The notes under the pieces: model-generated
What the model saw: only the letters and a program-made list of their open reading frames with translations
Databases searched by the model: none
Told to the model about the DNA's origin: nothing
Origin: Aquilaria yunnanensis
Lineage: Eukaryota; Streptophyta; Magnoliopsida; Malvales; Thymelaeaceae
DNA: 64,000 bases
NCBI GenBank assembly: GCA_039654915.1
Contig: CM077596.1
Location: forward strand, 73,595,751 to 73,659,750
Reading direction: 5' to 3'
Part shown: positions 1 to 64,000 of the stretch, piece after piece
How the letters are laid out: every line of letters begins with the position of its first letter
Numbering within the stretch: position 1 is the first letter of the stretch
Made by a program: the position numbers and the translations under genes

Positions 1-1019
1 GAGTCAGGACACTAAAGAACAATAGGAACATGTAAACTGGTCAATAAAAAATTATGCAACCCTATGACACCGAATGAATGGAAGAAATCTTATCATACCG
101 AAATCTTCTAGGTAAACCAGGATAATCTTGGAAAAATAACTCATAAGTAACCGAAAAAAACCAGATAAAGGATAAGATAAATAAAAAAAAATAACACACG
201 ATCATCTTGATATATTATTTGTAAATGTTTCATTATCTAAATTTTAGTCACTTTCTGCATCCCACTTGATCTTGTCGTAGCCACCAATTTTGAAAATGTG
301 TCATCTAGATCTATCCGTTATAAAGCATCGGATGAACTAGATGATACTCATATCGATAATGGTAAAGGAATTTTATAAAGGAGAAAGAACGGTAAAAGTA
401 ATTGAGGATAATCAGGTAAAATAATAATAAAAAATCAACCGATAAGATCTAGATTGATATCCAAATCTAACCAAATACGCAGAAAATGAAGAAGTAAAAA
501 CAATGGGAGAAGAGGAACGGAATCCGGCTATGCTTTTTTTTTATTTTTTTGTGTACGCAAGTTCATCACATGTTTAAGTGCCAAGTGCCAACACATGTTA
601 TATTTATTTCACAAAAACTCAATAACTCTTCTGTCGTTAACCCTTTGTGTGTGAATGTTTCAAAACCATCAGACCATTAACTAAGTAGCACATGTAAAGA
701 ATAAAAGATAATACCCATTTTTTTTCCTACAGTTCAAAAAAAGTTAATTTTGAATCTATAAAACTTTTTTTCGATGTAAATTTCTCTGACAAATGTGATA
801 GATATATCAGTCCCCAACTTACTTGATCATCTACAGCGCATATATATAATAATAATTTAATTTTCATCAACTTACAATTTCGTTGAAGTCTTGAAGCGAC
901 ACTTACCAATTCCCAAATGGCGAAGTCATTTAGCAAAGAACCGGTCGTAAAATAAGGCAAATTTGGCAAGTACCACAGCAAGACCCATGCCAGCCACGTA
1001 CGTACCTCTACTTCCCTCT
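1..1019. other. AT-rich upstream region, no gene
   Basis: No coding region, RNA gene or complete transposon was recognised. The stretch is AT-rich with poly-T tracts (about 534-550 and 719-726). The last few hundred bases are presumably the promoter of the lipid transfer protein gene that starts at 1122. Confidence 0.6.
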
Positions 1020-1029
1020 TTATATATAC
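1020..1029 (+). promoter_or_regulatory. TATA box of the LTPG-type gene
   Basis: A TTATATATAC motif lies about 95 bases before the ATG at 1122. That spacing fits a TATA box followed by a short leader. No transcript start can be read from the sequence itself. Confidence 0.5.
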
Positions 1030-1121
1030 ACCACACCTTATCAACAAAAACTTGGAGCTAGGTCGAACACAGGCGTAGTAGATTTATTAGTTACCAAGAG
1101 ACTAGCTAACCTAGAATCAGT

Positions 1122-1852
1122 ATGGCCGGTCGAGCGATTAGTACATTGGTAGTGGTCCTGGCCTTGGCTGTGGCGTCGTTTTGGCCGGCAGCCGATGCCC
1201 AGTCGAACGGTTGCACCAGCGTGCTTGCTAGCTTGGCTCCTTGTCTGAACTACATAACTGGCAACTCTACGACGCCGCCGTCTTCCTGTTGCTCGCAGCT
1301 TTCCAGTGTCGTCCGTTCCAACCCCCAGTGCCTCTGCCTGGTCCTAAACGGCACCTTAGCTTCGTCGCTGGGAACTACCATAAATCAGACTCGTGCCTTG
1401 GGACTTCCCGGGGCCTGCAACGTCCAGACTCCTCCCATTAGCAGCTGCAACGGTAATCAATTAATGGCAGTATATACCAGAAACTAGACATATTTTCTGT
1501 CCAATATTTATATGTCATGTAATTGTTTAACTGGTTTCATATGCACAATTCCAGCTTCTTCTACTGCTGGTGCTCCCGTTGGAACCCCAAGCTCTCCAGG
1601 TACAATAACATTTGTGGACTTTCCTGGGTTTGCGCCCCTTTTCTCTATGAATTCTGAACTGATTCAGGGTTGATTAATTATTGTAATTTTTCTTGTGTAG
1701 GAGTGAATACTATAGCACCATCGCCGACATCATCTGATGGGAACTCTGCAACGTTGTCGATTTCTCTGCTAATCCTGCTACTGTTTATAGCATCGTCCAC
1801 TTCAGGCTTCAATCTGGTTCATGTTTCTTATGTACATCTGACACATATTTGA
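1122..1852 (+). CDS. LTPG: GPI-anchored non-specific lipid transfer protein (LTPG type), 3 exons
   Basis: Exons are 1122-1452, 1555-1599 and 1701-1852. They total 528 nt (175 aa plus stop), all junctions keep frame and all introns are GT-AG. Residues 1-26 are a secretion signal ending near ADAQS. Then comes the eight-cysteine motif of the plant nsLTP/2S-albumin fold in the expected order C-x9-C-x14-CC-x12-C-x1-C-xn-C-x9-C, ending at SSC. A short Ser/Thr/Pro/Gly linker encoded by exons 2 and 3 leads to a hydrophobic stretch (SISLLILLLFIASS), the usual GPI-anchor signal. The family binds lipids at the outer plasma membrane and wall and exports cuticular wax or takes part in suberin and sporopollenin deposition; the exact substrate cannot be read here. 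Odd point: about 17 residues follow the hydrophobic core, where GPI signals normally end. The gene stands alone. Confidence 0.88.
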
Positions 1853-2360
1853 AGCTTCGAATCAGACTGGTCCTTCAATTTCTTTTTGTATGCTCTTCTA
1901 TATACAGTGATTTTGTATCTTTAGTGGAATAGAGATCTTGCATATTGTATCATCATCTGGATGATGCTGAGGTATTAATAATTCATGGGTTTATTTTCTG
2001 CTGTTATGCTCTATGCATCCTACATATTATGAATAAATTTCGATTTTATTTTCTAATTTATAAATTTATAAAGCACAGAAATTTATTTTTTTATTTCATG
2101 AAATTAAAGTTGTTGTCAGCAAAACAATTCAACAATAGAATAACAATATAATGCACACCGCCCAAGAAAAAAAAGGAAAATCATTTTCATTTACTCTTGT
2201 TATGTGTCATGTTCATTGTTCAATATTATATTTTGATGATGACTATAGGAATATTAGATACTATGAGGTCACTTTCACCTGCAGTGGAAATTTTTTATAT
2301 ATATAAATTCAACATTGAAAAAAATCTTAATAATAAATAATTAAAAAAATTATGACCCAT
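1853..2360. other. 3' flank of LTPG-type gene, no gene
   Basis: This holds the 3'UTR and AT-rich spacer up to a MULE. An AATAAA-like signal (ATGAATAAATTT) near 2029-2040 could serve polyadenylation. No other feature was recognised. Confidence 0.5.
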
Positions 2361-2879
2361 AAATTTATGGGGGTAAATTACTGGGTGGGTCTCTTAGTTT
2401 GTTTTTGTATCATAAATAGGTACCTAATCTTAATGTTATGTTATTGAAGTACAATACATCATTTATTGCGTCTCAATTTGATCATTTATATTAATTTCAA
2501 TGTTAAATCGGATGAAAATTGCTAATGTGAGATTAATTAACATTAAAATATATGTAAAATTACAATTTTGGTCCTTAAACTTTTCCAATCTATAATTCTA
2601 AACCTTAACTTTTTTAATTAATTAAGTCCACTACTATCTATCTTCTGTATCTTTCTCCCTTATTGAACTGAACTAGAGCTTACCATTGATTCATCTCTTT
2701 CTTCCTCGATTAAGCACCAAAACCTAAAAACTAAGTGAAGCCATGAAACCTCTTCCAGAATTGGAACAAACTCTACGATATTATGGTTGATGACACAATA
2801 CTTGGTTCAAGAATTCCATCAAACACGTGGTGTGCTACTTTGTACAGATTTTCATTACATGTATCAAACCGGAAATCAA

Positions 2880-3090
2880 ACACACCTGGAAATCAAATAG
2901 ACCTTCAACACATGAATCCAACTTGGAAATCAAACCTTCAACATGAATTCATCTGGAAATCAACATGAATCCAACAAAAATTCAACACAAGAATCCAACC
3001 TTCAACACGAATTCAACACATGAATCCAACCTAGAAATCAAACAAACCTTCAACACACGAATCCAACCGAAAATCAAACACATGAATCTG
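2880..3090. repeat. Short irregular repeat, units of about 24-30 bp
   Basis: Units built on GAAATCAAACACATGAATCCAACC recur in variable form inside MULE no. 1. They give the chance open frames seen on both strands here. No function is apparent. Confidence 0.5.
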
Positions 3091-3647
3091 ATGGAGTAGT
3101 CGATTTCGCCGAAGCTGGGAGACGTCGTTGGTGGCTCCATTGATTTCGCCGGATCTGGCGTCATTTTCCAGCATCGTTTTGGCGTCTCTTTTTTGTGACT
3201 GGCTTGTCTCCTCACTCGCCGGCGACCGTTTCTCGAGATTCGCCTCACTTGCCTTGCATCTTCTTCCGCCGTATCCAAATCGCCGAACTCGAAGGGACGC
3301 TCTCCAACAACACCCGTGGATGTTGCACCCGCTCATCAGATCGAAGTACATATGAGCAGATTGGGGCATGGTTCAGTGGGGATCATAGCTGGCTCTGCTA
3401 CCTTCGGCATGGGAGGCGTGCAATGAAGATCGATTTCACCGATTGGGAGGCATAATGCTGTTAAATGGGCGTGAAATATTCGGATGGTGAGGAAGATCTG
3501 AGCACTTCGATCATGTCGATCGGTGTTGTTTTGTTTTTTCCAAAAGCGTGGAAGATTAGCAATTAGGGATATAAACATTAGCTTTAGAATTCCACTGTTT
3601 AGAATAATTAATTGGAAAGGTTTAAGGATGAAAATTGTTATTTTATA

Positions 3648-4334
3648 CTCCCTCCATCTCGCATCTTTTGCACAGTTTCTATTTGGCATGCAATTTAAGA
3701 ATACTTGTGAAATTACTAATTTGCCCATGTTATCCCTTGTACATTTACTGATTTGCCCACGTTTTCCCTTGGCAACAAAGCACAACAGACATACTGGTTT
3801 CATCTCAACCGCCATCGATTCGCCACCCTCGCCTCAATCGATCTACTGCTCTCGCCTTAGTCGCTTCTATCGTCGGGATTCGTTAGCTCAATCCGTCGCT
3901 CGACACCCGAGTACGATTCCAGCAGTGAATCGATCGTTGCAATTCCAGCAATGCCTCATCGTCGAATCGCTAGCAAATCGTCCACCCTGTCCTCAATCTT
4001 CCGTCCTCCTTAATTCACCGCCATCCTCTATCACCTTTCGCTTCGTCTCGAACTAGCCTTGCCGCTCCCTCGATTTGTTTTATTGCCTCCTCCTAGTCTG
4101 TGCATCGCCGGTGAGATGTCACCAGAGGGACGTCACCGGAGGACCTGGAACACAAAATCCTTGGATGGGAGATTGGCCAAGGGAAAACAAAAAAGAAATG
4201 GTTAGATTAAGGGGTTTAAGGTGATGGTATAATAGACATTTTCACTGCTTAAATTTACCAAAAAAGAAAATGATGCAAAAAAATTGGGATAACCCAAAAA
4301 AGAATGCAGTGCAAAGAATACATGATGGATGTGG
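3648..4334. mobile_element. Stowaway/mariner-type non-autonomous element
   Basis: The left end CTCCCTCCATCTCGCATCTT pairs with the reverse complement of the right end (CCACATCCATCATGTATTCT), and both continue into a TTTGCAC core. TA dinucleotides flank both ends (3646-3647 and 4335-4336), as expected for Tc1/mariner insertion. At 687 bp it is long for a Stowaway. The inside (3800-4140) is GC-richer and could be captured exon sequence of unknown origin. It lies within MULE no. 1, so it inserted later. Confidence 0.6.
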
Positions 4335-4527
4335 TATTTATTTTAATATTAATTAATGTCATCTCAGCAATTTTTGTCTAATTTAATGGTGAAATTGATG
4401 AAAAGAGCTCAATTGAGACACGAAAATGAGATAGAGTACTTTGATAGGATAATATTAAGCTATGGTACTTGTTTAGGATATAAAAATAAGCTAAGGGATC
4501 CTTAGAGGAATTTACCCTAAATTTATA

Positions 4528-5352
4528 TGAATCAATTAAAATTCCACTTTGTTTTAATTTCATGTCTATCTCTTTTTATATTGTGTTATTATTATTAAAA
4601 TATTTAGTTATGCTTGAAACATAACACCGTGAAGCAAGGTTATCAAAGTCAGAATTTTACTAAGAGTTATTTTGATTTTCCTATAGTCATAAAATCATAA
4701 AAAAATTGTAAAGTAGTAAGATTTTACCAAAAAATTCTTCAAAAAAATGAAAACAATTAACCATACAAATTATCTTAAAAAGTTCATATTACACAGCATT
4801 TTCACTTACTAATACTCTAATACTATAAACAAAAGTGTTATGTCATAGACAATACAAAAAAAAACAAGTTTTAAAATTTACAATTCATAATAAAAAATTA
4901 AGTTGCATTTTAGTCATTTAATGGATCACATGGAACAACATGACTAATGACAATGTCAAGATTAACATCAATATCTTCATCTTCTTCTCTTTCTATTTAA
5001 TCAATTGAGAAGTCAATCTCATATGCAAACACTTGCACCAAACATTGGCATTTTCTTTATCTATACCCATGTCTACATAATTTTGTTAACTAATGTTATC
5101 AAACTCATTGTGAATGAGAATAGTCAAGTGAGATACAGAGCCCAAGGAAAAAATATATATAATTTGTGTTTATTTTATTTATTTATTTTGTATTTTAACT
5201 CTAAATAAGTTGAGTGTGATTATATAAAGATTGAGTTGAGTTACTTGAGTGTTAGTTTTCAAAGAGGGCTTGGGAACGCATGTGTGCATGGCTTCACATG
5301 AGGATGCATAGAGCTCCAGTTTTTCTTCCATGGTCTCTATGAAGACTTAGAA
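4528..5352. other. AT-rich spacer, no gene
   Basis: There is no recognisable coding sequence, repeat end or RNA gene between MULE no. 1 and the LTR element. The short open frame at 5005-5208 is AT-driven and has no family features. Confidence 0.5.
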
Positions 5353-5357
5353 GTAAT

Positions 5358-6598
5358 TGTGGCAACGTGCGGGTCGTTTTCGGGAGTCGCCACCAATCGG
5401 TTTTCGCTCAGGTCGATTGGATACCTTAAAATATGGTCTGCGAGAGTTCGGGGATCGGGAGTACGGTTACGCTAAAACAATATTGTTATAGCGCCCAAAA
5501 TTGGCACCTTAGTTGATTTTAATTTTGTTTTACTTTGCTTAAAAAAATTTTCAGTTAATTTAGATATTTTAACTGAATTAGTCGAAAATGTTGATTTTGG
5601 TAATTAATTCGGGTAAAATTTTATACTTCCGAACCATGGACTCTGCCGAGTCATTTGGACACGGAATTTGATGAAATTTTAAAGAATTTAATCCATATCG
5701 TTAATATGGATTTTTATCTTTTTATTTAATTCATTTTAAAAAGGTTGATATTTTTCAAACCGTAGATCCTGCCGGATCATTCCGATATGGAATTTAATTT
5801 TAAAAAAAATTATTATTAGTTAATTAATTAATAAATGGCCCACATAGACCGAAATTTTCTAAAATGTGATTTTTATTTTTAATATGTCAAATTAATTTTT
5901 AGATTAATTATTAAAAGGTCTATCTAATCTAATTATATAATATTAATTTCTAAGCTAATTTATGACTTTAATAAATCCAAACAAAACTATAAAAGAAAAC
6001 CATAAGTGAAACAATGATCAATTTAGAAATCAGAACAAAATTAGAGGCTCAATTAGATAAATCAAATAAATCCAGGGGTAAATTATTTATTAAAAATATT
6101 TATCTAACCTAATCATACAATTCTGCTTAATAGTAATTCCTAAGTTAATTCAAGCTTTTAATCAATTGATCAAACAAAATCACAGAAGAAAATAAAACTA
6201 AACTGTAAATCAAGACAACAAATCTCAGATGACCAAATCAAATAAATTCAAGGACAAATTATTTATTAAAAATTATTTATCTAACCTAATCGCGTAATTA
6301 AGATTAATGTTAATTTTTAAGTTAATTTATGTCTTTAATTAACTGAACAAAAGCATAATAGAAAATAAATGGACTTATGGCTTAATTGTAAATTAAAACA
6401 AAATTAAAGTCTCAAATTGACAATCAAATAAATCCAAGAGTAAAAATTAAAATTATGCCAAAATTACGAACTTTCATATTAGATTCGAACAACGAGTTGA
6501 TTTGCGATTGGGGTTTCATTTTTTTTTTTTTAATTTTTAATTTTTTTTTGTTTGGTTTGCTTTAAATAAAATCAATTGATATCCAAACCATGGATTCT
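5358..6598 (-). repeat. Left (3') LTR, truncated on its inner side
   Basis: This copy matches 14346-15632 almost base for base and then stops abruptly at TGGATTCT, where LOG-like sequence begins. The outer end TGTGGCAACG abuts the target duplication. The missing part corresponds to 15633-16988 of the right LTR, including its TGTTGACACC start and GC-rich part. Confidence 0.85.
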
Positions 6599-6816
6599 GG
6601 GATAATGCCTAGAACTTGACTTCCTCCTAAAGATGCTGCTGATGCTACGCCTCCCATTAATCCGACACTACCTCCTCCATAAACTAAATGTATTTTACGC
6701 TCAGCTAATACTCTACCCAAATGGTTGGCTGCCTTTAAATATTCTTCATCTTTTCCAGGAAAAGCCCCAGAAAATACACAAATACTTCAGGATTTACGAG
6801 TTGAGGTTTTCTCCAT
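6599..6816 (-). pseudogene. Truncated LOG-type (cytokinin riboside 5'-monophosphate phosphoribohydrolase) gene
   Basis: Read on the minus strand, ATG at 6816 opens a frame that resembles the N-terminal half of the LOG family, which releases active cytokinin bases from nucleotide precursors. Visible family features are the N-terminal strand ICVFSG (CVFCGS in active LOGs, so the cysteine is changed), [28 protein letters not shown] and SVGLMG, and the strand VLGIIP. The frame has a premature TGA at codon 10 (6787-6789). It ends abruptly at 6599, where the truncated LTR begins, so the catalytic PGGxGT motif is missing. It lies just downstream, in element orientation, of the viral-like genes, so it appears to be transposon cargo. 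It cannot be functional as it stands. The family assignment is strong. Confidence 0.78.
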
Positions 6817-6889
6817 TCCTATCCTTACTCTTGTGAGAAAAGAGGATATATTTATAGAGATGAAGAGAGAAGGCAATAATTTTATTTTC

Positions 6890-7440
6890 AAGAATGGATA
6901 CATTATTGCCAGCTATTCACAGTAGTCACGAATATGACTCTGGTCAGGTATAGGTATACTATCGTTAAAAGAGGAGGAAAATTTTCAAAATAGCTGCTAG
7001 CATGTACAGTAGTCACTACTGTAGCTTACGTCAGGAGTAGGTACGTGATTGTTGGAAGAGAAGGAAAATTTCAAAAGTGGCAGCTATATACAGTAGTCCG
7101 TGTCAGGAGTGGGTACATTATTGCCAAAGGGGAGGAAAATTTCAAAAGCGACAGCTAGCACGTACAGTATCGTGACTATGGCTCATGTCAGGAATGGATA
7201 CATTATCGCCGAAAGGGGAGGAAAATTTCAAAAGCGACAGCTAGCACGTACAGTAATCGTGACTTTGGTTCATGTCAGGAATGGATACATTATCGCCGAA
7301 AGGGGAGGAAAATTTCAAAAGCGACAGCTAGCACGTACAGTAATCGTGACTTTGGTTCATGTCAGGAGTGGATACATTATTACCAAAAGGGGATGAAAAT
7401 TTCAAAAGCAACAGGTAGCACGTACAGTAATCGTGACCTT
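6890..7440. repeat. 87-bp tandem repeat array
   Basis: About six copies of a unit reading GTCAGGAATGGATACATTAT...AAATTTCAAAAGCGACAGCT...ACGTACAGTAATCGTGACTT. Unit starts at 7101, 7186, 7273 and 7360 are spaced 85, 87 and 87 bp; earlier copies are degenerate. Because 87 is divisible by three, the repeat itself keeps a frame open at 7100-7396, which is not a gene. Related motifs (GTACAGTAATCGTGACT, then CTTCCACTGGTTTTACGTCC) sit after the 3' end of each viral-like copy. The array therefore probably grew from the 3' spacer of that unit. Confidence 0.8.
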
Positions 7441-7487
7441 GTTCCGTCTTCTACTGGCTTTGCGTCCAGTAACGGCTTCAATGCTTT

Positions 7488-8035
7488 CTATGAATCGGTG
7501 ATTTGCATCTCATCTAGCTTTTTCACAAACTGGCAAACAGGGTCGTTTAGGGTTAGATTCCCAAGACTGTAACGTTCTCGTTCTTTTTGGAGAATTATCC
7601 ATAATCCAACAACCTCGAATTGCACTATTCCACAAGAATGCGCTTCAAGAACCTCTCGGATATCTTCTAGAGATTCCTTACGCAAGCCATTCTTAATGAA
7701 TCTTATTCTATCATTACGATTTCTGGTGATCACTCCTGGAGAACGACATTTATTGCCGCAAATCCACCATCCACAATTATGACAAACGCCTAGCCTCTTT
7801 GCTCTTCTTTTTTGGCATAAGCGCTTTTACCAAAGCCGGGCATACGGGGAAAGAACGCTTCTGGAACTTCACCAGCTGAACGAACCTTAGCTTCAATTAG
7901 CCACCGCACATTATCAGGAATGCCTTTGTGCATAAATACTCTGAATCGTTCACATCTAGCTTGATAAATCTTTTTAAGAACATTTATTGGGAAGGAAAGA
8001 AAATACTTTCGTAGGGCGGAAAGAGAAGACTCCAT
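7488..8035 (-). pseudogene. Viral-like cysteine-rich nucleic-acid-binding protein, copy 1 (frameshifted)
   Basis: This is the third member, in element order, of a tandem family. From the ATG at 8035 the protein matches copy 2 closely through the basic stretch GKSAYAKK. A 1-nt deletion near 7806-7813 (relative to copy 2) then shifts the frame. The reading resumes in another frame through the C-terminal half, which ends KKLDEMQITDS. Family features and viral resemblance are as described for copy 2. The broken frame means no full-length product. Confidence 0.6.
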
Positions 8036-8251
8036 TGATAAAGGAGGCAAAGAAAGAAATTAGTGATTGTAGGAAACGAAAATAACTAACACATATTTAT
8101 AGTGATGAAAGGGATAATGTGTTAATTACACTTACAAAAGCAAGTACATTATTGTCAAAAGAAAAGACAAATGACAGCTTATATGTACAGCAATCATGAC
8201 TGTGACTCTCATCTTCCACTAGTTTATGTCTAGTAACGGCTTCAATGCCTT

Positions 8252-8800
8252 CTATAAGTCGGGGATTTGCTTCCCATCCAGTTTTCTCACAAACTGGTAA
8301 ACAGGGTCATTAAAAGTTAGATTTCCAAGACTGTAACGATCCTGTTCTTTGCGGAAAGTCCACCATAAATCCATAATTTCCCATTGCACTATTTCACAAG
8401 AATGTGTTTCAAAAGTTAATAGGATATCATCCAAAGATTCCTTACGCAGGCCATTCTTGATGAATTTTCTTTTATCTTCATGATTTCTGGAGATGTATCC
8501 TAAAAAGCGACATTTAGTATTACAATTCCATCGTCCACATTTATGACAGACACCTAGCCTCTTTGCTCTTCGCTTTTTGGCATAAGCGCTTTTACCAAAG
8601 CCGGGCATACGGGGAAAGAACGCTTCTGGAACTTCACCAGTTGAACGAACCTTAGCTTCAATTAGCCACCGCACATTATCAGGAATGCCTTTGTGCATAA
8701 AAACTCTGATTCTTTCACATCTAGCAAGGTAGATCTTTTTAAGGACTTTTATTGGAAGAGAAGGAAAGTATTTTCGCAGGGTAGAAAGAGTAGAATCCAT
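8252..8800 (-). CDS. Viral-like cysteine-rich nucleic-acid-binding protein, copy 2 (intact)
   Basis: A 182-aa basic protein, open from ATG (8800) to stop. The N-terminal 70 residues look helical (LRKYFPSLPIKVLKKIY, VRWLIEAKV). They lead into an arginine/lysine arm (GKSAYAKKRRAKR, about residues 70-82) and a compact zinc-finger-like cluster CHKCGRWNCNTKC (C-x2-C-x4-C-x3-C). After it comes SRN...K.KFIKNGL and a 60-residue C-terminal extension ending in SLGNLTFNDPVYQFVRKLD. The order Gly-x-Ser-x-Tyr-Ala, Arg/Lys-rich arm, CxxC finger and a short SxN...FIxxG tail is the layout of the small nucleic-acid-binding proteins of carla-, viti- and related Betaflexiviridae, several of which suppress RNA silencing. 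The N- and C-terminal parts have no viral match that I know of. It is transposon cargo. Alternatively it is an unrelated zinc-finger family; a profile search would decide. Confidence 0.6.
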   Translation of the reverse strand: MDSTLSTLRKYFPSLPIKVLKKIYLARCERIRVFMHKGIPDNVRWLIEAKVRSTGEVPEAFFPRMPGFGKSAYAKKRRAKRLGVCHKCGRWNCNTKCRFLGYISRNHEDKRKFIKNGLRKESLDDILLTFETHSCEIVQWEIMDLWWTFRKEQDRYSLGNLTFNDPVYQFVRKLDGKQIPDL

Positions 8801-9063
8801 TAATGAGAGAAGAATTTGAGAGATGATGGAAAGGAATTAGTTATTGAAGGAAACTTAGATAACCGACTGGAAAAACATGCATTTATAGCGATGAAATGGA
8901 TAACGTGTCGATTACACTTAGGAGAGCATGTACATCTGTCAAAAGAAAATGCAAACTTTTCCAAATATAACAAACTGTATGTACAGTAATTGTGACTGTG
9001 GCTCACATCTTCCACTGGTTTTACGTCCAATAACGGCATTAACAGCTTCTATGAGTCGAGGAT

Positions 9064-9597
9064 TTACTTCCCATCCAATTTTCTTACAAGCTGGCAAACA
9101 GGGTCATTTAGGGTCAGATTCCCAAGACTGTAATGATCTCGTTCTTCATGAAAAGTGCTCCATAAACCAAGAAGTTCACATTGCACAGATCCAAAAGAAT
9201 GCGTCTCAAGAATCAATTGGATATCATCCAACGAGTCCTTACTCAGGCCATTCTTAATGAATCGTATTTTATCTTCTCGATTATCAGAGATCATCCCTAA
9301 AGAACGACATTTAGTATTACAAGTCCACCGTCCACATTTATGGCAGACTTGTAACCTTTTCGCTCTTCGCTTTTTGGCATAAGAGCTTTTGCCTATACCA
9401 GGCATGTGAGACACAAATGCCTCTGGGATTTCACCTGCCAGACGAAGCTTGGCTTCGATTAACCACCGCACATCCTCAAGGATTCCTTTGTGCATCAGAA
9501 CTCTTAATCGTTTACAGCGAACTTGGTAGATCTTTTTAAGAATGTTCATTGGGAGAGAAGGAAAATATTTTCGTAAGACAGAAAGAGTAGGATCCAT
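9064..9597 (-). CDS. Viral-like cysteine-rich nucleic-acid-binding protein, copy 3 (intact)
   Basis: A 177-aa paralogue of copy 2, open from ATG at 9597 to its stop. It keeps the helical N-terminus (LRKYFPSLPMNILKKIY), the basic arm (GKSSYAKKRRAKR), the finger CHKCGRWTCNTKC and the C-terminal SLGNLTLNDPVCQLVRKLD. It differs from copy 2 at many scattered residues while every finger cysteine and the basic arm are kept, which is what one expects if the protein was under constraint after duplication. It is the first copy in element orientation, so it is nearest the 5' LTR. Its unit, with the flanking spacer, repeats every 760-800 bp. Function is inferred only: nucleic-acid binding, possibly silencing suppression. 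Confidence 0.6.
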   Translation of the reverse strand: MDPTLSVLRKYFPSLPMNILKKIYQVRCKRLRVLMHKGILEDVRWLIEAKLRLAGEIPEAFVSHMPGIGKSSYAKKRRAKRLQVCHKCGRWTCNTKCRSLGMISDNREDKIRFIKNGLSKDSLDDIQLILETHSFGSVQCELLGLWSTFHEERDHYSLGNLTLNDPVCQLVRKLDGK

Positions 9598-9749
9598 TTT
9601 CTAGAGAGAAGTAAAAGAAAGAAGAGAGGAAAGAATCAGTTATTATGGGCAACTGAGAGAACCAACTTGAGAGTCACAGAGTACCGTATCCGCCGCTTAA
9701 CCGGAAAAGTGGATCCTACTTTATTTTGATGTGAATGATATTTCTTATA

Positions 9750-10130
9750 TTTGATATTCCATCCAGCTGACATCGATCCAGTCCTTGATTATTGAATCCA
9801 TTGTCCGCTTTTGACAAATTTTCAACGACAATATTTCTTGATGTCTGCCTTATCTTTGACCACAGCTATCTCTTATCTTGGATGCTGCTAAGCTGGCATC
9901 AATCCTGTCCTTCCAGGTGTAGCCTCGATTATTGAATCAATTGCCAGGCTTTTGACAATATTGTCTACTTTATATTTTTTGATATCTGCCTTATCCTTGG
10001 CTATAGCTATCTCTTATCTTGGATACTACTAGCTGGCGTCAATTCTGTCCATTCAGGTGTAGCCTCGATTATTGAATCGGTAGCCAAGATTTTGACAATA
10101 TTGTCTACTTTATCCTTGAATTCCTGATGC
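9750..10130. repeat. 140-bp tandem repeat, about 2.7 copies
   Basis: Units share GTAGCCTCGATTATTGAATC, TTTTGACAATATTGTCTACT and ATAGCTATCTCTTATCTTGG. The clearest unit starts are at 9918 and 10058 (period 140); an earlier copy is degenerate. It lies in the leader of the LTR element. No coding potential was seen. Confidence 0.75.
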
Positions 10131-11149
10131 GGGTTGGTCCCGCATATTAGCTGTGTATCCAGTGATAGATTGGTAAGAGCTGATATTATTGAGATCTCAG
10201 CTTATACTGCTGTAACGGTGCGGTGGATGTGTTTCCCATTTTATTCCTATCATGTAAAAGTCATGCATGCATGATGTGAAATGCATGAATGCAAAGCATG
10301 TGTAATTGATGGCTTTTTTTTGTATGGATCTAGTTCTTTATGTCTTTGTTTTACTGGATCCTCTTTGTGATGGCCTTCTTGGACTATCATTGAATCTCTT
10401 TATGCTTTCCAGCTTTTGTTCGCTGCCTCAAAAGCCCAACTCTTTTCAAAATCCCCTTTCTTTGACTTGTTCTTGAATTTTGGCCTCAATTTCTTTAAAG
10501 TTGGCCCGCCTCATAATTTATATCTCTTTCGGGTACTCATCCATTGTCATGGATTTGATACCATCAAAAGCTTTACTTCCAATGTCTGCTTTGCCCCTTT
10601 TCTTGTGACCGTGCCGACACTTACTTATCCCAATGTTATAATCTGAATGATTGCTCTTCCTTGAACTCATGTTTTGATCCATAAGACTTGCCCCCTTGTC
10701 TATTGAACTTCTTTGTTGGCAGTACTCCTCTTACGCTTCGTAGAGACTACTTTGCTCCCTTGAATATGGTATTTATGTGGATAAAAGGTATCATCTCGCC
10801 TTTAATTTAACAGAAGGTCGAGCATTTCTAGACTTTTGTGATGGCACTTGATCGTAAATTTCTCTTACAAGAACCACATCTTATTAAAGAAAGACTCAAG
10901 CTATATCCTCACTTTTAAGTCTACACACATTAATGAATAATGGTTTGGCCTTAAAGAAAAAATTTCATCAATTTGCAAAGCTTGACAAAGTAATTTATGG
11001 TCTTTGTTTTTAATTAAAATATCCTGCCATTCTTCCTTTTCCAACTCGAAGACATAAACTGCGCAAGGCAATAAGGTATAAACATGATTCACAAGGATAG
11101 CCTTTTAGCTGAATGAGGATGATATCGAGAGGTAAATGTTAGGTGTGAG

Positions 11150-11665
11150 GAAAGTTAAGTTTGAATGTTTTTTTTTTTGTGGCAGTCTTTTAGCTGAATG
11201 AGAATAATATTAAGAGGTAAATATTAGGTCTAAGTAAAGTTAAGTTTGAGTGGTGTGAAAGAAGGGTATTTTAATACTACTCGTGAGCAGTATTAAATAA
11301 GGTAGAAACATGATTCATAATGATAGTCTTTTAACTGAATGAGGATGTTAGGTCTGAGGAAAGTTAAATTTAAGTGGTGTGAAAGAATGGTCTTTTAATA
11401 CTACTCGTGAGCAGTATTAAATAAGGTAGAAACATGTTTTACAATGATAGTCTTTTAGCTGAATGAGGATGATAAGTCTGAGGAAAGTTAAGTTTAAGTG
11501 GTTTGAAAGAATGGTCTTTTAATACTACTCGTGAGCAGTATTAAATAAGGTAGAAACATGTTTTACAATGATAGTCTTTTAGCTGAATGAGGATGATAAG
11601 TCTGAGGAAAGTTAAGTTTAAGTGGTTTGAAAGAATGGTCTTTTAATACTACTCGTGAGCAAATT
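11150..11665. repeat. 124-bp tandem repeat with an internal hairpin
   Basis: Units starting GATAGTCTTTTAGCTGAATG at 11322, 11446 and 11570 are spaced exactly 124 bp, with one degenerate copy before them. Each carries AATACTACTCGTGAGCAGTA(TT), a near-perfect inverted repeat that could fold into a short hairpin. It lies in the leader of the LTR element. Confidence 0.8.
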
Positions 11666-11854
11666 TGATTATGATGAAAAACTCAATAGTGATGACCTCA
11701 AACTTGCCACTCTTTCCAGAAAGTTAAACCTCATCTGTTGCCCCCCAACTATCGTGGTCTTTATGTATGCTTGGCTTGAAAGTTGCTTTTGTGTTCTAAA
11801 CCGCCTTTGCAGGTTTTCAGTCTAGAATCCATAGCTCACTTTTTTTTGTTTTTT

Positions 11855-12260
11855 CTTTCTTTGGCTCTAACTTGAGCTTCGTTTCTTTTCTTTTTTTCCT
11901 TTTTTTGTTTTTGTTTCCCTTTCTTTTTTTTTTTTTTTGTGAGCTATGGTGATGACATACTTGATAACTCTCTTGAAGTGAGATGACTCAAGTGGCCTTG
12001 CTTGCTCGTGCTTGTTCTCAGTTTTTTTGGTTTTGAATTTTCCCTTGTTGGCTTTTTGATGGAAGGGATGAACTTTTTCCTTTTCGGAGTTTTTATTACA
12101 GAGAACCGAGATCATAGCCTTCTTGAAATGAGATGATTCAAGTGGCCTTACTTACTTGTGTTTGCTCTCAGTCTCTCTTTTTTTTTTTGGTTTTGAATTT
12201 TCCCTTGTTGGCTTTTTGATGGAAGGGATGAACTTTTTTCCTTTTTTTTTTTGGAATTTG
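11855..12260. repeat. Duplicated T-rich segment of about 150 bp
   Basis: The block containing TTTTGAATTTTCCCTTGTTG and GGCTTTTTGATGGAAGGGAT occurs twice (about 12010-12080 and 12180-12240). Between and around the copies are long T tracts (11839-11937) and GAGATGA-TCAAGTGGCCTT duplications. Open frames here are low-complexity artefacts. Confidence 0.6.
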
Positions 12261-12499
12261 TGTTTCGGAAAACTGAGAATTTTTTTTGTTGTATTGAGCA
12301 TTTGTGAGAATTGGGAGGCCACTGAAGTCATTTAATATGAGAGCTACCTTGTTTGGAAGCTAACCCCAGACTTCTTGCAAGGATGTTGATAACCACTATG
12401 AATTCTTTTTTTTGAGAGTTGGGGTGCAACATATGAAATCCTTCTTACTAGATTTGACAACACTTTCAAGATCGCCACTATTAAATCTCCCTTAACTTT

Positions 12500-12860
12500 T
12501 TATTTTCACCCACGAGTAATATCATTTAGAAAGCAAAGTGTGATAGCAATAATGGATAGTATAATGGAAAGGAGTGAGAGATGAATGTAAAAACGGATTT
12601 TTTGGTAAGAAGTGGTAGAATGTGTAGGTGTAATAATTGAATTTTTGGTAAAAATTGGTAGAATGTGTAGATGTAATAATGGAATTAAAAAGTGGTAGAA
12701 TGCACACATAACGTCTTTTTGTTGGAGAACAAAAAGAATTACCGGTTGTCAAAAAGTAAAATGTGATAGCAATAATGGATAGTATAATGGCAAAGAGTGT
12801 AAAAATGGAAAGTAGTAGAATGCACGCATTACATCTTTTTGTTGTACCAGAAAAAGAATA
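12500..12860. repeat. Short degenerate direct repeats in the LTR element leader
   Basis: Segments such as GATAGCAATAATGGATAGTA and AAAAGTGGTAGAATGCACAC recur several times. They create overlapping minus-strand frames rich in Ile, Leu and Phe that I do not regard as genes. Confidence 0.5.
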
Positions 12861-14325
12861 GCAGGTGTCCATCTAACAAAGACTACACCCTAGATTCTGG
12901 ACTAAATCTAGGAGATTTTTACTATTAGATTACTTTTGCAAGCTTTCAAAGATACAAGTTTATTCAAAGGATTCTCTGTCATTCAAAAGTGTGTGCGGAC
13001 TATTAGGTCAGATCTGACTTGGAGTCCTTCCAAAATCAATGTAATTCTAGCTCGAAATCTTCACTTTCAATTACCAATCACATCGGGCCTAGCAACTTGG
13101 ACTCGACCAACTGTTGGACCTTGAGTTTCAATATGACAGAATTTTCAGTTACATTTGGGATTTGGGTCACACCAACTTGGAAGAGAAGGTCACTTGGTCT
13201 TTACTACTATTGATATAGATGATAGCAGAATGCCTTCTTCAGCAAAGACTGTGATTAACTTTCCTTCAAAAATGAATTTCATTTTTTGGTGTAATGAGGA
13301 GGGAATTGCTCCGGCCATATTTTCTATCTTGGACTCTATATCTATGAGACGTCCTTCGGTTTGTTCTGCCATTAGTCTTGTTTGGATCTGAGTTGGATAT
13401 CGGTATTGAGGTCCAATTTTAGTGTTTTTAAAGTAAGATTTATTTTATTAGACTTTACATGCATTTGACTGATGTGATGGATGCATGCAATATAAAATGA
13501 GATTACGTTCTTATCAGATTTTATATACACGTGATTGATGTAATGGAATGCATGTAATGAGATTATTTTTATCAGACTTTATATGTTCGTGATTGATGTA
13601 ATGCATGCATGCGATGAGCGGGTTTGATTATCAACTATTGTGGAACTTTAAGACTTCTAGTTTTCATTAGAAAGATTAAAAAGTTAGCATAATTTGATGC
13701 GTGGTTTTGATGCATGAAGAATAATTGCACAAGAAAGATAAGGTTATTAATAAGTTAAATAGCAATTAACAACTCATGAAGTATTATGGATAAATAAGTT
13801 AAAACCATACGAAGAAAAGTGTATAGTAACAACACAGCATAACAAGGATATGCTTATGGTGTTGGTAAAAATGGTAGAAATTCTATGGTCAGTTCTATGG
13901 TTAAGTGGGGAGTTCTATATGCATAAGGTGGCTTATAAAAAAGGCAAGGGATAGTTCCCGAATCCCGTCACTAAATCATAGTGACGGCCCGATTCCTTAC
14001 CCTCTAGGGTTAATGTAAGGAATGGATTAATTCGAGTCGTAGCTTTTCGTGGGCCCATGCAGAGACTAACCGTCTCAGAAGGCAATACACTACTTTGCTA
14101 CTTTGAAACCGGTGAAGGCTTGGAGACCGTGGCCTCACAAGGACAGCAACACCAATTCCGCTTAGAAAGAATCGTGTTTGATTTAAGGAAGCTCGGGTAT
14201 AGAGCTTCATTTTGTAAATGCATTATGCATGTTTAGAATAAGTAAATATAACATATAAATTTACATAAAAATAAACAAAACAGAACAAAATAAATCAACT
14301 TTTAGGCTTGACTCACTAACCGTGT
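12861..14325. other. Leader region of the LTR element, no gene recognised
   Basis: This is unique sequence between the repeat blocks and the primer-binding site. A degenerate repeat around GATTGATGTAATGCATGCAT occurs at 13440-13620. Short open frames at 13019-13391 have no family features. In retroelements this stretch is the untranslated leader and packaging region, so structure rather than coding is likely. Confidence 0.5.
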
Positions 14326-14342
14326 CCCCAGTGGAGTCGCCA
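14326..14342 (-). other. Primer-binding-site-like sequence
   Basis: Just inside the LTR end, the minus strand reads TGGCGACTCCACTGGGG. From memory this closely resembles the complement of the 3' end of a plant tRNA-Arg with its CCA tail: the first 10 bases fit perfectly and then two mismatches occur. Alignment to the host's tRNA set would settle the primer. Its place next to the LTR fixes the element's minus orientation. Confidence 0.6.
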
Positions 14343-14345
14343 AGC

Positions 14346-16988
14346 TGTGGCAACGTGCAGGTCATTTTCGGGAGTCGCCACCAATCGGTTTTCGCTCAGG
14401 TCGATTGGATACCTTAAAATATGGTCTGCGAGAGTTCGGGGATCGGGAGTACGGTTACGCTAAAACAATATTGTTATAGCGCCCAAAATTGGCACCTTAG
14501 TTTATTTTAATTTTGTTTTACTTTGCTTAAAAAAATTTTCAGTTAATTTAGATATTTTAACTGAATTAGTCGAAAATGTTGATTTTGGTAATTAATTCGG
14601 GTAAAATTTTATACTTCCGAACCATGGACTCTGCCGAGTCATTTGGACACGGAAGATTTTGATTCCGAACCATGGACTCTGCCGAGTCATTTGGACACGG
14701 AATTTGATGAAATTTTAAAGAATTTAATCCATATCGTTAATATGGATTTTTATCTTTTTATTTAATTCATTTTAAAAAGGTTGATATTTTTCAAACCGTA
14801 GATCCTGCCGGATCATTCCGATATGGAATTTAATTTTAAAAAAAATTATTATTAGTTAATTAATTAATAAATGGCCCACATAGACCGAAATTTTCTAAAA
14901 TGTGATTTTTATTTTTAATATGTCAAATTAATTTTTAGATTAATTATTAAAAGGTCTATCTAATCTAATTATATAATATTAATTTCTAAGCTAATTTATG
15001 ACTTTAATAAATCCAAACAAAACTATAAAAGAAAACCATAAGTGAAACAATGATCAATTTAGAAATCAGAACAAAATTAGAGGCTCAATTAGATAAATCA
15101 AATAAATCCAGGGGTAAATTATTTATTAAAAATATTTATCTAACCTAATCATACAATTATGCTTAATAGTAATTCCTAAGTTAATTCAAGCTTTTAATCA
15201 ATTGATCAAACAAAATCACAGAAGAAAATAAAACTAAACTGTAAATCAAGACAACAAATCTCAGATGACCAAATCAAATAAATTCAAGGACAAATTATTT
15301 ATTAAAAATTATTTATCTAACCTAATCGCGTAATTAAGATTAATGTTAATTTTTAAGTTAATTTATGTCTTTAATTAACTGAACAAAAGCATAATAGAAA
15401 ATAAATGGACTTATGGCTTAATTGTAAATTAAAACAAAATTAAAGTCTCAAATTGACAATCAAATAAATCCAAGAGTAAAAATTAAAATTATGCCAAAAT
15501 TACGAACTTTCATATTAGATCCGAACAACGAGTTGATTTGCGATTGGGGTTTCATTTTTTTTTTTAATTTTTAATTTTTTTTTGTTTGGTTTGCTTTAAA
15601 TAAAATTAATTGATATCCAAACCATGGATTCTAACCAAACCACCCGGATATGGATTTTTTGTAATTTACTTGTTTCCTAAATTCATCATCGAGTTTTCAT
15701 TAAAACCCGTTCAAAATTGAATCTTGTAAATATGATCTTTTTAAATGTGTTATGTAAACATGAGTTCTAAACTTATACTAATAATGAAAAGTTAAAATCA
15801 ATATATAAGTAAATATCTGATCTAACCTAAACATATAATTTTATATTAACTCATCAACAAATTCATGGTCCAAAATAATAAAACAAGCAATTGAACAAAA
15901 GTAAACCAAACTATAAAAAAATAATGCTGTCAGTGATTAATCTGCAAGATAAAAATATGTTAGTCACTTAAATGGATGATACAAAAAAGTAAAAGGACTA
16001 ATCAAGAGTTTTACCCTAAGGATAAAGAAAACAGATTTTTGACTCGGTCAAAGCAAAGAAAGAACGCGTCTTTCTTCCTCCTGAGAGCGCAACAGCGAAG
16101 GGAGCGGCAGAGGGGGCAAGTTGACGTGGCTGGAGGGGTGAGGGACGGCTGGCGCAAGCAGGAGGCTGTCGGCTGACGGCGGGGAGCGAGCGGTGGAGCG
16201 TCAAGATGCAACAGGCGCGACGGAGTGGCTGCTGAGACAGGAGGAAGGCAACACGGCGTGGTTCGGGCGCGAATCGGCAAAGGGAGGCCAGAGGTGGCGA
16301 CGCGGCAGCTGGAGGGGAAAGCTTTTCAGGTGGCGTGACGAGAGGGGTGCGACCAGCAGGGAGACGACACGAGCTGGCGCAGAGGATGAGTGAGTTCAGG
16401 CGGAGTTGGGCAGGAGGGAGGCGAGGTCAGCAGGGGCCGGAGACGGCGCTGGCGAGTGAGAGAGTGAGAAGCAGAGCCAATGAGAGAGAGAGCTGATAGG
16501 TGATCTATGAAAGAGAGAAAGTTCTGGGAGAATCGAGAGAGAGAGAGTTGTCCGTTTTTTTTTTTTAGAGAGAGAGAGCAGAGAGAAAGGGAGAGCCTCC
16601 AGGAGAGAAAAGATCAGAGAGGGACAGCGTAAAAGAGAGGGATAGAGAACCTCCGGGGCAAAATTATTGAGATGAGGGAGGTCCAGCTCTTTTGTCTGGT
16701 GTGGAAAAATGTAAAAGGGGGAGGAGACTTTAAGGGGAAGGTTCAACCGGGGGGAGGAATTATCTCATTTTTTTAACTAATTTAACTTAATTTTAATTTA
16801 ATTAATTAGTTAATTTATAATAAAATTTTTTTCTTCATTTCATTTTTTTTAAATAAAATTTTAATTAGTTAACTAAATAATAATAAAATTTTTTTAATTA
16901 ATTTTTTTAATTAAATTTTTTTTTAAATAATAATAATAATGATAATTAAAAATTTTGTTTACGGCTCGGACGAAATTGGGTGTCAACA
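14346..16988 (-). repeat. Right (5') LTR, complete, 2643 bp
   Basis: In element orientation it starts TGTTGACACC at 16988 and ends ...GCCACA at 14346. It contains an AT-rich part, a GC-rich segment (16050-16430), GA-rich repeats (16480-16640) and a 44-bp-scale tandem duplication (CCGAACCATGGACTCTGCCG at about 14618 and 14662) that the left LTR lacks. Its start matches the sequence ending at 40826, so related elements exist elsewhere in this window. Confidence 0.85.
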
Positions 16989-16993
16989 GTAAT

Positions 16994-19880
16994 CAAATCT
17001 CCAGCAAGGTAAAAAGAGTTGCGGTTATACATATGATTTATCATTTATGGAAAGAAAAAAATTTAAGACTTTTTATGGGGGAAGGCTAGTAAGTGGAGTA
17101 CATAGTTAGGATGGTCCCAAAAGATACTTAGACAAGAATTTATGAATTACCAAAAACTTATATTGAGAGTTATGATTGGTTTAGATTGATTGTATGGCCT
17201 CGAGTTTGCTCGAGAGCGTCTTTGTATAGATTTTGATATAAACAAAGCTTTTCTTGTTGATTAAAAAAAATTAGTGGGACAACAGTTTTATATATTTTCG
17301 ACTTGCTATTATGTTTTAGCTATTTCCAACAAATCTTGTCTAATAATGTAGCAACGTAAAGTCTTAACATTCTTAAGTTTCTAAGACTAAGATCATGACT
17401 TTATCTATTTCTACTTGCATATAAGTTTCTATTAAGACTCGATACATTTTTTGCTTTTAGAATCCTAAAAATGTAGGTTTCTAAGACCCAAATATAGACT
17501 TTAATAATTGTGTGTGAAGCATAATACTATACATGATTCAAAATTATGGTTTTTTTCCATTAAAAAATAATTCAATAAAAAAAATTAATCTCATGTAAAC
17601 TCAAATTCCACTTTTTAACATAAATAAGAAATTTATTTAGAAAAACTCACTTTCAATTTTAGCAATTATGAACCAAATTACTTTATTAAACCATAGAGCT
17701 TTTGAGATAAATAACTCATGCTACAAAACTCAATTATCAATAACAAAATATATAACCTAAACACAAAACTGTGTTTAATTTATGTTAATTAAGAAATAGT
17801 TTAACCATTAACTTAATAAAGGTAAAAAGAAAAGAAAAAATGGCCAAAAAGTTCAGGGACCAAAATAGAGGAAATGAAAATATTTGGCTATTAAGGATTT
17901 AACAATTGAATTAATAAAGGTTAATTAAAAATGGTTTAACTAAAAAAAACATATCATGGTGACCAATGTTTCATTTTTTAAGGTAGTACATAAAAAAATA
18001 ATAAAAAGGTTTGGGGACTAATAGAGCATATAGAAAAACTCAAGTTAAGTAGTTACTAATAATTTGAGACCAAAACACTACGTGGATTGAACTTAGGGAT
18101 TAAAACAGGAGAAAGTAGAAATTTAGGGACTAAAAACACATCTTAACCAAAACGAAATGTGAAACAAAGTGAAACTTGAGAACATAGCACACAGACCCTT
18201 GAAAAAGAAGACCATTTTACAAAAGATAACCAAACTTTAAAAAAAAAATGTTGATCGCATCTGGGAAAAAAAAACAAAGAAAAATAACATTGTTCATGTG
18301 CTGCACCCACACCTTTTAAAATATAGTAATAATATGAACAAATGTTGGATACAATACTGTAAATTAAACATTATTGATATACAAGAAAGTTCACCATTTC
18401 TTCACATCAGCCTCATATACCTCATAACTCAAAACAAACCTATAACGACCCAAAATCTATAAAAGGATAAACCCCATGGGTATTAGTAATTATTGATTGA
18501 TTGCATACTACCACCTTGTAACTGTACTTACTTGACCATCAAAGTATCTTTTAGAAGTATCTACACAGACTTGCATTAGTGCCTAAGGCTCATGGTCTAA
18601 CTATCTCATTCCAAGTTCCATTATTAATGATCATGCATAAGCATTTTATACAAAAATACCACATTTGTCAATAATGTTATGGTATAAAAGTGGCTATATC
18701 ATCATCATTATAAAAGACAAACAAAATTAAAACTGAGGGGAAACACATTAGTGAAAAATCCACTCCCAACCTGTAATCTCAATGACAAATTTGATATTTT
18801 TACATAGATTTCATAAATTATACTTTATAAATGTGAAGGAATATGTTTCCGATAGCATAGTAATAGCCAATGGTGAATCCCTAATATTTTTAGGTATGCA
18901 TATATGCACAAGCATGTAAGAATTGTTTCTATATTAAAGTATAAGATGTATAATACATAAAGACAATCGTACAAACATAAAATTATGTACAAATTTTTTT
19001 TTAATACATTGGATTCCTATATTAAAATTTAAATGATTAAAACTTTTCTAAATGATTGAATACATCTGAAATGTATCTCTAGTTTCACTTGTACATATGT
19101 GTCACATACTTTATAAATATCAATCACTTGTTTTATATATTGAGTTTCATACGTTTCTGTCATCCGTTTATACATATCTCCAATTTTGACGTGAAACGGG
19201 ATTTGACACATTTACACATACTTTTTTATGGAATTTTGAACTTATACATACAATTGAATATATCAGTAACATATATATGATCATATTTGTACATATGTCA
19301 TATATTATTTATACAGATCTTTCATTTTTTTTGTACATTGAAGTTGTATATATTTAACATATGATTTATACATATTTATGATTTTAAGTGATGGGGAATT
19401 TAATGATTTATACTTATTTTATACCATCAAAGTTGATATTAAAATGTAAATATATATAAACAAAAACGAATATGGTGACTTACCCTTAAAAACTTACTAT
19501 TGCTTTGCCTCAAATCCGAAATTTCTCCTTTGATGACTTCAGACACGAAAATGTTTTCCAACCACGTGCCGTGTACGTGCGAGCAGCAGAATAACCAAAA
19601 TGCCATTTCAAGGGGCCGCTGGACCTGGACCGGACCCTGGAGGCTGGAACGATAAAATTCAAATGGAATATCCCCTGTTCTCTTCCATTCATCTCAGAAA
19701 AAAAAAGGAAAAAGAAAAATCTACTAATTTCCAGGGGTAAAAAAAATAAAATAAAATAAAATAAAATAAAACTGAATGCGTTTTTAGATTAGGCCAACGC
19801 ATTTTGCTTAAGCAAGCCGCTTTATATTATCACTCGCACCAATCACATAATTAATGTCCCATTAAAACTTTATGTTAAAC
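16994..19880. other. Intergenic DNA, no gene
   Basis: AT-rich sequence without a supported gene. It contains a dispersed repeat (about 19030-19310, see separate entry) and a TAAAA microsatellite (about 19740-19770). Weakly repetitive phrases such as GGGACTAAAA at 18000-18140 resemble decayed transposon ends that I could not pair. Confidence 0.5.
19030..19310 (-). repeat. Dispersed repeat related to 33430-33700
   Basis: Read on the minus strand, this contains AAATGTGTCAAATCCCGTTT, then AAAATTGGAGATATGTATAA, then repeated ATGTATA phrases. The + strand at 33475-33560 reads AAATGTGTCAAATCATGCTT and continues in the same order. The two are inverted with respect to each other and are probably copies of the same decayed element. 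I could not find its ends. Confidence 0.45.
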
Positions 19881-19899
19881 GTTTTCTTTTTCACTCGTA

Positions 19900-20131
19900 C
19901 TTATTTCTTATTTATTTGTTTTCCCCTATTTTGTGGTTTTTCCTTTCTGTGAAAACCTCTTCCAATCTACAATCCTCCTTTCTTCTTCGCTTCGCATATC
20001 TTCTCCTCCCAGCCAAGCCAATTCAACGCTACTCTATCCTTCGCCTCCTCTTCTCCACTTCTCTCGTCTCTCTTCATCTTCGCAGCAATTACAGCTCAAA
20101 TCGTCTCTGCGTCCCCGTTATTCTCTTTCAG
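19900..20131 (+). other. Probable 5'UTR exon of the SKIP30-like gene
   Basis: A CT-rich leader-like stretch ends at CTTTCAG followed by GTAAGC, a good splice donor at 20132. The matching acceptor TTTTCTCAG ends at 22729, just 7 nt before the ATG. Family members commonly have an intron in the leader. The start of the exon is a guess. The open frame that crosses 19916-20209 reads into the intron and is not a gene. Confidence 0.55.
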
Positions 20132-21674
20132 GTAAGCCATCTTCCTCTTTGCAACGCAAAAGTTGAAGAATTAGGGAGTTTTTTGTTTTTCTTTTTTCCT
20201 TTTTGGTGATTCTGTTTACCTGAATCTTCTCGATTTCGTTTTCGATTATGGCTGTTTCTTTTCTTGATTGTCGGTTTGATTCGATGCCCATTTTCTCCTT
20301 TTGTTGAATTCGAACTGGGTTCTGTGTGAAAACGGAGAAAGGTACAGTTTAGTTGTTTCTGTGTTTCGTTGCTCGATTTCTTTTCTGAATGTAGTCTTAC
20401 ACTTCTAGGTGTATCTGAGAATTTGGTGTTAAGGACTCGATCAATTGGTTCCGGGTTTGTCGGGCATTCAATTTATTTTGGGGAAAGAGGCAATGAACTT
20501 CATTCTTCATTCTGTTTAATTTAATATGCGAGTATTAAACTAAAAGTTTCAAATTTTCGTTGTTTCTCTCTTCCATTGGTGTGGATTGTTGGCAGTTGTT
20601 GGGTTGGTTATCTTTGGTGAAAATTTTGCTATTTCGCTTTTAGTTGCCTCAACTCTTAACTTCAAGAATTTCTCACCGGGACATTCAATAGTGTCCATGT
20701 GTGTATGTTCTGATTTATGCTTATAATGACTGCTGCATTTTTAGCTTTGATTGCCATTTCATGTCTTATAACTGGATTTTCCTTTTAGATGACTTTTCTG
20801 CCAAACATGTCAGCCATTAATAGTTAAAAATTGGATGCTGAATTGTGCGGTGTCCTCATCCTAATAAGTGCCATATATTAGACACGGTCATGTTTTGTCC
20901 TATGGAACTTCAAGAGCTTACATCCCATAAGTGCTGATATTGTAAGTTATGTTAGCCCATATGGGAACTAGTTCCCCACAAAAGATGTCTGTCCCATGCA
21001 AAACATATCCTTCAGTTGTATTTGAAACAAATTGGAGTATGTAAACTGTTTGGCATCCAAACTTCCTTAGGTTCAGCAAAGAGAAACTTTATTATGAATG
21101 AAAAGAAAAGTATCAAGAGAAATTAGAAGGAGTTGGGAAAGGACCACAGTAATAAATGAAAGATAACGGTGCAAGCAGTTAAAGATGGAATAGAACCCAA
21201 AAAAGCCAGCTAACTCTTATCCTGAAACTAAAAGAGCAGTTTCACAACTTGACAAACAGGAATGGTAATGATCAACGCAAGAGTGGACTTACCAGAACCT
21301 AAATGTTTTATCTTTTTAGGATCAGCAAGGAATTAACCCAAGGGAAGAAACAGAGAAAAAGGGCCAGCTGCAGGGCGTGGTGAAAATTGGATGACAAGTT
21401 TTATGGTTTGATCAACACAGAAGGGTAGATATAATTGCCCCCTCAAATGTTCATGCTTATAGGTCTAACCAAAAAATAGTCAGATCAGTAGAGGACATTA
21501 CAGAATAAGTTGGACAAGGGGAGGACAGTGGAAGCTAATTCCCTGATATATAGCTTACCACACTGACGAGGATAAATACAGTGAGAAAAGATGACTACAG
21601 TGTTATGATACTAGATTGCATTTGAACCCTATTGTAAAATAAGCTTCTTGACCAATTGAAAGAATCACCTAATA

Positions 21675-21870
21675 TCCCCATGGCTTTGGTCCAATGGCTA
21701 AAGTATTGGGGATGTCATGAGGAGGTCCAGGGTTTGAACCTAGCCTCCTTATCCCCTTCCCCAAAATTGCCACACAAAGCTGGCTCAGTTGCCCTACGGG
21801 TCCTGAAAAAGCCGGCATTCCCCTCCATTTACTTAGAGTACTAATACCTCTTCCCTTGTATACTTGTGTA
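21675..21870 (+). mobile_element. tRNA-derived SINE-like element
   Basis: An RNA polymerase III promoter pair is visible: an A-box-like TGGTCCAATGGCTAA at about 21687 and a B-box-like GGTTTGAACCT at 21731, with tRNA-like spacing of about 33 nt. A T-rich tail region follows. Target duplications were not found, so the ends are approximate. Confidence 0.5.
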
Positions 21871-22371
21871 CATCTAGATTTCAAGCTAGCTATTAAGTCC
21901 AGAAAAATTGTGTATGAGAGGATTGTCCCCAACCCAGTTCCAAAGCCAATCCTAAAACCAGCACCTAATTGCAACTTAGAACCATTATAATTTGTTGACA
22001 TTTCTGATAGGAAAATTGAATTGTAACAGCCATAGTTGGTCGCACATGAAGGGCCTAGATATGGTCGTCATAATGACAGACTATTAAGTAACTGAAGCCC
22101 TTTTCTGATATCCTCAAGAGAACCTTTATTTGCAACTTCAGACCACACTGCAGACCAACTATGAGACTCTTTTAGGAGAAGGAATGTACCAGAACAAAAA
22201 TCTCCTTATTTTGATGCTAGGACTATTTTTGGTTTTTTAAGAAATTCATTTTTCCTAGAAAACTCTACCACCCTTTGCCAGAAAGAGCCAGATAAAATAT
22301 TTTAGATTACCAAAGGCATAAGCCCCTAAAGTTTTGTCCAAGACTAAAGGTCTCTTGGTCCATTTTGCACA

Positions 22372-22394
22372 TTTTTTTTTTTTTTTCAACTCCA

Positions 22395-22434
<40 letters not shown>
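22372..22434. repeat. Poly-T tract followed by (AC)n microsatellite
   Basis: About 16 T residues at 22372-22386 are followed by roughly 20 AC dinucleotides to 22434. It lies inside the leader intron of the SKIP30-like gene. Confidence 0.95.
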
Positions 22435-22438
<4 letters not shown>

Positions 22439-22736
22439 CCCTCTTAACTTCTTCCAGTTTCTGGATAATCCCTTTAGGTGCCTCGAAAAAAGACATGAAG
22501 TCCAGGGGCAGTGCTAACTGAGCTGATATAATCTTTTTGGTATAGTAAAAAATTATCAAACTTTGTTACTACTCAATTTTTTAGATAATTTTATGACTGC
22601 AGTTTTTTATGGCTTGGTCCCAATCTTTCAACTACACCTGTCATTGTAGTTTACTGTTTATAATTGAAATTGTGCAACTCTGAACTAGTTCTTACACATT
22701 CACATGTATTTTCTTTTCCCTTTTCTCAGATAGCAC

Positions 22737-23837
22737 ATGCCGGTGCAACAATCCTACATAAGTGAAGAGTCAATGAGAGCAGATGAAACCTTGGTTAGTA
22801 TGTCTGGATTAATCGAAGGCCTGCCGGATGCTGTTGCCCTAAGATGTCTTGCACGAGTTCCCTTTTACCTCCATCCCAAGTTAGAGCACGTTTCTCGTTC
22901 ATGGCAAGCTGCCATACATAGTTCAGAGTTCTTGAAAGCTCGTCAAGAGGTTGGTGCATCTGAGGAACTACTTTGTGTGTGTGCCTTTGACCCTGAAAAT
23001 GAATGGCAGTTATATGACCCACTTCGAGACATTTGGATCGATATCCCTAGACTTCCTTCGAAAACAAGGCACCTTGCCCATTTTGGTGCAGTCTCTACTG
23101 GAGGAAAGCTTTTTGTGCTTGGTGGTGGCAGTGATGCTGTTGACCCATTGACTGGTGACCAAGATGGTAGTTTTGCAACCAATGAGGTCTGGTCATATGA
23201 TCCAGTAGTACGCCAGTGGGCGCAGCGTGCATCAATGCTGGTACCTCGTTCTATGTTTGCATGTTGTGTTTTGAATGGGAAGATCATTGTCGCAGGTGGT
23301 TTCACCAGCTGCCGAAAGTCCATTTCCCAAGCAGAACTCTACGACCCAGATAAAGATGTCTGGATCCGGTTACCTGATCTCCACCGAACCCATAATTCGG
23401 CTTGCTCAGGTATTGTTATCGAGGGGAAGGTCCATGTGTTGCACAAAGGTCTGTCAACAGTTCAAGTCCTGGATTCTCTGGGACTTGGTTGGGCAGTTGA
23501 GGATTATGGTTGGCTTCAAGGTCCAATGGCAGTAGTCCAGGGGGCAATTTACGTGATGAGTCATGGACTTATTTTTAGGCAGGAGAAACAACTGAGAAAA
23601 GTGGTGGTTTCAGCATCCGAGTTCCGAAGAAGAATTGGGTTTGCAATGGTTGGACTAAGAGATGAAATCTATGTAATGGGAGGGGTCATCGGTCCTGACC
23701 GTTTTAACTGGGACATTAAACCAATGGCAGATGTCGATGTCTTGACAGTCGGGGGTGACAGACCAATTTGGCGTCAGACAGCTCCGATGACAAGGTGCAG
23801 AGGAACAATTATGGGGTGCACGCAGCTAAGAATTTAG
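22737..23837 (+). CDS. SKIP30: F-box/kelch-repeat protein, SKIP30 type
   Basis: A single coding exon of 366 aa. Residues about 24-68 are the F-box (LIEGLPDAVALRCLARV ... LEHVSRSWQAAI), the surface that binds SKP1/ASK in an SCF ubiquitin ligase. Residues about 95-350 form kelch repeats with the typical GKLFVLGGG, GKIIVAGGF and EIYVMGGV double-glycine motifs, each followed by a conserved Tyr-Asp-Pro and Trp. The DAVDPLTGDQDGSFATNEVW insertion and the high similarity along the whole length point to the SKIP30 orthologue (At3g63220 in Arabidopsis, from memory). In that lineage the protein is linked to turnover of wax- or phenylpropanoid-pathway enzymes; I infer this only from the family. The ATG lies 7 nt after an intron acceptor. 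No defects were seen. Confidence 0.9.
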   Translation: MPVQQSYISEESMRADETLVSMSGLIEGLPDAVALRCLARVPFYLHPKLEHVSRSWQAAIHSSEFLKARQEVGASEELLCVCAFDPENEWQLYDPLRDIWIDIPRLPSKTRHLAHFGAVSTGGKLFVLGGGSDAVDPLTGDQDGSFATNEVWSYDPVVRQWAQRASMLVPRSMFACCVLNGKIIVAGGFTSCRKSISQAELYDPDKDVWIRLPDLHRTHNSACSGIVIEGKVHVLHKGLSTVQVLDSLGLGWAVEDYGWLQGPMAVVQGAIYVMSHGLIFRQEKQLRKVVVSASEFRRRIGFAMVGLRDEIYVMGGVIGPDRFNWDIKPMADVDVLTVGGDRPIWRQTAPMTRCRGTIMGCTQLRI

Positions 23838-24483
23838 GTCTCCACGTTTTTAATGTCATCACTTTGTTGTGAATCTGTAGACCAGTTGAGGCAGTGCATC
23901 GATCCTGTCGGGTACGAGGAAAGTAATCTATATTTTGTTCAACTTGTTTTGTTTGTAAGGCGTAATCTTCTTTGGTACCTATTCTCTACCGGAAAGTTAC
24001 TCTGAAGGAAAGCTGATTGTCGGTTTATAGACAAACGGAATCTTGCTACATGAAATTTTAAGTAAAAAATAGCAGCATTCTTGTTCTTTGCTATGATCCG
24101 TGCTTCACCTCGAATTCAAAACGGCTGTATTACCGTAGATTGATTAATGCAGCGGAGCATATACTAGAGGTGGACATGAACAGCCAGCTTGTTTGTTGCC
24201 CATCTCAACTTGGGCATATTAGTACGTGTCTATGGAGAATAAAGACACCGCACTGATTCGCGTAACCACGTGATGCGGGTAAATTAGGGACTACAGAACA
24301 GAAAAGTATCCCTAGCTATGGATTTGCCCAACACGAGAGACGAAAATGTACGGGTATCGCACTTTGTCATTTGTATTAGAAAACTGCCTTTCTTTGGATG
24401 TGACTTTCTGAGCACTTAACATCGTTTTCGAATATATATACGCACACTAGTAACTATAAAACAATTAACTATAAAATAATTGA
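23838..24483 (+). other. 3'UTR and downstream flank of the SKIP30-like gene
   Basis: No further coding sequence. The 3'UTR probably ends near 24060-24090, though no perfect AATAAA was found. The rest is unique AT-rich spacer up to MULE no. 2. Confidence 0.45.
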
Positions 24484-24944
24484 CTTGTTTTTTGGTAAAC
24501 TTAACGGTGGGTTTCTTTTCTTTGTTTTTTTTTTTTTTGTCCTAACCGGACCAAATAATATTATTTTGTCTTAACGAGATCTCTCTACTTATATTTCGAG
24601 TCCTATTTTGGTACTTTCAATTACTTTTACCATTAATTTTAATGAAATTTTAGTGAAAAATTAATAACTTTAGTCCCAAGATTTCATTCATCCTACTACT
24701 AGCACCCTAAACTTTATTCATCCTGCTTCTAACATCAGTAAAAGTTATGGTTCTAAAATATCAATCACTTCTCTCCCCCACACACGAATCAGAAGAAACA
24801 AAAAAAAAACTCAAAAAAATGAATCAGATCTATGAATTCTCATCCTAAATGAACTAGAAGAAACTTTCGTTGTCCTAGACCCAAATTTCTCATGTCCTCT
24901 CGCTTCTCGCCTAAGTCCTCCCATAGTTCTCTCTTGTACTCTCC

Positions 24945-25800
24945 AATGGCGGTCTCAATTTTCACCTCAGCACCTGCTCACACTCTCCTGTCTTCCACAC
25001 ATTCATTATCTCCTCACTAGCTCAAACTTCAACCCACCTCAAGAAATTTGGGCCAACCTTCTACTAAAGCTCCCTAACTCCGACCCCGCCGGTGCGTTCC
25101 AGATTGTTAAGGGAGGTCTGAACTGGGGAGATCCATCAAGTGAAATACAACATACAGTCATGGTCTCATACATGTTCCCAAAAGCTTAAGCTGTTGGGAC
25201 AAGAGACCACAACCATATATATGTATCTCACTTGGGAGATTTACCAACCATGTAGGATAAGTCACTTGCATCCTCAACAATCTCCCCCTTGAAAGTGACT
25301 TCCCTAAGGCAAACATGGTCACCATACTCCCCATTGAGCGAAAGCCTTGACACGCCAGGAGCATACTCAACTACGAGCACACACATCAAGAGCAAACTCT
25401 CCTTACGTCGTCCCATTGTGGGAGTCACAAATGCTCTTGGCAAATCATGTGGGTGGAGCAGCACATGATCTTTAACACTTTGCATCATCAAACGAGTATC
25501 GGACTCCGGCAGTACTAGCGTCATTCCCAGCCGAACCATCGGCTCTGATACCACTTGTTAGGGGAGGTCTGAATCGAGGTGATCCATCAAGTGAAATACA
25601 ACATACAGTCATGGTCTTACACATGTTCCCAAAAGCTTAAGCTGTTGGGACAAGAGACCACAACCATATATATATATCTCACTTGGGAGATTTACTAACC
25701 ATGTGGGATAAGTCACTTGCATCCTTAACACAGATGACCACTGTCTCCGCTTTCACCTCCGTTAAGAAGGTCATCCCTTTGCTGATTTTTTATTTTTCTC
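24945..25800 (+). pseudogene. Captured gene fragment split by a TRIM insertion
   Basis: If the TRIM (25105-25730) and one copy of its CAGAT duplication are ignored, the flanks read continuously on the + strand. NFNPPQEIWANLLLKLPNSD before the insertion runs on through PAGAFQ to MTTVSAFTSVKKVIP after it. Composition and codon use are coding-like (GC-rich against an AT-rich setting). I do not recognise the parent gene. It sits between MULE termini, so it is most simply a Pack-MULE cargo exon. An in-frame start was not found. Confidence 0.45.
25105..25730 (-). mobile_element. TRIM (terminal-repeat retrotransposon in miniature), 626 bp
   Basis: Two 175-bp LTRs (25105-25279 and 25556-25730) begin TG and end CA and differ at about 11 positions. 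A perfect 5-bp duplication CAGAT flanks them (25100-25104 and 25731-25735). On the minus strand the inner end of the right LTR is followed by TGGTATCAGAGCC (25553-25541), the classic primer-binding site for initiator tRNA-Met. A purine tract AAGGGGGAGAT lies just before the other LTR. The 276-bp interior cannot encode retroviral proteins. The minus-strand open frame over it (25554-25228) is incidental. Confidence 0.92.
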
Positions 25801-26039
25801 AACCCTTGCATCTGTACTTCTCTTCCACTGAAAGACGAGGAACTCAGCCCCTTGCGTCGCCGTACATGTGTTTGTTTGGTTGCCCATATACTCTTTTATA
25901 GCAAATGGCATTACTTTTTTTAATAAATTTCTTTGATTTTTTCTTATTAGCCATCTGGTTTTATTTGCCACAGATTTCTTTTTGAAATTGTTTTCCAATA
26001 GCTTTTCTAGAAATTTTCCTGTTCCTCAATGTTATGGGG

Positions 26040-26850
26040 GACGCGGAGCAGTGGCAACACCAGATTTGATTCATTTTGTGATGAATATCGTGAGTGCTGA
26101 GGCACCAACACCGAATTAAGCACTGAATTAAATACCGCGATATACTATATGATATACCACTTATCATGGGTATGTGGTACAAATATTTTTATATTTTATC
26201 ATTTTATCGTGTGATATACCACAGTATTTTAGGGTATACCGCATACTGTGCACTTTTTATATATATTTTTTCAAAAAACTGCGGTATACTACAAATACCG
26301 CATAATACGTACCGCGGTATTTAATTTTTTGTCCATATTTTTTTTATTTTACATCAAAGTATCATAAATATATAAAATATTAAAATAAAAATAATACACA
26401 TATCATAAAATAAACATTTACTTTTAATTTTTATGTTACTTTTCTTAATTAATATAAAAAATTAATGGATGTTATTATTTATATTTATAGTATATGCAAA
26501 TTATATGGATGGTATTATTTATATTTATAGTATATCAATAAATTATTTATTTTTCTCCATATATAACCTTTTTTATGTTTTTTGTATTAAAAAAACATCT
26601 TCTATCATATATATATTATTTATATTTGACAAATTATGATGAGAAAAATTAGAATACATATAAAATGTGTAAAAATAAATTATTAAACAAATTATGTCAT
26701 CTAAACATAATATTCTAACATTTATTTTTCACAGTAACGGTAACAGTATACGGCGCAGTATACCATGTAATATACCTTAAAATTTTGAGCTGTGATATGT
26801 TTAACGATAACGGTATTTAACACCTTGGGCACCAGTGAGGGCAGCGATGT
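26040..26850. repeat. Decayed hAT-like repeat rich in ATACCGCG/TATACC motifs
   Basis: Complementary phrases at the two sides (AATTAAATACCGCGATATAC near 26125 and its partner, reverse complement of CGATAACGGTATTTAACACC, near 26805) suggest inverted ends around a self-complementary AT-rich core. Flanking GGCACCA-like sequences on both sides may be an old 8-bp duplication. The ends are uncertain. Confidence 0.3.
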
Positions 26851-26884
26851 CATGGGTACTGCAAGTGGGTTTAAATATGATGGC

Positions 26885-27416
26885 TAGAGCTGAGCAAAAT
26901 TTCGGTTATATCCAAAATAATTAAATAATTGAAATTTTTTTTCAGTTTTCAGTTACGATATTTAGGTATAATTTCATTTTTCGGTTATAACCAAAAATCA
27001 ATATATAATTTTGGTTTGGTTTTCGGTTTACTTCAATTGAATTTCAGTTAACCGAATTAACTAAATTTTTACTCTACTAGTCTTTATGTTTAAGATTTAG
27101 AAAGAATTACGCATGTAATGGATATTTGTTATGTGTATGAATGTGATATTTGGATTTAAAATGGATTATAGATGTTTGCTATATGATTAGAATGTGTGTT
27201 TAGATTGGAATATGTGATGAATGTTTGAGATTTTGAATACATGTGTATAAAATTTGGTTATTTTGGTTGAAAACCGAATAACTAATTGTTTTTCTGATTA
27301 TTTTGGTTTTTTTCTATAATTTGGTATATTTGGTTATTAGTACATAAAATCAAAAACTAAACAAATTCGGTTATTCAGTTTTGGTTAAAATTTAAAAAAC
27401 CGACTGAGCATCCCTA
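26885..27416. mobile_element. Non-autonomous hAT-type element
   Basis: The left end TAGAGCTGAGCAAAATTTCG pairs with the reverse complement of the right end (TAGGGATGCTCAGTCGGTTT). Flanks ATGATGGC (26877-26884) and GTGGTGGC (27417-27424) agree at 6 of 8 positions, the hAT duplication length. The interior is built of CGGTT/AACCG phrases that can pair with each other. It is nested in MULE no. 2. Confidence 0.55.
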
Positions 27417-30400
27417 GTGGTGGCATTGTGGCGAGAGGAGATGCAGGCAACGGTGTGAATTTGTTCACTGGATTAAGGGATTGTGTTATTATATCTGATT
27501 TTTTTGATTCGTTTATTGGACTTGTTTGTTGGATTGGAATCAGAAATGTTTCTTTTTTTTTTTATTTTTTTAGGATTTCATCTAAGCTCATGATTTGGAA
27601 GAACATTGAGAGTTGATATTTTGGGGAATTAGATGGGGAGATAATTGGGGTTTAATGTTTTGTGTTCCATGGAGTTTTAGCCAAATATTGGTTTGTGTGT
27701 GAAAGAGAGAAGTGTTTGATCTGTTAGATCTAAAACTTTTAGGGTATGGATAAAAAAAAAGTCTAGGGTATTAGGATAAATGAAATCTAGAGATTGAAGT
27801 TGTCATTTTTTCTCCAATATACTTTTAAAAGTAACCAGTCAAACTAATGGAAGAGATCCAAATAGAATGCGAAATATAAGTTAAGGAACCCCACAAGATA
27901 AAATAGAGTTATGTGATCTTGTTAGGACAAAAAAATAAAAAATGGAACCCATTGTAGAGTTTACTCATTGTTTTTGCTAGATAAAAATATATTGTTATAA
28001 TCAGATATGGAAATGAAAACCTTAAAAAATATTTCACACACAATTTGTTTAAATTAGTGATTATTTTCAATGTTTTGCTTTAAGGAACTTAATAAGTATT
28101 TCCTCATTATCATTTTCTTTGTCATGATTGTAACCACATAATTTTTTCTGACGACTTTGTTTTTTATTATTCTTTTGTTTGTAGCGACATTCGTCTTATA
28201 GATTTTTTGTCTTCTAATTTTTTGTAGAGATCGATTTTATTGTCTAACCAACTTTTTAACATAACCTATATATGTACATACACACACATAATGTAATTGA
28301 TATAAAAAAGATGTATGTTTAACCTTAATTTCATGATATCCAATATTCGAAACAATGAATTTGTGATAATAACTTTCACCTATCTCATTAAGAACTAACT
28401 TTTTATAGTAGTTGTTGCATATAATGTAGTACAATAACTCTTCTCCAATTTACCTTCTTTATTGTGTCAAGCCAAGGAATTACGTATTTATACACCTTGT
28501 AATAATTATACTATTAAGTGAATGGTAACTTTGAAAAAAAATACTTAATATATATGCTTTTGCGTTACAACATTTATGCTTTTACAAAAAGGACAAAAGA
28601 TAAATATTGTTTTTTGAAATAAAAAAACTAAGAACATTTAGCATATATTGTTACTTGAATTTTAAGTGTATAGAAATATGTAATGCAATAACAATATGTG
28701 TTTATTCAATTTCATTTTTATCAACTGTTCAATATTTTAGGAAATCGAAAACAACAAATGTGTTTATATTAACTAAAATCATGAAGAAAAAGTAAGGACA
28801 TAATTCTCAAACATCTCTCTATTTTTCAATTGAACCATATTTAAACCTACAAGCTTCAAGTTAGAACACCTTGAACCCCTATAACTTTTTAAGTAGACTA
28901 AGTCTCATGGTTCTATTATCATTTGATGATGTAAGGTCCCGATTTAGATACAAAGGGTAGATGGTTAATTTATCTATGGCCTCTCAGTGTGAAAGGGTTC
29001 CTAAGCAATAAAGTATATTTTTTCTAAATAGGATAACACAAAGTAATAGTATAAAATTCAGGAAATATATAAGTGATTGTATAACATTAATTATTAATTT
29101 CAAATTAAAAATAATAGCTAATAAAAGATTTTAAATGATTAGGTTTCCATTATACATATTATTGTAAGTTGAAAGAGAAACTAAATTAGCCCAAAATTTA
29201 TGTTTCAAGATTATTTTTAATAGCAGTACAAAGTTATGACATACTTGTTAAAATTAATTAAGTTCAGTGGTTAACAGAGTAACATTCCCAAAAATTAAAG
29301 CCTAAATTTGAGATGCCACTTGCATTTGTTCATTTCCTTATTATTTTTGGTGTTTTAGTGTTATTAAATGTCTAATTAAATAGGTAATGATAAATTCGGA
29401 TCTTATAAAAAAAATTAAATAACTTATAGTATACAAACACACACACATTAATTATGTTTTAATAAATACTGTAAATCTACAATGATCAAAATTTGGGTCA
29501 TGGATGAACAGTACAATGTTGACTCTGGAAAAAATGAGAAAATGATGATATATGTCCCTCAAATATTGCATCTTGCTTTTTTGGTCCTTAAATTTTCTCT
29601 TTTGACAATTGGTCCTCTTAAGTTAAAAGTGTTTGCTTATTCTCTTGGTACCCAAACATTGCATCCTTACAATCAAATCTCCGAACAACAAATTACCGAG
29701 GCAATATGCGGTCTTCTACCTAATGTTTATAAAATATATATTGTTTTGTAATTCATTGAGATCACCAAACAAATATCTTTGGAAGAGGGAGCAAAATTGC
29801 CATTAATGTTTGATTGATTGACCAATTTCACCATTAATATTTTTTTGTTGTAAATTTGCCACTAACCTTGCCCGTTTGAAGCAATTCTACTGTCGGCCAT
29901 TAGAATTGCTTATATGGCAAACATGAAAAAATAGGAAAAGTGCAAACATGAAAGCAATGAAGTTGGTGAAGATAAAAAAAAACAAAACAAATATACCAAA
30001 AAATCTTTCTAAAATCAAAGTATTGAAGTAAATACTAGTTGAGTGATTTTTATTGAAGCATCTTTGCCCCAATCATCTGCCCCTAGTCTCCTAGGAAGGC
30101 CATCAAATTTCTCCTTTACCTTTTTTAAGTCGCATTGAACTGGTAGTCTCTATCGCCCTAAAATATGGTCATTAAACTTCACCTAAAAAGCAAATTTGGC
30201 ATGAGTAAAAAACAACCATTCAATTAAATATAAAATGGAAAAAAAAAGAACTTCATACCCAATCGCAATCACAAAATCATCTTACCTACTTCCCCTCTAT
30301 GCAAAATTGCCTTGTTTTTCTCTCCTCCATCGGTTTGCTGTTGAGGCGTTAATTTTCCTCCCTCCATGGAGTTTTTTTTTGCTAACATCTTCATCATTTG

Positions 30401-33400
30401 TCACCAATGCTCGTCACGTTGTTATTTTCTACTGATAGATAACACCAAAATTTATTTATGACACATGATTGAATTTTATCACAAATGATTGTGTTAAGCA
30501 AAAATTTAAAAGGATGATCATATTATGCAAATTTTGTGGTTATCAAATTATGGATTTTGAGTTGATTTCATACTCCAATGAAACAACAATCTTGTCGACT
30601 ACTCTCTGTGAAATAGAGGGTTAAAAAATCACAATGTAAAATTATCTGAATTTAATATTAAAAATAGTACATGTACCACGTGTTAACTCCATAATTCACA
30701 CACACACATTATATATATATATATAATTCACCACGTGTGTTGGCTGAATCAATGTAGTTGGTATTTCAAAATGTTAAAATCAATTTTCCATACAAAATAA
30801 TATTTATAGAATCATTTAAAAAAAGATAATATAAATATAACATTATCATGATTAAATTTCATCATAAAAAATTATTTACAAAAATAATTTGATTATTTCT
30901 AACCACATTAATTCAAAATTTGGGATTTAGCTAAATTAAGATTAATCTAAATTTAATATTGTATTTATCTATCTAAATTTAAAATTTAAATATAAGTAAA
31001 AAATTACAGTTTTGACTGCTATGTGTCACCGCCGTATTGATTCAGAGGGTCAATGATATATTAGATAATTCATGTATAAAAGTTTGAGGTTAAATTACTA
31101 GAAAAGAAAAACATGTTACTTATCAGCTCCACAATCACTCTCATTAAGGAGAAGACAAAACCACCATTATATGTATCTACTTCATATATGTGTGTGTGTG
31201 TATAAGTGTCAAGAAAGTGTCTTTGTTAAATTATCAATTATATTAGATTCTATATACCTAAAGTCACTAGATTAAATATTTTTGTATAACTTAATTGAAA
31301 GTTATATGTTTTTTTTATTTAAAAATTATTATCTCCATAACAAAGTTGTCACTACAATCTAATAAGTTGTTTCATTCTTTTGTGATTTTTTATTGAAGTA
31401 CTCTTATCTCACTGTTCTCTTTTCCACCATTGTCTTTATTCTCTAACTCTGATTCCTCTCTCTTCATTCTTCTCCCTCCCTCCCTCCACGTCTCTCCGTT
31501 TCACATCTCTCTCTTCTCTATTCTCTCTACTGTTCACAAAAACTTGTGAATTTTGCACGCTTTCTATAAAAAAAATGAGAATTTACAATTTAGAGCGATA
31601 ACCACATTCATTTTAGGGTAATTGGGCACCTAGGTGAGAACTTGATCTAGAAACAATTTCATAAAATTAATTGAACTAAAGGTAGTCACCTCACTAGGTC
31701 TGGGATAACGGAGCATTGAGGTTAGCTTTTTTGTTTTTCCAACGGAAGTGAAGGCTAGCTTAGGCTTTATCTACATATCTGATTCTATGTACATTTTCGT
31801 CCTATGATCTGATTAGGATTTTTTTAGGCCTGAAAGTTAGAAGGTGAAAAATTATTTGATGGGACAAATGACAAAAGGATCGGCCTATAGATGTCATGTC
31901 ACCATTCAAGTCCATCATTTCCCCCACAAAATCAAACCCGCATATAATTAAAACCAACGGAACTGGTGGGGCTATAAATCGGACCTGTGTCAGTCAGTAG
32001 ACTTAAACACCCTCCTTCATTTTATTTGTAGTATTTTTAAACAGAAAACGACAATTCTTTTTAATTTTAACCAACGTTTTGTATCAATAATGATTTTTTT
32101 AACGGAGGAAAAAGTAGTAGGATGAAAGGATTTTGACCGGCGTTGTCGAAGATTTTGAATTTCATATCATATAGCATGCTTCTCTGCAATTAAACATAAA
32201 AGTATTAGAAACGGCATAATTGAAGTCATTAAGTATAAATTCCACAAACCAGTCGAGGCACCCTAAACAAGATATATAAGTGTGGCAGAGGTTTGCTTAA
32301 GTTTGTTTTGGTTCACATTTCAACCAGAACAAGAGTTCATCATATTTGTTTCTCCAAACACATAAAGCTCCAACAACTGTCCGACAGACCCGATTGAGAG
32401 AGCAAAATCGTAGCCATTACTTTTACATGAATCAAACAAGTAATAATAAAATATTTCGAAAACATAAATCATTTTAAACACGCAAAGAAAAATATCAGAT
32501 TAGTAACAACTTATTAGTCCAATATGTGTCATATCTATTATGTCTATGTGTATTTATATTCCAATATTATCATTCATAGTATAAAATATATGTGAATATT
32601 TTAAATCTTATTTTTGTCAAAATTAAAAATATATAAAAATTAGATACTAAATATGTATGATTTTGATGTATAAAAAATAAGAGATATATACAAATCATGA
32701 GAAATTTATGAACAAATAATATAACAATTGTTAACTGACCATAAAAGAAAAGGTATAAATAAAAGTGCATGTAAGACCCCTAAACTTAATTCTCTGTCGC
32801 CTCCCTCACTATCATTTATCATTTCTGCCCAGATTTGGACTTCAATCTAGATCTGGTTAGTTTGCTTTCATTTTTTTATTATTTAACTAACCTTACTGGA
32901 CATTACATATTGAAATTTATAGTAGATGCGATATGATTTTATAGTAGATGTAATCTCTTTCAAATTTTGGTGTTCCAAAGTAATCTGAGGCTTTCATAGG
33001 ATAGATTTTCAATTGAAGGCTAGCAACGATAGATCTAAATTTTTTCTTATATTCACTGGAATATTAACATTACTGGAGTGTTACGATATTTAACAACAGA
33101 TATGGAAGCAATTATATAGAATAACGTCAATATTTATTATTTTGGGTTTTATTAGTTGTCTTTTATTTTCATAAATAGTTTTATTTAGGTATCTGGTGTC
33201 TAGTTGGTTTTGGCGTTGCTTAGTTATTGTCATTCTACCTTGGGCTTTAAGTTATTTGTGAGTTTTATACCCCATATTTATCCTGACTTACCTAAAAAAA
33301 TTGACTTGATTTGATTTTCTTCTCTTCATTCTGTGTCACAGGAATGAGTAGCGTTTTTATGGTTAATTTTATATTTTTATTTCTTTCTTAAAGTTTTATG

Positions 33401-33429
33401 CTATCGTTGGGTTGTAAGATACTATTCAG

Positions 33430-33700
33430 CTTACTTTTAACTGGAATGAAGTATCTTTTGTTAAAACAAAACATGGATAAATGTGTCAAATCATGCTTTG
33501 TGTTAAAACTAGATATATATTCAAATTCAATGACAGATATGTATAATTTTATTGTGCTAAAAAAGTGAGATGTATACACAACTTATAAGACATGTGTAAA
33601 TCAAACTACACATAAGTATAAATATTAAATCTCATATATAATAACAATAAGTATAAAGAATATAAAATATATATACAAATTGTGTACAATTAAATTTTAT
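33430..33700 (+). repeat. Dispersed repeat related to 19030-19310 (inverted)
   Basis: It shares AAATGTGTCAAATC and the following AGATATATATTCAA, GACAGATATGTATAA order with the minus strand of 19030-19310. The termini were not identified. Confidence 0.45.
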
Positions 33701-35179
33701 TCTATTATGCTAAACCAATGATATATATGTACAATTAATTGACAAATATGTACATATTAAATAACATATAAGAATCAATTGCAACTCTGGTTTATGAACA
33801 TTTGTCTTCCACCACCAAAGAGCACAACTTTCATTTTCTGCCACCTCCACTATCCAGTCTGCCCGCCACCATCTCCACCCCTGGGTCACCACAATCACCC
33901 TTGTTGATCATCATCTTCGCCTTTAGATGTGGCCGCAATCTTCCTCAAAGCATTCATCATCAGCATTTAAGGCGAATAAATGAGAATTGCTCATAACTTA
34001 TGTCCCCATCAAGTTACAACTGCGATCCTTCAACGTTTAGGCATAGCTAAAGCCCAACCACATCACATGGGAGCTGCCCACATAGTCCAACACCAAGCTC
34101 AGGTAGCTAATTGCATCAATTTCCCTTCGAACGTACGTATCGAAGAAAAACACAATTGATACTATCGCCACCAATCAGAACTAAATCTGGGCAAATGGTG
34201 GCCTGGATGATTGTGGCAAGCGAATTGGGTTTAGCACATACGACTACATATCAACAACTACTCGAGGCATGAGATGCCACGGTGTAAAGGAGATCATAAT
34301 GAGAGGGGGATATGTGAGTGACGCCATGTGAGAGATGGGAGAGGACATAATGGGGATAAGTAAATTTGACTGGCAGTGGAAGGGTGATTACAAGGATATG
34401 ATACACATAATGTAGGGAACATGCTAGAAATTGCTCTACTATTCCCTCAATCTAAAGAAAATGTACAATATATACTATTTTAGATAATCCCAAAATCTTT
34501 ACAATATTTTTATATTTTTAATAATTTTTGAAAAAATTTACCATATCACTATCATTTTAACTCTCACTTTAAAATTCAAACTGTGTCATGAACGTTTTTA
34601 AAATAAATTATGATTCAGTCCCTGAATTTTTAAAAAAGTTTTCTCATATTCTACAAAAGGTTGCAAAGTACCAGTATTTGAATAAAAATTTTCAGGTTTG
34701 TCATTAAATTTTAAACAGTTAGATTTAGTCACCCGTATTTCCTAGTGGCAAAAATGAAAAGAAAATATTCTAGATACTTTAATTTTCGCGTCCTACCAAA
34801 TATATCAAATAGAAGGAGACCGAATAAGTATATTTTATTTAAAAAAATAAAAAGAAAAGCAAGAGGAAAACGAGAGGCTGTGAGAGTGGCACGTGAATTG
34901 GGAACTTTTGCGGTTCATCGTCCACAGTTGCCAAACGAACCGCCAAGATATGGTAACCGTGGCTTTGGAACAGAGCTGGAGGGCCCAAAAAGCCTTTTGT
35001 TTTTCTTGGTCTTGGGCGAAGCCGATTCATGAATTATGGTGGGCCCATAAATGAATTTGCCATTTACCCCACTCAAGTAATTAATCAGGGGCCCGCCCAT
35101 GGGCATAGAGACATGATTGCTTCAAATATTAATCACTGGGTCATACTAAAGTTTCCTTAAACTGACAAGTAAAATTTCG

Positions 35180-35207
35180 TACAATAATAATAATAATAAT
35201 AATAACA
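35180..35207. repeat. (AAT)n microsatellite
   Basis: About eight AAT triplets in a row in non-coding DNA. Confidence 0.9.
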
Positions 35208-37124
35208 AGTAAATGCAATGTACTTCTATTTCATTGAGGCTTGGGCCCCCTACATGGGGTTTCTATGAATTGTCATAGTATGATTTTGTACACAAACAAC
35301 TTGCTTATATCATTCTAATTCAACCTTTCTTTTATTTTAATAATTTTGTTGCCTTTCTATAGCTTTTATTTTAGTGCAAAACTTCTTGCATCCATTAGAT
35401 ACATTGAGCCCTAATTAATTGAGTTTTCTAGTTCACTGTGAAGTTTCAAATTCTTGCCCACTATCTTTCTTAAATTTAATGTTGTAAATATGCATTTGTT
35501 TTTTTTCCCCCTCTTTAGCGCTTTGTTCAAGTTTGGTGAAGTTAGTTGTGACCAAGTCGTCTGGGCCTTGAAAACCTGACCGAGCACTTCCCTCATCGCC
35601 CAGTCCAATTGGGTTGATGGCATTTGCCCATAAAGAAAGCCACGGGTCAGGACTCAGAGTCTCAGACAGACAAGTTGACCTTGTAACACTACATTACCCC
35701 TTTTTTCTTTACTTGACGTGCGAATACTGATTAGGGCTGGGAATCAAAACATCATATGTTATGTAATTCACATGTCAAGGAACTTTGATGCAATTTACCC
35801 ATAACACATAATTGGGTTGATTTATAAAACCACCGGAAATTTAATGCTACTAGATAGCTAGATTATATATAATATTTATGAAAAATTATATAAAATTATG
35901 TATTAGTTTATTTCGCAAGCAAAAAGGTGGCGCAGGACCGGTTACTTTGAAATTAAACGTTCTTCAAATTAGAGCTTGCTTAAGACAAATCTCCGATGAT
36001 TCTGTTGCTCATATGAAATTTAATTTCTTTTCTGTCAAGTATACACCTAGCTGGGCTAGCTAGCTGAATCGTGAAATGTCCACTGCAAAATAATGCAATA
36101 CATTTTTGAAGGAAAAGGGTGCTTCATTCAGCTAAAGCAAAGCATGCTACAATTAGTCTGAAAGGGGCATCTCTCAAGCAACTCGTCCTAAGGACACAGA
36201 TGCCTCTTCTTACTAACGTGTGGGTGATTTCCAATCAAAGAGCGTTTGATAAAAGAAAACAAAACATGATATAAAGAAGCTACTAACTATTCAGTATTTC
36301 ATGTACGAGTGCCTCAAAGAAAGTTAAAGAGGGGTATCTCTTTTCTGAAGTTCAGAAATTAAAATTGATGAATCTGACTTAACTTCTATAGACTCCAAAC
36401 CATGTCCGTGAGCCCCTTTCACCTACACAGGATGGCCAAGGCTTACATGTATAAAGCATCTCCACCAACCTACTCCAAACCGTAGGAAATGGCAAAATGA
36501 ACACAGCTCTCTGCAGCTCGGCATATAATTCCGGCACCTCTCCGGTTCTCCTTTTTTATCTAGAGCTGCATTAATACAATACATTAATCTCTATGAATTT
36601 TTGTTGTCTAATTAAAGCGTTTTCTTTCGATGCCAGTTCACTATAAATCCATGATTTGATAATATATAACATAGCCAAATAATTAATTCCAAAAACACGA
36701 TTTATCAAAAGCGATAATGATACTTATCCAAATGCTGTACAGTTGTTAATATTAAGGGACAGCAACAATAATGATGAGTTTTTTAAAATAACATTTAGGG
36801 GAAAAAAAAAGAAAGAAAAGAAAAAGGCAAAGTTGATTCTTCTAAGTTTCTAGGCAACGTTACTTGTAGCCATCAAATGAATGCCGCGGGGACAAGTACA
36901 CGTGGATTTTAATATATGTTTAATCACATATATAGTGTCGGGTTAGTGGGGTACTGGTGATAATTTAATCATAGTTCAGGTCCTACTTTCTGAATTATAC
37001 GATACTGTCCCTACTTCCCCACATCGAGCTTCGGCAAAGGGCTTAAACCTAGATGCTTGCTTAGAAAATACACCACCTTTAATGCGGTAGCCGTAGCCTC
37101 TATCTAAGTGCACAAATATCCGGG

Positions 37125-37125
<1 letters not shown>

Positions 37126-37170
<45 letters not shown>
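37126..37170. repeat. (TA)n microsatellite
   Basis: About 22 uninterrupted TA units, at the left end of MULE no. 3. Confidence 0.95.
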
Positions 37171-37173
<3 letters not shown>

Positions 37174-37358
37174 GTTCTAATTTTTAATTATTATTTCAAT
37201 TTTAATGTAGGAGACCTTAATCTCATTAAAACATTGCACTTTGATCATCTTTTAGACGAAATTAATTATCTTTGATGAAAAATGTTATGTCAGCATATGA
37301 TTGTATGGGAAAAAAACTAGTTTTAACCCCTTTAAAGCTTTTCCTTTACTAAAGAAAC

Positions 37359-38559
37359 TAGGGATAATAATTGAGTGGGTCGGGTCAGGTTTGGGTCAAG
37401 TCATTCAAGTTTAGGTTAATTTAATCAGGTTAGCATATATTCAAGTCCATGTTGGATTATTTGGGTTCGGGTTGAGTATATTCAGGTTCAAGTTGGGTCA
37501 GGTTAGGTTTATTTGCGTTCTGATCCAATTAGGTTGGGTTATCAGGTCTTAGACCAATTTCAATTTAATTGTCGAGTTACTCAGTTCAATGATGCACAGG
37601 CTAAAATGGCTGAATTGATTCAATTTTTTTGTTTAATTTTGATTAAAATTTAATTTCACTAGACATAAAAAATAATATAAAATTTATGAATACATATTAA
37701 TATATAATTTATTTAATAAAATACTCCATCTATGTCAAGTTTTTTGTAACATTCACTATTTAGTAATTAATCTATGATTTTTTATTTTTAACATTTTAGT
37801 ATAAATATGAAAAATGATTATATTAAATAATAAATAAAGACCTATAGTTTCTAAATATATGCTTTTTAATTTTTTTCTAACAAATAATCTCCTTCCGTCT
37901 AATTTTCTTTGCTTCATTTAATTTTTTTTACTAGTTTGACTTGAATTTAAAAACTATAGATCTTGATTTATCATTCATGTATAAAATTTTTCATTTATAT
38001 ATTAAAATGTTGATAATAAAAAATTATAGATTAATTGTTAAAATATGAATGGTGTAAAAATGGTGTAAAAAATTTGAGACAGCAGAAGTAATATGAATAA
38101 ATTTGATTCAAAATATTTGAAAAAGTCAAATATTTCAAATAATATAAGATGAAAGGAGTACTATAATTTCTAAAACATAATTATTCTTATCTCTTTATCA
38201 CCGTTTTACTAATTGTTTATCATAATTCTTACATGTTCGTTCTATAACACAAAACAGATTAATAAAATAGAAAAAACCTATTCACATATATTAAATTATA
38301 AATTTTGTAAAGTCATTGTTGACCATATATTTTATGTTGATTTAAGTTAAATTGGGTCTTGTCGAGTTTAGTCATTGAGTTATTTCAGGTTCGGGTTAAG
38401 TTGGGCTTAGCTTCAGGTTTTCTCGTGTTTCATTTCAATCGGATTCGAGTTCAGGTTGGATTAAGTATAGTTGTGTTCGGGTCGTTAACTTTTCTGATCA
38501 AATTAGTTTCAGGTGGGTTAGGTCATATCTTCAGGTTGGGTCAAATTTTGTCATCCTTA
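37359..38559. mobile_element. Non-autonomous hAT-type element, 1.2 kb
   Basis: The left end TAGGGATAATAATTGAG and the reverse complement of the right end TAAGGATGACAAAATTT form hAT-like termini. Flanks AAAGAAAC (37351-37358) and ATAGCAAC (38560-38567) match at 6 of 8 positions. Subterminal regions on both sides are full of GGGTCAGGTT / GGTTCGGGTT phrases, as subterminal transposase-binding repeats usually are. A nested Stowaway-like pair lies in the middle. Confidence 0.5.
37724..38161. mobile_element. Nested Stowaway-like MITEs
   Basis: Two left ends (CTCCATCTATGTCAAG at 37724 and TCTCCTTCCGTCTAATTT near 37887) and two right ends (GACAGCAGAAG to 38088, GATGAAAGGAG to about 38159) fit one MITE inserted inside another, each flanked by TA. 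Pairing is by eye and imperfect. Confidence 0.4.
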
Positions 38560-38669
38560 ATAGCAACCTTGAAACTTTTCCATTTAGTGATCCAACCACC
38601 GCCCCTTCGCCTTCACCTCCCTTTTCAACTCCGTCACCGCCACCTCGTACGGCTTGCCCCTTACCTCCC

Positions 38670-39045
38670 TTTTCCATTCAACTCGCTGTGCAACAAACAT
38701 TGTTCACTTTTACTTCTTTGTGAATCACGACTTGTTCCCATTGTTCAAGCAAATAGAACAACCAGGGCTCGCTTTTTTGTTTGGGCATGAAATCATAAAC
38801 CATGAGAAGTTCACTTTTTCACTTGCAATAACCTAGAAGTTGAACCAAATCCCAGTGACGAAGACAACTGAGACTCACAATTTTGGTCATGAATTGTTTC
38901 ATCCTTTGCCTTGAATAATAGGAAACTCTCTTCACTGCAATATTTGCTTCTGAATTCAGCAGAATCCCCTTGTAAACATGCCCGAAAATTGGCAAGAACC
39001 CAACAGATCTTTGTTTTTAAAATCCTTTTGTCACCACGTGCGAGT
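38670..39045 (-). pseudogene. L-type lectin receptor kinase fragment
   Basis: On the minus strand a frame near 39000-38810 reads HVYKGILLNSEANIAVKRVS, then KQFMTKIVSL and LRHWDLVQLLGYC. This is the N-lobe of a L-type lectin receptor kinase: the tail of the glycine-rich loop, the ATP-binding lysine in AVKR, helix C and the hinge strand (VYDFMP). A stop follows LGYCK. Further on, EQVVIHKEVKVNNV matches the catalytic loop (HRDVKxxN) with the HRD aspartate changed. Sequence between hinge and catalytic loop is deleted. It is clearly non-functional and lies next to the LRX fragment inside MULE no. 3. Confidence 0.65.
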
Positions 39046-39340
39046 TGATGTGGGACAATGCAAAATCGACAAGAAGGCATAACTCCTTAGGTATGTAGCC
39101 GGCGATGTGTCTCTGGTTGAAATCAATGCCTGTGATGGTCCTGATCATGGGATTATCCAACGCACGAGCATAGAAACATTGGTGTAGTTGCAGATATTAG
39201 ATCTGACCCAATTCAGGGTAAGATTAAAGAATCCTAGAAACTGGCTTACTTCCAAGCTTGGAGAGCTATACAAGCACTTTGGGTTCTAGCGTTCTCAAAC
39301 ATAAGGGAGGGGTCGATGGTGACATTTTCCCCTCAATTGC
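39046..39340 (-). pseudogene. Leucine-rich-repeat extensin (LRX)-like fragment
   Basis: On the minus strand, ALDNPMIRTITGIDFN followed by AGYIPKELCLLVDFALSHINS matches the start of the LRR domain of LRX-type cell-wall proteins (family pattern GIDLNHADIAGYLPEEL...DLALFHINS). The upstream NWVxSNICNYT part is also visible but broken by stops and frame changes. The fragment runs straight into the lectin-receptor-kinase piece, so two unrelated genes have been joined in the element. No function is expected. Confidence 0.6.
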
Positions 39341-40009
39341 CATCCTTGTCTTTGTAGTAAAGAAGCTAGTGCCACTTGATGTACAGGACCCCCTGGTCAG
39401 TAAGAGCTCCATGGCTAATAATGGGGCTAGAGACGAAGGCAGATAAGTTCAAGGAAAGAGAAAAGAGAATAAGAAAGAGATGGGAAGAGTGAAAATGGGT
39501 CACTTAAGTTTTGAGGCAGCCTCTCCTGCTGAATTGGATCTAGTTGCTCCAGTAGGTCTCTTGGCTCGATTTCATATGAGGCCGAAGAAAGAGGGAAGGG
39601 GCGGTGAAGGAAGCATAAGGGGGAGGAAAGGGGCGGCGAGAGAGAAGTAGTGCTTGAGGTGCAAGTAATTAGAGAAAATGGAAATTTGGTTGATTTGGCA
39701 AAGGGAAAATATGTAGGGGTTAAGCTCCTATTTATCCTTACAATTATATGTTGAAGTGGCATTTTTTGTTCAAGATAATGAGTTTCGTTAAAAAAAAAAG
39801 TCAAAATGGAATGTTTTAATGAGGTTAACGTGTCTTATGAACAAAATGTAGGTTAAGGTCAAAAGTGAAACAATAATTAATGGTTAGGGGTCAAGCATGT
39901 AATTAACCCTCTAATACCCATAACAAGAGTTTTGAATGAACCAATTGACTGTTCTACTTTCCTTCTTCTAACAATAACCCTGGAAACATAAAACTGAATA
40001 AATTAATGG

Positions 40010-40604
40010 CCAATTCTTGCGTGCGCCCGGCGCACGCGTAAGCCATGTCCCTAAAGCAATTTATTTTGTACAATATAATCCCTAAGATTTAATTTTTGTT
40101 TTATTTCCTTGAACCACCACACCCCGCGTCCGAAGCCTCAGATCAGACCTCTTGCACGCCGATGTAGAAACGGCCGGCGTCTGCACCAGCTGGCCCTTCA
40201 TCCGTGCCTACCGACCCTCCATCCGAGAGTCGTCGGCGTCCGTACCGTCCAAATCGGGGCCATGCTTCAACGGCGAGAGCTCCGCCGGCCGCAGGATCCC
40301 CAATCGAAACATGAACGGCTCCGGACGGGGGGCATGGTGGTTCCTCTGCTGTCGATTTCCATAGGGCTGCTGGGAGAGATGAAGTGGAAGCAGGGAGAGA
40401 GTGGAGCGAGTTAGGGAGGAGGGAGAAGGGAGAGCGAGGCGACGAAGGGAGAAGAGAAGGCGTCGGCAGTCGTTGCCGAGAGCGAGAGGAGAGAGAGAGA
40501 AGAGAAAAAAAAAATTTCCTTTTCTGGTTCCAGGCTCCCCCCTTTCACGATGGATCTCGCGTTTTCTTTTTTAATCTTTTTTTTTACATCCCCACACACA
40601 CACA

Positions 40605-40661
<57 letters not shown>

Positions 40662-40826
40662 TTCAACTAACCTTACAAAATAAAAATGTTCCCTAAACTA
40701 ATTAATTTAATTAATTTTTTTAAAAAAAATTCTTTTTAATGATAATAATAATTAATTAATTTTTTTGATTTCTTTAATTAATTTTTTTAAATTTTTTTAA
40801 GGGTCGGACGAAATTGGGTGTCAACA
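40010..40826 (-). repeat. LTR fragment related to the 14346-16988 LTR
   Basis: The right edge reads GACGAAATTGGGTGTCAACA (40807-40826), the same terminus as at 16969-16988. On the minus strand this is an LTR start TGTTGACACC. As in the full LTR, a GA-rich stretch (40370-40510) and a GC-rich stretch (40120-40340) follow. The other end and any internal region were not found, so it may be a truncated or solo LTR. It includes CA and TA microsatellites. Confidence 0.55.
40592..40658. repeat. (CA)n then (TA)n microsatellite
   Basis: CACACACACACACGCA is followed by about 25 TA units inside the LTR fragment. Confidence 0.95.
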
Positions 40827-42432
40827 CATGTAAAAGAAAGAAAAACAAACATTGTCTTCTAAAAGAACAAACATATCCTTCTGAAAGAACAAACATTAGA
40901 AGATAAAAGAACAAGAAATTTACAAAAACAAAGTCATGTATATGAACAAACAGTGCATTCTATAAGAACAAACACTTATGTAACTAAAAACAAACATTTC
41001 CTTCTAAAAGAACAAAGATGCCCTTCTAAAAGAACAAACGTATCATTCTGAAAGAACAAACATCAGAAGATAAAAACCAAGAAGTTTACAGAAATAGGGT
41101 CATGTATAAAAACAAACAGTGTCTTCTATAAGAACAACCACTTAAATGACAAAAAAAAAATATGTAAAAGAAAGAAAGACAAACATTGTTTTCTAAAAGA
41201 ACAAGGATGCCCTTATAAAAGAACAAACATATCCTTTTGAAAGAACAAATACTAGAAGATAAAAGAACAATAATTTACAAAAACAAGGTCATGTATAAGA
41301 ACAAATAATGCATTCTATAATAACAAACACTTAAGTAACAAAAAATAAATATGTAAAAGAAAGAACAAACATTTTCTTCTAAAAGAACAAGGATGTCATT
41401 CTAAAAGAACAAACATATCCTTAAGAAAGAACAAACACCAGAAGATAAAAACCAAGAAGTTTATAGAAATAAGGTCATATATAAGAACAAACATTGCATT
41501 CTATAAGAACAAATACTTAAGTAACAAAAAATAAACATGTAAAAGAAAGAACAAATATCGCCTTATAAAACAACAAAGATGCCCTTCAAAAAGAACGAAC
41601 ATATCATTTTAGAAAGCATATAAAAGAAAGAACAAGCAATGTATTCTAACAGAACAAACATGCTCTTCTAAAAGAACAGGCATACCCTTCTGAAAAAACA
41701 AACATACTCTTCTGAAAGAACAAATACCAGAAGATAAAAGAACAAAAAACTTATAGAAACAGGGTCATATATAAGAACAAACACTTAAGTAACAAAAAAT
41801 AAACATGTAAAAGAAAGAACAAATAATGCATTCTAAAAGAACAAACATACCATTCTGAAGAAATAAATACCAGAAGATAAAAGAACAAGAAGATTATAGA
41901 AACAGAGTCATGTATAAGAACAAATAGTGTCTTCTATAAGAACAAACATTTAAGTAACAAAAAATAAACATGTAGAAGAAAGAACAAATAATGCATTCTA
42001 AAATAACAAATACGTCATTGTAAAAGAACAAACATACAATTTTGAAAGAACAAACATGCCCTTATAAAAGAACAAATATACCCTTCTGAAAGAACAAACA
42101 TCAGAAGACAAAAGAACAAGAAATTTACAAAAACAGAATCATGTATAAGAACAAACAGTACCTTCTATAAGAACAAACAGTGCCTTCTATAAGAACAAAC
42201 ACTTAAGTAACAAAAAATAAACATGTAAAAGAAAGAACAAAATTGTATTCTAAAAGAACAAACATGCTCTTCTAAAAGAACAAACACACCCTCCTTAAAG
42301 AACAAACACCAGAATATAAAAGAACAAGAAGTTTATAGAAACAGGGTCATGTATAAGAACAAATAGTGCATTTTATAAAAACAAAAACTTAAGTAAAAAA
42401 AAAATAAACACAAAAAATAAAGAACAAACAAT
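40827..42432. repeat. GAACAAACA-type minisatellite, 1.6 kb
   Basis: A dense array of short units of about 25-30 bp such as CTTCTAAAAGAACAAACAT and TATAAGAACAAACACTTAAG. They are organised into larger blocks that each include ACATGTAAAAGAAAGAACAA, ATAAAAGAACAAGAAGTTTA, GGTCATGTATAAGAACAAAC and CTTAAGTAACAAAAAATAAA. The block length varies from about 160 to 270 bp (the TTAAGTAACAAAAA phrase recurs near 41331, 41517, 41787, 41950, 42206). The purine bias is strong on one strand. It starts right after the LTR end at 40826. Confidence 0.85.
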
Positions 42433-44357
42433 GCCATGGTGTTATATATACATATATACAGAAGCAAAGTAGCATTAGCGTATAGTAGTCTAATGCCATG
42501 GCAATTTCTAGCAGTCGTAGATAATCTTCATCATTGATTTGGTACTTATGCATCGTGTTTTTGGGCTTGGTCAGAGGATCTTTTTCTAAAGAGATTTATC
42601 TTGATTGGAATATTATGATAGACAACAATGCCAATCTGTTTCACTCCGGCCAACCGGTAAGCTAGTTGGCTCCTTTTTCTTCCTTCTCATGTTAATTTTA
42701 TCCCAACAAGCCAGCTTCTTGTTTTAGCTGGGATTTCTCGATATTTCTCTAACCAATATTTTTTAACAATTCTAGGATCCAACAAATTAATTAATTCCCC
42801 TAGTTTGACCAAATTGAAAACCTAGATTAGTTTTGTCGATCGGGTGTGTGTGTGGGGGGGGGGGATTTCGGTAATCGATATTGATGACTGACGTAGTAAT
42901 AAGGAAACAATTTCATAAAAATCATAGCGTGTTCATCGAATGATAATTTTTAATAAGTAGGGGTTAAAGTGAAAGTAATTATATAATAGAAGGAAGGCTT
43001 ATGGCATAAGCCAGGTTTACGCAATCAGTACTCTAAATTAATAGTACGTAAAATTAAATACTCTATCCATCTCATTTTTTGTGTAATTTTTAACAAAAAT
43101 TAACAAAGAATGAAAAGTTTATGCACTGTTTCCATTTATAGCCTTTACTTGTTTCATGTAAATCAAAAAAGATGAAAGAAATTGATATTAAAATAATAGT
43201 TTGATGAGTAATGTAAAAAAAATATTTTATTAAATATAAAAATATTTCAGAGTTTTAGAATGATACAAAATAAAACATATTACATTACAGATCGATGTAG
43301 TAACATTTAAAGATTCAATTATCTAATACTTGACGTATTCTCTCTCACTGATAATTTCCCAGCTCCTTATATATAACTCGAGGTCTAGATTTCTGAGTTT
43401 CCTGCATATTGTTGTAAGCGGGGAACTTGAAAACAGAACCCCCCGGTTCTCTAACTTTTCTCATATTTCACTTGAATTGCCTATAAAGAGAATTTTTTTT
43501 TTTGGAAAAAAAAAAGGTAATGTCAACCTCTGCATGTTAGAGTAATACTGCTCCTGTCAATATCACTGAATTTTAAAATTTCTTAATCAATGCGTGAACC
43601 AACAATTAATCATATATGTGTGATATGTCCAAGCAAGACACCTAGACAGCTATCTATTTATGGCATGGGTAAGGGTAAAGCGTATCAGTTGAAATGTTTA
43701 TCGTGATTTTCAAGACAGGGGTGCTAACAAACGTGTTAAGCTTTGAAAAGCCAAAGATTAGGTCGAATCAGCCTAATTAATATCGTATGCCTTCCAAACC
43801 GAATTTCGTTAAATTTATGCCTCCCCCTTCAAAAAGCAACCAAATCATTTTTTTACGAAATAGATATATCATCATATATAGATGGTCAGGGAAAAAAAAC
43901 ACCGATCTGTAGTTAGTAATAGACCACTAGTAATAACTTTTGGATATATAAGAGGAGAGCAGAGGTTTAAAATCAAATAACACTCGTATACTATGAACTG
44001 AAAGAAAAACAAATGCCTAATAAAGTGTGTTTTAGATAAGTATTAGGAAATCGGCCACAAGTTATTGCGCCAACTCGTTATCTGGGAAACAAATCGCAAG
44101 AATGTAAACTTGGAGAACTAAAGAATAAAGAGCAATAGTTTAAAGATTTAAATTCTGCAAATTGGGGGTCAAATCATAGACAGAAAAGTATGAGCGCCAG
44201 AAAAGAAAAGTGTTCGAATTGAGGGTCTTTTTCCATAATTTTTCTTTTTTGGTGTCTAGAAAGTTTTCTGGGTTGGGCTAGTACGGTTCACTTTAGGCCT
44301 AACCATTTTGCATTGTTCAGCTCCAGTACTTCCTAACCCTTATTTAGCATATACGAG
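42433..44357. other. Spacer between minisatellite and Helitron, no gene
   Basis: No supported gene. The 10-mer AATGCCATGG occurs at about 42430 and 42491 on either side of a 50-bp AT-rich segment. A Stowaway-like MITE lies at 43061-43300. The open frame at 43330-43545 has no recognisable motif. Confidence 0.5.
43061..43300. mobile_element. Stowaway-like MITE, 240 bp
   Basis: The left end CTCTATCCATCTCATTTT and the reverse complement of the right end CTACATCGATCTGTAATG share a Stowaway-like layout. TA dinucleotides lie at 43059-43060 and 43301-43302. Identity between the ends is moderate. Confidence 0.45.
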
Positions 44358-44365
44358 GTAGTGGG

Positions 44366-44386
44366 GACCTGCGCGTTGCCGCGGTT
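44366..44386 (-). terminator. Helitron 3' terminal hairpin
   Basis: The minus strand reads ACCGCGGCAACGCGCAGGT: the arms CCGCG and CGCG(CA)GG can pair around a GCAA loop. Rolling-circle transposition of Helitrons is thought to end at such a hairpin a few bases before the CTRR end. Confidence 0.65.
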
Positions 44387-45005
44387 GATTTTGTGTGAAC
44401 TATAACATAAATCATTCTGGTGTAGAATATTGTAGATCATAGATGAAACAGAGGGAAATTGATATTTCATTGGCATATTGTGTTTGCTTTTGGCATACAT
44501 AAGTGATTTATAGTAAGCGCAGCTATTGTTGGAAGACAATCAAAATAGCAACTGGTACATTGAGATGTTGATGATGCTGCTGCTACAAAAGGGAACAAAA
44601 TAGAGGGAAAGGTGGGAGTATGCCATGGAGCTGGCTGGGCTACCGAAAGCCTGCGTGAATAAAATGGAGGAATGAGATTTCAGTTGCTATGCATTGTGTG
44701 ATAATGTATGACTGAGAAACAGTTTTATACATTGCTAAGCGGAGGGTTGTTGATGGTGTGATGAGGTGTCTGATGATCTAGGCTGTTTTGTTGGCGGTTC
44801 ATCTGCATATGAACGTTGTTAGGCAAGTGATTAAGTTTAAATATGCAATTTTGTTTAAGAATGTGGTGAGAATCTTACCTTGCACTGGGAAAAGTCTTTT
44901 TCTTGCAGATCTTTCTTGTTGCTGAAGCAATGGTTGCTGCGGTGTTGGCGTGGGCTGAATCATGAAAGGAGTTGTTGGTGCTGGTGTTGGTGGTTCATTC
45001 TGCTC

Positions 45006-47146
45006 CTAAGGTGTTTGTTGTGAATGGCTAGTGTCAACTGTGTCGTCCATGACATCGCAGATGATAACATCCATTGCTGACTGTCTGGTATTCTGCCCTA
45101 TGTAAAATTGGAAAATCTTCTGCTGTCCAATTAAGCTGATTAGTGGGAGTGGTGTGACAGTAGGATCAGTGAAGCCAAGATCTCGTACTATTGTGCTGCA
45201 TTCCATATGTAGAAACTTTGTTGCAGCGTCATTGAAGAAGGTCACGTCAATTTCAGAGGTGTGATCTGCGATTGTGGCTCTGAAACTGTATCTGTTAAGT
45301 CAATTTAGAATGGGGTTAATAGGCAGTAGATGAAGTTCATAGTGAAAAAAGGTATAATATTAAGATTTGAGAGCACGTAAACATACAGGTTTCTTGGGTC
45401 AGTTGCAGGCTCTCCATGGTTGCTGCATATGAGCCTATCACCTCTTGGTCTCAGTTTGAGTGGGCACTGTGTGCAAGCCTTGTAATACCAGTCTCGGCCT
45501 TCAATTATTTTGGTTAGAGTCGCTCTACAGGTGAATCTAACATACTACAATAATGTAAGCATAAAAGGAAGTACATGTAAGTAGGCAGAGATGGTGTGGC
45601 AAGTACAATATTGATGCTGGTTCAGCATATAATGCTAGGTACCTTGTATTTTTGTGGATTTTGGCTAATGAGATCAGCTATTGTGATTCTGTTTCTCATC
45701 TTCTCTTTTTCTTTATCTAGAAAAGCCTTGCTTTCAATTATCAATGCTGGTGCAACATTATAGGCAGACTGGAAACTACAAAGTTAGAATGGATGCGATA
45801 ATAAGATTTTAAAGTTAGAAGTTTACATAATGCGTTAAGTTCTTAAGGAACAAAGAAGTAAATGAAAAAATAGATTACAGAGGGAGGCTGTGAGCGGCTT
45901 CTTGTATATCAGGGTTTATATAGATGTGTGTTGCTGGTGTGCCTGTAAGTTGTATACGCCCTGTTGTGATAGAAGAAAAAGATTGAATATTTTTTTTGTT
46001 GTTGTTAGCTATTATGGGTAACTGAATGGTTAAAAAATAGTTTGAACGCATAGAAATGAGGAGGGCTTTGGCATAAAAACAAAAAGGAAGTCAGAATGAT
46101 AAAATAAAGCTCAAGAAAATAATGTGATATGGGGGCGTTATAAAGTTAAGATATATATACCTTTCCACTCACTAACTTTTACAGATGTTATTGCTGTCAG
46201 AACTGGTTTTGGCATTTGATCGAACATATCAGTTTTGTTGAAACAGGTCGCAATTTGATCCCAAACACTACATTTGATGCTTTTGCCACTATCATAATAA
46301 AATCTAAAATGTTAGTGGGGAGGGAGATTCATGTGAATGATAAAAACAGGGCATGCACCTTAAATTTTCAATCTCAAAGTCTCTTCTAATGCACTCATTT
46401 CCTTTTGCATCAATTGATTTGATGATGTCAGATACCAGCGTTATGCTTCCAAAATAATCTGTGGTAATGATGAAATAGCTATATCAGAGTCAAAAATTAA
46501 GTAATGATGAAAGGCAGAAAGTAAGAAAGATATAACCTGATAAGTGGTCATGTTTGTTGAGGCGTGGGAGGAGCTGGTTATATTGGACAAAATAGAACTT
46601 ATGGACAGGGAAACCATCAGCTGAGATGGACTCGAATTTTGTAGCCTTGCCAAGCTGTAACATTGTATCATGCGGAACAATTCTAAAACTTCTTTTGGCA
46701 GGGACACAGAGATAGTCTGAGATTCTATAACATAAGTTAAGTTCAATCTGAGCATCGAAATAGTATTTGTCAGCATGGGGCATTGTGGCGTGTATAGCAT
46801 CCGCCTGAAAAGAGAAACTATTATTTGTGGGCATTGTTTAACGTTGGGTGTAATTAGGTGAGTGTATATATTGGCTGTAAACATTAAAGAATGAATGGAG
46901 TATGATATTAATATATGGCAGAGCATGTGAAAACAGCTTATAAGGCAGGGAGAAATGATCACAGAGAAAATTGAATATATGATGATGATATAATAGATAA
47001 AAAACCTGTTTATCGATTAATATGCAATTATAGTTGATAGGATTAGGATCTCCAGCATTATAATGCACCCATTTTCTGTAAACACGTACTTCAATCACAC
47101 CATTGTCGTCTCTCGGTTTAAGATGCACTAATGGTGTTGGTTCCAT
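45006..47146 (-). CDS. RPA1-like single-strand DNA-binding protein of the Helitron, 8 exons
   Basis: Deduced exons: 47146-47006, 46804-46537, 46458-46359, 46288-46161, 45960-45879, 45775-45643, 45544-45387 and 45291-45006. They total 1296 nt (431 aa plus stop), all introns are GT-AG and every junction keeps frame. The protein has the layout of plant replication protein A large-subunit-like proteins. A first OB fold carries RVYRKW, INYNCILIDKQ and a HATMPHADKYYF core. A second OB fold carries YFGSITLVSDIIKSID, the RRDFEIENLSGKSIKCSVWDQ motif and VLTAITSVKVSEW. A C-terminal OB fold carries a zinc ribbon (YYKACTQCPLKLRPRGDRLICSNHG split as C-x2-C and C-x2-H) and RATIADHTSEIDVTFF. Such genes accompany RepHel in plant Helitrons and presumably coat single-stranded transposition intermediates. 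No inactivating changes were seen. Confidence 0.8.
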
Positions 47147-50100
47147 CCTGAAAATAAGGTAAAAGAGAGAATATTAGAAATTCGTTAAGAACTAACAGTA
47201 AATATCATGTGAGTGTGGAGGGAAAAAGAGAAAATGCATGAAACTGAAACATCAAGATAGTAAATAAGCTTGTAAACCTGTAAGAAATCAATTTTTTTAA
47301 GAAAATCTGTGTACACAATATTTTTTGTGGTATTTGGTGGTTGGTCATCTGTTTTTCTGATGAGAATTTTCAGGCCATTCGGTGATGTTGCTCTTGATAA
47401 TGCAACATAAAGTTGTCCATGGCTGAAGATAGGTTCGGGGAGGTAGATTCCAATTCTGTTCAGGGACTGGCCTTGGCTTTTGTTGATTGTCATTGCGTAG
47501 CATAGCTTGATTGGCAGCTGTCTTCTTTTAAATATAAAAGGAAGTCTTGGATCTTTGTGTGTGAGCGAAATCCGTGGAATATATACTTTTTCCCCAATTT
47601 TGGTTCCTGTTATCAATTGGACTTCTATCACCTTTGTTAGCAGCTGTGTCACAATCATTCTTGTGCCGTTACATAAGCCAAGCTGCTGGTTGATGTTTCT
47701 GAGAAGCATAACTGGTGCGCCAACTCTCAGCTTAATTTGATGGTTTGGAAAGCCACTGAAACTGAATGTGTTGAGTAACTCAGTTGGATATAGTACTTCA
47801 GCTTCTCCATGGTCACCAGAGAGGGGAGAAATTGAGTCGGAACTTGTATATATCATGAGGTCGCCATCTAATAGTGATAAGATCTGCTCATTAATGGAAT
47901 CTGCTGTGTCATTCTTTGGACATATTATAGCTCTGTTAGACAGTTGATAAGGGTCTGGATTTTTCAAGCTATTGTCATCATACACAAAGCTGATTAGTTT
48001 CTGAATACCGTTGTTATCATCTTGGATGAGAAATTTTTCTGGTATTTCAATCCATCTAGAATCTTCATTTTCATCACTCATTGACTGACCTATAGCACCA
48101 TCTCCTACTGCAAGAAGCCACTGTGCAAACTCATGTATTTCTGCTCTGTCATTGTGATCAATATCAGGCTGAAGCAGTCTCATATTCTGTTTCAAATAGT
48201 AAATCCTGAAGTATTTCCATAATGTTGATGATACAATTGAAGAGGCTAAAATGTCAGCTTTTGTTCCCAATGGGTTAATAGGAAGTGTCTGCCGAAAGTC
48301 CCCCCCTAGCATGATTGATTTACCTCCAAATAATAATTCTGGTCTCTCAACAATGTCCTGGAGTGTTCTGTTGAGTGTTTCAAAGCATTGCCTATGATTC
48401 ATAGGTGATTCATCCCAGACTATTAAATCAGTTTCGAATAATAATTTTCCTAAGTGTGTTCCTTTTTTTATGCTGCATACTGACTCATCTGTTAAATCCA
48501 GTGGAAGCTTGAAACGTGAATGTGCTGTTCTTCCAGAAGGAAGCAGCAATGATGCGATGCCAGATGAAGCAACAGCAAGAACAATTTTTCCTTGTGCTCT
48601 AAAGCCAGTAATAATTGTTTTCCATAAGAAAGTTTTTCCTGTACCTCCATGACCATAGATAAACATTAGCTGCTGTGTTTTAGTTTGAGATGCATGCATA
48701 ATAATATCATGGATGGTTCTTTGGTCTGAATTAAGCAGTGGAAATAACTTTTCATGTTCTGTTGATAAAGCCTGGATGTCATAGTTTTTCTCCTCCATCA
48801 ACATTTTATTGTTTAATTCTGATAACAATTCAGCAGGAGGCATTGGTAATCCATAATTTATTAGTGAGGTAGAACATGAAGCAAGTAGATTCTCCATTTC
48901 ATATAATGCATAATCATGAAGGTATTGATCATTTAACTCGAGATTGGCATTTGAAAACCTTGATCTATATTTGAAAGCTATATCATCAGTCATTTTTTGC
49001 CAATTATTAGTCCAAAGAGCAACTGGATTTGAAACCTCACAATATAAAAGCATATGGACGAAGAGTGACCTGAGATCTTTTGATGTAGCCCAAACAGATG
49101 CTTCCTTCATGGCGAACTCCCATTCGTTATCATCCTGAAGCAAACCCATTGCCTGACAGGCTAATCTGTGAGTAGGAAAGACAACGTTATTTAATGTTCG
49201 AACATCTACAAATGATTTGCAACCTTTTTGATGAGACAATAACATTCTGAGATAGAATAATTCACCAGAACTTGGGTGGATATAAATTAATCTCCCAATG
49301 GAACTTTTCTTTTTCTGTAATCTGCGAGTCCAAAATTTGCCATTGTTGTGCCAAACATATTCAGTGGGGAAATCAATATATGTCAAGTGTCTTGCAGTAG
49401 GATCAGCAGTGTTTGTCAAAAACCATTCTGTTAGTGTTGTTTTTCTGTTGAGAGGGTTATTCATCACAGATTGTAAATGTTGATTAGAACGAAATGTTAC
49501 TTGCTGCATCATTTCTAAATGCACAGATAAAACTTGCACAGCAGGCTCTCTCATATGTATGTTAAACTCAAACATTCTCCAACATGCTTCGTAAGGACAT
49601 ATATAACGACAATCAAGATAATTTTGAATCTCATTAATCTTGTTTTGTTGAGTATGACTTATATCATAAGAGTCATCAACTGATTTCACAATTTTAGCTC
49701 TAACACGATCTGCCCCTTTTGAGATATACTTGAAGAGATATTTGATAAGCATGCTCCACCCACAGAATTCAACATTAATATGTGCATTAAAGGCTAAACA
49801 TAAGTCAATGTTGTATGGAACAACATATGCATTATCGAATCTAACTCCATGTTTAAGAATAAAGTTAGCTGTATTTCTTCTTCGGTATTGAATATATCCA
49901 TTCTTGTCAAATAGAGTAATTGGCTGATACCTTCTGGGAAAAGATTTTGAGCATGCATTCTCTTGCATACATGGAGCTGTTGGTCTGACCAAACCGCAGG
50001 GGCCATGAATCATGAATTCAGCAACAACAGTATGGGCGTCTGGATTTGCTTCTCTGTCAGGAATCTCAGCTGAAATCATCTTGTCTATGTCTGTTGGCAT

Positions 50101-52372
50101 TTGGATTTTGCTTTTTTCCTCAAGCCACAGCACTGTGTGGCAGTGTGGGAGGCCTCTTTTCTGGAATTCTATAGTATACAGCACTGGAATAGATAATAAA
50201 AGATGTTATGTGGTGGAGGATGAATAAGATATATAAAAAAACATCAAAGCTATAGCAGAATTTAGTTGCAGAAGCACCTGCCGTCACAGTGCCGAAGGGT
50301 TTTTGATCTCGTAAGTAAGCTACAAATTTTTGGACTTTAAGCTCGAAGACTCGGTCAATTATATCTGGTCTATCTTCTGGCTTACTCTGTGGAAATTTCT
50401 GAAGGTGTCTCGTTATTTCAGGCCACTTGACATTACAGGTGAATGTAATGAAAAATTGGGGATTTCCATGGACTCTGCAAATTGCAAGGGCATCTTGATA
50501 ATGCTTGTACATGTAGCGAGGGCCTCCAGTGAAAGAAGCTGGCAATATAATTCGGCCGCCAATATCTGATCCATCTTGGTCGCCTCTTAGGATCGCATCA
50601 TGAATTCCTTGAAAATACTCATTTCTTAAATTTCCCTGGTTAGCTTGAATATAATCCAAACGATCCTGCTCTACACAAATATAAGCATTAACAACATATT
50701 GTTGAAAAAGGCGACCAGCATGTGTTATGAGGGAGAAGGAGTTTAGGCGATCATGGAATTGAAAAGAATAAAACATTCTCATACTCACTCGTCTTCTTTT
50801 ACCCATGGATGCGTGATTAGTCTGAGCAAACCAAATGTCAATTCTAAAACCATCTTCACCAAAAACAAATATAAGAGGGAACTGTAGAGCCATGTATGAA
50901 GGATGCAACTTGTTAATTCTTTGTAAAGCACCATCCTTAAATTGAATCACAATATCATGGTCATTGGTTTTTTTTCCAGTAGATTCAAACACAATTGCAC
51001 CTATGTCATTTGAACTTGGGAGGACATATTGTGATTCACCTCTTTTATGATATAGCCGAATCTGAAATTCTGGAATTTCAGTATTGTTGAATCTATCTCT
51101 TGCTGTTCTCAGAAGTTTGACCAAAACATTATGGTTGTCAAGCATTGTGATCAATTCTGTGATTATGTCAGGTTGCAAAACTGAAGGCTCTTCACGTCTG
51201 AAATGCTGCAATCTATTAGAAACCTCATTATCAGTATCATATATATAAAGCTGCAGAAATCTCGGATCTTCACCTGGTAATGGGCATAAAGAGCCCATTC
51301 TATGAAATACCTGACCCTGCACCTTAAAAACATAGGGCCCTGAGCCATCATTAATCATTTCATCAATCTTTGCTCCAAAAGATGTCATAGCAAACATAGA
51401 ATTATAGGCTCGAATATTATCCCGAAAATGCCTATTTCTGTATAAATTTTTAATCAAATCAGGAGGTTCCTGTGCAGGCTGAAGCGTCACCTTACCACCA
51501 TTACAACATCGACTATACCTAACCTGACCATTGTGAGATAATCGCTTAACCCGTTCATCAAACCAAAATAAAGCATGGCAGTACTGACATTGCTGATCAC
51601 AATCTCCTAAATCAATATACTTAGGTCGAATATCTGAAATCAAAAACAAAAAGAGCAAAAAAAAATTATAATTCGCATAGAATATGCAATGAGTAAGTTT
51701 ATCATAAACCACTGATATACCTTTTGATAATAGATCAGTGTTCTGAGAATGGCCTGATGCTTCAGCGAATGTGCTGTTGAATGAGCATAAAGGAGAAGGG
51801 TTATCCCTAGAAGCTTCAAAGATGTCAATTACCTCAGATTGTGCAGTCATGTACTCTTTTGTTGAACACTGAGAAGACTGATCTGTGATACCCTCAGCAT
51901 GTCCCATAGTAGAAGTTTGAGGTTTTGGAGGAAGTTGGGTGGGTAAAGGTGCATATTGTTGATCACAGAATAAAGAATAACCAGAAGACATTTGGTGGAA
52001 TGCAGTAGTAGTGTTTTTGTCAGCATGACTAAAACCAGAAAGATGTGGGTTGTTGCATTGACTATAGGATGTATCTTTAGAATTAGGGGTTTCAGCTGGC
52101 AGAATTTTCTCCAAAGAACTACTCCTTATCCTAAACAAATCTCTCCTACGCGTATTTTCAAAATGAAAATCATCCACTGAAATTGATTGATTATAATAGT
52201 GTGGCACATGAAGGGAAGTATGTGAATTTGTTTGATCAATGATTCTGTGTCTTTTTTTCTTAGTTGGAGTTGAAGAGCAACCAGTATTTTCGTTTGAACC
52301 AGTAACCATTGTATCATAACATATAATATCAAATTTTTTGTCAAGCAAATTCTCATTCAATCCACTCGCCAT
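47118..52372 (-). CDS. Helitron RepHel (HUH rolling-circle endonuclease plus Pif1-type helicase), 4 exons
   Basis: Exons 52372-51721, 51633-50278, 50183-47278 and 47147-47118 total 4944 nt (1647 aa plus stop), with short GT-AG introns of 87, 94 and 130 nt. Exon 2 carries the N-terminal helitron-like domain (MALQFPLIFVFGEDGF region) and Rep motif 1, FFITFTCNVKWPEI. Exon 3 begins with YTIEFQKRGLPHCH, the HUH metal-binding motif, then the two-tyrosine motif IKYLFKYISKG, the catalytic pair that cuts and joins DNA strands. The rest of exon 3 is a complete superfamily-1 Pif1-like helicase: Walker A GHGGTGKT, Walker B LIVWDESPM, GGDFRQTLP, VGAPVMLLRNI, and the C-terminal INKSQGQSL and YVALSRA motifs. 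No stop or frameshift interrupts the spliced frame. The tiny last exon is inferred from splice sites only; without that splice the frame runs on to 47185. Confidence 0.85.
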
Positions 52373-52379
52373 ATGAATG

Positions 52380-55127
52380 CAAGACTGTTAAGAAAAACTA
52401 TAATATTAGAACGAAATGAAAATGCAACAGCAAATGAGTATTCATAACCGTCATAAATTAGGCAAGGCGTTTGTAGCTAAAAATGAGCATTCATAACTAC
52501 CACAGCAGAAGCAATGCCTTTGCAGGAAAAAAAAACACAACAATAATAAAATAAATAAGTTGACAAAATGAATATAAATAAGGAATCAATTCACAGTCAC
52601 CAGTTGACGTGGGGGCAGATCTTGTTTGAAAAGTGTGAGAGTCTGACAAAGGTAAGAACAGTTCCGTTGTCTCTGGTCACTACAAAATAATGGATAAAAC
52701 AAACAGAAAGAGGTAACAACAGAAATAGTAATAAAGTAATGAGAAAATGAGGTCAAATGGAACAAAGAAGGAGATAAAGAATCAATAAGCGCTATGCAAA
52801 ATCCCCAGTATTAAAGCAAATGGAATATTAAATAGTAAAGTTCTAATAGGTGAAAATAAAAGCTGAGGTAGAGCAACCCACAAAAAACAAAAAGCAAAAA
52901 TAGAAAATGAAACAGCATGAAGCAGACAAAAAAAAAATAACCAAAGACAAAAAGAGCTGATACTAAAGCACCTCATGAACACAGAGGAAGAAGACAAAAA
53001 GAAATGACATAGACAAACAAAATAAGACTATGAACACATCTTCAAGCAATCAATGAGTCAAGTAAATAATAAACACAGATGCATTTAAGACAACAGGGAA
53101 GGACAATGAATGAGAGGAAACAGTTTCGGGTAAAAAACACAGCATATCTTGAAGAATTAATCAGGGGAATTCAAGTCTAACGTTAACCAAACAAATAAAA
53201 CAGGAAACACCAGATAAAACAAAATACATCAACGAAATAAATCAGCAGTAACAAACGACGCAGTACGGCTAAACCAAATAAACAAATAAAATAGAGACAA
53301 AGGGAAAACATAAAGTTATCAGAGGAGGTCAAAAGATGAGAAGATTAAGTACATACCTTGGCAAAAACAAAGAACAGGACTAAGAAGTTACACCAGCATA
53401 ACAGAAGTCGTGAACAGATGAGCAAGAAAGTAGATCCAGATGAACCATGAAGCAAAGCTAAAGCCAAATTACCAATCAACAGGACCTTTATTATGCAATA
53501 AAATTCCTTGGGAATGACAGCAGAGATTATAAAATGCTCTGAATAATGATAGCACCGTCTGAGAACATGGACAAAGAAACAACAATTAATGAGTGATATG
53601 ACACAATAACAAAAGAAAAACAAAAACGTCATGCTAAACGGTGAAGTGTCCACAATACATAAATGCCTCTGGCGAAAGCAAAAGGAATATCCGAGAACAA
53701 CACAAATACCCACACAAACAAACAGACTGACAACCTTAAAAGCCATAATTGTATCAATGTTAAATAGAGACAAAACTCACCGCATAAGTAAAAGGACACA
53801 ACTGGAAAATCCACAAACAAACAGAGAAAATGTACTACAAACACCTATAGTCAGAAGATGAGGGGATTAACATGCACCCTGGCAACCAGAAAGAAAAGGA
53901 CTGAGAAATTCTAGCTGTATGACACGATCTGAAGGCAAATGACTCATCAAAACCACCTTTCATATGGAATAAAATTTCTTGGAAATGACAACACAAATTA
54001 TATAAATGTGTGAACAATGATGAACACCATCTGAGACCATGGATAAAGAAACAGCAATTAATGAATGATATGACAAAATAACAAAACAAAGACAAAAACA
54101 CAATGGTTGCCAGCCAGAAGTCCACAATACATAAATGACGCTGACAACAGGAAAAGGAATTTCCGGGAACAACACACATACCCATACAAACAAACAGATT
54201 CGCAATCTTCAAAGCAAGAATGCACAACAACTCACATACCCATACAAACAACTCACCGCTTAAGCGAAACGGCACAACAACGCAACATTCACAAACAAAC
54301 CGGGAAAATGTGCGACCGACACCTGCAAACAAAGAAAATCATAAAAATATGGAATATATCGCATAAACATGACAGGAAGAGGAAGGGAAAAAAATTAAAT
54401 CATAACAACTAAGCTCTAATACACAAAAAAACCAAATGAATCAGAAACACCCATAAAAAGAGAAGATAAAAAAACCCAATAACATAACACTGACCCTGCT
54501 AACATGAGCAATGTAAAAAACGAAAAGAGCCGGCATAAAACGGAGGTAAAACATTAGGAGAAAGCGACAGAGAATGAGGAACGATCCGTACCTCCTTGGG
54601 TAATAAATAAAGCAAACAAATGAAGATTAGAGGGAAATAATAAACCTCCAACACGAAGATGCAGAACCGAAACCACCAGCGCCAAAGGAAATTGCTGGTC
54701 ACAACGAACAGACAACGAAACCAAAGGGAACTGCTCGTCAGAATGAAGATTAGAGGGAATTGCTGGTGACAACGAAACACAACGAAGCAAAACGAAACTC
54801 CAAAACGAAACCAATACCGCGAAAACAACAGCCCAGTCAAAATCAACACACAATAAACTCCAACGGTCATAAAAACGCACACTGACAAAAGCAACAGCAC
54901 AAATTCCAACCAGCACAAAGTGAATTGGGTCAGGACGCAGAAAGCCAGCCCAACAGCTAACGAAAAAAACATAACAGGCGGCCCAAACAACCCAGCAACC
55001 CAACAGGCGAAAGAACCAGCTAGCAGCCCATAGGAATTAAAAGGGCAAAAGCGTCCGGCCACTGTTTTTCACTGTAGCTTCAACAGTTCCGCGTCACGGG
55101 TTTTAGAATTTAGTTTAATGAGGTATG
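52380..55127. other. 5' non-coding region of the Helitron
   Basis: A 2.7-kb A-rich (plus strand) region upstream of RepHel. It contains a tandem duplication of about 475 bp and smaller repeats (GAATGAAGATTAGAGGGAAT twice near 54620 and 54745). The minus-strand frames here (53345-54332, 54499-55062) are low-complexity Phe/Leu/Val-rich readings without motifs. The promoter of RepHel must lie here but no box is certain. Confidence 0.55.
53330..54330. repeat. 475-bp tandem duplication in the Helitron
   Basis: Two copies (about 53330-53830 and 53850-54330) share GTCCACAATACATAAATG (starts 53648 and 54120, period 472), AATGA(G/A)TGATATGACA and many other blocks in order, with moderate divergence. 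Confidence 0.75.
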
Positions 55128-55908
55128 AAAGGTCCGTACGTGTGTGTGTGTGTGTGTTAAATAATTGTAAAAGAGCTACTGATTTGTAATTTATAATTGT
55201 AAAAGAGCTACTGATTTGGGCATTAAATTACTAAAACATTAATTATAATTTATATTAATTTTTTATTTGTACATACGGTTCTCTACTTATCCAAATAGTA
55301 TATATGTAGGTTAATTGCAGCTGTGGCCCTCAACCTTTATTATTGTATGAATTTGGACCCTAATATCAATTTCTTGCATAGAAAATTCCTAATCTCGTTT
55401 AAGTGTTCCATTTTTTGGACTTTTTGTGGATGGAAAACATAAATATGGAAAAAAACTGCCATAGTGGCACAAACTTGATCGCCATTAGCTACAAAGGCTC
55501 GATAAATCATAAACACCCACACATGTGTCAACTACTATCGATGACATGATAAAGGAACCCAAAAATAAAAGAACCTAATGGAGAGGCAACCCCAGAACCT
55601 ATGCTATTCCCATTTCTTCCCAATCACTCCCCCCCTCCTCCACCAGCATGGCTTGCTCTTGTATTTCTTCTGTGGGTACTGCCTAAAATACCCATCCATT
55701 TCCAACACTCATTTGACCCGAACCCCTTCCTTATCCAAGTCGTAGAGCCAACTTCTTAAACATCCCAAACTTAAGCATGTCAATGATGCACTTACAGAGG
55801 TTATCAAACAACATTAACAATGCCACGTTGACTTAAATAAAGCAGTAATCATAGCTTAGCTCACTACATACATACCTCAACTTGGAGAAGGGATTGGTTT
55901 TTGTCGGC

Positions 55909-57240
55909 TCAAACCTTTTTTCCATGACGTCGTAAATAAACAAGTTCAACCCACCTGCCAAAACCAGCAAATTCCCACATAAAAATGATCTTAGATACCA
56001 TTTGAGTGCCCAAAGTTCTAAACTTTGCTAGAATAACATCCTCCTCAATAGCCCAAATTTCCTCTAGAAGATGATGCAACACAATGCCGCGATTAGAGAA
56101 GAGAAATTTCCTGGTGGTAATTTCTAACTTGGTGAACAACTGCATTTTTTTTTGTTGATTACGAGTGTAAAGGGGCAGGGCCGAGCTCGAGCCCATCTTA
56201 TCAATACTATCTGGGCTCAAGCTTGAATTGTTTGAGCTTGAATTTTGAGTCTTGAGGAGGGGGCTTGATCTCTGCCATAAGCCCACGAGGCTCAAATTAC
56301 AATTATGACTTAGATGTACGAAGTTAACATTTGAGGACTAATATGGCAAAAACACAGTCTCAGGGACCAAACTTGTAATTATTCCTAATGCTCCCCTAGA
56401 AAGAAAAAGGAAAAGAAAAACCTTCAAGAAAGACCTTTAGAATTTGATAATTGTCACTTGAAGTTATTGAACTTTCTTGTCACTTAATCCAACCCCTATC
56501 TCCAAATGTTCAATCCTAGACCTGTTCACCTATGGCTCGAAGAACGGACTCAAACCACTGGATTCTTAGAAAACCAACAGCAATGGCGGCAATCAATGTC
56601 GGCCTTTGGTGGAGAAGCCACACTTCAATCAAGGCGGAGAATTTATGCTTTCCTTGCTGACCATATATGTAATCAGACAAAAGGCTGCAATTGAAGGCAC
56701 AACCGATGAAGCATCCTGATAGTTTTATCTTGTGGGTGTCGGGACCACTGTGATGCTAGTTAAGCTTTCAGTATAAGGAGTATAGGGATCGATACAAGCT
56801 CCGACAGAGATAGGATAAGGAAACATAAGGGGATAAGGGAGAAAAAGGAGAAAGTTAGGGTTTTTGTTGGTTTGGGCTAAGTTGGGCTCACTTTAGGGCA
56901 CATGGAGTCAAGGAAATTAGGCCTGATGGGATATTATATGAAGGCTTAATTGGGATCGATAAGATATAAGGCCGAATCTTACCAAGTCCGGGCTTAGCTT
57001 GTTTAAGTACCGAGCTTGAAAATAGGCTCAAACTCGAGCTTAAGCTCAGGTAGCCTAATAAAAACCCTACCCATTTACACCTATAGTGTTGATGATCTTA
57101 GAGTTAGGAAGAACAGAGGTGATGTCAAGAAGAGGTGGGATTTGCCACACCTAGTGACACCCAGGATGACAAGGAGCTTTTCACTTACCAAGCGGCCACC
57201 AAGGGTGACGATAGAGGAGTGCATGCAAAGGCAAAAGTGG
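55909..57240 (-). pseudogene. Captured gene fragment of unknown family, split by a hAT element
   Basis: On the minus strand, 56150-55909 reads QLFTKLEITTRKFLFSNRG, then VLHHLLEEIWAIEEDVILAK and WEFAGFGRWVELVYLRRHG without stops, with coding-like composition. It is interrupted at 56160 by a hAT insertion, and coding-like sequence resumes at 57094-57240 beyond it. I do not recognise the parent gene. The position between MULE ends suggests Pack-MULE cargo. No start codon of its own was found; the ATG at 56295 lies inside the hAT. Confidence 0.4.
56160..57085. mobile_element. Non-autonomous hAT-type element, 926 bp
   Basis: The left end TACGAGTGTAAAGGGGCAGGG-like sequence pairs with the reverse complement of the right end (TATAGGTGTAAATGGGTAGG). 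Flanks TTGTTGAT (56152-56159) and GTGTTGAT (57086-57093) match at 7 of 8 positions. Subterminal parts repeat GAGCTTGA / CTCGAGCTTAAGC phrases. There is no transposase. Confidence 0.65.
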
Positions 57241-57566
57241 TGACAAGGGAGGGGGAGAAAGAAGAGGTTTGAGTGGTGAGGGACTAGGGCGATAGAGATA
57301 TTTGCAGGATTCTTTTATTTTATTTTTTTCATTTTTTACTTTCTTTTCCATGTTATCGATAATAGTTGATATTTAGGTAGATGTTTATGATTTATTATGC
57401 CATTATGGCTAATGGTAGTCAACTTTATGTGACTGTGGTTTTTTTTTTCCATCCATACTAATGGTTTTCATCCACAAAAGGGTCAACATGAAACACTTAA
57501 ACAAGATTAGAGATTTCCTATTACAAGAAATATATTGAGTTTAGGATCTAAAATGGTATAATAATA

Positions 57567-57858
57567 CTCCCTCCGTCCCAATTTACTTGAAACGTATTTT
57601 TTTTTTTGATGTCTCAAAAAGTTGAAACGTTTCCTCTTTTGAAAAAGTTTAAACAATTAAATTATTATTTTACACAAAACCCAATAAAAACTCTTTTTTT
57701 AATCTCCACTCAATCTCTCACTGCACAAAACCCAACAAAGAATATTTTCTTTTTTAATCATTATTTAAATTTTTATTACATAAAAAAATAACACAAATTA
57801 CATACACTTTAATCTCTGTGCCCAGAGAAACGTTTTAAGTAAATTGGGACGGAGGTAG
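57567..57858. mobile_element. Stowaway MITE, 292 bp
   Basis: Nearly perfect inverted ends, CTCCCTCCGTCCCAATTTAC and CTACCTCCGTCCCAATTTAC (reverse complement of the right end), each running on through TTGAAACGT / TTAAAACGTTT. TA duplications flank it (57565-57566 and 57859-57860). It inserted into the right end of MULE no. 4. Confidence 0.9.
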
Positions 57859-57890
57859 TAAAAGATTAGGAACCATGATGCAATTGACCC

Positions 57891-58372
57891 ATATTCTTGA
57901 CTAGTTAACACTATCAAAAAGAGAAAGGTACAGGTAGATTTTAAAACCTACAAATGACCTCCTGTTATCATTATGGAACTCCATTTGAAACATTAAAAAA
58001 GAATCAAATGAATCAAATTTTGATATCAAATTAAATTATATATGACAAAATTAATTATCTTAACATATACGTAGTTAACCATTAAAAATATTAATCTCGC
58101 ACTAATAATAATGTTAAATAAGGTATTCAGACCACAAAACAAGCCCTATTTTTTAGTACTTCAATTTTCCAAAAAAATCATAGAAACTTTTTAAGTTTTC
58201 TATGCAACTAAAGTGAATGACACTTAAGATACAACATAAAGGAGATATAACTAAGGCATATATATTGGTTTAAGTGACAAGTTTGATTACGTTTCATATA
58301 CACATACAAAAAGGAGATATGATATTCTTAAACTTTTTGAAATAATATAGATCCCACTCTCTTTATGGAACA
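57891..58372. other. Spacer between two MULEs, no gene
   Basis: AT-rich sequence with no recognisable gene or repeat end. Confidence 0.5.
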
Positions 58373-58381
58373 TAGGAAATA

Positions 58382-59294
58382 GGTCAAAATGCATATATAG
58401 TCCTCCAACTTTGCTGACTCAAGCGATTTAGTCATTTAATTTCAACTCAGTGTGAATTAGTCCCTCAAATTTAAAAAATTGAGCGAGTTAGTCCCTCGGT
58501 GTACGGAATGACAAACAACGTTTTTTTTTGTCTCCTCACAGTCAGCTTATTTCTCCAGTGCCACTCGATCTCTTCCCCGTTGGCGTTGACTTCTTTTTCC
58601 TGCCAATCTCTTTCTTCCCCTCACTGTCAACCCCCTTACTATCAGCCTCGCCTTTCCTCCCATCGCGTCGGTTTGGTCTTCCTTCTCCCATTGGTCTTGC
58701 ATCTCCTCCCATTGGTCCCTTGCTACTTGAACAACCATTTCACCAGGAGCTGGAGTCAATTCGTTAATTAGCTTGCCAGAGTGGGAGCTGATGTGAATGC
58801 CAAAAGTGGGAGCTGATTGGAGCGTTGGAAGTGGGAGCATTGGGCTCGATTTCACAAATGGAAGAGAGAACGCGGGTTGAAGCTTCTAGAATTGTTAAAG
58901 GAGGAGCGAAACAAAACCAGATCTATTGGAGGCGAGACCGTAATTCACATCTCTACAGAATTGATTGATTCACTAACCGAGAGCGGGAGCGGGAGCGTCG
59001 AGGTCGATTTCATCAATTCATCAGGTGTTGGAGTTGATTCACATCTCTGTTGAAGAGCGCCCGGCCGCCGGCCCCAGACGTTTGTTTTTAAGATGCTCGA
59101 ACAAATGGCGTTAAGTCAGAAGGTTTCAAGCTGGACGCTTTCTATCATATGTGGACTAAATCATTTAGTTTAGTAAACTTTAGGGACAACACGCTTAATC
59201 TGGAAAGTTAAAGGACTAACTCACACTAAGTCAAACAAAAAGGACTAACTTGCTCGAATTTGCCAAGTTAGAGGACCATATGCGCATTTTGGCC
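58382..59294. mobile_element. Mutator-like element no. 5, 913 bp
   Basis: Outer tips GGTCAAAATGCATATATAGT and GGCCAAAATGCGCATATGGT (reverse complement of the right end), with inverted similarity over about 130 bp each. Flanks TAGGAAATA (58373-58381) and TAGGGAATA (59295-59303) match at 8 of 9 positions. The GC-richer interior (58540-59090) has overlapping open frames on both strands and a duplicated phrase ATTCACATCTCT, and may be captured exon sequence, but I recognise no family. Confidence 0.8.
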
Positions 59295-59303
59295 TAGGGA
59301 ATA

Positions 59304-61150
59304 TGATACCCGGGAACGAGCCGAGACAACAAGCTAAAAACAATATCCTCAATGCCCACAATGAAATTTTGATTTGCAATTAATTTTTAGAAACTTAAAG
59401 CATCTAGTTAAATTTTAATATTGAAAGATCGCAACACATAGCTATTTGTGAACGGACTAAAATTATCAATCCCTAGTAGGATTTTTCTTTTCATCTTTCC
59501 ATTTGTTTGATTAAGTTCAAATCCTCAAATCCTCACCCTCCTATATTTCCAGTGTTAAAAAATGGTGAGAGAAGTGGGCAGGTTAGTTCTTCCCCCAATT
59601 TGAAGGAGTGAAAAAAAAACATATTAATGTGGGTTGAGGAGATAATAACTCTTCATTCCCTTTATTTACTTATATCTTAAAAAGATAGTCATATCAATTT
59701 TTCCCATCACTCTGCATCTTCACTTAATCCAAATAGAAAGTTGTGAAAATAGATGATGGTGTTAGTGCCATATATTTTGACAACTTCAAGTTTAATTTTT
59801 TTATTTACTTATATCTAAAAAAGATAGTCATATTTTTTTTATAAGATTAAATTTAGGTGACAAACAGCAAAATTTCAACAACTTCAAGTTTAATTGAGTG
59901 GGTTGGTACTATATATAATACAATTCTACCTCAATTAAAATCAGACACATAAACTTGTAAAAATTCCATTCGTAAAAACATATATGTAGAACTTATATTA
60001 TTAAACAATGAATATCATTCTAATGGTTCACTTCAAGTCGTTGTTTTCTTGTGATCTGCTGAGTAACCGGGAATAATGCATGTGCTATTATAATGGTAGA
60101 TTTTGTTTAATACTCAAATTATGGGTCTTCCTAACTTTAGATCTAGCTCCAAGTCTTGATAGAGTCCAAACATCTTCCATTGTTGTGGTTGTTGTATTTC
60201 TTCTACTCAGTTCTCTTTTAATTAATGATTTTTCAGTAAACCAATACCATCATAGTAAAGCTAACCTGCCAAAACTATGTTTTATAGCACTTCGGTCCTG
60301 AAACTATGAAACTGTATACAATCGGCCCTACATCTTATGCGCATTACAATTATACATACTTTGTACCACTCTCAATTAATTGCACGCATATATATAGCAG
60401 CACTTGAAACAAAGAAAGGCGTGCAACAGCGGTGTGAAATCACTCCAAAACACCAGTTCATGGCCTTACCCATAAATATCCCTTAGTGTCTAAACCTTGG
60501 CCCATCCGTGGGATTAGGGTTCCTTTCATTTGGGTTTTCTTTGCCTTGTTCAATTCCCACTGCATAAACACTATATGTTATTTCCATCTCCAAATAAACA
60601 AAGAATTTGTATAGATAATATACACTGTGGTGTTAAGTATGGTTCAAGACCAATCATGTACTGTAGTATTTTTTAGTTTCAGGACAAATGTGCGATATTG
60701 GGCATATTTTTGGGCCCTTTTGTGCAACTTACCCAAAAGTAAGATGTGAAGTCAAGAGAGAAGTTACTGCGTGAGGGGGTGATCATTTCATTACCTCTGA
60801 GTGCGTTTCATGTCAGAAGATTGGGCGAGAGTCGAGAGGCTGACAAAAGAGAACAATGGAAACACGACAAAACACCATTAAAAATTAAAAGTCCTGAACG
60901 AAAAAACTTAAAAAAAAAAAAAAAGTACGCACAAACGAACAAAACTCACATCAATCACCTCTCTTGGATAAAGCAACCAAATTTGCCAGCCTTTTATCTG
61001 CAACCCACTAATTTTCATGCATATACGCATCTCTCTCTCTCTCTCTCCAAGTCCCACCCTTTTAAAAGGCACACTCATCAATACAACTCCACCCTTTTAG
61101 CTTCCCCTTTTTTCTTACTGACCTTTTTAATCTCTCTTTCGCAAATTCTT
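59304..61150. other. Upstream region of the FLZ gene, no gene
   Basis: AT-rich spacer and presumed promoter of the FLZ gene. A (CT)n tract (61030-61048) and a TATA-like TTTTAAAAGG at about 61061 lie 470-500 bp before the ATG. The open frames at 60080-60301 and 60746-61186 have no family features; the second overlaps the likely promoter and leader. Confidence 0.45.
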
Positions 61151-61524
61151 ACCCAATTTTCACATCTTATATTACAGCTCCGTTGAGGAGAGGAGCAATT
61201 CCGCTAACACAAAGTAGAATTTCAAGTACTAGTGAGAGTGATTTTGAAGGAAAAGGCTTTTAGAAATCTGATTTTGTTCAAGAATCAAGTAGCAATACCT
61301 TTAATACAGAAGGACATTTATATATTCAGGTGTAAGATCCCAAGCAGCAATCAGGATTATGTTCTCTGATCTCTGATCCAACTCCCAAGATTTTCAGGTG
61401 CGTTCAGTTCAGCTGCATAAACATTTAATCAGCTAGCTAGTTCCAAAGATTCTCTTAGTTTACAAAACTCAACTTTAATTCGGTTATCCGTTCTCTGTTT
61501 GAAGGCTAAAGAGATTATTGAGTA

Positions 61525-62544
61525 ATGCTGAGGAACAGGCCAAGAGCAGTGACAACAAGCAAGCAAGCTGCTTTAATGGCTGATCAGAGTCCCCAGCCAT
61601 CACCAACCCAGAAAAGCTACGCGAGACAGATTCAATCTTTCTTTGGCTCACCGAGATTCAAAGATTTCACTGCTAAAGTTCTGTACGACACCGACCCTGT
61701 TAAAAGCCCCACTTCGATTCTAGACACTAAGCCCTTCTTTTCTTTCGGTTTCGACATCACCAGCCAGCACAAATCTCCAAATATTTCCCCGGGGAAGCCT
61801 CAAAAACCCCGGGAGAACTTGGATCCGAAAAGAATCGGCCTCGCCCTCATCGACGCAATCTCCGACAACCTGCCCGCCGGAGACGAAAAGGACGCTACGT
61901 TCGGACCCCACAGACGGGTTTTGTTTGGAACCAAACTGAGGGTTGAGATCCCTCGTGATTCTCCTACTGTGTCTCCCAAATCGCCGACCGATTTCGGGAT
62001 CAAAACCAGGAATCTACGGCCTCCCTCGTGTTTTCCTGGAATCCAAACAGGGGATGCCGTTTCCCCAACCGCTTTCACCGGATTCATCCCTGTGAGCGGA
62101 ATGGAGCTGTCCGAGGATTACACGTGCGTGATTTCGCATGGGCCGAATCCCAAGACGACTCATATATTCGATAACTACATAGTAGAAAGCCACTGGGTTT
62201 TGCCCGAACCCAACCCTGCTCCGGGGAGTTTTCTAAGCTTTTGCCACACATGCAAGAAGAATCTCGAGCAGAAAAATGACATTTTCATCTACAGGTTCGC
62301 TCCTTCATCCCCAACTTGTAGACATTGCTGCGCTTGTAAAATTTTTAACTTTTGTTAATAATATGTTAGCATCATCAAAGAGATAAAGAAAAATTTTTGT
62401 TAGTAAAAATTAACCAAGATCAAATCTTAATTTGATTAAGATCTATCTCTTAAATTTTTTTATTGTATGCACAGGGGAGAGAAGGCTTTCTGCAGCCAGG
62501 AGTGCCGTTACCAAGAAATGCTCTTGGATGGGGAGGAGAGTTAG
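61525..62544 (+). CDS. FCS-like zinc finger (FLZ, formerly DUF581) protein, 2 exons
   Basis: Exons 61525-62294 and 62475-62544 total 840 nt (279 aa plus stop), split in the arginine codon of IYRGEK by a GT-AG intron. The long N-terminal part is low in motifs. The FLZ finger spans the intron near the C-terminus: FCHTCKKNLEQKNDIFIYR from exon 1 and GEKAFCSQECRYQEM from exon 2, with the cysteine pairs CxxC and C-S-x2-C that bind zinc and the FCS signature. FLZ proteins are plant-specific scaffolds that bind SnRK1 kinase subunits and take part in energy, sugar and stress signalling. The MLRNRPRAVTTSKQAALMAD start and length fit the longer FLZ members (FLZ8/10/11-like). A leader intron probably begins at 61398 after TTTTCAG, with the acceptor near 61504. 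The gene looks intact. Confidence 0.9.
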
Positions 62545-62760
62545 GCCAGGGATTTGGCAATGGTTCTGAGAATATATGATTGATCCTACAGATCAGAGAT
62601 TGCCATTGTTTCTTTTCTTCTTTGTTTATTTAGGTCTTCTCCCCCCTGCCCTCTCACCTGGAAATAGAGATAAGAGAGGATGAGATTTTGGTAGACTATT
62701 TTGTTCATGTTTTGACTTGTATGTTTACAGTGTACCTGTGGAATTTATTTCAATAAAAGA
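62545..62760 (+). other. 3'UTR of the FLZ gene with poly(A) signal
   Basis: AATAAA at 62752-62757 lies about 20 nt before an A-rich stretch (62761-62790). This fits a plant polyadenylation region for the upstream FLZ gene. Confidence 0.6.
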
Positions 62761-64000
62761 GAAAAAGATAAATTAAAAAAAAAAAAAAAATGTTACGTGC
62801 AAAACAATGATGGCTCTGGGCTGTCCACAGATTTCTCAATTCTGGCCCTCAGTTTCAGTAGGTATTGATATATGATTGAGACTTACATGTTCTTGTTAAT
62901 TTTACAACATAATATTCCAATGTATTTAGACAATCATGCAAGGCAACAAGGTAAAATGAAAAACATATTTTAATCAACTTTGCTGGTTTTACACATACCA
63001 GCATTTATACGCTACTTGTGTGAGGTCATTTCCAAATTCCAATTATACTAACCTTACTATTGATATATTGATTCAGATAAAAAGCTTAATTTTTTTTTCT
63101 CTCTTTTTATATTCTGAATCAATTATCAAGAAAAATTATTGTGGAGAGAGACTGAGAGGAGTCTTTTTTACCTCATTTGATGCTTAAAACCAGGAGGCTA
63201 GCTCTAGGGGTAAAACGATGAGCTTATGCTTATAGAAGTTGTTACTGATACCGGATTTTAAATGGATTCAAATGAGAAATTAAATAAGTTGGCGTATTTA
63301 CAATATAGAATATTTTTAATGGAAAAATGATCATATAGTTTCAGTCTAGCTTTTAATTCTCGTGCATATACAAAACCGCCGGAACCGGGGGGTTAAAAAA
63401 ATAGTAGTGGTTGGGAAGTTTGATACTTATGCAAAGATAAGTCCAGACTAAACCATCAAGTCCTTTTCAACATGAATTAGCAACAGACATTATCATATAG
63501 CTAGGCCCCGCTTACTTCATCCTTCCACGAAAGTTATATCACTAACGATGATATTTTATAAAAAGGAATCAGTAAATACAGTGATCATGATTATAAAAAA
63601 AAGTATTTTACAAATACATTTAAAGGAGAATATCTGTGATTATGTTACATAATTTCTTGAAACTTGGAAGACGTCAAATTACATTTGACATGTATTTGCA
63701 ACCATGCAAGTGAGAGAGAGGGTTCAAACTCTAAGCCAGCTACCATGCGTCCTCATTGCCACAACGCCACAATGGCGAGAATGTAAATATATTAACTTTT
63801 TAAGTTAAGAAAAAAGTCATTTGCTGCCGCCGTTGGGTGTCTGCAATTATGTTTGTCACTTCTTTTTTTTTTTTTTTTGTCCAAAAATATGTACTACTTT
63901 TCTATAGGTGTGCACCGTTACAATTATCCTAGTTAGTGAAGACTAATATTAGAAAACATATATGTTTGATATGTGTATATGACATATACTATCCATAAAC
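62761..64000. other. Right-end spacer, no gene
   Basis: No gene was recognised. A phrase GGTTCAAACTCTAAGCC (63721-63737) is B-box-like and could belong to a SINE on this side, but no A-box at the right distance was found. The window ends in AT-rich sequence. Confidence 0.45.

Follow-up and report, generated by a model that had tools for sequence, protein, structure and literature searches.

The window analysed here, a stretch of 64,000 nt of the Aquilaria yunnanensis genome (GCA_039654915.1, CM077596.1, positions 73,595,751-73,659,750 of the forward strand), encodes three tandem copies of a small basic protein on its minus strand between 7488 and 9597, which we call the NABP genes (Table 1). 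Their place and strand are as a sequence-only reading had claimed, and so is their state: copies 1 and 2 are open, and copy 3 falls into two pieces. The array is made up of direct repeats spaced 764-765 and 797 bp apart, in which a 300-nt repeat family of three members (77% and 79% identity to the reference copy) and a 231-nt family, also of three members (90% and 76%), can be recognised; this similarity is far beyond chance. The arm and finger, described in the same reading as the constant parts of the protein, are indeed so in a larger alignment: conservation reaches 90% or more of 115 aligned sequences at S70 and K74-K79 in the arm and at the finger's four cysteines, C84, C87, C92 and C96. 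Both NABP1 and NABP3 are followed after their stops by a motif, GTCAC[AG]ATTACTGTAC, that appears again in the 87-bp tandem repeats (window 7101-7441, 8996), where three units contain the motif found 3' of the NABP1 stop. The Citrus gene model P0092 has a comparable out-of-frame reading of the sequence 3' of an NABP stop.

Table 1. Features of the window, with positions counted from its first letter.
Feature	Position	Strand	Remarks
NABP copy 1	9064..9597	-	open, 177 aa; Carla_C4 26.2 bits, Viral_NABP 26.0 bits
NABP copy 2	8252..8800	-	open, 182 aa; Viral_NABP 27.5 bits, Carla_C4 27.0 bits
NABP copy 3	7488..8035	-	frameshift, giving two open pieces
TATAAAT box 5' of NABP copy 2	8881..8887	-	offset -87, identical in 10/10 sister copies
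TATAAAT box 5' of NABP copy 3	8095..8101	-	offset -66, identical in 10/10 sister copies
87-bp tandem repeats	7101..7441	.	between NABP3 and LOG
LOG-like gene remnant	6599..6816	-	in-frame stop near start; cut off by 3' LTR
3' LTR	5358..6598	-	truncated; the LTR start typical of the family, present in four sister copies, is absent
5' LTR	14346..15660	-	LTR alignment, primer site, target duplication
primer-binding site	14324..14342	-	also in six sister copies, one with one base different
gag remnant	13190..13372	-	start and far end of sister gag-type ORF, middle missing
124-bp tandem repeats	11228..11661	.	5' half of element
target-site duplication, left, GTAAT	5353..5357	.	matches 15661-15665
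target-site duplication, right, GTAAT	15661..15665	.	matches 5353-5357
Helitron	47185-52387	-	PIF1-like helicase 273 bits, Helitron_like_N 147 bits
lipid-transfer protein gene	1122-1487	+	LTP_2 70 bits
Kelch-repeat protein gene	22734-23837	+	Kelch_1 91 bits
FLZ-type zinc-finger protein gene	61522-62358	+	26 bits

The NABP genes lie within an LTR element that occupies 5358-15660 and is bounded by a 5-bp target duplication. Its two LTRs (5358-6598 against 14346-15632) align over 309 nt at 99.0% identity and over 972 nt at 99.5%, and the primer-binding site next to the 5' LTR is one that we take to be of the tRNA-Arg type. On the minus strand the order is 5' LTR, primer site, NABP1-3, tandem repeats, LOG remnant and 3' LTR; since the element reads on this strand, the NABP genes are in sense. 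The LTR pair, the GTAAT duplication and the primer site thus bear out the location that the sequence-only reading had given to the array, whereas the orientation of the genes, the gag-type ORF, the LOG-like partner and the relatives in other plants had been overlooked there. The copy in the window is a truncated, damaged member of a large family, with the usual start absent from both LTRs and the LOG remnant joined directly to the 3' LTR.

The family was further characterised through ten other genomic copies, chosen by the copy-2 protein and each read in two pieces, one 5' and one 3', with additional flank read for seven of them. LTR pairs are present in six of these seven, and none was found for the copy C5a. 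In the four sister copies read at both ends, the LTRs start TGTTGACACCC, a G-rich tract lies 5' of the 3' LTR and 5-bp duplications are present in every case, while the 5' LTRs of six sister copies all end GTTGCCACA, after which comes the primer site. Identity between matched LTR tracts is 97.7-100%, which suggests that the insertions are recent. Taken together, the ten sister copies have a gag-type ORF, the three NABP genes, a LOG-like gene and a 3' LTR, and they lack pol. The gag-type ORF is 594-601 aa long in four of the ten and rearranged to 381 or 734 aa in three; the other three have no gag ORF above 300 aa. Two full-size gag ORFs score about 46 bits against PF03732 (gag), and in the 734-aa form a stretch resembling a protease falls narrowly short of its cut-off. 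Neither a pol-sized ORF nor a YxDD box was found in the ten 5' pieces, and a pattern search in six frames of the same pieces gave no CX2CX4HX4C zinc knuckle. The gag-type ORF does have C/H-rich stretches, which in our estimation resemble those of Tat/Ogre gag proteins.

Of the ten sister copies chosen by the copy-2 protein, nine have an open copy 3, and when five more loci (L003, L005, L006, L007 and L008) are counted with these ten it is open in 14 of 15 sister loci; NABP1 has 182 aa in 9 of the 15 loci and is cut short at 152 aa in 4 of the 10 sister copies. A first look at the whole genome gave 8655 candidates for copy 2, of which 150 were scored and 145, that of the window itself included, have no stop, and 3666 candidates for LOG, with all 150 of those scored being without a stop; both scored lists hold the best protein matches only. 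The amplification that had been proposed for the NABP-bearing element is thus seen in its many genomic copies and recent insertions.

Using Pfam profiles, we found that copies 1 and 2 exceed the curated cut-offs for both Viral_NABP (PF05515, 23 bits) and Carla_C4 (PF01623, 20.9 bits). Two more copies of the family do so as well, namely an open NABP3 (27.1/22.8 bits) and another NABP1 (31.9/28.6 bits), although the scores are modest throughout (22.8-31.9 bits across the four copies tested). The Viral_NABP match spans residues 39-120 of copy 2, which is more than the arm and the finger. Neither piece of copy 3, when searched on its own, gave a Pfam match at E<=10. Among 54 relatives, 51 match Carla_C4 and 49 match Viral_NABP at E<=0.01, these being matches rather than members above the curated cut-off; the only other family encountered is SHQ1, in two. 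A host zinc-finger family is not favoured, as the Pfam families returned at E<=10 are the two viral ones and Prok-RING_2, the latter below its cut-off. A single-sequence search recovered 116 proteins at E<=1 among 148 candidates, and a profile search 830 at E<=10 among 4835 candidates, the best 120 of which were listed. The finger spacing CX2C-X4-C-X3-C is found in 108 of 173 relatives, with a last spacing of X4 in 12 and another in 1, and the remaining 52 do not fit the pattern; it would be shorter than the spacing in viral NABPs. A PDB sequence search returned two gap-junction chains (E 0.59 and 0.95). The context of an RNA virus was sought by a scan of viral contigs (query A1), where tblastn confirmed none of 34 patterned stretches; the NABP gene was located in a chromosomal LTR element and not in a plus-strand RNA virus genome.

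When a first, weak structure model (mean pLDDT 59) was searched against BFVD, a library of viral structures, all 18 named proteins among the best 20 matches were flexivirid, with none of the matches reaching E 0.001. A better AlphaFold2 model from a deeper alignment, still weak at a mean pLDDT of 68.4, places helices in residues 2-53, a helix of the arm in 71-81 and further helical structure in the C-terminal part. In its BFVD search no match reaches E 0.001, the best being 0.010; 27 of the best 30 matches are named, and 26 of these 27 come from beta- or alphaflexivirids. The names of 24 of the 26 designate a nucleic-acid- or RNA-binding protein or an RNA silencing suppressor, the other two being '15kDa protein' and 'HP', and the 27th named match is citrus tristeza virus p23. 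Since the search scores sequence as well as shape, this ranking is not independent of the Pfam result. A fold search of the PDB gave a single match at E 6.4. With the Pfam cut-offs passed and the viral structure ranking in agreement, a relationship to the flexivirid family of nucleic-acid-binding, cysteine-rich proteins is supported, as the sequence-only reading had suggested for the Betaflexiviridae-type proteins.

The search for the same gene in other plants, which that reading had called for, did bring up relatives. All named organisms among the listed NABP matches are plants: Xanthoceras, Citrus, Acer, Diplodiscus, Populus and Rhamnella. Gene models in which an NABP arm is fused to a LOG gene are found in Citrus (P0081, P0092, P0114), Acer (P0111) and Diplodiscus (P0115). 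Further, there are NABP and LOG matches on contigs of equal length and source (8723 for P0005/P0128 and 4511 for P0237/P0158), and each of these pairs would lie on one contig, with the genes inside LTR elements there. In a tree of 127 rows, built from open copies with NABPs of 165-200 aa, the three Aquilaria NABP genes group in a single clade together with P0001 and P0002 (100/97); as they cluster together, the triplication looks lineage-specific.

The partner gene, which resembles LONELY GUY (LOG) phosphoribohydrolase genes, lies 3' of the NABP genes. A LOG-coding stretch is present there in all ten sister copies, complete from its methionine (209 aa) in six, and the one copy tested scores 106 bits against PF03641 (Lysine_decarbox/LOG) and 48 bits against PF18306, and it matches Arabidopsis LOG structures with E-values of 1.6e-51 and 2e-47. 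The PGGxGTxxE motif is present in 9/9 scored own copies (the tenth has no ORF long enough) and in 109/120 relatives. Residues were scored in the numbering of CgLOG, whose catalytic residues are R99 and E122 (PMC4979012), with 111 of the 120 relatives usable. All nine scored own copies keep both catalytic residues, and among the 111 relatives 108 keep R99 and 109 keep E122, while the prenyl-pocket residues M96, H97, K100, E125 and W129 are all changed in the nine own copies. Among the relatives, K100 and E125 are changed in 107/111 each, W129 is kept in 107/111 and M96 in 84/111. The retention of the catalytic residues together with the changes at K100 and E125 suggests that the LOG chemistry may persist with an altered substrate; going by these residues, cytokinin may not be the substrate of the LOG-like protein. 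The LOG relatives P0117-P0236 have an LxLxL within their last 14 residues in 102/120 cases, a tail that to us resembles the EAR repression motif; the open own LOG copies end differently and have no LxLxL tail.

We also compared substitution rates, using for dN/dS, as for the trees, open copies only. In the set restricted to pairs with dS>0.03, dN/dS is 0.220 for NABP1 (95% interval 0.114-0.382; 17 pairs), 0.114 for NABP2 (0.034-0.254; 32 pairs), 0.220 for NABP3 (0.127-0.352; 68 pairs) and 0.082 for LOG (0.024-0.228; only 4 pairs), from 7, 11, 13 and 5 distinct sequences; the open-copy totals of 11, 18 and 16 count two places twice, L002 being C1a and L004 being C3a. Between NABP paralogues within one element the ratio is 0.21-0.34. 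A smaller set of all pairs with no dS filter gave 0.92 for NABP1, 0.118 for NABP2 and 0.175 for NABP3. The copies were picked by protein match, which makes their open frames a non-random sample and biases the NABP2 dN downwards. A second sample of seven other copies, chosen for their likeness in non-coding sequence to the damaged copy of the window, has the opposite bias: NABP3 is kept at 182 aa in two of the seven and extends to 218 in one more, no NABP3 start was found by patterns in three and one stops after 8, while LOG is kept at 209 aa in three of the seven. The element family is thus a mixture of conserved and decayed copies. Purifying selection is shown among the open NABP and LOG copies: dN/dS is 0.08-0.22 with intervals below 1, and other intact copies exist, so that the outcome which the sequence-only reading had named as refuting its proposal, a ratio near 1 with no such copies, is not what is found; nor are the others that it named, a firm placing in a host zinc-finger family or a lack of viral similarity.

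What the NABP might do for the element has to be considered against what is recorded for its viral counterparts, which act as silencing suppressors and pathogenicity determinants (PMC12172455). It is very probably a nucleic-acid-binding accessory protein that serves the element. Our leading reading of its putative main function is silencing suppression, which we hold tentatively, the balance leaning somewhat against it. Each NABP gene would be its own transcription unit, and its product would bind RNA or DNA through the basic arm and the Cys4 finger and weaken small-RNA silencing of the host in the cells that transcribe the element; elements with open cassettes might thereby have been amplified more. 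The family is a Ty3/gypsy-type one without pol that carries a sense cassette of three NABP genes and a LOG-like gene; the account as a whole, in which the NABP would weaken silencing, has in our view only slightly less than an even chance. The widest version, in which a rosid-wide retrotransposon lineage took up a flexivirid-type suppressor and a respecified LOG enzyme as a selected, two-gene anti-silencing offence in dividing cells, is doubtful as a whole.

Chrysanthemum virus B p12 is both a weak suppressor and a transcription factor that induces hyperplasia (PMC12172455), and hence suppression is not the sole reading of the NABP. The p12 precedent lends weight to an alternative in which the NABP is a nuclear transcription factor that drives division, as would LOG, so that more dividing cells transmit the element; the presence in the cassette of a LOG-like gene with its two catalytic residues retained fits this too. 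Against it stands the changed prenyl pocket of all nine own LOG copies, on account of which cytokinin may not be the substrate; we consider this account unlikely. Either activity would suit a retrotransposon, and on our analysis suppression is the more likely of the two. A further alternative is that the NABP is an accessory nucleocapsid that coats or chaperones the element RNA for packaging or reverse transcription; in its favour are the basic arm and the Cys4 finger, and the result that the pattern search gave no zinc knuckle in the ten 5' pieces. Yet the gag-type ORF already has C/H-rich stretches of its own, and three downstream genes, two of them with TATA boxes, would be an odd arrangement for a stoichiometric capsid partner; we regard this role as improbable.

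Many copies are broken and NABP1 stands at 0.92 in the smaller, unfiltered set, as might be expected if NABP and LOG were passenger cargo, captured sequences of no use to the element. That the dN/dS intervals lie below 1 for all four genes, that the paralogues within an element show similarly low ratios, and that joined NABP-LOG gene models occur in other genera argue against this, and we give it little credence. Even less probable is that the viral likeness reflects convergence on a basic arm and a short Cys finger rather than descent: the modest scores and a finger that would be shorter than the viral one agree with it, but the Viral_NABP match extends over residues 39-120 and the named matches of the BFVD ranking are nearly all flexivirid. 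If the NABP does weaken silencing, as the suppression reading has it, the element would offer a direct example of a plant transposon with a virus-type counter-defence, the small-RNA system targeted being the one that controls both viruses and transposons. As the genome holds sister copies with open NABP1, NABP2, NABP3 and LOG, the proteins can be tested unmended.

A LOG gene in LTR elements is already published; an NABP gene in such elements was not found in the literature searched, a limited search of open-licence papers mostly at the level of titles and the starts of abstracts. Steinbauerova is said to have described, in 2011, Athila-like elements with similarity to LOGL4. The LTR-retrotransposon consensuses of Citrus and Populus with a YgdH/LOG domain (PMC9289625, citing Steinbauerova 2011) share the LOG-family gene with the elements described here, with neither NABP nor Carla_C4 named in the text of section 12 of that source. 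The same source records an orchid Ty3/gypsy element with an m6A-demethylase (AlkB-type) ORF, which is likewise a gypsy element carrying a domain also reported in flexivirids; theirs, however, is an enzyme domain in one ORF and not an arm-finger protein. Plant LTR elements with extra ORFs (PMC6317226, PMC7264820, PMC11963269) resemble ours in length, gag, tandem repeats and ORFs near the 3' LTR, but the extra ORFs here are in sense and virus-related; in the Retand survey, by its account of that region, no sense ORF of the 3' region encodes a known domain. Endogenous sequences of non-retroviral RNA viruses, including a betaflexivirus, are known from plant chromosomes (PMC3136472) and are comparable as chromosomal sequence related to RNA viruses, whereas that betaflexivirus case is replicase-like, and the terms NABP and nucleic acid binding are absent from the main text of that paper. 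Finally, the cysteine-rich proteins of the Betaflexiviridae and Alphaflexiviridae (PF05515, PF01623) share with the NABPs the profile match, seen for four copies, the basic arm and the Cys4 finger; in contrast to them, the proteins described here are encoded in an LTR element, in three tandem copies, and at about 182 aa they include a C-terminal part that is long and conserved.
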